Assembly (NCBI GenBank): GCA_027574665.1
Contig: CM050655.1
Span: 12,891,170-12,955,169 of the forward strand
DNA: 64,000 bases
Source of the DNA: Rhynochetos jubatus
Taxonomy: Eukaryota; Chordata; Aves; Eurypygiformes; Rhynochetidae
Reading direction: 5' to 3'
The notes below the pieces were generated by a model. The model worked only from the letters and a program-made list of their open reading frames with translations. It had not been told where the DNA came from and ran no database searches. Each line of letters starts with the position of its first letter. The stretch's first letter is position 1. The position numbers and the translations under genes are program-made. Below, one piece after another: positions 1-64,000 of this stretch.

Positions 1-2183
1 GACAGAGTAAGGTGGTTGATGAGGTGGTGTAAAATCTCAAGCACCAGATTTTAAAGCAAAGGTTGCTAGACACTGCTGCTTGTAATGTAGCAGTAACAGC
101 AGCAAGTTTTTGGCTGTTCCTAATGGAACAGATCCAACAAATGAATAATACAGACCTCAAATTCAAGGCTCTACAGAAGAAATGTCTTGCTCTCCTCCTC
201 ACTGATCTACCGCTATTGGTTCCTTGTATATCAATGCCAAAAAAAAAATCTCAATGCACTTTTAGCCATCTCACTTTCAGGTTTTTCAGATAAGTAACAG
301 CAGACTGTTCTCTGCTACTGTAAGGAAATCAGCCATCCTCAGACAAGCTTCCTTTTCCTGTTGTGTCTCAACCACTGTCTAGAAAAAGAACTATGAAAGC
401 TGAACATGAGAAGTACAGCATTGTCTGTGAAGTGCTACACAGATTAAAAGCTAGAAGGATGTCTGGACAATCAATACAGACTCAAAGATTCTTACTGTTG
501 ATCAGCTTTTGTCAGCGAAATGTTGGTTAATACATGCGTAATAGAAAAAGGACATTAGATTTTTTTTTTAAAGTTTGGCTTCCTAAGAAAGCCACATACT
601 CTGGAAATACAAGTATTAAATCCTTCAAGCAGACTACATGTAGTAAAATATCGTTATAAAAACATATAGTTTTCTAAAATTTACACTACGGTAGGCACAG
701 TAAATAAACCTGCTCTCCCTGAAAAAGTGGCAGAAGCAGTAGACAATGTTAGTTATACAGCCCACGGTAAAACTGACAGCTACTTCCAAGAAGTTTTCAG
801 TCACATACTTCTATCTTAAAGCTAAAAATAATATGCCACAGTCTTTTAGAGATGACTGGAACTCTTAATGAACTGAAGATTCACCAACTGAACCCCCAAA
901 GAAGGGAAAATGAGCATTTAGTTTTCTTCTGATAAGAATAAAAAAAATGACGCCAGCAGGAGTACTTCAGATTGATGCACAAAATAACTGTGAAGAAATC
1001 ATCCTGGTTCACCATACTGTGACTGCTGTTTGAACTATCTATCAGAATACAAGCAGAACTGATGATTCAATAGCTTTACAGAAGATTTAAAAATTCAACA
1101 ACTATAATGTTTCACTAAATGTGTATTTCCTCATTACAAAAAAAAATATTTCAGTAGGGATCAATACTGAATTTAAATGTTTTTCATCAGTCCTGATATT
1201 AGCAGTTAGGGCTTGTGAAGATCAGCATAGCAGTTGTGAAAGAAACTAGAGGGAAGGCAAAAACCATCAACAGCTAGCATAGCATGCTTGCTACCTACTA
1301 AAAAAAGATCTATTTTGAAACTTCTGCACACAGCACTTTTAAAAGATATTACCGATCAATAAAAAGCTCAGCATTGTTAGAGGTTTTTTTTCTATAAATA
1401 AAGAGTATTTACATGGTTTTCAGACAGGAAACAGCATCAGGGATTCACACCCCCTTGCCCGAGATGGAGATTTCTAACATATAATGCTACAATAGCCAGT
1501 TTTTTCCCCTCTTGAGAAAAGGCTTGCATTTTCAAAACAGTATGGGTTACTCAAGCTCCGATGCTGAGCACAAATTCCTGCTCCTGAGACATCTATGTTA
1601 TCTCCAGTCAAACAGAAATCTCTCTACTTCTGCACAACTGAAAAATCAATAAAAGAAATAGACAAATTGTGAGGGTTTTTTCCAAATTTCCAATACCATG
1701 GTGATTATGGTTGCTGGATATCTTCCCAAAAAATGACTGCATGAGTCTACTGTAGAGATTAAAATGATTTCAAGATTCTGAAGAAATCAGCATGCCTTCT
1801 GAAAAGATTGTATTTTGAGATTGATGGCAGTTGGGAGTGAAAACAAAACAACCTTCACAGTAATCCTTCAAGGAAAGGGTTTACAGCAGTTTCATGTCTT
1901 CTTGCTACCATCTTTCAAATCTGTCCCGCCAATGTCTTGGGAAATTTCATTTCTTCCTCAAAGATCAATGCTGGTGCACTGAGTTGTCTTGTTAGAAAAA
2001 AGGTAGACAGGTGTGTGTTTAGAGGATGGGTTTTTTGTATCAGCTTCTAATAAAAAGCATGAGCAGGGTAAAATCCACATAAGGCTTTGAATAACAGGAG
2101 TCTTTCACGGTCTGTGCATTTCTTCCACTTCAGTGCCCAACCAGTAAAATATACTTTTTTGCAACATGTGTCTGCTTTCATAT
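1..2183 (-). other. TSPAN14: TSPAN14 3' UTR (part)
   Basis: This stretch follows the TSPAN14 stop codon in the sense of transcription (leftward). I see no other gene in it. No AATAAA or ATTAAA hexamer was found on the minus strand, so the untranslated region probably continues past the left edge of the window. The sequence is AT-rich and without a recognisable repeat. That it is transcribed is inferred from position only. Confidence 0.5.
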
Positions 2184-2255
2184 TCAGAAGGCATTACCTG
2201 CCTTTACAGCTTCAATATCAGAAATCAGTGTCCTGGCTAGGAAAATCCCAAAAAT
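2184..2255 (-). CDS. TSPAN14: TSPAN14 last coding exon (cytoplasmic tail)
   Basis: The exon encodes 23 residues from [20 protein letters not shown] to a TGA stop at 2186-2184. The acceptor AG is at 2257-2256. It completes the fourth membrane segment and holds the short cytoplasmic tail, which is nearly identical between TSPAN5, 14 and 17. Confidence 0.95.
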   Translation of the reverse strand: MFGIFLARTLISDIEAVKAGNAF

Positions 2256-5200
2256 CTAAAAAGAGAAGAAAACAAACAAATTGTGAGATGAAACGCTTGT
2301 AACATACTAGTCTGCAAGACATTTCTAAAAATTAGAGCCTAATACCCCCAGTCATTATTGCAGAATGTGAACCTACTTGTGTGTTCCTGTGATGCTGGAC
2401 TGATGCCAGCACTACTCTTGTGAATAAAGATATGGATTCATAAACTGTTTGCAGGTTCAGATATCATTTCATAGCTGGGATCATCTGTCAAAGCATGGCT
2501 ATTACTATGAAGTAATAAAGGCAGCAGAACCTTGCAGGAAATAAGACCCATGAGAAAAAGATGCTTTCATGTAACACTTCAGAGGTATTCAAAACAATAA
2601 GCTTCCAGACACCTCAGAGCTAGGAGAAATGCACTTAGTCAAGTTCACTTGAGTCTTGTAACACTCACCTATTGCTAAAGTTACAAATCAGGCATTTTCG
2701 TTCTTTCCACAACTTCAGATAATCCAGACAATTTTCTGAGTTTGGTTGTTTTTTTTTTTTTTAATGTATACAGAATGTACAATTACCCAGACTAAAATGG
2801 AATTCTTGCCACAAACAGTAGTGAGAAAAGTCCCAGATTATCCTGAGACATTTTGACTTGAAATTTTAACATTTACTCATGTTATTGGGGAAATCTGCCT
2901 TTACAAATTAAAGAGAAATTTGTAACTCAACCCATTCTGTCATACATTCTTAGAAAAACGGCAAAAGACTGGGGTGAAGTTTTGGAAAAGCTGAAAGGTT
3001 TCAGATGAAGACAGGTTATGTCTAACTCTCAGTCCCACCATGCACTAGTTTAATTCACAAGACAATTTAAAAGCAAGTGACTGAAAGTGGTTTTGCAAAG
3101 CCTCAGGACATGAATGAAAACAACATCATCAAGTTACTGTCAGCCAACACACTGCCAAAAGATCAGACTTCCTGTCTTGAACACCTTCCTAACTGAAGGT
3201 GTTGTTCTCAGGACAGCACCTCTCAAAGCCACAGAAGCACTATCTTTAGATGAAGACAGAATACCAAATACCCACACAGCAGAGGACAGCATGGCTGTGG
3301 CTGGGAAGAAATATTTTGCCAGCACACTCTGCTCAGCTGTTTTCACTTAAATGGAAAACACATTCTGTAGTAGATACTGAAGTGAAGCAGTATTAAAACA
3401 AAGAAATTTAGGCAAGTGCAAAAAATTGCCACAATGAAAGCTGACTCCACCTTGAAACAAGTAATACAGTATGTTTTACTATTGATTCTTTTTCTTTCAT
3501 GTACTGAGCACCAGCAAGGTACTGGAAGAAGTCACAGCAACTCCTTCATGTGGTTCTGCTAATACCATGTTCGCAACCTGCTCAGCCATTCTCCTGCTCT
3601 TCCATTTTTAACTTCTGAGCAGCATGCTGACTGCATACAGCAGTCACAGCCAGCTGATTGGGAAGCTTAGCGTGAAGGACAGAACTGTATGTTAGTCGTT
3701 TCACATTTGTGACACAAGTTCAGGTCTACTGGAGTAGATGACCAGATGATCTCCCTTCCCTCACAGCATTTTGAAGTGTAAGAAATATTACCGTATCACA
3801 TAGTAATGATGGATTAGCATATTGCTATGTTAAAATATATACACCAAAATCATCATATACTGTACATATTTAATTGTATTGTGTTTCATAATGACCTTCA
3901 TTGCTTTGAGGAACCTAATTTCAACAGAAAAACATTAATTGACATAAGATATTCTCACTCTAAGTCCTCATCCCTATAATATTTTGTTTTGGTCATATTA
4001 CATTCATACATAAAAACAACACAGAGTGTCAAAATATGTACTGTACTTCTCTCCAAAACTAGTTATATCTTCAGCAGGTCTGTGTCTGCAAACTTGAAAC
4101 TTTTTTCAAAACAGCATGAACAAAACCAACTAACCTGGAGCAGTGAGATAGCTATGAAGACACCTGCAACAATGTAGATATTCCGGGGTAACCAAGCTTC
4201 AAGAGCAAGAATACATCCTTTGACAAAAATCTGATCCTCCCATTGACTCTTGATCTGAATGTAGAGAGGAAGAATAAGAACAGTACTTTCCTGCTCAAGT
4301 TCATTGTAAGAACAATCACATGATACCACTCAGCTAATGAACTGTCACTTATGCAGTAATGTTTTTAACCAGACTCCAGAAATACGTATATGCCCAGGTT
4401 ACATTAGGGAACGTTGGACACCGATGTTACTATCTTCCTGCAAATCCTGTTATTAGAATAAGCAGATAATAGAGTTCAGAGCAAGACTATTAGAGCTAAT
4501 AATTGAAATGCACATCCTACTCCTTTTTGAAACGCACCTTTCCTTTTACCTGTTCTGTCACTTGTTTTCTCCACCCTCCCACAGTACGAATTTATTTCAA
4601 ACAAAGGACAACCTCTACCACATTCTACTTTTAGTATGATGCAAAGTCAATTAGTTCCCAGAATTTTAAACTGACATATCTATCAACAATTCTAGTTTTT
4701 ATAGTTTTGCCTGTGCAAGCACAGAACATGAGCAACAGCAAGATCCCAGCACCTTACCTTCTTCCTGACATCATAGCCACACTGTGTATTCACAACTTTT
4801 TGCTGCAAAGCAAAAAAGACTTAAAATAAATCAATTGAATTCTACTAAATTCTGTTCACAGGAAGTTTTTCTGTCTTTTAGATTCAGACAAAAAAAAAAA
4901 TCAGAACATGTTTCATGTTAGCTACTTCCCATAATGTCATGAAGTACAACCTCATGAAGTGCAAGGTCCTGCACATGGTTTGGGGCAATCCCAAGCGCAA
5001 GCATGGACTGGGTGGAAAATGGACTGAGAGCAGCCCTGAGGAGGAAGGATTTAGGGGTGTTAGTTGATAAGAAGCTCAACATGACTTGTCCATGTGTGCC
5101 TGCAGCCCAGAAAGCCAACCATATCCTCAGCTGCATCAACAGAAGCTCTCGCAAGATCCCACCTGCAGTACTGCATCCAGTTCTGGGGCCCCCAGCATAA

Positions 5201-8200
5201 GGGCAATGACCAGTTGGAGTGAGTCCAGAGGAGGCCGCAAACATGCTCAGGGGGCTGGAGCACCTCTCCTATGAAGAAAGGCTGAGAGAACTGGGCTCGT
5301 TCAGCCTTGAGAAGAGAAGGCTCCGGGGAGACCTTATAGCACCTTCCAGTATGTGAAGGGGGCTACAAGACAGCTGAAGGGGGACTTTTTGACAAGGGCA
5401 TGTGGTGACAGAACATGAGGCAATGGCTTTAAACTGAGAGGGGACAGATTTAGATTACATATCAGAAAGAAATGCTTCCCAAAGAGGGTGGTGAGGCACT
5501 GGAACAGGTTGCCCAGAGAAGCTGTGGGTGCCCCATCCCTGGAAGTGTCCAAGGCCAGGCTGGATGAGGCTTTGAGCAACCTGGTCTAGTGGAGGGTGTC
5601 CCTGCCCGTGGCAGGGAGGTTAGAACTAGATAGTCTTTAAGGTCCCTTCCAACCCAAACCAATCTATGATTCTATGACAACACCTGAACACTGGGGTACC
5701 AGGCTGATTTATTTACACCTGCAGTGGAGAAATATGCCTCAACTCATTTCAAGAGCTGTACAACTGCCATCCCAAACAGTTAAAATCAGTAACAGCTGAG
5801 AGCTATTTGAGCCCCTTCAGTTGACAGTTCAAAGTCACACACATAACGCAGATCCAAGATGTCTAGTCTTGAAGACAAAATATTCCAGTTGCAGATCCAA
5901 AGTAGGAAGACCACAAACACCTTCCAGACCACAACCCCACCCAATCCAACAACAGTATTTACCTCTAAAGATGCAAAGACATTCCTTAGAATCACAGAAT
6001 GGTTTAGGTTGGAAGGGACCTGTCCTTTCAAGACATTTTTTGTTTTCTCTGTGTGCAATTTATGAAAACGTATGTATTAAACAATTATGCTATAGTTTAC
6101 ACAATGCTTTGTGAGTTATATTGAAATACTAGTATTAGAATCTTATATGACAGATTTAAACATAGTTAAGTCTCCTTAAATACAGCACTAGCAACAGAAA
6201 AAGTTACAGTGAAATAGCACTGCTCCAAATTGAAGTAGAAAATAAGTACTGGGAAATCTGAACATGGAATATTTCCCTGACAAGGTCTTTCCTTGGCTGA
6301 TTTACAAGACAATCAAAAGCTTCAGTATAACCTAGTGATGGCTATCTGCTCCACACAAGGGTTGCTGGACTGACTGAGCTTTAACTATTTCCACTAATAC
6401 TATCAAGCACATTAGTTCCTATCTTCACATTTTGGCTTCCTCTGAAAGGGTCAGATTCCTAAAGTTTAGTAAACAGATCTAACCAATAAGCACCTAAATC
6501 TTGCCAAAACCAGACTATTTAATCAAACACTTCAAACTGAGTTCATGCATGAGCACTTTACTAGCTGCTGATAAACAAACGGTGTTATTCCTACTTGTCT
6601 GGCAAAGCTGTGATATAACGTTAATTCTACCAGGCCAAAATGCATTGCTTAGTGCTCTCAGGTCCTTACAAGCCAGATAACACAGGGCAGGAATTCAAAA
6701 GAAGCAGTGCATTGGGAATTTAAAAAAAAAAAAAAAAAAATTCAACCACCAATACTTCCAGACTCAAACCATACAAAAATAGCTTGAATTTCTGATGACG
6801 ATATAGTCTCAGCTTTATAACAGGTTGCCACATTTTGACTCTAAAAAGGATGGAACAGAAACATGACAAGCATTTGGTCTGCACAGGAGCAATTTTTGCT
6901 TATTTGGAAGATACTTTAAAACCCTAGTCACACACCATATTCGGGAAGCGCTTCCTTTCATAACTGTCCAACAACATCAGAGCAATACAAAGCCAGGAAG
7001 CAACTTACAGCAGGATCTGGTATACAACAGGAAAAAGGAACGCCACACTTCTCGCGACTTTTGCTTTCGCTGCTGCAGTTGAAGTATATGTTGAAGTCCC
7101 AGTCATCCGGACCTTGAGCACCACAGCAATGGTTCTGCAACAGATAAACAAACATGCAGCATTTGGGAGTGTTTTAGACAATTGAACAAACTCTCTGGAA
7201 TGATATTCCTTCATCATCTTCGCCTTGTCTGAGGCTGTGCAGAATCAATGGCAACATCAGCGTAACAAATGAGTAATCAATACTGGGGCTCTATGAAATC
7301 AAAGCAATACATTTGGCATACAGCTCCGGGAAAAAGGTGTCAGCACAACAAGGAAAATCATAAAAACTATCACTTTAGGTGTAATTTCTAGATGCAATCA
7401 GCATACATCTGTACACGATGCAACAAAAATGCTTTGTAGCCCATTATTTCCAAGTCAACAAAGACCAGAAAACCTATGAACAACTGTTTCTTTAAATTTG
7501 AGAAGCCATCCTTCATGGATCACAAACTTTTCTTCTTGTTTACAGTAAAAATTGAATCAAAATATTTAGGAATATACTTCCTTTCTTTTAAAGAAGAAGG
7601 TTTTCATATCCAACTGAAGTAACTGGTACAGCCTCACTAGATCAAAGGTCAGTCAGCTCTGGAAGTATTTCACATAAGTTTCTTGACCCTAAACAGTGTA
7701 ATGTAATTACCATAATCGCAGGTTGGGGAAATCCCAACATTTCAAGGAATGTTCAGTTCCTGGAACTAATGAAAACTAGGTTATTGTTAAGTTATGCTTT
7801 GTAGTTTACTGGCCTAGATATTTAAAGGTGCAGATCTTGCTCTATAATTTGAGTATTTTAAACGTTACACCATTCCACAGATTCTCCTGGTAACTTATGA
7901 AGTTTGACCCTCTTGGGATAATCCTAGCATCTCTCCTCTGCCCACCTCCCATCTTCACAAAACTTACACTAACCTAAACGTCTGCCAGACCACCAAAACT
8001 TGAAGTCAATAAATGGATTCAGAAGTTATCAAGTTGTGACACACATGGATGTGAACAGAGAGCAGAATTGTTTACACATAGCTTTCACAGAAATATGACT
8101 GAAAAAGAGCTGAACAGAATGGTCAGAATAGAAAAAAACCCATGAGAAAATGTTTTTAAGTCACTAGTAAGCTTACCGTGAAGAAAGCAAGAGGTTCATT

Positions 8201-11200
8201 TTTGTCTTCCTAGTCCCTCCTCCCTCACACCTTTGCAAAAAGGTATACAACCACTGAACATGCTAATCTACCTCAGTAAGGTAGAGACTATGAGGTGACT
8301 TACAGGCCTGAGAGTAATATAATTAGCCAGAGGAAGGGGCTGCCTACAAAAAGCTCTCTGGGTCCCAAGGAACACACTGAGAACAGAGCAGGTCAGCCTA
8401 AGGAGAACAGCTCCTTAGAAGATGGGCTTCAGTGAGGCATTTCAACACACCACTACACCTTGTTGTTCAACCCTTGCAGAACTACACTTGCTAATCCCCA
8501 TTGCATACTTCCCCTCCTCACTCAGTACTTTCAGGTATAGATTAACTGCAGGCCAATTCAGAGGTTTTCTAGTCTTCTTCAGGTTTTTAGCCTGTTAATC
8601 TGGCTAGTGAACTCCTTTTGGTAAGCTCAGCCTTTTGTTTTCACTGAAAAGAATTTAACTGGAGTTCAACTGTAAATCAGCTTAGCATATTAGCCTGGCT
8701 GACTGCACTGAAACTAGATAAATACAAAGAGCAACAAAGTGGACAACACCAAGACAACTACTGGTGTTGGTCATGGCCAGGAAGAGCCCTACCTTACAAA
8801 AAGGTGCCCATTGCACTGAAACCTGGAGCAAAACAGCTCTGATATCGATCCAGGCAACTTAGTCTGAAGATGCTTCCATATCAACACATGCGTGAATGGA
8901 CAGGACAGGTAAGCTGCTGGTAATATACAGCTGACCAAACTGGCAGCCACTCTAAAACATGCTTTGCTATCAAACCAAACTGTCAGCACAGATTTCCAAA
9001 ACGTGATCTACTAGAAGACACAAGACAGACAAAACCAACCTCCTTTCATAAAGGGAAAAACATGTAACGGAAACCACCATTTATCTTTGTGAAATATTGA
9101 TGTATGTACTCTGTTTTTCTCTGCATGTATTTCCTTAACCACACACAAATAAATAACAACCAGAAGTGTCACCCTCACTGGTTATTTCCTGGGCATGATT
9201 ACAAAAGCAGCTGAAATGAAAGCCACCAGGCCCTTACTAGCACAGGCCTGGTCATCTCCTGGCATACATCACTGTCTTCTGGTAACTGACTATTTTAGGA
9301 CCACAGAAGCTTAAAATAGTTTCAACCTTCCTTGACAACTGCCTGATTAGAGACTAGCCTTTCCCGGTAAACAAAATTCCTCTTTTGCCTCAAGATGAGG
9401 TGCATCTCAGAAGATAAAAGGCCCTTTGCTACAACCCTGTACAAGACTGCACTGCCTCCTAACATAAGAGTGCAGACTACCAGTTTCATTGCACAATTTT
9501 TTCAGCACAGGTATTAGGCTGCTTATTTCCCACTTAATCTGGTGCCACACTGATCAGAGCAGGGGAGTAAGTCAAGAAGGTGAAAAGGCAGAGCTTCTAT
9601 ATGCACAGCTACAACCACATTGTATCTCAGAATATCTTGCCTCCCTGATGCTTTCCATGCAGAAAGAGTAAAACAGCACATCTGTAACACGGCAATATTA
9701 GTTACAGAATATGATGACTCTGTAACAAGGAGGAAAGCTTCCGACGCTACATATTCTCCGACAACACATGAAAGAAGTGACAGGATATGAACTTACAATT
9801 TTCTGTAGGGAATCAATGAGGTTCTGGAGATCAATATCGTCTCGGTAGGATTTAATGTTATTCTCAAAGAATTCCTTGACCCTGTCCCTCACCCAGTCCT
9901 GGAACAGGAAAGCCAGAACTGACGCTGCCAGCTCCAGCAGGAATATAAACACAATTGCTCCACAGAACTGTAAAAAAAAAAAATTCAAGCCCCAAATTAG
10001 AAAATATCCTTTCATTTTAAACACATCCCTACTCCAACCTCACCAGAAACAGATGCAGAGGTTAGAATTCTCACTCTGAACAGATACGACGAGAACACAG
10101 CCTGTTAAATTGAGAATACAATGTAAAGAAACACCCAAGAAGTAGTCATCTTTTTGTTTTGGTCACCTGATCTCCACAGGAATACGAGCACCATACCACA
10201 GTCACTATGCACAGCAGTGCACATACTAAATGAGAATCTGCAAAACAAGGCTGAAGTAGTCTTGATGGCTTGTTTCTGGATTTATAATTTTTTTGTCCAG
10301 CTTAACTGTTCAGATCTAAAGCAAAGAAGTAGCCTCAGTATAAGAGCAACCCTTTAAGAGATTTCACATCAGTTACTGAAGTGTCCAACTCTTGCCCAAC
10401 CAAACATTTAGAAGAAATTTTTAAGTTTAAGGGATTTTGTTCTCCCTAAGTCACTGTACCATCTCCTCTGAATAATTCCTAACTGACTAAACATGTTGTA
10501 AAACATCATATTTTGTGATATTACATACACAGTCTTAGATTCTGGTATACATACTGTAACATATACATTTTAACAAACCAAATTCTATAAGTGAATATCT
10601 GGGTTTGCCACCTGTTCTTCCCCCACCATTCCCAGCTTTCACACGCATAATAATTCACTCACATAGTGTTACTTACAAACTTCAGAAGGCAGATGTTTTC
10701 TCTCAGTGCTCCTACACATCCAGCAAATCCCAAAGTAAACATCACTATCCCCACCAATAAGACAAGCACCACTGGGTCCAGACCATGAAGACCAGTCACC
10801 TTCGTCAGATCAGACAATACACCCTGAAAGAGAAAAACAGGACAAAAGAAAAAGGTAACCACTATAAGCATGTTTTCCGTGATTTCCACGTTATTCCAAA
10901 TGAATTGGCTGCACACCCTTGAGCTTGCCAACAGCAAGCCACGCAGAAAAGCCTTGCCGTAAAATGGTTATTGACAATACCAATTTTCTTCACCCTAGCA
11001 GAGGAAGTATTAATGCAAAGTTAGAGCTATTAATTCTTTCAGTATGTAAACCCAGTGCAGTCAACTTCTCAGATGACAGGTTTATTGGCCAAACAAACTT
11101 CCACCAGAGGGCGCCAAAAGCTCAACACTATGACTTAACAGTAATTGCATTTCAAGGCAAAGAATTAATACTTCATAATAACTTGAAATGCATCAATCAG

Positions 11201-14200
11201 AAGGGCACACCAATTTCAAAGCATTTAAAATTAAGCATCAGGATTGGAAAAATTATTTTCTTAGGTAGCAGAAAGGGAGAGACATTCTAACTACAGAGCA
11301 GATTAAAATGTCACCCTTAAAATGTCATAAAGGAGAGCAACAAAATCTTGTTTCAGTTTTCAAGGGATGCAGATTTTTCCTCTCAACATTTTAGTTATAC
11401 CCCTTCCAGTGCTAAACAGTCTTAGGAATGCTCTTTCAAAAGCTTGCAAAAATACAGAAGTATAGTCTGAGGATTCCCCTTTTACCCCAGATAAAATTCT
11501 TACACCAAAAGTAGTTATCTATTCCCTATCAAATACTAGCAGTTTGCCTAATTTAACAGCAGTATTTTCTTTTTTTTTTTAAAAAACTATCCAGAGACAC
11601 TTATCTTGACAATAATCTTACCTATTAAGACTCTCTGTCTAGATCTTAGGACAGAATTTCTAAGTCTGTGTAAACATAATGCTAGCAGAGTGAAGCCCTT
11701 ACCATTGCAAGGGAAGGTTTTAAAGAAATTAAGTTCACATAGCAGCTACCATTAAAATTCCATCAAAACATATAACACAAGCTTCTCATGTCATGTGCAA
11801 GGACAAGACGCAACATGCACATGACAGAAGGGACAAACAGCTGAAACTCAAGGTTAACAGGAACAATCTGTAGGGACATCCAGGCAACCTTGCAATAGCC
11901 TGAGTATTCATCATACACTCATCAGCAACGCATGAAATATTTTAATAAGGAAATACTTTCCCTTTCAAACAGAGAAATAATAAAATGTCACAGTACAATG
12001 TCCCATAATTATATGTTTACTATCTTTTTTCCTTTACAAATATATTCTCAAGCTAACTACGTTTAATGTGAGAGAAAGATATCAGAGATGCTCAAAGTAA
12101 TACATCTAAACAGTCTAATTCTGTCAAGGGAATGTAAATTCTCATCTTGTTACTCTGGTATCTGCGCTAGAGTTAAGTGCAAAGAATATACATCCTAAAA
12201 GAATACAAAGTGATATGGATTTTTCCAAGGTATTTAAATGTTTACTTTAAAAAAAGTCTCCAAAATACAGCACGAGAAAAAAATGTGGATATGGAGACAC
12301 TTTATCAGTCGATGAAAAGACACTGATTAACAGTACTATAGCAATACACAGGACTCCATCTTCTTTGATAATGTATTCCATAACAGATCTTGTTAGAGCT
12401 GTTAACTTGGCAACAGCAAGACAATACAGGGTGTTTAGTTTTTTTTAAACCAAAACTGGGTGAAGGGATGAACAGGAAAAAAAAACCTAATTGAATTGTA
12501 GAGTTCGGAATTGCCAGTTGAAATAGCCCAGCATTCAAAGTCTTGGGAAGCAGAGACTTTTCTAGTGTCACCAGTGACACATTCCCATTCTTACAAACTG
12601 TGAGACCTCACAGCTAACAATCAAGGTTGGTCTACAGGGTTAATTATGAGCATCCCACCTAATCAAACCTTGGCTCAGACTCCACAATCAAGGAAGACAT
12701 GCCAAGATTAGCTACTTAGCTACACTAGTTCAGTGTCTTTGTAGAACCAACGCACTATGAAACCAAAGACTGTTTGACCAGGACGTTGAAACTTTTCACA
12801 ACTATTTCCAGCCATCTCCTTCCCATACAGCAAGGCAAGTTTTTTCAGACAATCTCGCTTGTGCAAGCCACGTCTTTTGGAAGAAAACTTCCTCTGATCA
12901 AAGCATGTTATGAAGAAAAGCTGGCAGGAACAGTGCTCTATTATTCACCCTCGGATGTTGCTGGTTCACAACAGATTCTTCATGCTCACAGTTGATGTTT
13001 ACAACATTCTTTTTTGAAAAGAAGGTGGGGGTGGGGGGGTGTGCCTAACAAAAGATGTTAAGTGGAAAATCTTGACAGAAGCAAGGAAACCAGAAAATTA
13101 ATTCAGGGGCTACCTTATGCCACATACTCGTCTATCTAATGATGCTTCTGCCTGTGCCATCTGCAGGATACTAAAACCTCTTTGAAGCACAGGCTGCCCT
13201 TTACAACAACAACTAGACTTCCTACAGGCATGCAGAAATGAAGTCTGATACCTGAAGTCAGAACCAAAAAAAAACCCAAGAATAAACCTCAGTCTTTAAG
13301 TCTTCCTTTCAGTGACTTAGAACAGTGAATTAAGAGTTCAAATGTACATGCTTAGTTTGTTTTCCAATTTCTTTTTGTGTCTGTAAGCATGAAGCCACCA
13401 TGTCAACTGAAGTGTTGGCAATGGAGGGCAAACATGGATTGCCTTTGAAAAAGAAAAAACCTACCTCTTAATACAGCCCATTAACAAATGTCAAACCAGT
13501 TACTGTTTTGAGATACACCAGTATGGAACCTACAAAATACACCTGACAAGGCCAGAGTTGACTTCTTACAATGAAGTTGTGTAAACTGGATGTTGATTGT
13601 CACAATAACATACTGCCGCTGATTATAACACAAGTTACACGCACATAATTTTAGATGGTTTACATACCTCTGTGTACAAACAAAAATATCAGCAGCTTAA
13701 AGAATAAGTACCCTTCAACACAGAAAAAGTTAAGGTTGGAAAAGGCCTGTCTCACACAGGGCAGCCCAAAACTGGACATGGTACTCCAGATGCAGTCTTG
13801 TGTGCTGAATATTCTTGGAAGAAGCTCCTCCCTATACACCGGTGCTAATAAAGCCTAGTATGCTGTTAGCCTTGACATGAGGGGACAACTGATATTCAAC
13901 TTACTGACAACAGGAGCTCACGGTTTTTTCCTCACAAAGCTGCTTTCTAGGTAGCCAACCCCCAGCCTATACTGATGCATGGGGTTACTCCATCTCAGAC
14001 ACAGGATTTTGCATTTCCCTTTTTTTAATAAACTCTCATAAGGTTCCTGCCAACCCATTTCTCCATGCTCCAGAAGTCCCTCTAAATAACAGTCTTGAAG
14101 TACATTGACTGCTCCCTGTTCATTTGTTATTAGCCATGAACTTGCTGGAATGAAGCTGGGATGCCAAGCCTCTAGCTTCCCAGATCTTCCTTTGTGTCCT

Positions 14201-17200
14201 TCTTAAAATGGTTTTACCAATAAGAACTGTTTCACTAATAAGACAGCTCAGTGTTATTCACCTTGCTTCTATTAACAGTTTAATAGAGTTCATTTTCTCT
14301 TAGTGTGTTTTGCAGTATCTCTTAGGTGACATTAACACCCCTCTGGCAAAAAACTGCTGAGGAATCAAACTGAAGTGTAAGTCCTGGTAGAAAAAGAGAA
14401 AGACAAGAGAAAACAGAGAAGTTAAAGGGATCCAGTGTACTTAGTGTTGCATTAAGACACAGGATGTTAAAAACTCTTCCACCATCTGCAGTTTAGCTTA
14501 GGGTTCACCACTGCAGCACAGCTTCTGCAACTTTTTTCTCTTACTTCCCACCTATTGTCGACCAAGATGTTTACCTGTAAACACACAGATGCATACAGGC
14601 ACTATGGCAGAGGAATGGCACTACTATGAAAGACTGCCCACACTGTACAGAACAACAGGCATGAAAAATAATGTACGGATTTCATGAGCCATTCAGAAGT
14701 TCAAAACCCCAGGAAACACTTAGAAGCACTTATTCGCAAGTTAGGACAGAGCACAGAAGGAGTTCAAGCAAAATTTAAGAAATAAAGACAAGAGTCAGAC
14801 ATCACTAAAAGGCAAAGACAGTATACCATAAAGTCCATTTGGCAAATGGTTGTAGTTGAGCTAGTCATTTCTGACCGCACAGATCCTATGTGCTTCTTTA
14901 CAGAACAGAATACAACGCCTGAACATGAGAGAATACAAACGCAAGACAAATTGCACACCCTCCCTGAAGGGTTGAAAAGAAAATCCCTTTATAACAACAG
15001 AATAGGAACTAAATGCTTCTGTGGGTGAAGATAGGCTGCTTACGATATAGCAATGATATCACTAATCTAATTCTAAGAATATGTGCACGCACATAGAAAG
15101 TAGGAGAAGGAGAATAAATACCTCAGCATTAAGACCATCATAAAACTCACTTCCAAAAAGTAGAGGAATCCCACAACCTCTCTGTAAGTGGGTACCTGCC
15201 TCTTATAAGCGCTCTGATTAAGGAAATGTTACACAGCAACCGTAAGTAAAGCGTTCCTATGCAGCAGCACAACTGAACAGGGAGGGCACCTGCCCTCCAC
15301 TGCTAATGAAGATGCAGATCAGTAAATCTGCTAGTAATTGTCACATTTTCCTACTGCTTGCAGTCATATTAAAGCCACGCTTTTACATTCATAGCAAGTG
15401 GGTGAACCGTTCATTTCCATACCTATACCATCTCTTGTAACAGAACTCTGTAGGCACACCCACACACAGACCTCCTCCAACTGAGTAAAATATTCAGTTG
15501 AAAGAAAACTCTACCAAAAATAAGAGTGCTGTTCAGCTAGATCCTGTTCCCCAATTTTGTCCTTCCACACAGAGGCAATCACTTAACTAACTCCATGAGG
15601 AGTAAAGTAGAAGACAACAGACAGCCAGAAGATTGGAATGCTTCAGAAAGATTGTCTCAAAGACACATATTTGTGGTCTGGGTTTGTGGGGTTTTTCTTT
15701 AAATATAGGAAGAGTTCTTTCACATTTCTGCAAAATGTTTCTTGTTTTTAATAAAAAGAGGTGGGTAGATAAGTCTATTTTAGAAAACATGCTTTCAGAC
15801 GAGAAGCCATTCATAAAGACCATTCGCCAAGATTAAATTATTTCTAGCAACCTGCTCTTACACGTTTACAAAAAGGTCTAAACATCAAGGACCACAGCTT
15901 AACACCTGATCAGAGACAAGAACAAAACTCCAACTAAACTCCGTTTAGATCATTTGAACATGGGTCTGAGCTCAGACGCTACATTTAAGCTTTGCTGCAT
16001 CTCAAGGAAGTAGTTTCACTGGGGTTCGGGGCAGGAGAGAGCAGCCACCAAACAAAGTAAGACTAGTCATTTCTACCCTTACCTTTTCACTCCACGCCCA
16101 CAGACCAGCCGCAAGGAAAGCCACCCCAGCTAGCTAAAGAAAAAAAAAGAAAAAATTCATTAGGTATACTAATCAACACATTCTCAAGCACTTAGCCAGT
16201 GCCACTGTTGCTCAAGTAAAACAAATATTGTTGTCATCTCAGACAATAGTAAGGGGACATTCCTCCCCCTGAGTCAATCGATTGCAAACAGGATTTAAAA
16301 TGCTTTTGTTCCATAGCATTCTTGCATTTTGTCAACTACTTTTTAAAAGCATTTTAAATTCATTATGCATGATTACTCAAGAAGCACACAGTACTACATT
16401 AACAATTCCACGACGTAGTGTGCAAGTGGGAGTTAACCTTGTCCCAATGACTTACTCTAAACCTTTTACCTGCACAATAATGAAGATTTCAGACTATTTA
16501 ATGCATTTTGAGGTTATTCCCTATTTAGTCCTTTGCTAGTACCAGCCCCAGACAGCAGCAGTGCTTGACTCTTCATAACTTCTCAGTGTCAAGGCTCATT
16601 ATATTAGCCTCATCTCTAATTAGACAGTTTGCCTTCAAATCCTTACCTTGTTTAAGATTTTTGGAATTCAACTGAAGTAATGGTCCATTGACCTACTTTC
16701 AGTAAGCAACAAATCTAACTGACAACATATAAACCCTACACCAATTCATATGTTTGTGTAATACATATTTCTGAATTATATTCATCAAAATGAAGCAAGA
16801 GTTCCTTGTTTTAGTATTTTATTACCCTTTTCCCTTTCAGGTAGTCTTAATTATCCAATTTCAATAGTCAAACTAAAATGACCTCTCTAAAAACTGAGGG
16901 CAGCTCCCCATCACTACTTAAAATGGCATTCTACCCCACCACATCCACATAACCTTAAAAGACACTGACGTGCTGGAGCATGTCCAGAGAAGGGCAACAG
17001 AGCTGGGGAAGGGTCTGGAGCATAACTACTGTGAGAAGCAACTGAGGGAGCTGGGTGTGTTCAGCCTGGAGAAGGCGAGGCTGAGAGGAGACTTTATTAC
17101 TCTCTACAACTACCTGAAAGGAAGCTGGGGGCAGGGGGGCAGGGAGGTGGTGTTGGTCTCTTCTCCCAAGTGACAGGACAAGAGGAAACAGCCTCAAGTT

Positions 17201-20200
17201 GCTCCAGGGAAGGTTTAGATTGGATATTAGGAAAAACGTCTTCACCAAAAGGGTTGTCAGGCACTGGAACGGCCTGCCCAGGGAAGTGGTGAAGGCACCA
17301 TCCCTGGAGGGATTTAGAAGACACGTAGATGTGGTGCACAGGGACAGAGCTTCGTGGTGGACTTGGCAGTGTTACATAACAGTTGGACTTTACGAACTTA
17401 AAAGTCTTTTCCAGCCTAAGCAATCCTATGATTCTGTATAAAGGACTGTGCTTGCTTCTCCCTTACCCCCTGCCCCCTCCCCCCAAGCCTTACACACAAG
17501 TAAACCCCAACAACAAAAAAACCAACCTTCTTGAAAAAGGTGTCCTTTCCTCTAGGAAAAGCAGCACCTCCCATGAACTAAACGGGCATTACAGGCAACT
17601 TCCCACAGCACAGGCATGAAGCAGAAATGGGACGCCCTTACAGTCACACAAGAAAATACAAGCATAGCCCTTAGGGACTGCTGGGTTCGCTGCCTGCTGA
17701 CACTAAACTGCACTCAGGGCCGTGAAACTGTTCTGGGTTTACTCTGCTGGGGAGAGTGGGGAAAGGAAGGCCAGAGAGGTGCAAGTATCATTCTGTAAAA
17801 ATTACTCAAATGATGTTAGACACCTCTGTCTAGACATGAAGTATGTCGTATTTTAGGGCTTTAGCACACAAATTAACCAACCAAATCCACTACTTAGATA
17901 CGGAAAGAGTTACAACTGTGTAAATCAGTGCTAAATATGTTAGATTTCCGGATGTTGCTTAATAAGCAACGGCACAATGACTACTCATCTCAGACTCTGA
18001 ATAGGATAAGTACATTTAAAATGATGATTTGGATCAAAGCACAACTTCAAAAATACTATTAAAAACCACATGGATATAAACAGAATATTGACACAGATTA
18101 CTGTTAAATCTTAACCCAGTGAATTTTAGATGAAGAAGCAAAATACACAGAAGCAAATCAATATTCAAATTGGTATGTCATTAAGTTACACAGTGCATGC
18201 AATTGATGGATGCTTCAACCCTTTCTCATTCCAAAAGCTCCAGCAATGCTGGGAGACAGGTGAAGACTGCTGGTATAATCTGGAGTACTCAGAGTGAATT
18301 ACACAGTTGGATCTTTGGGATTTTTTTTCTGAAGAAATGAGGGGGGAAAACAAAATTGGAAAGACACCCATCTCACTCTGTATACAAACTAGTGTCAGCA
18401 TAACACTAATACTGTGCTATGGAACATAAAAATAGGGTGTCTTCTTCAGACTGGCTGCCTTTCATTATCATTACCATCTTAATTAAGTTGTACTAGATTC
18501 TTGATTAAATAGATTTTTCACTAGCATGCTTCATTTTCATCTCCAAACCCAAACATTGCTCTCATGTTTTCATATTGTTTCGCAAAACAGCATTATTTTT
18601 GCAGTTATTTCTATTTCTAAACTATCTGCAAGTAAAACAGATTATCAGCAGAAAAACAAACCTAGAATCAACATGTATAAATCTAAAACTTAATTCAGCT
18701 AAGACACAAGCAATACCTAATTCCCATTAGAAGCAGGCAAACCATGCACATTAGGTTTCTTTAGCAAAAACCAGTGTAGTATGATTTACTTGCAGAAGAA
18801 ACAAAGCCACTAGCCACTACATTTAAAGGTGCCATTACCAGGACAACTAATTTGCAAGGAAGTAAGATGGTAGTTATTTAAGCAAATGAGATTTCTGTGC
18901 TTTAAATCCCACGTGCAAGACACCTCACAGTATCTCACTAAAAACTATTGGAAAACACACCATGGAGATAACGCCCCTCAGAGGTTAGCATGATTAAGCA
19001 TACCCAATACAGAAAAGTAGCACCAGCAAAATACCCACTTGTTACCACTCTTGCACACAGGCATTCAAGTGACCGCTGTGAGCCAGAACGGGGAACCGAT
19101 CCAGCCCAAATCGAAAGAAAACTTCTAACCTTCATCATCCGCTCACTGAACTGGCCACATGAACAAGAGAAGAGGCAGCTGAGAAGTAGCAACGGTAAAA
19201 GTGTTCTAAGGGTGATATTGAGCAAGCCAGCTACTTTGACAGAGGGATTTTGAAATTGCTTTTCAACAGAATCTGGATGATGTCTGAGGAAGAACAAACT
19301 GGACAGCCCAACTCACTTTTATGCTGTAGTCATTTAAGACATATACTGCATGAAAGGTTAGATGGAAACATACACAAAACAGCTCAACTGTACCCCTTTG
19401 AACAGGAAACTGAAACTAGTAACCAGCATTTGCTCATTTCCTGCTTTAGAACTAAAAAATCCACACATTTGACACACTGCATCGAGCTGTAAGCTCTGCT
19501 CCCAAGACGTACAAGACTGACACCAACTCACAGACACTATGCACAAGACCACTTAACAGAATCATTATCCGTTCCCAGCTACACTTGGAATTCTGTTGAC
19601 TGTGCTATTCAAATCACCCTACTAACTGAGAAAACACCTCTAAATTGTTTCTCAAATCTAGTTTACAGCTAAACATAGTTCTTGCAAGTCAAGCCTTGCG
19701 CACACAAGGATTTTGGGTCAGCCTGCCTCAGAGTCTGATTAGAAGCAACGGGAATGCATTCCTATCGCACTAGTTTTTGTAAGCACAAAATGTCAGTCTT
19801 ACTGAGAACACTTTCTCCAGCCCCTGGACAATGGTGTTTTACACTGTAGCTCCACCCATGCTGGAGCAATCAGCAGCCTACAGACCTTCCTGCCTACCCT
19901 TGTTTCTTCCCACACTTTTCCTCTCAGGATCAGAAAACCACCCGGTGGTGGATTCTTTCCTCTTCCTGGCACAGGTCTCGCTGTTTCAGATGTTCCTGAA
20001 AAACAACACACAGCAAAAGCCAAGAATATTTTATGCTACCCTAGGTCTTTCTCTTACTTTTCAAAAATGAGGCCAGAATTCTTTTCCAGAGCTTGAATAT
20101 TTGCCCTTCATCATTGTGTTTAGCATAAAAATGCCACATGTCCTATAGCAGGAGTGAAAAGTTCTATTTTTTTCTCCAAAAACCCTTACGTGCCACACAC

Positions 20201-23200
20201 AGAGCTACAGAGCATTAGAAGATAAATCAAGATGACAGCAGCTAAAGGCTATTTTACCCTCTCCTCTCAATTCATCTGCAAGACAGTGAGCTCACATTCA
20301 ACCTAAAAGGCTTTGGCAGAGCACACATGCAATCCTTCTCTGAAATAGCCATATCCTGGCTGAGATGCAATTACTTTGACTACCCCCAAAAGTCCTTCAA
20401 CTGGAGACAAAGCAAGAAGCACCAGACACAGGTGGTTGAGGCACCTCCTTTTATTCCCCAAGACTTTCCCAAGAGCAGGCAGGAAGGCACAGAGCAGTGC
20501 TGCACCCCAAGACAGGGCACCCCTGCACTCCCCCTGCCTCCTCCCTCCACTGGGGCTTTCACAGAAGGACTCACTCAAATGCAAAATGACCCAGAATAAA
20601 AAGGGGCCAGAACCAAGCACCTGACCTTGTACTACTACACCCTTAATTTCATTATCACCAATTAAGCTATTTGGGGAAAAAAAGCCCAAGCTTTAAAAAA
20701 AATCAAAAGGAGGTCCAGCCTTGCTGTAATAGGGTAATTGCACTTAAACTTCTGAGCACTCCCTGCAGGGTTAATAGTGGATTTAATGAGTAGTGATGAG
20801 GCAGTATTACAAGTGTACTTGGAGAAGTTAAATCTTATTAGCATGATTAAAAAGTAAGATGAAAATAAAACAAACCCACGTTAAAATAATGCATAGGAAG
20901 GCAGAGCCTTCCCATGACCCTCATTCCCTTTCTTACAAGGGAAAGCCAAGCAGAAAGAACAGAGAAGTGATTTTGCAAGCCAGTCGTACACAACTAACTC
21001 AAAGCCAGCAGAACTGAATTTCTGCTGCCAAGTTGCCCATCTGAAAAAAATAAATCTTCCAAAGAGTGAGGGTTTACAGATTTCTAAAGGCTGATTAAAC
21101 TGTGATCTTGCCATCGTTAAGTCATAAAATATGTCCCGAGTTCAATATTCTGTTCCACCCCAATTTGAACTGACTTTGAAATGTGACAAACTGAAGAAAA
21201 GTAACCACCCACTAAAACGTTTCAATATTCTGTAAACTAGCCCCTAAGTCACCATATGGTTTAACTTTATACTGTCACTGATACTATCTTTTAGTGCTAC
21301 AATGGGGAAGTCCAGATGCATCCTCAGTAAGCATGACAGAAGAACAAATGCAATCCTATTTGTATGCAAATTACCTACCTAGTGAACAAACTGTGTCATC
21401 GGCTGAGACACAGGTGAGCTACCACCATACCTCCAGTAACAGCCTAACTGGGCAAACGGCTGTCTGCACGCCTAAATACCATCCCTTGCACCCATTATAT
21501 AGGGGTCACTTGCTGACACAAACACAAAGCAAGTTCCCACATGCACCTGTCCTGCAAGCCAAGAAAAGTAAAGCGTCCTTAAACGCTGCTTTCTTGAGTC
21601 ATGGTTACATTTCCCTTCTGATCTTCTAGTCCTTCAGTTCTTTTAGGGTACGTAGAAAATTTACTTTGTTCTACACACTATGGATTTGCCCAATTAAAGA
21701 GATTGTTAGATAAGTCATCCCAGGCAGCCAGATGTTACAGGCCCCTGAATCACGGTCAGCTGATTCATGCATTGCCTACAGGAGTGTCTACTCTCCCACT
21801 CAGCACTTACATAGCTTGTTCTACAACTAGAAGTGCCATACTCTTATCACAAGAGCTGTATTTACACGTAATTTACTATGTCTGCCTGATAACTTCCCAG
21901 CAGAAGCCTCAGACCATTAATTGAGCAAGCAACCAATACTACTAGTACCTGTTCAGAAAACCAATTCCTCCAGCCAACAGATCAGTTGAAAAACACAAGC
22001 TGAATTTCAAACTCTCCTTAATTTTTCTGCATCTGTTGTTTAAAAGTGATTCTTCAAGGAAAAGGCATTGGATCTTCTTTATTAATATTAAGAGAACACA
22101 GTAAAAAGGGAAATTTGAAAAGAGTGAGGTGTGATGACACTGCAGGGAATAAAAAAGAAAATAGAAAGAGATAAACTAAGTCCTGTGAAAAAGCAGAAGC
22201 AAATTCTTGATAGTCTTCCAGTAAAGACAAATAAAATTACTTTTTCAAAGGTTGTTTACCCCAACACACTAGCACCCCATGAGACACTCACTGGAAAGAA
22301 AGCAGAGGTCTAGAACAATCCCAATATATTCGTGAACAAAAGAATCTGCCAATTTCTCACACATCCCCCACACTATCTGCTGAAGAGCATCCACCCAGTT
22401 AGAGAACAGTTTCTCTGAAAAACAGAGCCGCTTGACAAATACTACTTCCTATTGCACCACACTCCACTACAGGTACACAGAAGATTTACTACATAGAATA
22501 AGAAAAATAACTACACATCTGGTGGCCTTTGAGCACATACTTTGTGATACATGAGGCTATAATGAGAATCCTTAATTGCTAAGGGGAAAAAAAAATACCA
22601 CTAATGAACATATGTCTTACAGCAATATTGTGACCAATTCACTCCTACTGGAAAAAAAGTTTCTACACAAGCCACACACATTTTCTGCCCTGCTACCCAC
22701 ACAAGGATGAACCCGCCTCTGGCTTAATGCTACAATATCATGTTGAAACACTGCACTAGTAAACAAGAGATAGGAACAGTAGCAAGAAGTTCTGTGGTTT
22801 TCAACAATACTCAGACATTGCAATCTCAGTATTACCTTGTCATCTAAATTTTTATTATGCTGAAGACAACATAACATTGACGAGTAAGCAGCTCACAAGA
22901 CTCGCAGCTCTTTTGGTCAAGCAGCTATTTCCTACCTATGGGTCTTGCTTTCTGCAGAAAATTAGGCCAGACAAACTCCAGAAGTTCCATCAAACCTAGA
23001 CTTCATGATTCTAATTTGCAGTTTTGGCTATCATACAGTAGCTGTTCAAAAAGCTTACTTTCTACCTTAAATACTGCCAAAGCAGCCAAAAAGCACAGAA
23101 ACGCCAACCTAGTTTACCAGAAGTTTATGTGTGTTAATTGAGCAAAATACCAAGTCATTATTGATGAGTACGAACATGATTCCCCAGCCGGCAACTTATG

Positions 23201-24591
23201 TTCAGACACTGAACCCCTTCCCTTTTTTCCCCCCCCCCACTGAAGTCAGATACAGATCTGGGTAATAATTTTGTGTATCTTAATTTTTAAGTAGTAAAAC
23301 GTTGACATGGTTTAAGGAATCACAGTAAATTAATAAAATTTATATAGTCTTCTCTATCATGTTTACTGATCCCAGACAAGTCAGGATCAGGAAAATCAAT
23401 TTTCACTCTTAACAAGTTACTTCAAACACATACCATACCAGCTCTGGGGCCCTCAACATATGGAAACAGACCTGTTGGAGTGAGTCCAGAGGAGGGCATG
23501 AAGATGCTCAGAGGGCTGCAACACCTCTCCTACAAGGACAGGCTGGGAGAGTTGGGCTTGTTCAGCCTAAAGAGAAAGCTCCAGGGAGACCTTATAGCAC
23601 CTTCCAATACATGAAGGGAGCCTACAAGAAAGCTGGAGGGGGACTTTTGACAAGGGCCTGTAAGGGACAGGACAAGGGGTAACAGGTTTAAATTTAAAGC
23701 AGGGAGAATTAGATATCAGGAAGAAGTTCTTCACTGAGGGGGTGGGAGGCACTGGGACAGGTTGCCCAGAGAAGCTGTGGGTGCCCCATCCCTGGAAGTG
23801 TCCAAGGCCAGGCTGGATGAGGCTTTGAGCAACCTGGTCTAGTGAAGGGTGCCCCTGCCCATGGCAGCAGGGTTAGAACTAGGTCATCTTTGAGGTCCCT
23901 TCCAACCCAAACCATTCTATGATTCTGCCTAGTGTATTTACAGCTACAGGACACACCCCAACAGAGATCAAAGATGACCTAAAAGGAGATATTAGAAGAG
24001 ACCTCTCTTCAGAGGGAAGCAACATAATATACCACTTAAGTGCACTTAAAGGCAGCTTTAACTTTTGGCCAAACACAACCAGCATTTAATGGTCTCCATC
24101 ATTCAAAAGACAGAGGTCTTTTCAGCAACATTAGAGACTGAACTATTCTCTTTTGACAAATCCTTGGAGCAGATCTTTCCTTTCTCCATTAAAAAAAAAA
24201 AACAACAAAAACAAAAAACCCCCAGTAAAAACAGCTTTATCTGCTTCCCTCCTTTATCTTCACTCAAAGTACGACGGGAGGAAGGGGTTAGGAAGGAAAA
24301 GATTGTGAGGAATCAGTATCCATATCACTTCCAATAAACATTTTCTCACATGGGACAGGCTTCTTCAATTCCAAAACACCAAGGACATAGCATACATCAG
24401 CTTCCTGCTTTCAGGTAAATATTGCAGCCAGCTCTCCTGAATAAATACGTAAGAAGCCAATAAAACTGAGGTATGCCTAAACTATTTCAGTCTCTACATT
24501 TTGTACTCACCCAGAAGATAATGTTATAGCTGAAGAGCAGGTATTTGTACCAACAGCTGACTTCCACATTAGAATATCGGTAATAGTGCAT
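2184..24591 (-). CDS. TSPAN14: Tetraspanin-14 (TspanC8 subfamily), complete coding region in 8 exons
   Basis: Coding exons on the minus strand: 24591-24511, 16133-16083, 10823-10677, 9967-9797, 7134-7009, 4802-4758, 4254-4135, 2255-2184. All have AG/GT borders and all junctions are phase 0. They give 270 residues, the length I recall for mammalian TSPAN14. Four membrane segments surround a small and a large extracellular loop. The large loop has CCG at residues 153-155 and cysteines at about 153, 154, 170, 180, 186, 187, 200 and 221. Eight loop cysteines define the TspanC8 group (TSPAN5, 10, 14, 15, 17, 33), known to bind ADAM10, take it out of the ER and steer its substrate choice. A glycosylation sequon (NCS) lies at about 169. 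TSPAN14 rather than TSPAN5 or TSPAN17 is chosen from the start (MHYYRYSN), the [10 protein letters not shown] stretch and the [11 protein letters not shown]-like region. The C-terminus ends GNAF where human, from memory, has GHHF. Confidence 0.95.
2256..4134 (-). other. TSPAN14 last intron
   Basis: AT-rich intron between the exons ending at 4135 and starting at 2255. No gene, CR1 copy or other recognisable element was seen. Confidence 0.8.
4135..4254 (-). CDS. TSPAN14: TSPAN14 coding exon 7 (end of large loop, TM4)
   Basis: This exon has 120 nt and 40 residues (about 208-247). It contains the last loop cysteine (FVKGC) and the fourth membrane segment ([14 protein letters not shown]). The acceptor follows a pyrimidine-rich tract at 4270-4255 and the donor GT is at 4134-4133. 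Confidence 0.94.
4758..4802 (-). CDS. TSPAN14: TSPAN14 coding exon 6 (45-nt exon, NTQCGYDVR)
   Basis: A very short exon of 15 residues (about 193-207), [15 protein letters not shown], with loop cysteine 200. The acceptor is ttgcag and the donor is GTAAGG. It is too short to be seen by ORF length and is identified by family alignment from memory and by clean splice sites in phase 0. Confidence 0.93.
4918..5679 (+). mobile_element. CR1 LINE, 5'-truncated 3' end
   Basis: It has the typical CR1 3' region: GTGCAAGGTCCTGCAC, AAGCTCAACATGACTTG, GCCCAGAAAGCCAACC, then the 3' UTR ending in CCCTTCCAACCCAAACC and the ATTCTATGA-type tail. Inserted in a TSPAN14 intron, antisense to the gene. The piece lies in several broken frames, as expected of a dead LINE. 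Confidence 0.88.
5985..6026 (-). mobile_element. Short CR1 3' tail fragment
   Basis: The plus strand reads AGAATCACAGAATGGTTTAG and then GTTGGAAGGGACCT, the reverse complement of the CR1 3' end. It is only about 40 nt long and lies 300 nt from the larger CR1 copy but in the opposite direction, so it is a separate insertion. Confidence 0.7.
6721..6740 (+). repeat. Poly(A) run
   Basis: About 18 A residues in a TSPAN14 intron. No SINE body or CR1 tail precedes it, so it is listed only as a simple repeat. Confidence 0.6.
7009..7134 (-). CDS. TSPAN14: TSPAN14 coding exon 5 (CCG motif of large loop)
   Basis: This exon has 126 nt and 42 residues (about 151-192). It begins [20 protein letters not shown] and includes KCGVPFSCC, thus six of the eight loop cysteines and the NCS sequon. 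The splice sites are gttgcag and GTAAGT. Confidence 0.95.
7135..9796 (-). other. TSPAN14 intron
   Basis: Intron of about 2.7 kb with no recognisable repeat or exon. Short open frames here show no family resemblance. Confidence 0.75.
9797..9967 (-). CDS. TSPAN14: TSPAN14 coding exon 4 (TM3 and start of large loop)
   Basis: This exon has 171 nt and 57 residues (about 94-150). It covers the third membrane segment ([18 protein letters not shown]) and the helix A region ending [20 protein letters not shown]-rich tract precedes the acceptor at 9969-9968 and the donor is GTAAGT. Confidence 0.95.
10677..10823 (-). CDS. TSPAN14: TSPAN14 coding exon 3 (small loop, TM2)
   Basis: This exon has 147 nt and 49 residues (about 45-93). 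[19 protein letters not shown] forms the small extracellular loop, followed by membrane segment 2 ([20 protein letters not shown]) and the conserved [10 protein letters not shown] turn. Confidence 0.95.
11101..11115 (+). promoter_or_regulatory. CTCF-type site
   Basis: CCACCAGAGGGCGCC fits the vertebrate CTCF core CCASYAGRKGGCRS at every position. It lies in the TSPAN14 intron about 280 nt upstream of coding exon 3. Binding is inferred from the motif alone. Confidence 0.5.
13728..14160 (-). mobile_element. Old, diverged CR1 fragment
   Basis: The plus strand shows, in reverse-complement order, the CR1 landmarks AAACTGGACATGGTACTCCA, CTAGTATGCTGTTAGCCTT, CCCCCAGCCTATACTGATG and CTCTCATAAGGTTCCTGCC. 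Many substitutions and gaps separate them, so it is older than the copies at 4.9, 23.4 and 40.2 kb. The borders are approximate. Confidence 0.7.
16083..16133 (-). CDS. TSPAN14: TSPAN14 coding exon 2 (51-nt exon, end of TM1)
   Basis: A short exon of 17 residues (about 28-44), [17 protein letters not shown], in phase 0 on both sides. Acceptor AG at 16135-16134 and donor GT at 16082-16081. It finishes membrane segment 1 and matches the WAWSEK motif of the family. Confidence 0.93.
16967..17441 (+). mobile_element. CR1 LINE 3' end, second subfamily
   Basis: It runs from a GTCCAGAGAAGGGCAACAG region through TTCAGCCTGGAGAAGG and AGGCACTGGAACGGCCTGCC to CTATGATTCTGT. Internal differences (GCATAACTACTGTGAGAAG, the pre-tail AGTCTTTTCCAGCCTAAG) mark it as another CR1 subfamily than the copies at 4.9, 23.4 and 40.2 kb. 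It lies in a TSPAN14 intron just upstream of coding exon 2. Confidence 0.85.
23435..23930 (+). mobile_element. CR1 LINE 3' end
   Basis: The copy shares CCAGAGGAGG, AGAAGCTGTGGGTGCCCCAT and TTGAGCAACCTGGTCTAGTG, then CCATTCTATGATTCTG with the 4.9-kb and 40.2-kb copies. It is severely 5'-truncated. It lies in the TSPAN14 intron about 580 nt from the first coding exon. Confidence 0.87.
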
Positions 24592-24608
24592 CTTCTATAG
24601 CACAGCGT
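24511..24608 (-). CDS. TSPAN14: TSPAN14 first coding exon with start codon
   Basis: The coding part is 24591-24511 (27 residues, [20 protein letters not shown] onward to IIFW), with 17 nt of 5' UTR up to the acceptor at about 24610-24609. The ATG is chosen because it gives the N-terminus known for TSPAN14. The donor is GTGAGT. Further 5' UTR exons must lie to the right. Confidence 0.93.
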
Positions 24609-27600
24609 CTGCACAGAAGGAAAGAATGAGAAGAATTAGGCAGTCGAAAGATTTTAACAAAGGATTCTTTTCCCGATCTTTTGCTCTGTTGAGAAAGGGA
24701 TTATAGTAACCTGCACCACAGGCATTCAAGAGGTATGTTCAAAGTCAGACCAAAAACTTCTACTAAACTAAGAAAACTCCCTCTAGTATTTGCTGCTAAA
24801 TAATCCTATCTTCTTTAAGCACCCTTTTGTGGGAGCATGGAGGGACACCCAAAAAGGAAACTAGCTATACAGTTAGCCTAGGAAGATCTGCATCAGCATG
24901 TTGATGATGTTCATCCGCTTTCACACTCTTTCAAAACCATTTTGCTTACACGGCTGCTTGGACTTAGGCAAAAGCCTAAACACACCCTTTGGATTGCACA
25001 TCCAACAACCCAGCTAGCAAGATGTTAGAAGCAGTTACCTGGAAAACCCCAGTGTCTACAGCTTGCTAAATACAGACACCTTTTACATACTTAATGTTTC
25101 TTTACCAAATCAGTACTTCTTCAGAGGTCTTAAGAAGATAAGCGCCACCGTTACACTGCTGATCAACTCCGCGGAGTTCTCTGTTTTCTTGCTTCCTTAC
25201 ATGCACTAGAGATAAGGTTCACCCTCAACTGTTGTCAAGTATTTCTGAGAACTACAGCTTTTCAGAGTATCATAACTGAACCACCTCTGCAGAAATGCAA
25301 TGGGGAAAAACCCACAGAGGATAAGCTTCTAAATCAAGAACTAGAGCTGGGAAGACAGATCACTCACACAGCCCTCGCATTCCAGCAAGCTGACTGCACG
25401 AGTGCTGCCTATGACAGACAAGCAGCAGCTCCCATTTCCATCCTGCATTCGCTTGAAAGGAACCACCTTTGTTAGCCAAAGGAAAATTGTACTTTATTGC
25501 AGTACAGGCAGTGACTGGAAAGGACTTTCCTAGATGTGACCCTGTCACATACATAAGCTGAGTTTTGCAATATACATTCCTAAGTAGTAGACAGTTTTGT
25601 TTCCTCACGCCCTGGATCAGCTGTAGTTACTGACCTTTTCAACCCATTCAGCTTCACAGACAACATTTAAAAATCTTACTATTATGGGACACAGTAAAGA
25701 AAACTTGTTTGAACACCACTCCCCTGACATGTTTTTCTAAGCCTGCAGCTGAGAGAACACAAGAGAGGGAATGAACACTTGGTCTTCCCAACTTACTCAT
25801 TTCAGTCTCTAGCTCCAAACAGCAATTTATATCTCAACAAACCAATAGTCATATACTTGTACAAGTCCAGTAAGTCCAATGTGTTTGAGGAAGAGAGGGG
25901 ACACTGGGAGACAACAGCAAAAGCCCACTAATCTGAACACAGTCCAAAACTCTCTTTGCATCAGCGGTACCCTGGCTGCCAGTACAAGCACATTTTCTGG
26001 ATGCAGGCAAGCCAAGGCCTCCATCACTGTCCTGTCTGCCTTTGAAAGTAAGGATCCGAGCAAGACAGGAGTGGCAACTGTAAAATGCACATACTGCTAC
26101 TAAGAAACATTGCTTTTGCTGCTGCCACCACTACAAAAGAGGAGGCAGCAGGTGGCATTTAGCTACCATGTCATTAAACTCCATAAAAATGGCCTTCTAG
26201 TAGACAAAGAGGCTTAAAACACAACCTGAGGCAGAGAGGCAAGCATACCATTTCAGGACCTAAAATACAAACATAGTGAGAAGTCTTCCTTTTTGTAGGT
26301 TGACCTCCCTGGCATTGAGACTTAACATCCAACTGTTCAAGTCCCAGCTTCAGTGAAGCTACTCCTAGGAACAAGAGTGTCAAAAGCACCCTTACTGATT
26401 AGCACCATTCCCCACCTACCTCATTGTTTTGACCACCAGCTTCCAAGACATTTCTCCCCACTTCCCCATACAACTGGCAAGATGCCCCAGTCAATACCAC
26501 AGCATTTTCACAGAAAGAAAAAGCAAAATGTTTGGGTTTTTTTTAAACACCACACTTATTTTTTGTTTAACGCTTTGAAGTGACAGGGAGCTTCATGCTA
26601 GCAGTACTGGTCCCTTGTCGCAAGAAGCTGCCCTATAGCAACACGTGGCTGCCCAGACAGATTTTTCCTTCTGAAATGCCTGCCTATATTAAAGGGCAGA
26701 TTTGACTTACTCTTTCCTTATCCTCATCAGGAGTTTTTTGGTTCTTCTTGACAGACCACCACACACCATATCGAGCAGCATAACCACTACTCGTGTAGGA
26801 GTGACATTCTGATATATCTGAAGTACAGGTGTGTCTGACTTTTTCTCCTAATCCTACAAATAAACAAACCAAGCAATCCACTCAAGGCAGGCAGCCACCT
26901 TCCCAAGTTTATACTGAAAACAGTCATGTTTCCTAACACAGGAGGCATCTGTTACCAGTCCAAAAATCTGCTACATCAGTATTTTGTTTAATTTACATCA
27001 CAGGTTACATAGCTATGGTTATGCAATCTTACAAACCACTTGGAAGATTAAAGTAGTATGTGAGCTGCACAGACTAGTAACTTTCTCTACTGTGTGTTAG
27101 AGAAAGCAAGTCACATGGTGTCAGCTGACAGTTATCACCCACTCATGACAACAGGAATTTCTGAAAACTACAGAGCACTGGTGCTGTGGTAGAATATATA
27201 ATTTTGTCTTTGTGTTTACAGTTTTAGTGAGGGGAGAGAATTGTAGTCATTCATCATGAGGCTACTGCCATTTCCAAAGCCTTTCTACACCCACAGATTC
27301 CACTCCCTTCAAAATGCTACAGCAGTGATATTCATAGTCTATAGATTTTAACTTTCAAAACAGAAGCTGTGATATATTAAACAATCTAATTTGGATATGC
27401 AAGGAAATCCTCACAGACAAGATGTTAAATCTAGCGCAACTGTAACACTAATGCACATCTCTAGACCTAGGTCCACAAATTCTTTTGACCCTCAGGAAAT
27501 GTTAACTTTCCAAGGCAGTCCTAAGTCACACTGAAGTTCCAGGTTCAGCCAAGTACTGCCACCATACGTAGTCCTGATCCCCTTTCCTGCCCCCTCCGAA

Positions 27601-30600
27601 AACCCACAACCATTAATCATCCTACTCAGTGGAGCAAACAGTCATACAGCAAATCTTCAGATCCCTCCTGCGATCTCATACCACGTGTTAAGAAGAAAAC
27701 AGTTTTAAGCCCTCCAATCTACTTCCCAAGAGCCATACAAATGCCAGTGTGGGTGCAGTCAGGAGGTGGCAGGAGAAAGATGGGAGGCCAGAAGCTGAGC
27801 CAGCTTTTCAGAGTGCTCATGGAAATGCAGCACCCCTGCAATGCCAGCCTGCACCAGTACCACAGGCTACACCACACTTGCATCTAACACACTGAAATGG
27901 ATGAAGCTGGGGGAAGGGGACACAACTGAGGCAAGAAGAAAAAAAAATAGTTCATTTTTGTAAACTGTTGACTGCTCCCCGCCCCCTCCCCCTGCCATCA
28001 TTCATCAATACAAAGCATCAAGTTTATATGAAGCAAAATAGCAGAGTCAAAAGAAGAATGCACTGAGGAGCAAGAGGAATTTTTAAAATACAGCACGATA
28101 CACACTTTGGCCTATCATTGGTTTTGTTTTCCATTACTCCATCACCACCAAATCTGTATCAAAAAGTATCGGTTCATTCATTCAAGACATGGTGCCATTA
28201 AAAATAATTGTCATTTTCTTGTGCTCCATCAATAGGGGTTTTTTGTGAAGATGAAAGACAGACTTATCTCTGACCAGGAATAGTTCAGAGATTTTCTAAG
28301 GGCCTTCTGAAAACAGAGCTAATAAGGGGTGCCTACGGACTGTTCTTTCCACATCCCAGAGAGGAAGCGAACACCAAGGGAGCCTTCGTGTTCAGTGCAA
28401 TATCTGGGTGCTGGGCACCAAACCTTCACGTGAAAGGATTGAGCTGATGGAACACAAAGGCAAGAAAAACTGAGGGGAGTTTGAGCTCTTACAGGCTAAT
28501 CTGTTCCTGGAAACAGAGATAGTAACCACACCAATGATTCAGAAAATCCCTGCAAGCATGTCTCATCTTTACTTTTGCAATTTTGTCTCTAAGGAACTCT
28601 GACAGGCCTCACAAAGAAAATACAAGCGTCTCTTAAGGAATACAAGTATAGTGTGTTTATTTCTGCTGCAGTCCAGAAGAGCAGAGAAATATTTGTTCGT
28701 TCTTACAGGAAACCTGAGGATTATTCAATAAAAGGGTATTTTTTTAACCTGAAAGACTCAAGATGCAAGACAGAGATTGCTAATAAGCTATCCCTGCTTT
28801 ACTAGAAAAAAAAAAAAAGCAGCTAACAGATCTCTGAATTCAATGGAAAATATGAGCAAAGCCAGACAGATTTCTTAAGATGTCATCTTTTGGGGGTCTC
28901 ATTTTTGTAGTGTGCTGAAGACTCATGTGAGTTAACACTTAGTCGGATTACACCAGGATAAATGAAACCAACAGTAGACACCATCACCACAGTTCCATGG
29001 ATTGCTTATTAACATCTTGCTGAAGTTTGGAAAAAAAGTCATCCCTATAAAAATGTTATTTAACAAAGCTATTGACTAGTTTCACTTGAATAGGAGCTTG
29101 CCTGCGCTGTAACTCACTTAGTATTTGCAACAAACCATGTTCTCCTACTTCGCCGAGAGTTCAGGTATTGTGAAACACATAGAAGTGTGTCAGTCAGGAG
29201 TTTATTCACTCCAGGGAGCAAAGCCTGTTAGAACAAGTAGCCAGAACCATCTTGGCTGATCAAAGCTCCACACATCTGCTCTCTACTACCTCTCATGAGA
29301 GCAGATACATACCCACTCCCTAGAACATCAACAGTAGCAGGGCAAAACTCAAGTTCTCAATTTAAAGCAAGCATGTAATTTCACTTTTTTCCTTCCAACA
29401 GAAGGTTTTGGAACCCTTACAAAGTAAATACTTAATTTGAGGAGCCAGAACTTCCAGTTCAGGGAATGATTTTACTTCTAGTTAGTGATCGGGGAATAAT
29501 TTTGTTTCTATTTAATGATCCAACAGTAACAGTACCTATTCCAGACATGTCCGCTCCCTCCCGTACCTCCACACAGACCAAAATGTTTCAAGAACAAAAT
29601 GGGTTCTCCATTTGCGATACCACTTCATGTCACAAAAATAAGTCACAACTTAGAAAAGACAGAAAGACACCAACTTTCTCTGCTGACAAATGCACTCCTT
29701 CTTCAGGAAGATTCTAAACTTTTAGCGATATTGTGGCTTTCCTTCATTTCCAGGAATGCCACTTGTTCAAGTCTCCATTTATATTTCAGCCAATATTCAA
29801 GGTACTCCTTCATTTTCTTTTTTTTTTTTTTGGAAGAGAAAAAAAACGGAGAGTCACCATAGTAATATACATCAAAGAAATTATAAGCATATAAAATCCG
29901 TTTGGATTTGCTTGGTTGTTATCTTTTCCTTGCTTTGGGTTTAACACACAGCCTGCCCATATTCATGCCATATTTCTTAGCCTTTACACTATGATATAAA
30001 TACATATTATGTATAGTAGGTATACAGACCAGATCAAGGTATCTTTAAGTTAAAAAAGAATTCCAGCATTGACATCCGTTCTCCAGCAATGAGCATGCTA
30101 AGAAATGAATGTGTGTCTCTCTATAATACTAGTTACATTCATCACTTGTTCTGGTTAAACAATGCTGTCTCCATGTCATGGAGACAAGATGTGGAGCTGA
30201 ATCCCTAAAAAACACTAATTTTTCTCCCCTCCCACCCCAGTAACAGGACCCATGCTTCCTAACACCAGAGGAACACTCATTCCAAATGAGGCACCCTCCC
30301 AGCACCAGGGGATGCTTGCTACTTATTAGGGAGATGGGGTGTAAATGCGTGTCAGGTTTGGGGCAATGCTTTCAAAGCTTGCTTTCTTCTGCTTTCTCTG
30401 CCTTGTGTGCCAACTGCATTTGCAACACACACAGGAGAACCTTATTTTACTTGCTAGGCAGAGCTACTACCAGCTCATAGGCCATGTAGACAGCTCAACC
30501 ACCATATAATCATTTTCCCTACCAACTGACTCTGGTAAAGAAATGCACTTGCGTGACTTGTAAAAACCAACTAGAAGCTAAATCTCTAAACATAACACCG

Positions 30601-33600
30601 GAAAACATTAGAAATGTGACAAAATAGCATCCCCCAAATGCCTCATGATCCTAACCACTGCCAGCTCTTCAGCAGACCAGGTGTCTCAGCCCAAAGACAC
30701 CGAAATAAGCTAATGCTTCAGGAGACACAGCAGGCAGGTTCGCAGAGCGCCCTGCACGCACTACCACAACAAAAGGAAAAAGAAAAAGCACGCAGACCCA
30801 GGCTGCTCCAGGCCGCCAAGCCCATGCTTGAACAGCTCCAGCCCTTCCCCCAAGAGCCAGTGTTCAGACGGGTCGTGAGAAACCCTCCACTGTCTCACTG
30901 GAAGACTCTGCATGCGCCCCGGGGGAAGAAGGAAAAACAGGCTTTCCACCTCTCAGGAGAACGCCAAGAACAACACAGTGTCACCAAGAGATCAGGGCAG
31001 CAAAGGCTATGAAGCGACACCATCAGAGCTTCTTCCAGTGCAGCTGTTGGTCTCTGCAGTAGTTAACAGCAGATGCACCAGCAGAATTAAAAGGTGCAGA
31101 GGTTCAACAAAAACACTTCCTAATCTGTGCTTTTAATGAAAAGAAAAAACCAAATACCTCCAGAGGAAAAAGAAAGGGGAGAACAGAGGAAACTGCCATC
31201 CGAACAGGCTGACAGCATGACTGGTTACACCAGCAGCACAGCTCGGAAAGAAAAAAAAAAAGCCACAGAGCTGAACACCACCATCCCTTCTCACTTGAAT
31301 CAGCCAGACAAGGTCTTTCAGTTGAACTCCCTTCTGCAAAGCAGAACCAGACCACTGCTATGACCACTTCCATCAAAATACCCTTCGTAACCTCAGCCTA
31401 CACTTTGCAAAGAAAGCCACCTTGTTATCTTGCGAGAGTCACCTCACTCGTTGCCTATCCACTAGTTCCAAGTCAATCTACTTCTCAGATGAATCTCCTC
31501 CTCCACAGGCTTGCCACGCAAACTCAAAGGAACCGAATAGTCACGGCAGGGTAGAAAGCTCTGCTGTTTCGTATCCTTTATTCTGCATAGCTATACCACT
31601 GCATTCGTATTTCACACAGCATTACGTACTTCCCTGAGCACCATTTAACAACAAATTGTTGAGGGCAAAGAAATGTGCAGCAAGAGAACCTGCTCCATAT
31701 CCTGGCAGTCAGAAGCCTGCTGTCCTTGTGAGACCAACACCTCAGGTGTCTTCCTTCAGATGCCAAGTTACTTGAGGCTATTCCCTTTGTTTCCTATTCC
31801 AGGAGTTTCCAGACGGTTTACGTGTTTCAGCACTGCTTTTATACCCCAAAACCGGAGTAGACAGCTCTTGCCAAGCAGAACAAATCATGCTGTTCTTCAA
31901 ATACTAAAATTCGCAGCATTCAGCTGCCTCTGAATCCTGTGCTTCATATCACTTCCTGGAGCTGTGACTGCAGCAACTGGAAGCTGCCTTGTTACCTGCA
32001 ATCCATCCATTATTTAGCAAAAACATCTTTCCAGAGAAACTCAAGTATCAATTATTTAGTCTTTGAGCAGGAAACAAAAACCTTTAAAACAGGAAAAAGT
32101 AGTTTTTGAAGTGGCTGTTGGGCCACATGAACAAATTTGGTTTCGTACACTAGCAACTTGTTTGAAACAACCCATAAAGAAAGCCAAAAGCTCATATGCA
32201 CACGCAAGCTCAGAAAGTGCCAGAGCCTGTTATCGCCCAAGGAAGATCCCCAGCTACACTGGAAGCTTCAGCACAGGTCTGCACACAGATGACCTTTATC
32301 AATTTGTTATAAACGCCTGCTCTCTAGACTGGGAGCGTAAAACAGAAAAGCTCCTTGTGATGCCAGGATAACATTCAACAGCGCCTACTGCAAAGGCCAA
32401 GAGGAAGCAAAGCCCTACATCCATTACACCCTTGCCTTTCACATTCTGCTTCAGATTAAGGATGAAGACAGCCCTAAGACTTTCAGCTTTTGCACAGACT
32501 TCTAAAAACAAAGATATAAAACAACTCTCAAAAAATACACGTAAGCAGGCGCTCTGGGTAAGAACAGAAATTCATTCACTTACACATACCATGTATGAGC
32601 TTTACACTACAAGAGAGGGGATAAAACACACTTGCTTTGCTCCCAGAAAGGAAGAGAGACAGGAAACACTGAAGCAAATAAAGTGCTGGTCCCCCCTCCC
32701 AAACAGGGGCCGAGGCACACTGAACCAGAAAGGAAAAATAAACTTACTTTTAAATCCTGCTAAGAGTCCTGGGTTTGGATACAGTTCCTCTTGGGGTCAG
32801 CATAGTTTATTTTCAGTCGCTAAAAGTTTTCTGCACAAGTGATAACAGCATTCAAGTGTGAATAATTGGCCAGAAGGATACTTCTCTCTCAAAGGTTCTT
32901 CTCTCAGCTTTACCAATCTGACATAAATATTAAAATTTAAGGTTAGCAAAAGCCTGCCCACTCAAGTCAGTGGTTTTAACTTAAACCACTCACAGCAAGC
33001 CCTTATCCTGTCAATATCTGAGGATCACCAACTTCTGCAAGTTAAATCCTTTGCTGTAATCCTCACCTGTGACATGCCTAAAATAGAAGAATTTACCCAA
33101 CAATGATTTTTCAGCTCACCGATCATAGCGAAAACAGGTTTTGCTCAGTCATCCAAAATAAAGAGAAGTTGGTTTACAATGCAAAAAATTCAAATACAAC
33201 TAGTGTTCAACTACTTAGGTAAACAAATTGTGATTGTTTTCAAAGTGAAGCCATCTGAACCTAGATGATTCAGGTGTGTCTTTTTTTATTTCTACATTAA
33301 ATCAGATCTCAGCCTTTTTGGGGGGGGACATAAAATATTAAACTTTGAAACTCACATGTATCTCACCCTGATGAGCTTTAGATCATCGCCAACATTGTTC
33401 TAAAGCTTTCCTTCCTCAGATGCTTTTGGCTAAGCATGAGCCAAAGGGTCAAGGAGAAGGATCCCGCTCCTGCCCAGGATGTGCACAGAAGCTATCAACA
33501 CTACAGCTGTCCAAGACCAACAGATTTTAAGACTGTACGATACTAGAAAGGATGACCCATCACTGCCCTTTGGATGTAAAATCAGAAGCCACCTGGAAAA

Positions 33601-36600
33601 GGACCATTTCTTAATTCCCCCTTAGCAACAGCCTGCAACATTTACTCTGAAGCAAGGAAAACTCTTGTTTGAGGGTTTTATTTACTCTACCTTAGGTACT
33701 TCAGCAAAAGTGCTTAAAAGAACACGAGAACCATGGCACATTCATGGATTTTTTGAATTGCAGCCTGCTAGCCTTGGAAACACAGCACAGATGCAAAGTA
33801 CAAAAATCCACTCTACAAAAAACAAAAGGTTTGAAGGTTTGGCCCAGAAAGCCACAGTGCAAAGCAGGTGGCACAAAAAGCCCACAGAATCAACAGTCTT
33901 GATTCATATGCGACTGAGGCATAAGTGTCTTTGTCTGGTATCTGAAACCCACATATTTTATCATACCCCACCCAAGTGGAACTTGTTTTTTTAAAGCAGA
34001 AAATAACAAAGGGAGGATCTGTAGGAACAGTTTTGACAAAAGCGAACTCCACTTCCCCACACGCACCTCAATGGGTTCTCTAACACAATGATATTAGAAC
34101 AAGAGTTGAATTTATTCACGCTCAGCAGTGCTCAAACTGTGCCACACCTAACACTTGATGGGAAACTTGATAGAAGACTATGCCAATTAATTGTAGCAGT
34201 TTGTCAGTAGAAAAAATGACCCCCCTCCCTCTTTTTTTCCAAACATCCATTTACAGGTAATGGCCAACTGGTAGCCACACATCAAAGCCTCATCAGCTAA
34301 ATATAACTACACTTTACGAAAATCAGATCAGACTCAAGACAAAGTGATCTATAAGGGATCAAAAAGCATACGCCTCAGTTATTCAGCAGAACTTAACCTA
34401 CAACTTAAACATCTCCATCCAGATTACCTACACATTTGCATCTGAGCCAAATTCATCACACACCATGTCAATTTTCTTGCTACATCTAAAAGCAAAAGTT
34501 TAAATCTTCAATACCAAAGAAAGCGTCCCAATTAAGCAGCATTTCAGAGCTCTGAGCAAGGGCTTTTCATGATCCTTTCATTAAGTACTACAAAGCCTAA
34601 ATCTAGCATAAGGTAGCCCAGAACGTACCCCATTTCAGTCAGGTATGTTACCGATGTGAAGGCTCTTGCACAGACATTGCTCCTAGCACAGTGCTCACAA
34701 CAGAATTATTTTAGCTTTCTTTTCATCATCCACCAACCCATCCTGCAAGGGGGACAGGGAGGAGAAGAAAGAGGCTTTAAACAGGAAAACAGTGCAAGAC
34801 TATTCTACAATGCCCTAAATGTCAGGCAAAACCTGTGCCCAGAGACAAGAATAAACTCAAGCAAGGTTTCTAATGATTTGGTCATCTTACTTGAGGACTG
34901 GAGATAATGCTTTGACACAAAGGAAGCTAACTGGATCAACTTACACTAAGTAAAAATCACACAGAGCACACACCAGACAGTGAAGAACAACTTTCAATGA
35001 TTTTGATTTAGTTCTAGACCTCACTTTAAGCAAGGCTTTGTCCGTCTATGAGTGACATCAGTAAAAATAAAGCAAAATGCCAACTACATAACTTCCTTGA
35101 ACATTGTTTTTTAACAGTATTATAAATGCATTTCCAAATTTTGGGGAAGCCATCTCACTGCTGCTTCAGTAACACTAATTTTCAACATGAAAATTTTCTA
35201 AGGACAGGCAACATAACTATGTTCTTTCCTCCCACCCCTCAAGAACAGAGCTGAAAGGACATACATCACACCTCCCAGTGTCATTAGCCAGAGGATAAAG
35301 AACACCACTTCAACAACACAGGCACCCTGCATTTGTGTTGTTTTGGGTTTCAGTTATTTATTTTTATAAAGAAAAAAAACCAACAACACACCCAAAAGGT
35401 GCAAAGTAATATCCAACCCCCAGCTCATTTCTACTTTACACCAAGTGACTAGACCTAAATTCTCTCCCTCCTGACCCCTTCCCTCACCACACAATGCCTC
35501 TGTCAAGCAGCCAGCGGTAGCTTCTCACCCAAACATTTAAAGTTTCACACATTTATTGTAAGTATAAAGTGGCTCAGGAAGTTATAAGAGCATGTGAGTA
35601 CTGATGTCTACATCACTGATGGAGATAGCCAGAAATACCATCACCCCACTGAGCATTGATGAACAAGATATACCCTGTACCTCCGTTCTCTAGGAGCTGA
35701 TGTCCTTCCATTTTCTCCAGAGCTCTAGGTCACAAGCTTTATGTGCTTATGGGAGGGGTGGAAACACCACACACAAAACAAACCACCACAGTGCTGGAAG
35801 AATCTTATCCTGACAGTTGTCTTAAAACGTTCTCCACCGCCACCTTTGAAGATTTACTAAGGAAGTGAAAGTCCAACACAACATGCATCGTGTTACCTTT
35901 ACACAGTGCCTCCCCCCCCCCATCACAGAAAAACCGCTCAAAACGAAACCACTAAGTCTATGTTGAGTACGTGAGATATAAAGTCAGACATATGCTTAAC
36001 AGCCTTATGCAGATGCTCTGCAAGGGCAAAATTGTGGTTTGCTATGCAGAAAAAAAAAAAAAAAGGCCAGTGTTGAAGTTAAGTGAGTACAACACCATGG
36101 GTCCTGCATAACACCAAGCCTTTTCAGGCTTAGCTTAAACCCTCGCCCTAGAAACACGCAAGGGCCATTCCCTTTCTTAAATAAGAAGTTCGCAAGGGAA
36201 AAGAAATCCACTTTCCTCACATTCACCATACATAAAGCATTTTATCTGAACTCTCCTCACAGGGTCTGGGTGCAGCAGCTTCTCAGCAGCACTCTGTAGG
36301 GGCCACAGAATACCACACTCACCTGAAACTGCAAAGACAACTGCAAGGTAGACCGTAAGTGACCTAAAAGGGAACTGGTGGTGTGTTTAATTATCCAAAC
36401 AACGTCTAGGGACCCCACAGGAAGCCGAAACAGGCCCGGCGGTTGGGCGCGGCGTCACCTGAGGGGACGGCCGGGCCTGTTTCGGCGGGAAGCTGAAAGG
36501 GTGTCAGAGCGGTCCCTCGCCAACACTGATTACAACTAATTAAAGTTAAATCGGTGGAAAAACCAAAGTTACAGACCTCGCCCCTCGCACACACGAAGCA

Positions 36601-37129
36601 GTTGCTTCTGCTACATCAACGCCTGGATTGAGGGCAGGGGCTTGGCAGCAGCCGGTGTAACAGCAGAATAAGGAGCAGGTAAAGACCGGGCAGCTGCAGC
36701 ACCTCGAAAGGTCCTTTTCTTATTATTTTTCAGTTATTTTTCTCCTTTGTGGCACCTCACTCAACGAAACAACTTCGCGTGAACTCCCAGAGGAAGCCTC
36801 GCCCGGCCTCTCCGGCTTCCTTCAGTGGCCAGGGACAACGCTGTAGAGACAACGCTGAAACGCCCCGCGTTTTCAGGAAACTCAGGGAGTCTGAGGGTTG
36901 CTGCCCCGGGGGAGGGCAGCGCTTGCTCCCCGCCCAGTTCAATGGCTGCCAGCTCCCACGGGATATCGCAGGCGAGAGCCGAGCTCCGAGGGAGGTGGCT
37001 CAAAATGCCGGTGCTTAGAGACGAGGTGGGGGAGAACGGGGCATACCGTACGGCGGGGACGCGGCACGACCCCCGAGACAGAGAGCGGAGGGGGATGTCC
37101 GGCCCGCGGTGGGGCGGGCAGGGACTCAC
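24609..37129 (-). other. TSPAN14 long 5' intron region
   Basis: About 12.5 kb with no CR1 copy that I can recognise, an unusually clean stretch that may hold enhancers or unplaced 5' UTR exons. One exon-like segment (26711-26853 minus) has an acceptor after a T-rich tract and a GTAAGT donor and is open in one frame. It does not join in frame to the next coding exon. Confidence 0.6.
30166..30186. repeat. 21-bp palindrome
   Basis: Ten-base arms (TGTCTCCATG and its exact reverse complement) around one T. No protein site is recognised. It may be a binding site for a dimer or chance. Confidence 0.5.
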
Positions 37130-37870
37130 CGGGAGCAGCTGCTCGCTAACTTTCGCCAAGTTGGGCGGACGGCGAGGCGGCGGACGGCGTACTCGGGGAT
37201 CCCTCGGCTGCCTCGGCTAGTCCATGGACACGGCGCTCTCGTACCTTCCCCGGCGTCGGCACGGCCGGCTGATGGAGCCAGGGGTGCCTCTACCGCCGAG
37301 CCACCCCGCTGCTCCTATACTCCCACCGGGGACGGAGGCAGCGCGGAAATACCGGCTACCCGCACGCAGGCGTGCTGCACACAAAGAGGGCGTCCGGGAG
37401 GCCCGGTTTTCCCTCCAGATCGCCCGGTTCCCGCGGGTCTTCGGGCAGCTTCGTCCGCCGTGACCCCCGCAGGCGTCCCCCGAGCTGGTGGGGGAGCCCC
37501 CGGTACCACGGGAAGGAACCCCGAGGCCGGGCGGAGGCTGCGAGCGCTAGCGGCCCCTGCCCCAGCAGCAGGAATGGCCGCCCTTCACGGTCCCGCCGCC
37601 CCTTCCCCGCGGGTGACCTCCCGCGGCCTCCCTCGGCGGCTCGGCCGGAGGAGTCCAGTACCCGCTCAGTAACGATCTCGGCTTTATTTCAGACTAGTTT
37701 TCTGGCCGAGATGGCCAACCCCCGCCCTGCGGAAGAGGCTCGGAGAGCTGCCCCGCCCCCGGGCCGGGCCGGGCCGAGGCAGCTCGGCCGTAGCCCGCGC
37801 GGCCGCACCGGCCCCTCAGAGGCGTTTCTCCCCCTCCGGGGGCTCTCGGGGCGAGAACTAGCGTGGCAGG
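36420..37870. promoter_or_regulatory. CpG island, probable TSPAN14 promoter
   Basis: Dense CG dinucleotides and a sharp rise in GC over the AT-rich surroundings. No TATA box was seen. Long open frames here (for example 37109-37672 plus) are the usual by-product of GC-rich DNA and show no family resemblance. The island could fire in both directions; nothing supports a plus-strand gene. Confidence 0.7.
37130..37320 (-). promoter_or_regulatory. TSPAN14: Likely TSPAN14 noncoding first exon and start region
   Basis: A strong donor (CCG/GTGAGT) on the minus strand at 37129-37124 ends a GC-rich segment at the heart of a CpG island. This is where a TSPAN14 first exon is expected. The upstream limit and the start site are guesses. 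Joining to the exon at 24608 is inference; an intron of about 12.5 kb would be needed. Confidence 0.4.
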
Positions 37871-40164
37871 GGCAGCGCTTTCAGGGTTTCAGGGTAACAC
37901 CGAGATTTGCCTGAGAAACCAGAGGAGAAGGAAAAAATATAAAACAACCCCGAAGAGTATTTTTAGTATTAAGGCGTCCCAGGGCTTTTTAATCTCCCTT
38001 TCGAGGTGCTGGGAAGGTAAGGGGAAGCAGGGGCTGAGTCGTGGTTTTTAAAACCATGTGGTGAGCAAGTGAGGAAGCAGTCACCTCCTGGCAGCTGGGG
38101 AAATGCCCTCCCCTTCCCTGTCTAGCTTACTTCCTACCTTCCCTGCACCACTCCCAATCCCTTCTTTTCTGTGCCTTATGATCCCCCGACACAGGGGAAC
38201 ACTTGGTTCATCTTTATTCCCCTCCTCATATATACTGCAAAACTCTTTTCTTCAGTGCCTCGCTATGAAAATACGTTAGTGTGCACGTAAGCAAGGCTAA
38301 GGAAGGTAGTTCCACGCCAGAGGCTTTACTACAGGCCTTCTGATAATTCCCTACACTTCCTACATCTGCTCCAGGGCTTGGGTTTTGGGGACTTCCTTAT
38401 TGTCCCTAGATCAGGAAACAGCACTGCTCCCACTGAGTGCTTGGCTGAAGGGTGAAAGGAACCTGTGAACAATTAAACAGGGTGAGCTTAGTGCTTCTCT
38501 TGGGCGGTAATTCTCCATTAGGTCAAGGCCAACAACCAAAACCACATTACGATTCATATGGCATAAATCCACAGTTCGCGTCGCCCACACGCACCTGAAG
38601 TCAGAGGAAGCACATGAGACACCACCAGTTTGTCACCCACCTGCTGGTCACATTATCAAGGTTCCTTCTCATCTCCTATGTGCAGTTTTCCAAAGAAATC
38701 TTAAAAAAAAGGGTGGGGGTGGGCGTTTGCCCCTTCAAAACTCAAATGCAGCACCTTGCCTTAGACATGGGTATTTGCTGGCTTAAGCCAATGGTAGGAA
38801 AGGCTGAATATTTCGAGGACCATAGCTAGGCTCAGCTGTCGCCCTGTCCCTCCAGACACCATTTCAGGACTCCAGTCTGGGTCTGGAGAAAGGCAACCCT
38901 AATTCTGCAGAGAGACCTAAAGATCGTTGCACAACAGCAGCTTCCTTATAGTCTCCTCTGTTTGCAGGATTCCCCGAGCTTGCTCGAGGCTTCTTCGAAA
39001 CCAAAGTAAAATCAAACTGACTGGTAAAGTTGAAAGAAGATGCTAGAAGCAGAATCACATGAAATTTAGGGAGGATCTAAGTAAGGAAGGGGAGCTAGGA
39101 AAGGTTATTGGATTGTGAGGTGGTAAAAAGAACTAAAAGAGCTCATTTCTTCATCTCAGAAGTACATCGGTTATCTTGCAGAGCACTGAGTCACATCTCC
39201 AGGGAAGTTCACAGCCAAGGCAGAAAGCTCCAGTGTGTTGCTTCTGTAAGAGGTGGGAAGAAGGAGGGTGATTCAGCAGGGGAAATGGGAAATTTCAGAG
39301 ATTCTCAGCAGCTTTAGGATGTAAGGATTGTGGAATTAGGCTGGGTATTCATCAGTACAATAAGGTTCTCCTGCAATTTGAAATAGTCTTGTAAAATGGT
39401 TAGCGTTAGCAGTTTGCGCAGTAGTTGAATTGACTGTGTTCGCTGTTAGCACACAGAAAGTTCAAAACAGCAGTCTGTGTCCCATTTAATTGCCTTTGAC
39501 ACTATCTCTGTTCTGTGTGCTTCAACGTGTTGCCAAGAAAATTGGGGTAACAATGTCACCCATCACAGAAACATTAACCAAGTGCAAGGGCAAATTGGAA
39601 GACTTTTAAAAGACAGTCACTTCAGCAGTAAAAGGGTGTAATAGGACTGCAGGAATGAAAATGGAAAATCTGATTTGTTAGCAGACTTGTGCAGGCTGAT
39701 GTTCATGTATGGTTTGTCAATGCTGTTTCCTCTGGCCACTACAAAACATTTCCGGAAATTAATGAATGATCCATTATGAGAAGCGGCTGGTGGAAAATGG
39801 CATGACCAGAGCTATTCACCAGTTCCACTGTATCTGCTCAGCACTATCATTATCATCAAACACAAATTTTCAGTGGAAAAAATTTCTATTTATGCAGAGA
39901 GGCTTCTGAAAATCAGAGTTAAAGTTGTAATTATCATGTGGTTTTGAAAATTATGAGAGAAAAGGGTGTGCAGGGAAAAAAAGTCCACAGAAGCTACAGA
40001 GAGACTTTAAACACCTTCAAATACTAAGAAATTAGTAGCTGAACCTACAAGGGAAAGTAAAAATATTTTAGGGAAAACCTTTGTAACATTTCTTATATTT
40101 CTTAACATTTCAGTAACACAGAAGCATGGCCAGCAAGTCAAGGGAGGCGATTCTCCCCCTCTGC

Positions 40165-40697
40165 TCTGCCCTCGTGTGATCCCACCTGCAGGTCTGCATC
40201 CAGCTCTGGAGCCCCCAACATCAGAAGGATATCGACCGGTTGGAGCAAGTCCAGAGGAGGCCACGAAGATGCTCCGAGGGATGGAATACCTCTGGCTATG
40301 GGGACAGGATGAGAGTTGGGCTTGTTCAGCCTGGGTAAGAGAAGGCTCTGGGGAGACCTTATAGCATCTTCCAGTATGTGAAGGGGGTACAAGAAAGCTG
40401 CAGGGGGATGTTTTGACAAGGGCATGTGGTGACAGAACATGAGGCAATGGCTTTAAACTGAGAGGGGACAGATTTAGTTTAGGTATCAGGAAGAAATTCT
40501 TCCCAGAGAGGGTGGTGAGGCACTGGAACAAGCTGCCCAGAGAAGCTGTGGATGCCCCATCCCTGGAAGTGTCCAAGGCCAGGCTGGGTGAGGCTTTGAG
40601 CAACCTGGTCTAGTGGAGGGTGTCCCTGCCCAGGGCAGGGGGGTTGGAACTGGATGATCTTTGAGGTTCCTTCCAATCCAAACCATTCTACGATTTT
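40165..40697 (+). mobile_element. CR1 LINE 3' end, intergenic
   Basis: Same subfamily as the 4.9-kb and 23.4-kb copies: GATCCCACCTGCAGGTCTGC, AGAAGCTGTGGATGCCCCAT and a tail CCATTCTACGATT. It lies between TSPAN14 and PRXL2A. The very similar 3' 200 nt of these three copies point to one active period. Confidence 0.87.
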
Positions 40698-42899
40698 CGA
40701 GATCAATTAGCAAAAGAATAAATTAGGATGGAACTGTTGAGGTATCAAATAAAATTAGAGTGGATTTGAGTGAATCATTTTCATGTCATCCTGTCTTCAC
40801 AGTATTTTTCCCTTCTCCCCAGCTCCCTCTGCCGTTACCAAGTTGCTATTCCACATGCCTCCTCTGGCTCCACTAAATCAACCTCTGGCAGCAGTCTGTG
40901 GGATAAGGAAAGCCACTCACACACTGGTAGTATCTCAAATTAATACTACTAAAACATAAGATGTTAGTAAGGATTACAGTGAATCTATTAATAACTTATT
41001 CCCTCCACACTAATTTAGAAATATCTACATATCACAGACTGTATCACTCCACACAGTATATCCTTCAAGTTTCTTATTTTAAAAAGGAAAATGTCTTTTC
41101 TAAAGGAGATGTCTTTTCTAACGGCTTTCTTCCAGCCCAATCGCAATCTACAGTGGTCTGTTCCTGGCATCTTTGTTATGCAAATCTTTCACTGCACAAA
41201 AAAATCTGCAGTTTATTGCTGACCTCCATTTTGGCCAGGGTAGCAGTGACATCCAGCGGTTCAGAGAGAAAAAGAAATCTGCTCATTCTTTTCTTTCTAC
41301 CAAAGGGCATCACAGGAAACCCATCAGAAAATGGCAGGGATCCCTTGGCATTCCCTTCTCTTTGTGGGTATTTGCAAATGGCACCGACTGCAGGCAGCTT
41401 GACAGCCGTGGGAATGGATAACCCACCCAGGGAAACAACAATGCAGAACAGGAAATAAACAGAAAACACCCTCTGAGGCAGACAGTCTCTCCAATGGCTT
41501 TAAAAGGACACCGCAGATAGGAAATGTAATCCGTGTTTTTAAAAGTTCACGTAAAAAGAACCTTCCTGTATTACACCTATGCCATTGACTACACCTACCC
41601 CACTGACTTTTTATTACCCTTGTATTTGTACTGAAAAAGGAAAAATGAACACTCTTAGAAACAAGGGAAAGCTGACTGAAGATAAATTACTACAGGGGAG
41701 TTTTGTTTCTCAAGCCCTGTATAAACACATTTTCAATTATTACAGCTTCCAGTAACTAGCAGAGTGTTGAACTGTGACGTGATATTTGATACCCTAAGAA
41801 CTGATTTAGATTTTCTGTACATGTGTTAAAAGAAAATTAAAAAAAATCAGAACATGAAATGCATATAAGGAACTGGGCCAGCAGAGGTAGCTGTTGGTAA
41901 AACAAAAATCAACAACTATGGGTTTTTTTCAAGGAACACTCTACATTTAAAGAAGAAACTTTTAAAAATCAGATAGTCAGACCATGCAGTCTCCAGCTCT
42001 GGAAATTCACTCAGAATTCATTTGTTTCTCCTTTACTTAATTTTGATGTCTTTTTATTTCTGCAAGACTGCCCATTTCCAATTCCTATTAACTGTTCCTA
42101 GCTCCCAGGACCACATATTATCTGTCGTCTCCATTTGTATTTTGTTAACATAGAGATCTGAAAGGATGAATCAACTCCCAATAATCCCAAGGTTGTATTA
42201 AAAAATCATATTTATGAATAATAATTCTTCAGAACATTTTCAAATATCATTTGGACCCTTTGTGGCTCCGAGTTTTGACTTGATCTCTGAAAGACAGGGC
42301 TTGAAAACTTTGAAATGTGGGTAAGCTTATGTAAGTTTCAAATCAAGAAGTACACTGTCCCACTAGCTGTTTATGGGAACCATCACAGTTAACAGTAGAA
42401 AAACACACTCTCCCAGACATAGGTCTGACGTGCTTACCGTACGTATGTCTGCTGATGGAGCAGAGAACTTTCAGTCTCCATGACTATTTTGATAAACACC
42501 CTCAAAAGGACTTCATTTATAAAAACGTTTCCACATTAAAGGAACATTACATCATGGCAGCATTGCTGATTTCTATGTTTAACAGCCATTATACTTCAGC
42601 TAAGCATTCTAAATGCTGGACGTGATGACTTCCTGCTTCTGTTTCCAAGACCACACGACCCTTTTGGGTGGGCTAACAGCAGGGCTGCTGACAGCAGGGC
42701 TGCAACCCCCTGGCATCCTTGTCATCACCTAGGACTTTCTGCAGTCTGACTGAAAGAAGCGGGGGCCAGCTCTGTCGGAGTGGCTGCAATTCAACTGCAT
42801 GTACACAAAATTGTAAATCGATGGCCTCTGAATTTAGCAGGTTCTAAAGGCACTTCACTTTATCTTAAATTTCTTGGAATTTATGTATCTTCCATTCTG

Positions 42900-42958
42900 C
42901 AAGGACTGTTTATGCCTTTCACATTTCATGTTTATGTGAAATGCATAAACAGCCCTTG
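42900..42958. repeat. 59-nt inverted repeat (hairpin)
   Basis: Left arm 42900-42924 and right arm 42934-42958 pair over 25 positions with two mismatches around a 9-nt loop (TTCATGTTT). Arm size and loop resemble a microRNA precursor or the core of a small inverted-repeat element. No known microRNA seed is recognised. Confidence 0.75.
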
Positions 42959-43365
42959 GAACAAGGCCTAAAATCCAGGTCAAAGATCAGTACCTTCTAC
43001 CGTCTTTGTGCAAGATCTGGCCTCTGCAAACAGCAAAGCTTTCCTGTTCCCACTGGGAGGAAAACTCAAAACTCAATAGGACCCTTGATCCAGAATTCTC
43101 CTCCTGTTTTAAGAAAGATCTTTGTTATTAGTAGCATCTTACAACTGCAAGAGCGAGCAACTCCCACACATTTCTTTTAGCATCTCTCTTGTGTTTCCTA
43201 CCACTTGCCCTCCAAAGAAACAATACCCTGCTGCAGACAAGTGGCCACTACACAATGCTTTGAACTTTGCAGGTTTGTAGAGGAAGTGTTTTACGTGTCA
43301 GGCAAGCACTCATGATACCCTACTTCCTTTCAGTGCTAAAACCCAGGACAAAAAGCCCTCAGGCT

Positions 43366-43433
43366 CAATTCTTTATTTCACGGAGAGAACTCTTGGCAGC
43401 AATTCTTTATTTCATGGAGAGAACTCTTGGCAG
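43366..43433. repeat. 34-bp tandem duplication
   Basis: Two adjacent copies of a 34-base unit starting CAATTCTTTATTTCA differ at one base (ACGG against ATGG). It is a recent local duplication with no recognised function. Confidence 0.85.
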
Positions 43434-44890
43434 CCGGCTGGCTGCTCGGGATTAACTCTGCCCACCTCCAGTCAGTCATTTTATTTTATGTCTTTGCACA
43501 CTCAACATCTTTTTGACACCATCTTACGGGCAGGCTTATGCAGGCAGCTCCGAACATGGACAGAGACAATATGTGGTTCTCAGCACGGGTCCGTGAATCC
43601 TAGGAGAGCCTTTAGAGAGTAAGTCCGTAGCATGTAGCCCGTTTGCAGTAGACTTTGCTGCCCTACCCTCCAAACTCCTGTTCCTTCCTCCATCCCCCAA
43701 AACACTCAAACACAAATTTCAGCTGATAGTAGCATACATGAGTCCAATTTCCATTTCGTTTTCAAATGAAACATCTTGGTGAACTTATGAATCACTCAAT
43801 AGCCTCGCTGCTAGTGTTGTTTCAGGGAACTGTGAAGAACAGCACATAAATATTTTTAGTTAAAATTAGTTCTGCCTGGATATAAATATTAAAAAAAAAA
43901 GCCCAGGTCAGCATTTCATCCATAACAATGCAATTTTAAAGCCTGCATAACTGATTTAACACAGACCAGGCCTCAGTGTTTGTGAAGTTTTAGGGAGTTT
44001 TTGGCATTTAGATTTCATGCAGTCAGCATCATGTATGACTATTTTTTGCACACAGCTCAACAATACAGATCGATAGGTACTGGCGCATAGAGCAAACCCA
44101 GGCATATGACTGAAGTTTCAGAGGTGCAAAGTATCCCTGCCCTCAGCAACAACACCACATGAAGGTTTCATTAATTTTAAGGTCAGAAGAAAGCAGAATG
44201 ACAGTTCAGACTGACCTGCTGCAGGGACAAAAGGATCTGTCCCTTTAATTCTTCTGCTAGCTTAGTATGTTCTAGCCTGCACATTCTTCCAGAGTTACCT
44301 ATTCTTTTATATACACCAATTAACGAAGAATACGCAACACTCGATAATCCTCTCCAAGTGCATTGTTAAAATCTTGTTTGGACTTTGAAACATCAGCACA
44401 TTTGGAAAATTCATGCTGTCCTGTTCATACCTCAGTCTAGGTACGTACATTTGGCTGTGCATGGTACTGGCTCTCATGGATCATACCATGCAATGCTACA
44501 CCTATTTTTAGGAGTAACAGCTCAGCCATAGCACTGCAGAACTCAAGCCAGGATGGAAACTCTACCTCATCTACTCTCTGATATTGTTCCCTTTTTGTTT
44601 TTTTTATTAAGAATCTTAAACACAAGAAGGAGCTTGCCCTCATGCCACAACTATTTCTGAAGTCAACATTAGATGTATTCAATCTTCCTTGCAGGGAATC
44701 ACACAAAGACACAGAAGATCTAGAGCCAGTAGTTAACTAACAAGAAACTTGCAGGTAGACATAGCAGCATGTCTTGACTGCAGAATCTCAGAATGATCTT
44801 AGACTGACAGGATTTAGTCTGCTAGAAACGCAGACGTGGGTACATGTTAATGAAAGAGCAAAAAACAAAGGCATTTCATTTACATAAAGT

Positions 44891-44896
44891 TTTATT
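44891..44896 (-). terminator. PRXL2A (SELENOU): PRXL2A poly(A) signal
   Basis: AATAAA on the minus strand, about 350 nt after the stop codon and about 70 nt after the SECIS-like fold, so a transcript cut here would keep the SECIS. Confidence 0.75.
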
Positions 44897-44962
44897 ATCC
44901 TTCCATTACTCCAGCCTTTAGCAGAATTTTGCACCCCTGGGTGGACAGGTTTTGAACTGACT

Positions 44963-45029
44963 GTCTCTGACTGAAAACATCTAGGCTAGGCCAGATTTTA
45001 GACCCAGCCTTTCATTAATACAGTCAGAC
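44963..45029 (-). ncRNA. PRXL2A (SELENOU): SECIS element (selenocysteine insertion), candidate
   Basis: Read 5' to 3' on the minus strand: helix I, GTCTGACTG (45029-45021) against CAGTCAGAGAC (44973-44963). An internal loop follows, then ATGA (45015-45012) facing AGAT (44982-44979), which gives the U.U, G.A, A.G, A.A quartet required for SBP2 binding. Helix II, AGGCTGGGTC with GGCCTAGCCT, is ten pairs including two wobbles. An 8-nt apical loop carries AAAA (44999-44996), placed 12 nt after ATGA as in known elements. The small apical loop suggests form 1. It lies in the 3' UTR of a gene with an in-frame TGA, which supports the call. The AAAA-to-AGAT distance (13 nt) is shorter than in many SECIS elements. 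Folded by hand only. Confidence 0.82.
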
Positions 45030-45246
45030 ACAAAAGAGCAGTTGAAATCCTGACCACCTGAAAGGTGGCAAAGAACAAAAAAAAGAACCAGGAGGATTTT
45101 CATCATTTGTATGTTTGAACAGAGAAACTTTCCTTTGCCCTGATCACTACATAGTTAAGAAACAATTAAACTGCATGTTCAAGAAACAGATACATTCTAT
45201 TTACGTTTCAAGCTGTGATCAGAAACATGTGCAACTATTTTCCTGC

Positions 45247-45345
45247 TTACGAAGCTTGTGGTTTTATCTTCTCAGCAGCTTCAAGGACAGCTGGAAGGCT
45301 GACTTTGTCTCCAAATTCTTTCTCACGATGCTCCAGTAAAACACC
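45247..45345 (-). CDS. PRXL2A (SELENOU): PRXL2A last coding exon
   Basis: This exon has 99 nt: GVLLEHREKEFGDKVSLPAV onward to KIKPQAS and a TAA stop at 45249-45247. It corresponds to the human ending that starts GILLEHREKEFGDKV. It is a few residues shorter than human at the C-terminus. Confidence 0.95.
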   Translation of the reverse strand, partial: GVLLEHREKEFGDKVSLPAVLEAAEKIKPQAS

Positions 45346-48300
45346 CTGGTCAAAGACACAAGACAGAAATTCATACAACTAGTCTCCCCACGGGAGATCA
45401 AATGACCAGCAACTGAACAATTCCAGAAAAGAAACTTTTGGTCTCACAGGAGACATAAAAGCCTCTTAGATGGCCTGCAGTACCTGTCTTTCTGCCCCAA
45501 TCACATATACTCCTCCCAGGGTGAATCCTTCTCCTTCCAGGTTACCACTATATCCGCTTTTCCAAGCACGGAAGAAATTCTGCCAGACTCCAAAGCGGAA
45601 TAAGCCTGACAGCATCATTTGTCGTCTGCGTGGACCATAGAAGCCTTTCTGCAGGGAAACATAAAAACTCAGCAAACAAAGTAAAGAGAACTTTTTCTCC
45701 CAAATGAAATTCAGGAAGCCAGCCAACCTTGTATCCAAGCAAGGTCGCAACACAAAAGCTAACCAGACAGAGCTAAAAAGAAATTGTACTAAACTCTTTA
45801 AGGCACTACATGACCACTTACCTCCACACAGCCAACTAGTGGTACTGCTACCATTCAAGTGGATTTTAAGCTGATCCACAGGCACTTAAGCCCCACGTAC
45901 AACCCTACAGCTCACAGCAAGGCTGCTTTGTGATAAACATCTTGTATCTTATTTTTGAAGCAAGGCAATAAAAATGCTGGTAAAGAGAGAACAGTGGTGC
46001 CACGCCCTGAAACTTCATCAGCCATCAGCCATTCAGTTTTTGGTTTAGTTTGGTTTGAAATCAGCCTGATTGTTTCACACAGGCAGAGTGAGGAGGGAAA
46101 ATAAGGTATCTTCTAGTTGATATTGAGTGTTACGTATTTTTTTTCCTTCAGAAGCTGAACGATTTCTAAACACGCCTTCTGGGTTAAGGAGTAAGCAGGG
46201 CTGCGGTTTTGTAGGACATGAGACCGGCAGTACAGCATGTGCCGGGGGGCTTGGACAAGCCACATCACTGCTATTCGGCCTGTATATCATAAACGAATCA
46301 TGTCTGTCACCTTTAGACCTTGACTCACACATCATAAACATCAGCAAGTCACACAGCCAGTGGAAGTAAGGAATAAATATTAATAGGTCATATTGTTTAC
46401 CTGTTAAAGGGGAAGGGAGGACTAATCCTGCAACAGCATGTTATTAACGCATAGCTACAGTGCAGTTTGTAAGCTGAGCTGAAGACATATACATATATAT
46501 AAAAGCAAAGCTAATTAACTTCTTAAACTACAATGCTACTAAACCCTTTTTCTTCCAGACCACAATCTAACCGTATTATTTATACCAGCTCTTTAAAGAA
46601 GACATTCATAAGCTTGTTTTTAAACAAAAGAAGAACACTGACTTCACCATACCTTTTCATCCAGAAATATTTCTCCTTGGAAATAATGCTGAAAATCCTC
46701 CACTTCAGTCCCTATCTTTTCTTTCACAACAGCATAGAGAGGGACACCCAGCTTGGTCAGCAGAGGTTTCAGAGAGGAGAGCTCAGAAGCCTCCTGGGAA
46801 AGGAAAAAAACCCAAACATAGATGGAGGTTGGAAAGCTGCACCTTGAATTTCAAGAGCATCAGAAACACACATTAATTGTAGCTAGAGGTGCAAAACTGA
46901 AACAGACCTGTAAATCAGACATTTAAGCTAGCTCTACTCCTAAGCAGGTCTTCATTAGATTTACTAGTTTTCTTCATTAAGCACAGAGGAAGGAGGGTTT
47001 TAGAGAATTTACTAAATAAAATACTAAAATCCTGGAGAAAACATGGTTTTAACTCAAAGCTATATAATATATACCTTGCCTGGGCTTCAGGTATCTTTGG
47101 AAGTGTTTACAGAACAGTGAAAATAGAGTGCCTACACATCACTTAACTTTCCCAGTGAAAATCAGGGAATTTCTTCATAAACCTCCAGTATCCCAGAAGC
47201 CATACTGCTTTTTTTGGTGCGTAAGAGCGTAAGGTGTCGCCACTCATCTGCTGGGTATTTTCTTCTGCGGAAGGAATCTCAGTTCCCCCAGTTGGTGCAA
47301 AGGCCCCCGAGGTTCCCAACAGATCAGAGTGCACACTGCAAATATGTTTCTTCTCCTCTCCAGTGGAGAAAGGTCATTTTTACTGGGCAAAACTCTCTCA
47401 AAGAACTCCACACTTTAAAAAATGGACACTGCTTACGTGAACACCCTCAGCCGTCTAATCAAAACGCCTTAACTCAAAGGCTTGTGGGATAGCTAGAATT
47501 TACTGACTATCAAGCAGCAGAAAGAGAGGGGTGAACAGACAAGAGAAAAGACACTAAAGACATCAGTAGGTGAAAGATTAAGGGCAGCTTTCGAGTTCAC
47601 TACTCTGTCTTTTTTAGAGGAAGTGAAAAAGGATGAATCAGCACCACAATGCGATTTTTTTTATATACTTCAAAACTCTCATAATCAACAAAACAAAGGA
47701 AAAAACCCGATACTGTGACCTAACACCTCTGAGAACTGATGTTCTCGGCTAGTGCAGTGGGGTCCCCTGTAAGACCGGAAATCGCCATCTCTGGAGAGAT
47801 AGCAATACCATCAAACCTCGAGTAGCCTTTTGAAGTGCGGCACTTCAGCAGTTTGGTGGGGCTTATTTTGTGTCTCCTTGCTTGGATTTGGGGAGGAGAA
47901 AGAGCAGGAGTAATTAAGAGCATAGTTAAGTTTTAAAATTCTCAAGAGATTAGACTTCAAGCAGCACCTTGGGACTAGACCTGACTTGTTTTCCTTTACT
48001 GCTCTTTAAAAATGATACAATAAGAGAAAGCAAAGAAGTCTATTTTTGTGTGCAAATCATAGCACGTAGCAGCTGTACAGCCTTACCATGGGGCTGTGCC
48101 CATTTCATCTAGTCAGTGAAACTGTTTACTTGGTTTTGTAAAAAGCAGGCAAGCACACCCTAGAAGGATACTTCCTCTGTCCACCAAGGCAGGGACAAGC
48201 CAAAAGAACAACTCCCATTGCAGTTTGACCCCTGATAGTTCAACTATGTCTCTCCTGCTACTTTTTCGATCGCTTGAGTTGATGCCTAGGCTATGTCACG

Positions 48301-50721
48301 AGCCTATGGCACTTTCGCAATGATCGGAGCACTGGATTACTACATGGCCGGATCCAGACCATGGGATGTAGAAGTGTCTATCTTAAATAACACAAAAGGA
48401 ATCTTACAATTTAAGATGCCAATGATAAAAATAAAAGCCTCCATACTCCTTAAGTCTACAGGCCTCAGTTCTCAAGGATCCAAACACATCATTCCACTAG
48501 GATTTGTGTCATCCTTTGCAGCAGATAATGGAAGCATGTCCTCACCACTAATGACAGGTTGATGATATATGAGGTAGAAAGGCCACTTTTCAACCCTACC
48601 ACTGTGGCCAGGGAAGTATATATTCCTTCGTGGTGCTGTCAACAAGGACAAAGTTCAACATCCCTTCCAAGGTGTAAGATAGTGGAAAGCAAGTGCATTG
48701 TGTCTCTTGCAAACAAATAAAACCCTACTGCCTGCAGGTTAACATATATGGCAAGACACATGTGTTGAACCATTCCATCAGCTCAGAGTCAGTGACAGTG
48801 AAGAAAGAAGCAGCTTTCATACTGTGGAGAAACATTAATGGACAAAAAAAAGGGGCAACTGAACTGTCCTTAGGACAACTACAAGAGTCAACTCACAGAA
48901 ATACGTTGAGTTACAACAATCAAAAATAAGTTCAGTCTAGACAATTTAAAAGCTTTTTCAAACACTTTCACAGTTAAAATATAAAGCAATTCTTTGCCCT
49001 AATAGCTGATCAGTGGTTTGATTGTCTCTATTAAAAATCTGAAGTTTTAAACCAAAAATTAGAATTAGAAAATTAACTTTCTCTCTCCTCATTTCTTTTT
49101 CCCTGGGAGCAAAAAAAAAAAAAAGACAAACCACAATTCTTTGAAGTGGGCTCTTTATTTCTACTTAGGAAGTTAGCATTAAAAAAAAGAAAGTAAAATA
49201 TCAATGAATTCCATCTGACTGTATACAAAAGGCACAGAATCAGGCATGCAGCACATTCTCCCTCTGCCTATGCTACACCTGTCCAGAGAGCAAAGTACTT
49301 TAATCTTTAACCTTCCATGAATTCTACACATACTTAACCAGTTACTACTGATGGGAGCAAATCCCTTAATTAAGTGGTTGCAATATTAATTACTCCTTGT
49401 TACAGAGCAGGGAATAACAACATAATAGCTATTTTTCCCCATAGCTATGAGAAAAATAATGGCCCAGGTGCAAGTTATGGCTGTTCCCAGGCACACGGTA
49501 GATTCAAATTGTATTTTAAGTGTCTCTTCCACCTAAGAAGCCTAATGCCAACTTAAGGATCAAATTTTGTTTCCCAACCCACCTTGTCATGGAACAGTAA
49601 CTCCTTGTCTTCAGACTCCTTACTTTCCTGCCTCACGTTCAGCATCCAGAACAGCAAAAGACTCCCTTTATGCACATCTTTCTTTTGCTGTTGAGCTTTA
49701 TCTGATGGCTTTCTGCCAGTCCAGTCTTGGGCTGCCTTTGACCAGAGACTCCCAATCTCACAGAGATTCATTTTGGACATATGGAATACAGCTATCTCAC
49801 AAAACTCATTCCCAATTGGATTTTGTGTAATCTCCCTTCCTAATTACCATGGGCTTGGTCCCTGTCAGATGTAAAAACCACGTCCATCACCTTCAGATGG
49901 AAAATGCTCAGGACCTAGACTATACACAACGGCTGCAAAGAAAACTAAGTATGCTGTTAGCTGGCAACCAGTCTGGGTTAGGAAACGACCTTTCAGATAC
50001 TTGTGATGTATTTGATGACTGTCCTATTCACCCCTCCCTTTATTTAAATGGAATCTATTCAAGTAGAGCTTAACTCTTCCTAATTAATCCCCAAACCCAA
50101 CAAGTACCTCTCTGCACAAAAATCATCCAGGTCTTCGCACAGCCATGATCACTGCACCATTCTTCTTCCATAGTTCACCTGCTTTGAATGTTCTTTGTTC
50201 TGTTTATGCAGGAGAAAGCATCAACAATAATATCAGCCATTCTTCTTTACAATGATCAATGCTTTAAGAACCAACATAAAGCACTGCAGAGAATTCCACT
50301 TTCAAATACAGTTCTATCAGAAAAAAAAATTCTATATGCACAGTATGGTATTAATGCGTTATTGATTTTGGTGGCTTTTCCTTCACCAGAATTATCTGCT
50401 ATCAAGGACACCCAACTTCATGATAACAAGTTATAAAACTAGGAAAGACTAAGAAAAAAACCCTCTTCTAACCCTGGTCTTACAAAGGTTCCTATAAAAG
50501 CCCAGTTACAGAAGAATGTGGGCTGAAACATCCAGAATCTTACCTGATCCCAAAGTTTTTAGCTCTATCTCCTCCAAAAACTCCAATGTAGCCTTTTCTG
50601 GCTTGGACAAAAATAAGTCAGTGTTAGCAAGGACGATCCCTGTCACAGCTGCACCAATGGCTCCAAGACCAATAGACCAAACGCCCATGGTGAAGATCCC
50701 AAAGTCGGGCAGGAAGGACAT
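45247..50721 (-). CDS. PRXL2A (SELENOU): Selenoprotein U / peroxiredoxin-like 2A, complete coding region in 5 exons with a selenocysteine codon
   Basis: Coding exons: 50721-50544, 50199-50108, 46793-46653, 45648-45484, 45345-45247 (675 nt, 224 residues). The product is a thioredoxin-fold protein of the FAM213/PRXL2 family, a redox regulator of cytoplasm or mitochondria in mammals. Residues 14-33 form a hydrophobic N-terminal segment. TFKAGELW leads into the catalytic stretch AVRRPG-U-F-L-C-R-E with selenocysteine 85 (TGA) and Cys88. Further on come GVPLYAVVKE, EGEIFLDEK-like and SGNLEGEGFTLGGVYV. Human PRXL2A has cysteine at position 85. Birds and fish are known to keep selenocysteine in this family (SelU). 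The first intron is phase 1 and the rest phase 0. The start follows the family start MSFL. The reading frame is intact apart from the single TGA. Confidence 0.95.
45484..45648 (-). CDS. PRXL2A (SELENOU): PRXL2A coding exon 4
   Basis: This exon has 165 nt and 55 residues (138-192). It contains FYGPRRRQMM, GVWQNFFRAW and the family signature SGNLEGEGFTLGG. Acceptor ctgcag, donor GTACTG (a weaker form). Confidence 0.95.
46653..46793 (-). CDS. PRXL2A (SELENOU): PRXL2A coding exon 3
   Basis: This exon has 141 nt and 47 residues (91-137), EASELSSLKPLLTKLGVPLY and on to GEIFLDEK. It is phase 0 at both ends and continues directly from the selenocysteine exon (CRE/EAS). Acceptor ttcccag, donor GTATGG. 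Confidence 0.95.
46794..50107 (-). other. PRXL2A intron 2-3
   Basis: Intron of 3.3 kb, AT-rich, with an (AT)-rich low-complexity stretch but no CR1 copy. An 89-codon open frame at 48293-48562 (plus) resembles nothing I know. Confidence 0.75.
50108..50199 (-). CDS. PRXL2A (SELENOU): PRXL2A coding exon 2, with selenocysteine
   Basis: This exon has 92 nt, entered in phase 1 and left in phase 0: (S)EQRTFKAGELWKKNGAVIMA and on to RRPGUFLCRE. The acceptor (AAACAG) has a weak pyrimidine tract. The exon is invisible to ordinary ORF tracks because of the TGA. Confidence 0.94.
50123..50125 (-). other. PRXL2A (SELENOU): Selenocysteine codon (UGA recoding site)
   Basis: TGA on the minus strand between GGA and TTT, in the motif RRPG-U-FLC. 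Residue 85 matches the first catalytic cysteine of mammalian PRXL2A. It is the only in-frame stop before the true TAA, it sits at the redox position, and a SECIS-like fold lies downstream, so read-through as selenocysteine is the best explanation. Confidence 0.92.
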
Positions 50722-50723
50722 TT
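50544..50723 (-). CDS. PRXL2A (SELENOU): PRXL2A first coding exon
   Basis: ATG at 50721-50719, two bases after the acceptor at 50725-50724. It encodes 59 residues plus one base: MSFLPDFGIFTMGVWSIGLG, a hydrophobic stretch to about 33, then FLSKPEKATLEFLEEIELKT. Human starts MSFLQDPSFFTMGMWSIG. The second Met (TMG) at position 12 is an alternative start known in the family. Confidence 0.95.
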
Positions 50724-52856
50724 CTGGAAAGAGAAAGAAGAAAGCAGCTCTAAGCCTGGACATCAGTGATGCCAGACAAGGAGGAACTGGATTAAAACAA
50801 CGGAAAGCTCACATGGATATTTGTAGTTTGACTGGAGATGATCTGTATATTTATTAACGTACTCAACCAGGTTTTAGAAGATCTAAATTACATTCCAGTT
50901 CTGCACCTGGCCCACATCAAAACTATTAACATGACATTCTTAACACTTCCTGCTACCGGACTAACAAAACCTTTAATGCTTGAAGTGCTCAGATGCAGGA
51001 GGGAGAAAGCCGATTATGTATCTGTGTTTATTATAAAGAGACTCTACAAGATGACCTCTGTGTTAGCCAGTAACTTATTACGGTAAGACAGTGGTTTCTT
51101 TCAAAAGGAAGCATTTGTAGCTTTGTGGATTTTCCCCCAACTTATCTGTATTAAACAGTGGATTTTACAAATAAACACAGAAGACTTATAAAAAAAATAA
51201 TACCTATATCTGGTTCACCATAACTGGTAACCTTTCCTGTTCCTTACAGTTCCACACCAGAACCAAAGCAGGCACCAAGCCAAAATTAGAGCTTATCAGT
51301 CATGTCTACAGAGAGAAATATGTAGACTTGCAACCATTTTATTAGACACAGTGATCCAACATTACAAACATGTCCTGGACAGCACCTTCTATATGCTAAC
51401 CGATTTCCACTCTTGCTAAAGCAGAAATGACATCAGGAACAAACAACTTAAACTCACACCCATCGGTGAGAACCGATAACGTTGCAAGGGAAGCCCTTAC
51501 GCGCACTTGCTCCAGCCTTGAAGGACAACACTGCTGGTTGTTACCGGCGGCTCTGGTTCGGTAGCAATTTTATTTAACCACCATCCATCCACAACCCCCT
51601 CCCCAGCCCAATCCTGACTCTTGCACATGTTTCACAAGCCTGGAAAGGGCTGACAGCCACCTACCTGTGAGGCAGTCTCAGTTCTGAGGGTGCAGGAAAG
51701 CACGCATAGCCCTGCCTCATGGACAATATTCAAGATCCAGCTCTGAGCAATAACTGGTACAAGAGTCACTGGAGTTTTGGCACATAAGGAGTCGCTGTAT
51801 ACTTAGGACAGTTATGTGTTACAAAGGGCTGCAGCTTTGCAGTCACCCAACTTCAGCATTGCACAATAGAAAGAATCAATTTTTTCCCAGAGCCATCTGC
51901 AAAGCTCTTTTGCCTGATAGACTGTTTTGGTAAATATTGCTGTCTGTATATACTTTTCTACTGGAGAGGGGTTTTTTCCCTCATAAACAAAGGAAAATAT
52001 TATTGTTTTGAACAGTGACTGGCAGTAAACCAAAGACACACACAGTCTTTATCCCCACAGCTAGCTGTTGCCAGGATTCAGAAAGTCAGAACTAGGAGTA
52101 GCTCCTCGCTTTTGTGTCAGAGCCACAGTGCCCACAATTGTGTGAGAGAAAATCTCTTTCCATCCTTAAAACTAGCTTCAGCTATTACTAACAGACTAAT
52201 GCAACCCAACTGCCTACCTGCAGAAATAGCTAGAAAACGTTCTGAGAAAAAGATGGCTTTGTTCTTATCGTATCTTTTAGGATACTTGGTTCCAAGGAAT
52301 GCAGTATCGCAGTTATCTAGAAATGCGGGTAATCCATGATCCCCAGCAGGAAACAAGGCCAGTTTACACAAACAGAACGCAGATAAGAGAACAGATTCTA
52401 CCCCATTTCGCCACTTATTTCTAACCAAGGAAAACCTTCCTTGACCATTGTCTGCTTTCTCCATGTATTTTTTTTCAAACATAAAGTCATACTGTAAGGA
52501 CAATTTTTTGATATCTGCCTCTGACTCATGCCAGAGACCATCCTGACCCAAGCCTCTGGAATGACCAAAATGTAACTAAAATGTATTGATGTGATGCAGC
52601 AGTATCTTTTTGTTAAAACTTGGAGTCTCTGTGGCACACCCAAAAGACTGTAGCCATGCTCCCTCCTGGTGTCTGATTATCCAACTATTCTTTGGACTTG
52701 CATCTTGTCTTGTCAAGAACTGGTTTTCTCTGAATTCTTAGTCACGAGAGGGTGTGTGGGGGTGAAAGCCAAGTATTAATCTCTTGCACATGCCATTTAT
52801 GTACAAAAATGTTGCCAAATTTGTGGCAACGGATTAATGAGTAGTTCTCACCTAGC

Positions 52857-52905
52857 TTTTTATTTTATTAGCATTATTAATATTGTTAGCATTATTAGCA
52901 TGGCT
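52857..52905. repeat. Imperfect (TTA/ATT)n microsatellite
   Basis: Repeated TTATTAGCATTATTAATATT-like units, including three ATTAGCAT-like copies. It is AT-rich low-complexity DNA in the PRXL2A 5' intron. Confidence 0.6.
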
Positions 52906-53420
52906 AAAAGCCAGCTTCCACTCAGTTGTAGCTGACAGAGAGGAGATCATTAAGCTTAGTCAACACACCTCTTTATTTTAATTGGACTCTCTGGTCTCCA
53001 CTCAGTGACAAAAAAACTCTACTCAAATATGCAAATCTTTTGCTATTTCAATAAACAGAGGAATGGAAGAAGCAGCTCTACATGGTGATACTGAAATTCC
53101 TCCCCTGCTAAGCAAACACCATAGTGAGCCACTTTGGAAAATACATATGGAAAACAGCAGCAGGGATTACTAAAACCCTTGCTATCAAGACAGGCTGAGC
53201 CCTGACACATCTATGTCACTGAACCCCAAGTGAAAAGACTAAACGGAGAACAGCTGAGCGTCTGCAACTAGCAGCTTCACTTCTGTGTAGCTGCTGTTCA
53301 TTAAGGAAATCTGAAGCTCAAAATAACTTCACAACTCTCCACCCCACCTTAAAATACAAACGCTACTGCCTTGCGCTGAATCTCGACGACTTTTTAAACG
53401 TCAAATGACCTCCCACGATA

Positions 53421-53492
53421 AGAAGATAGAACAAAGCATCCCGTAAACCATAATCCCCGAGAAGAAGATAGGACAGAGCATCCCATTAATCC
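53421..53492. repeat. Direct repeat with 42-bp period
   Basis: AGAAGATAGAACAAAGCATC is followed 42 bases later by AGAAGATAGGACAGAGCATC, and the flanks match partly. It lies just downstream, in the transcription sense, of the possible alternative first exon. Confidence 0.65.
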
Positions 53493-53518
53493 TTTAACTC
53501 TTAGGTGCAGGCACTCAC

Positions 53519-53640
53519 CAGAGCCCATGCGTCCCGCAGGAGCATCAGCCACCACCAGCTGCCCCCGAAATGCGATCGCAGGCTGGAGCCAAGACAAGCC
53601 ACGCTACCACGGGTGGCGAGTGGGCAGGACTAGGCGGGAG
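53519..53640 (-). promoter_or_regulatory. PRXL2A (SELENOU): Possible alternative first exon of PRXL2A
   Basis: A donor CTG/GTGAGT on the minus strand at 53518-53513 follows an open frame ending AGRMGS. Spliced to the acceptor at 50723, the frame continues as GAA-ATG-TCC, in phase with the known start, giving an N-terminal extension. The GC content is locally raised. Purely inferred. Confidence 0.3.
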
Positions 53641-55059
53641 TCCAGCTCTGGAGCCTTTGCCTTGCGGCCAGGACCATCTTTGAGCATTACGTGCCACAGT
53701 CACCCTGCGGCAGTTACGAAAGAACAGCTGCCCAATCCACGGCAAGATTGATTTCAGCGTATCTTAATCATTCCTTTTTTTTTTTTTTAACTGCACACAT
53801 GGTCACCATCTTTACGGGGTGGGTGGGTACAGGGAATGGGAATTACAAAAAGCTTGTCTGAAGCTGGGAACACAGCGCTAAACGAAGATCTGCATGCTAA
53901 ACTGTGCTTTTCTGTAGAACTGTGCAGTTTTACAAGTAGTATTTTCCCTACGTTTCAGCCTATTTTACTTCTAACCCACCTCCACCCCTCCCCGGCCACA
54001 CACTACATGCCAAAACAATACAAACAACCCTGGAGACAAGTGAAAAGCCAGCACTGTGCTCAGTGTTAGAAAAATGTTTCAATATAAAGGCTGTACTGGT
54101 GAATTAACCCAGAGTTTCTATGCCCGGTTACCTGCTTTACTGGCATCACCCCTTTGCCAGCGCATCATTTTCTCTGAATTATGAGATCTGCAAGCTCTCT
54201 CAACTTTGCTAAAACCTCCAAAAGGGAACGAGCACTTCTCTTTACCGAGAGCAGAAGCCAAAGAAAAAAAATGAAAACCATCTTTTTGTGTGTATTTGTG
54301 CCGACCGCAAGAGATCTCCAACATAACAGTGAGTTACTTTACGATCTGTCAGTACTCAGCTAACCAGAATTTAAACAAGCTTCGTCTTAATCTTGCTCTA
54401 AGTGCCAGTTGATGGTCCCCACTTTGTGTCAAGACCAGTTGAAACATGGTTTTCTAGATGTCTCACTTCCCTTCCACCCACAACCAGAGAAAAAATTGTC
54501 GTTAAGAGGACAGCTGTCCTTAAACATTTATTTTAGCAGTGTAAACAGGACCCATTGCAGCTGTGTCAAAAACAACAACCCTGGAAAGCCTGTGTTTTCA
54601 AGTTGTCAATAAAACTCAGTGTAGCACACAGATTTAGCTACACACTTTTCCCAAGAAGCCAGCTGAGCCAAAGTGAGGACACTCAGTGGGCACTCTCACA
54701 AGGTGGACTGCACTAGCACATACATCCTGGTCTGAAATGGCTTTGAGCACTGCTTATTCTTCCTTTCTCTCCCACCCCCAAGTTCCCCAAGACATTCCAC
54801 ATTGAGCCTAAAAGTCTTTCAGAGCTTTGTCACAATTTGCATATCCCAAACAAGTTGAGCTGATTATTTTTTATGAGCCATTCCTCACAAAAAATGAGTC
54901 ATATGATTACAAGTATCTTTGTAATCTAACTCCTGTAAAGAAAATGTACAATTCGCAATAACCTGGTAACACACTCATCAAGAATGCATGAGCTTTTAAA
55001 CGCCATCAAGGATTACAAAATACAGCATCCTGACCAATCTTCAAAATTCGCCCTGCTTT

Positions 55060-55112
55060 AAGTGGGGATTTGACTGGAGAAACTTCAGAGGTCCCTTCCA
55101 ACCTAAACTGTC
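55060..55112 (+). mobile_element. Short CR1-like 3' fragment
   Basis: AGAGGTCCCTTCCAACCTAA matches the CR1 3' UTR just before its tail, but the tail itself is missing or decayed. Weak because of its length. Confidence 0.45.
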
Positions 55113-55999
55113 CTTTACGTGCCAAAATTCAAGGCACAAAGGAGCCTCCTAATATTTCTGATGGCGTGAATACAAGTAATTTTCACAACACGAGGGATTT
55201 TTTGTTTTCTCTTTGCCATTGTAAAGATCCTGTAACAAACCATCCCTTGTGTGGAGAATAACAGGCGTCTTTTTTAGGTTCCTTCCCAGCCCGCGCGTGT
55301 TTCAGTACTGAATTCAGTGCCACACTGCGCTTGACTTCAGCTGAAGAGAAAGTTGCTGTATCATGCAAGCAAACCATCCTCCTTCCTTGGCAAGGAAGTT
55401 AGTTGTTTGACCAAATAACCTCCCCGTTCTAAGACTATTATAAAGAAACCCAACATCTCAACGACCCTTTTCTTTTCGGCAAGGGAGAGCAAAGAGCTGT
55501 GGCACAGCACTTTGGAAATCTTCCCGCTCTTTAGGTATATTCAGAGGGAACAGGCAGCTAGAAGAGAACGTATGAGAAAAATCAGATCTCTGCTCAGACA
55601 GCAAAACGGAGATACCAGAGAGATGGAGGAAGTACTTGGGGCACAGAACTGCAAACGTACTTATGTGAAGACAACACAGGCGACACTCACTGCTGTGGAT
55701 CCAGAGCAGGAAAGGTGCATGCTGTGGCAGTCTGAGCTGGGGGGAGAAGGGGACTACCAACGGACCCTCTAATACTGCAAACCAGCCTCCAACAGAACCG
55801 CCGCCACCCGCTAGGCAGCAGGCGGTCCCTCCTGTTCCGACCCAGCCGCAACTCCTGCAGCTTCAGGCTTCAATTAAGACATTCTTCCACCTTTGTGGGT
55901 TCTTAGGCCTTGCTTACATTTTAACTGTCACATTCCTCACATTACATAATTCCTAACAGCAAAGTTATTCGGTACTCAAAGCAAAAAGACAAGATCGCC

Positions 56000-56960
56000 A
56001 ACACGCATTTCAACTCCAACCCGCAGCTCAGGGCGGGCTGGATGCAGAGCGGAGGCTGTAAGGCAGCAGCTCGGCCGACAGCCCCAGCTGAGACCAGCTG
56101 CCCCCGCGCGCTTCGCCCTTGCGGTGGGCGCGGTAGGGACAGTCGCCGTGGCTCTAGAAGGCCGGGGGCACTGCACACGGGTACTTCGGGCAGCCCGAGG
56201 GCGCCTTCTGGCCATTTCTGAGTAGCGCGATCGCACCCAGGACCAAACCAAGGCACTGGGAACGGCGTGGGAACGAGCATAGCGCCGGTCCACCCGGCTG
56301 CGCTGCGCAAGAAGGCAGGCATCAGTGTGATCGCTGGTTCCCAAGGGCAGGCACACGCAGGCCGTGGGACCTCACCGCACGCTGGTGGCGGGAGCGGCGG
56401 GCCCAAAGGCCACCACGGCCCTGCAGGGGGGCGGGAGGGGCCCGCAGCGCGCCGCACACCTGTCCCGCGCTGCTCCTCATTTCTCCGGAGCCAGTCACGG
56501 CGGCCGTCCCTTCCCCGCCGCACCGTAACGCGGGACCAGCCCCCGGCCGGGTCACGGCCGACAAGCGGCGACGGGGGAAGAGCCGGCGGCCGGGCCGGGG
56601 CAGCAGGCCGGCGGGGAAGCGGCGCAGGCCCGGCGGCGCTGCGGGAGCGGCCCGCCCCCCGCGCCTGGTGCGGCGCCGGTTCTCGCGACCCCCCTTCCCT
56701 TCCCCTCCTTTCCGTCCCGTCCCGCCGAGCACCCCCCGCCCCGCGCCCGCACTCACACCGCCGCTCCCGGCCCCGCGGCCGCCGCAAGGCACGTGCGGGC
56801 GGGCGGCGCGCAAGCCCCGCCCTCCGCGGGCACCGGCGGCACCTCGCCCAGCCCCGCAGCGCCACCGGCCGCGGGGCTCTGCGCCGCACGGGCTTACCCG
56901 GAGCTGCCGCGCTGGTGGTAGGGACCGGGGCGAAAGAGAAGCCTCTCCCCGCCCCCGCGA
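56000..56960. promoter_or_regulatory. PRXL2A (SELENOU): CpG island, probable PRXL2A promoter and first exon
   Basis: Very high GC and CG density, with a donor-like GTGAGT on the minus strand at 56756-56751 that could end a noncoding first exon lying at about 56757-56900. The 377-codon minus frame and 239-codon plus frame across the island are composition artefacts: Arg/Pro/Ala/Gly-rich with no family match. Confidence 0.6.
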
Positions 56961-58249
56961 CCCACCTCCCCTCACTGGGGCTTTGAGAGCTTCTGGCTAA
57001 GCAGAGAGAAACGAAATGTAAGATACTGCACTTAAAGCGCATCTCAGGCCAAAACGAACTGAGCTTATCACTCAAGAAGTCTGATTAATAGGGCACTTAA
57101 AATGCTTACATATACATTACGTTCAAGAATATACTTGCCCAGATAACCAGCCCGTAACGTGTCACAACATCGTTTAACGAACATGCTCTTCTGTCGCTGG
57201 TGGTCATTAGGCACCGCTCCAGCCAAAAGCTCGGAGGACTCGTCTTCCCTACCTCGGGAGTATTTCCTGAGGTCTCCTGATAAGCTGGTGCTTACAATAC
57301 CAAAACCCAAACCAAGAAGAGGCAGCAGCAATGACGGCACAGTCTGGCCAGCGACACAACAGCAGGTCAGGCGAACAATCGTGACCTCTTTGCTGGCACC
57401 AGAGTCTACGTCCCAAACTCACCCAGCCCAAACGGCCTTCTCTTATCCCTCTCTTAACTGGGAGTCACCAGCCACCCTGGTTAGACCTGCTCAGTTTACC
57501 CCTTACTGACAGTTTCTGTTTATCTTCAGTGCAGAGCTTGGTTTTTTGAGGAACGAACGTCACCGCAAAACAACTGTAACTGGAAGCGACAGCAGCGTCA
57601 CGGTTCTGACCCAGCGCAGTTCAAACTGGAGGCAACGTGCCACGCGTGCTGGGACGCACGGGCACTCATCACCGGGAAGCCTGCCTGAGCGCCCCAGCAC
57701 ACCCCTTTGAGCCCAAGACCCCGCAGCTTCCCAGAGGCCCGCTGCTCCCTGGCCAGGAGAGCGCAGCAGCCCTGCACTGCCGGACTGCAACACGGAGCAG
57801 CGGTTGTTCAAGACGGCGCTCCGTTGCATCATGTTGCTTAGTTCAGATCAGAACGGCACGGTCTCAGGCAGCTGCAGGGAAAAGATTTTGGGTATTTTTG
57901 GCCAAAATTGTGGTAGCTATGGTTTTATATATGCACATGCGTCTAGAAATCAAATGGATTGTAAAAAGCACCAAAGTCACTCAGACTTCATCAGCCATAA
58001 AAAACGACCTAAGGAAACTTTATGGCAGAAGCAGCATCACCAGACTGTGTGAAAGAGCTGGGGAATCTGGAAGGACTGTAAGGCTAAGGGCTGCTTTTTT
58101 CCCTTGGAAATACATGAAACCAACAAGCATCTTCTCCTTTTTCTCCTTATCCAGGGTGGGAAGATCCTCTGCCAAAACCAAACATGCTGTAGTAGCTTTC
58201 TCACTAGTTCTGAAATGCAATCAGCATTAGGATACATGTATCTTTGCCA

Positions 58250-58460
58250 CTGTGACACAGCCATCTTTGGAAAAATACCGTGACAAAAAAAATGATTTGC
58301 CAAATTTTGTCAGCCATCATCATGTAATTGAACCCCGAATTTCTGCAGGCTGTCAACATTCCATTCTTCTGAATTTTATAATGGCTGCGGCTCCAGCTGT
58401 CAATATTTAGCAACAGAGAATTGCAGCTCCATTATTTTTGTTGCCATGGTAAGCACACAA
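58250..58460. promoter_or_regulatory. Possible regulatory element with RFX X-box
   Basis: GTTGCCATGGTAAG at 58440-58453 matches the palindromic RFX X-box GTTGCCATGGTAAC at 13 of 14 bases. A further half site (AGCAAC) lies about 30 nt upstream and a TEAD-type ACATTCCA is within the same 200 bases. The AT-rich, low-repeat texture resembles a conserved noncoding element, which cannot be tested here. Confidence 0.35.
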
Positions 58461-59813
58461 AACAAACCCCCAAACTTTTATCTTCACGATACTTCTGCAC
58501 ATTACACCTCTAACAATCTGGCAGCTGGCCTTCACAATTCAAAGGTAGCCAGTATTCCTGAGGGGGAAAAAAACCACCTATCACAAGATGAAAACATCTT
58601 TTTATTTATTCTTTGCTCTGAGTAAGAGTCCATGACAAGGCATCAGGCAAGAACAATAAGCAGTTAAGCACAGGAGTGACGTTGACTTCATCTGTCCCTA
58701 TTGTAAAAAGGAAAGATGCAGAAATATCTGAGCCCGTACATCTGGATTCCACCCAAGAGTATCTTTCTACTTCACAAAGCCATGCAATCTCTTGAATGTG
58801 CATGCACATGTCATGAAAACACTGAAACCTAACCTCCTCTGCCTACCTCTCCAGAAAGACTTGCTTTCCATGAAAACCTAGTGTTGCGTAAGTGGAGTTG
58901 CAGCAACAACTGCTTTGTCCTTACTCTACCAGCCCTGCCTTCACTGCTTTAGAAAGGGAGTGAGATTTTGTCAGAAAAGCTGAATGGGAACTCAACTTCT
59001 TCGGTTTTCTGTTTTTCCCTCTTAATAAAAATCATATTATCATATTAATCTACAATAGTTTAGCTTTTCCATACACCAAATTCAGATGTTATTCACACTT
59101 TTTCTTTTAAAGAAAAGAATAAAGTCCCTAACACGCACAAAAAGAACATTTCACAGAGCAACAGGCACCAACATTTAATCTTCTAGTTCTCAGGCGCTGA
59201 ATAATGCTCTTAAAACACACATAGAGCCCTTCTCTTCCTGCTTTCGTAATTCAGTTTTACAGCAGTTAAACTGACCGACGAGAACCAGTCTGCAAACTAC
59301 TTGTATTATCAGTTAATTACATTTCCCTAGCATGCCCGTGCCTAAGTCACCCAGCATGCACCGTATCAGCATCTATGCTAAAACATGATCTAGCATTACA
59401 AAACTTCCAATTCATGTACCGAATGACAACTGCGTGTTATTTCAGAAGTTAATTATTTCTATTTCTTGTTGGTTCATGCTTCTATAGATCAGCCTCAGAC
59501 CAAGGGTGTTGTTAGACAAATGGCTTATGTTCAACAAACTGTCTTTTCTATCAGGAAACCGATCATCTCAAAAGCAATGAGGAGAGAGACAGTGGCCTGC
59601 TAAGGTAGGAACTAGGCTCTGTGTCTGCAGGACTTCCAGACTAATTAAGACTTTCGATACTGAGCCAGTAAGAGTGGATGCAGATATACAGAGCTTGAAT
59701 TTTTCACCCATGTGCTTCTAAAGGCATATCCACACAGAGGCAGGTCAACCCAAGTTTGAGCTAAACCAGGCAAAAGCCAACCTTTGTTTGGCGGCTGTAG
59801 AGTGATCTGTAGT

Positions 59814-60051
59814 CACGTGGTGATGCTTTCAGCCCCATCCTGATTATCAGGCAATAAAAGCACCAGTCTGTCTACAGACAGCTTGGACCCAGGACCTTAG
59901 ATTTATCTTAAGATCAGGGTGCGGTAGTCACTGAAGAAACCGAAGGACCTACAGGTCTTTTGAAATCAGTTTCACCCGCACAAGCAGTTCACAATGGAAC
60001 AGCAAGAACAGCAACACCCTCCATCTGGACAAGAACAGGAAGAAAGAATTA
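59814..60051 (+). promoter_or_regulatory. Candidate plus-strand promoter and first coding exon
   Basis: In order: E-box CACGTG (59814-59819), TATA-like CAATAAAAG (59852-59860), and an ATG with strong start context (ACAATGG) at 59994. A frame MEQQEQQHPPSGQEQEERI then ends at a consensus donor A/GTAAGT (60051/60052). I do not recognise the peptide and find no second exon in the remaining window. A gene starting here would run into the EXOSC3 locus on the other strand. Could be chance. Confidence 0.22.
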
Positions 60052-63000
60052 GTAAGTCTTTTTAATGGGTATACAGATGCTTACACACATCTCCTTTGGC
60101 AATGGCATAATAAATACTGAATCACAGAAAAGCCTGCCATTTACAGCAACACAACAGAAAACCAAAGCCTTTGGAAAGAGCGGATGAGGTCATCAATCCC
60201 TCTGTCTGTCCTTCAGTCTTCAATATCCTTATGTCATTGAAGTGTAATTAAAGCAAAATTAAATCTCTGTGGCCTATAGTGTCTATAGGCTCTATAAACA
60301 AAAAAAGGCTCTTGAACATCCCAAAATACCCATACCAATAGCACCAAAAAGGCAGTAACTGCACTTCTGCAAGATCAGGACACCAGAGGAAAACAGTCAT
60401 TCTGTGGCAGTCTTGGTTAACCGCCCACAACTACTTAATAGTTTCTATTAAAACCCAGACACCCAATGTGTTTCTAGGCTATTTCTCCTTCAAGTTGTTG
60501 GGGCAAAACTGACATGTTTAATTCCTTACTACAGACTTCAATAGTCGTTATGTATCTTGCAATCTATACAAGTCGTTAGTAATGACAAGGCTGCTTGTGT
60601 TACTAATGCAACTAAACCAAGTGTCCTACAGTGTCCTGAAGGCAGCTAGTTCCTATACTCAGTCAAATAACAAAGCTCACCAAGCTGGCTGCATATAGCT
60701 AGAAAAACCTGTGCAAATTGGTTTTTTATATAATATGTAAAGCTTGGAGGTGACCAATTTATAAGGCTTATTAGAATAACGCTGATTTACTGGTTGATGG
60801 TTTGGCTGTTCCTCAGAATTATCTGTTCAAGCAGTAAGGAAGAGAAGCAAACTTTTAAAACCAATTCATGCTTTTCCAGTAGTAGATGAGCTACTCTTAA
60901 TATTTAAAATCTGAGGAAAAAATTCCACAACCTCTTCTGCTAAAACATCTAGGTTACAAAACCAAACTAACCTTGTTATTAAAAGTGTTGATGTCAATCC
61001 AGGTCATTTTGACAGCACTTGGCTAGCAATGACTACACATGCCAGCAAACCTCAGTGGAACTTTTGGCCGTAAGGCGGTAATGAGCAGTTGGGCACAGTA
61101 AACTGCTAATCTAGCTGAGCTACAGCCACACTCTAACCACAGCCTCAGGGTTAAGCTCTTAATCTTCTTATTACATTGAACTGCTTGTGCAACTTTCATC
61201 TGCTAGAGCAATACAAGTGTTTTACTATCACACTTAGTTTCAACACTCCATATCTGAACTTTGTTAGCATTTATTCTTGGTCTTCATACAACACACCCAC
61301 CTAGGAAGGGTCACTAACTACATATTTCATATTTCCAGTGATTGGTTTCCATTTAATTTTGTGCACTTTCTTTTTAAGGGGTTGTGCTCATCTCTGGGGA
61401 TAGACTGTGTCCATGGTGACATCCACAATCTCCACTACTTAGCTTTCAGCTCAGCAACTTGAAAGGAAAGCAATGTATCAGAACACCTAATGCACAATCA
61501 CTGAGTAACTGCAACAGGTTACAAGAAGTAATGGGTGGTGTGAAATAGGCCACTAATGATGCTGAAAACTCTCAAGGTCACTATTTGCTATGCTGCAGCA
61601 CCAGAACAGCATTTTTAAAATCAGGGACTGCTCACCTCTCTTGCAGGTTAGGCTTAAAACAAGACTTTTGGGAGGGAAGGGAGGTTGCTTAAGAAAAGTA
61701 AAAAAGGGGGAGTGGTCAGGATAATTGCATTTCAAGCCACAACTCTTCAGGAAATGATCCACATCATTCCCCATTCCTGTGGTTTTACTGTTATGATCTG
61801 AGAATGTTCACAGAAAAAGAGAGCACGCAGATGATTTGGCAAGTGCTCTTCTGCTTATGTCAGCTATTGTTCTGGTAACAGACAACCTGCAGAGGCTCTG
61901 GGGAGCTCAAGTTGAAAAAACACTGGGGAAGAACAGAGTTAGTGAAATCCTTACTAAATTACAGCTTTTTACAGGTAGTAAGAGACAGATTACAGGCCTG
62001 AGGAATTTATGAGTTAGAAATGAAAGTCACTTCAGCTGGGAGAAGACATGTGAAAGATGACTAAAGACCTACCAAGCCAATACCCTAAACGCTGAATAGG
62101 GAGGCCACTGAAACCCAGAGGGAATTCTGAACTGCAGCTGTTAGACTCTCATGGAAACCATCAGAGCTGTGTTTTTACTGAATTAGGGGAAGCCCGAGGT
62201 AAGCACATTAATGATGAGTCAGAGTGGCTCTGAACTGAAGCCATTTCTAAATGAGAGAGATGCCGAAAGAAAACTGTATCAAATGCCACAGGCTGAACGT
62301 CAGATGGAATACAGAATAAAAAGGAAGATTTTTGTTTCCACTTGGAATTAAGACAGTATTCAGGCTTATTCTTATTACTCATTTTTTTCTAATTTAACTC
62401 TTGCCAAACTATTCAGTTTATTAAGAACCACAAACCACAGATTTAGATACCAGTTTAAACAGCCTCCATGCAGGCCATTGGGTATATAGTCACAACTTTT
62501 CTCCCAGAGCAATCAGGCATCAGTAATTCCCCTTCCATTACTCCCAGGGTGGTTCTTTCTCAAAAGAGCAGTAGCAAACTATTCACCTATTAAAGATTGA
62601 CAGTTGATCCTTCCTAGGACAGCATTTCTTCTATATGCTACTACACAGTGAAGCCAAATACAGCTTTTCTCAGAAACACTGACTTTGTTAAAACCGAAGC
62701 AAAGCTACATGGAGTCTTCATGCTGTAACTAAACAAAACACAGCTCAATTCTAGACATTTTAGAAATACATGGCTACTGCTGCAGTCTCTACCTAATATC
62801 TAGTTAAAGAGCACTTACAAAAAAGTCACAAGTGACTTCAAATAGCATTGCTGTTAAGTGTCTTATTTTTACCTCCAACAAGCCATCAAGCTTCCTGAAC
62901 ATTCATCCTGAAGCTACGCCCTAATCACTACTTCCTTAAGATGACCAGACAGGTTATCTTTCAGGGAAAGTGGTCGCTGTGACCATACATTGGGTCTTAT

Positions 63001-63471
63001 CTGATCATTTACCTTAACCACACTGATTATTTTATGATAGGCCCTGTAATTATTTTCTGGTATTCTCCACCCATGTTTCTACTCCCAAATTCTGCAAGAT
63101 ATTTAATATTCGTTTCTTGTCACTGTATAAAGCACCTGACCAGAACAAACAGCCTGCAGGATACTTTCTACTACCCCAAGTAAATGTGTTATTTGACATT
63201 TTAACATTAATGAAGACTACAAAAGCAAATATTAGTTTACAGATTGTCCAGTTTTCTTACCGAAAACTTTAGTTACACCTTAAAACTCAACAGCTAATGG
63301 AAGGTTTAAAGACTGTCTCCACATCAGTCAGAAAATTCAAACACATAAACAGGGTTTCATAATCACAGAAGTGAGTAAAAGTGAAGTTCCTAAATAAGAC
63401 AAAACAAGCTGAGTGGATAAAGAAGGGAACTTAAAAACAAAAGTCTAGCAGTTCATTTAAAAAAAATCGGT

Positions 63472-63477
63472 TTTAAT
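63472..63477 (-). terminator. EXOSC3: EXOSC3 poly(A) signal (ATTAAA)
   Basis: ATTAAA on the minus strand about 60 nt after the EXOSC3 stop. It would give a very short 3' UTR. Other signals further left are possible. Confidence 0.45.
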
Positions 63478-63536
63478 ATAAAACTGAATACAAAAATAAG
63501 CAAAACTTCCTATATCTCAAATGCAGAAGTTTTCTC

Positions 63537-63738
63537 TTATTTTCCTGATACTTTGGCAAGCGCTTGTTTTCTCTGTTCAGCAGTCATATACTCACAGGCT
63601 TCCAAAATATTTACAATAATTAAAGTCTGTTGAACTGTTTTTGCTTTCACCCATATTCTTCCATTCATTCCCAGCACCAGCTCAAATGGGTACAATTGTG
63701 ACAATTCCTGAATTATTTCACATTTTGGAGCCAAGAGT
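63537..63738 (-). CDS. EXOSC3: EXOSC3 (RNA exosome cap subunit RRP40), last coding exon only
   Basis: The exon encodes 66 residues to a TAA stop at 63539-63537: [20 protein letters not shown], then [14 protein letters not shown], then [15 protein letters not shown]. This is the C-terminal half of the KH domain with the GMNG motif (the KH G-x-N-G loop). EXOSC3 is one of three S1/KH subunits capping the nine-subunit exosome, which degrades and trims RNA in nucleus and cytoplasm. A proper acceptor (TTTACAG) with one leading base (phase 2) shows that it is an exon of a spliced gene, not a processed copy. The rest lies beyond the right edge. The last residues (ALAKVSGK) differ from human. Confidence 0.92.
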
Positions 63739-64000
63739 CTGTAAACAAGATTTACAAGAGTCAGAACAAGTGGTGACATTTGGCAGACACATTACTATCA
63801 GTAACTGTATCAGTATCATTACATTTAAAGTGAATTGATATTTTTATAACAGTCCTATAACTTAAGAAATTCTAAAACTGCGCTGCTTGTCAAAGTGACA
63901 TTTTCAAGTGCTGTTATTTATAAATTTGACACCAGAGTTAAAGATGTGTCTTTCAAAACAACTTGCATTCTCCTTCATGAGACAATATTGACAGCAGTAA

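Follow-up and report, generated by a model that had tools for sequence, protein, structure and literature searches.

A gene on the minus strand of the 64,000-nucleotide stretch of kagu (Rhynochetos jubatus) DNA analysed here, referred to below as the window, is very probably the orthologue of selenoprotein U1 (SelU1; PRXL2A, FAM213A), and the UGA at its codon 85 would be read as selenocysteine (Sec) by means of a SECIS element in the 3'UTR. The assignment to selenoprotein U1 is made because an in-frame UGA, a match to the protein family, a SECIS and a layout like that of the turkey gene are found together, because no second copy is among the matches listed in a whole-genome search, and because skipping of the UGA exon breaks the reading frame. 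The SelU1 identified in the kagu is a known bird selenoprotein, real, rightly interpreted in the initial annotation of this DNA, and not novel. This type of protein, the gene itself and its presence in birds have all been published (PMC4466519, PMC3316567, PMC2397514 and PMC3473315).

Gene structure and the in-frame UGA

Joining of the exons gave five coding exons that extend on the minus strand from 50721 down to 45247 (Table 1). The exon for which Sec recoding was initially proposed is real and belongs to this strand, which had not been given earlier. The spliced coding sequence has 675 nt, that is 225 codons including the TAA stop, and specifies a product of 224 residues, in keeping with the length first proposed. 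A GT donor and an AG acceptor were found at all four exon junctions and the frame is kept across each of them, as had been claimed of the splice phases. The first coding exon has an open frame, an AG two bases ahead of its ATG and a GTAAG donor behind; the start of the first exon itself lies at least 2 bases upstream of the ATG.

Table 1. Positions in the window of the coding exons and 3'UTR elements of the kagu PRXL2A/SelU1 gene.
Feature	Position	Strand	Remarks
First coding exon	50544..50721	-	ATG at 50721; codons 1-59 and base 1 of codon 60
Sec-codon exon, 92 nt	50108..50199	-	TGA, predicted Sec codon, = codon 85 at 50125-50123
Third coding exon, 141 nt	46653..46793	-	exon joining and genome-search match
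Fourth coding exon, 165 nt	45484..45648	-	exon joining and genome-search match
Last coding exon, 99 nt coding, TAA stop	45247..45345	-	exon joining and genome-search match
SECIS element	44969..45025	-	Rfam SECIS_1 (RF00031); ahead of AATAAA; core AUGA...AAA...GAU at 44979-45015
AATAAA poly(A) signal	44891..44896	-	350 nt past the stop codon

Within the spliced frame, the TGA at codon 85 of 225 is the sole internal stop, so both the position "Sec85" and the statement that this TGA is the only one in frame were borne out. Its exon is bounded by an acceptor AG upstream and a donor GT downstream and reads ...NGAVIMAVRRPG-TGA-FLCRE, which in the spliced product becomes AVRRPG-U-FLCRE and contains a U-x-x-C motif. 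The in-frame UGA with a frame continuing beyond it, by which a selenoprotein gene is recognised, is thus present at codon 85, and 139 residues follow the predicted Sec85 in the kagu product.

Protein family and redox motif

In the Pfam search, the AhpC-TSA_2 family (PF13911) matched residues 94-202 of the product with 71.7 bits (cut-off 27, E 8.6e-20), and the matches to AhpC-TSA and Redoxin stayed below their cut-offs. The best match among solved structures was prostamide/prostaglandin F synthase (PDB 9us9, E 2.4e-15), a distant, peroxiredoxin-like-2 relative having its redox motif in the same place. In the alignment U85 and C88 stand opposite the two cysteines of the CxxC of 9us9, the kagu product having UxxC instead, and the placing of the TGA at the first position of a U-x-x-C motif by the initial annotation is upheld. 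The same annotation held that the flanking residues fit the family on both sides; this stands as far as the solved relative PRXL2B is concerned, which was the sole comparison made. Both features expected of a SelU/PRXL2 protein were consequently found, namely the AhpC-TSA_2 domain (PF13911) and, just ahead of it, the C/U-x-x-C redox motif, in the form UFLC when set against 9us9.

The second structure match was the chain 9usa, in which serine takes the place of both CxxC cysteines. Six more distinct sequences appeared in the structure search with E values of 0.014 to 0.91 and were taken as chance matches.

SECIS element in the 3'UTR

The SECIS in the 3'UTR (Table 1) is an addition to the initial annotation, which had none. 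The match to RF00031 covers model positions 1-64 of 64 and scores 32.2 bits, 2.8 bits under the Rfam gathering score of 35, with an E value of 0.0079 in a search of 28 kb and of 0.0001 in a search of the 369-base UTR alone; SECIS_1 was the top match in both of these. No further SECIS match was listed in two Rfam searches jointly covering the whole window. On its strand the element folds with -29.8 kcal/mol, compared with -13.15 (sd 2.43) for shuffled sequences (z -6.85), and none of 200 shuffles was as stable. In the fold, two helices flank the AUGA/GA core and the apical loop reads UAAAAUCU; the 37-nt core begins 231 nt past the stop codon and 654 nt past the first base of the TGA. As the SECIS of a selenoprotein gene, the element accordingly combines an RF00031 score below the gathering score with a fold far more stable than its shuffles and a turkey-like distance from the UGA.

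The bare SECIS core pattern occurs in the window at chance frequency (4 matches vs 3.78 expected). In a structural scan of our own, whose criteria were fixed only after the Rfam match was known and which gave matches in 6 of 60 shuffled windows, two places were picked, both on the minus strand: 44980-45015, in the core of the 3'UTR SECIS, and 3971-4007. The latter was rejected as a second SECIS and regarded as a chance match because it folds no more stably than shuffled sequence (z 0.04) and because it is not listed by Rfam.

Comparison with known selenoprotein U genes

The turkey SELU (FAM213A) transcript KR528576, sequenced in a paper of 2015 (PMC4466519), has its UGA at 240-242 and its SECIS at 888-924 and carries a Sec codon at the position taken by Cys in mammals, as the initial annotation had also said of the mammalian proteins. 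From the published coordinates, the distance from UGA to SECIS is 648 nt in the turkey and 654 nt here, and the SECIS has 37 nt in both. The primer pair used for the turkey transcript gives an amplicon of 141 bp. In the kagu gene the corresponding primer sites also enclose 141 bp, with 35 of the 40 primer bases matching and 5 differing, whereas the number of residues after Sec is 143 as implied by the turkey table (PMC4466519) and 139 in the kagu. The proposed orthology with SelU1 is drawn from this agreement with turkey SELU and not from a tree. SelU1 is favoured over SelU2 and SelU3 by the 35 matching primer bases, by the equal amplicon length and by the distance of the SelU3 match, prostamide/prostaglandin F synthase being SelU3 according to PMC3473315.

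Sec-containing SelU was initially stated to be known in fish and birds, and it is so listed in a vertebrate survey of 2012 (PMC3316567), where fish, birds and platypus are the groups given with a Sec form of SelU1, every Sec-containing SelU is assigned to the SelU1 group and the conversion of SelU1 from Sec to Cys is mapped to mammals. The kagu product would likewise be a Sec-containing SelU, and no difference from the vertebrate SelU1 described there was seen. The platypus is reported to have the Sec form and other mammals the Cys form only (PMC2397514), and the presence of SelU in birds is also reported in PMC3473315. Two further papers, on mRNA levels of chicken selenoprotein U (PMC6680911) and on tRNA-Sec (PMC5330540), have no bearing here.

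Alternatives to recoding

The TGA might be a true nonsense mutation in a gene that is decaying in the kagu, a reading with which its place inside a coding exon, three introns being downstream, would agree. One TGA and one TAA were moreover counted in the genome match of the TGA exon, although the TAA sits in the preceding intron, into which that match runs. Against decay, the exons past the TGA are open and their GT/AG junctions intact, the TGA coincides exactly with the first cysteine of the CxxC, a SECIS is present in the 3'UTR, and the turkey transcript has a UGA and a SECIS at nearly equal spacing. Decay is consequently judged very improbable, and the initial claim of recoding instead of decay draws support from the TGA at the CxxC site, the 3'UTR SECIS and the open downstream exons.

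Recoding would likewise be unnecessary if the TGA exon were spliced out, a case that the initial annotation had itself raised. Nothing was found in its favour, and the loss of 92 nt shifts the frame: counted from the codon formed across the new junction, a stop follows after three codons, which leaves exon skipping with hardly any probability. The stop would also vanish if a Cys codon had been misread in sequencing or assembly, since TGA is one base away from TGC or TGT; yet a SECIS is present in the gene, and at the equivalent position of the turkey transcript, which was sequenced, there is likewise a UGA, so that such an error is scarcely credible.

Proposed mechanism

The protein factors of eukaryotic Sec insertion are SECISBP2 and eEFSec. 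On the reading of the kagu gene as a Sec-containing SelU1, SECISBP2 would be recruited by the 3'UTR SECIS, Sec-tRNA(Sec) would be brought by eEFSec, and the UGA of codon 85 would be decoded as Sec. The resulting peroxiredoxin-like-2 protein would have a thioredoxin fold and a redox site of the form U-x-x-C, and is predicted to be a thiol/selenol redox enzyme whose chemistry would proceed through U85 and C88. For Sec insertion in eukaryotes, a Sec tRNA and a SECIS in the 3'UTR are required (PMC4466519). Decoding of the UGA could also be partial and regulated by the supply of selenium, so that a truncated form of 84 residues and the full selenoprotein would both be made and have separate roles; no feature of the sequence specifically supports this, and it is considered improbable.

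Copies in the genome

When the genome (1.33 Gb, 148 contigs) was searched with the spliced product, five matches were listed at E values up to 1, and these are the five exons described here. No second copy of the gene was among the matches listed for this query against the whole genome, a search in which the best candidates are scored, five in this case. The SelU2 and SelU3 paralogues were absent from them as well, and therefore the search is no guide to distant copies. With the PF13911 profile as query the genome gave zero matches, so that even the PRXL2A/SelU1 locus was missed, probably as a result of the short exons.

Implications for annotation

In a report of 2026 (PMC12822975), vertebrate selenoprotein genes are described as well annotated in 11% of cases in Ensembl and 5% in GenBank, and 77% of the vertebrate cases are correct in RefSeq, which has a dedicated pipeline. 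Given this poor annotation in Ensembl and GenBank, the joint check for a UGA and a SECIS is useful for annotation. With the kagu gene a further selenoprotein gene of familiar type has been placed correctly, but no new biology is gained.

Other features of the window

In the interval 4063-10967 (-), three open frames matched the Pfam family Tetraspanin, one of the three reaching the cut-off. They belong to a tetraspanin gene, probably TSPAN14, which shares its strand with PRXL2A and lies downstream of it; in mammals TSPAN14 is a neighbour of PRXL2A.

A hairpin at 42900-42958, with 25-nt arms that are 92% complementary and 9 nt apart, gave weak matches to mir-471 and mir-3910, far under the gathering scores, and may be the remnant of a small palindromic transposon. 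Four open-frame stretches were also noted, at 17118-17441 (+), 40007-40609 (-), 4918-5362 (-) and 23413-23682 (+), all of which are similar to the terminal parts of the reading frames of CR1 LINEs; a Pfam search of 17118-17441 and 40007-40609 gave no match. Finally, two segments of the window, 36001-40000 (0.528) and 56001-60000 (0.523), are rich in G+C compared with the other 4-kb steps (0.371 to 0.440), and are possibly CpG-island promoters.
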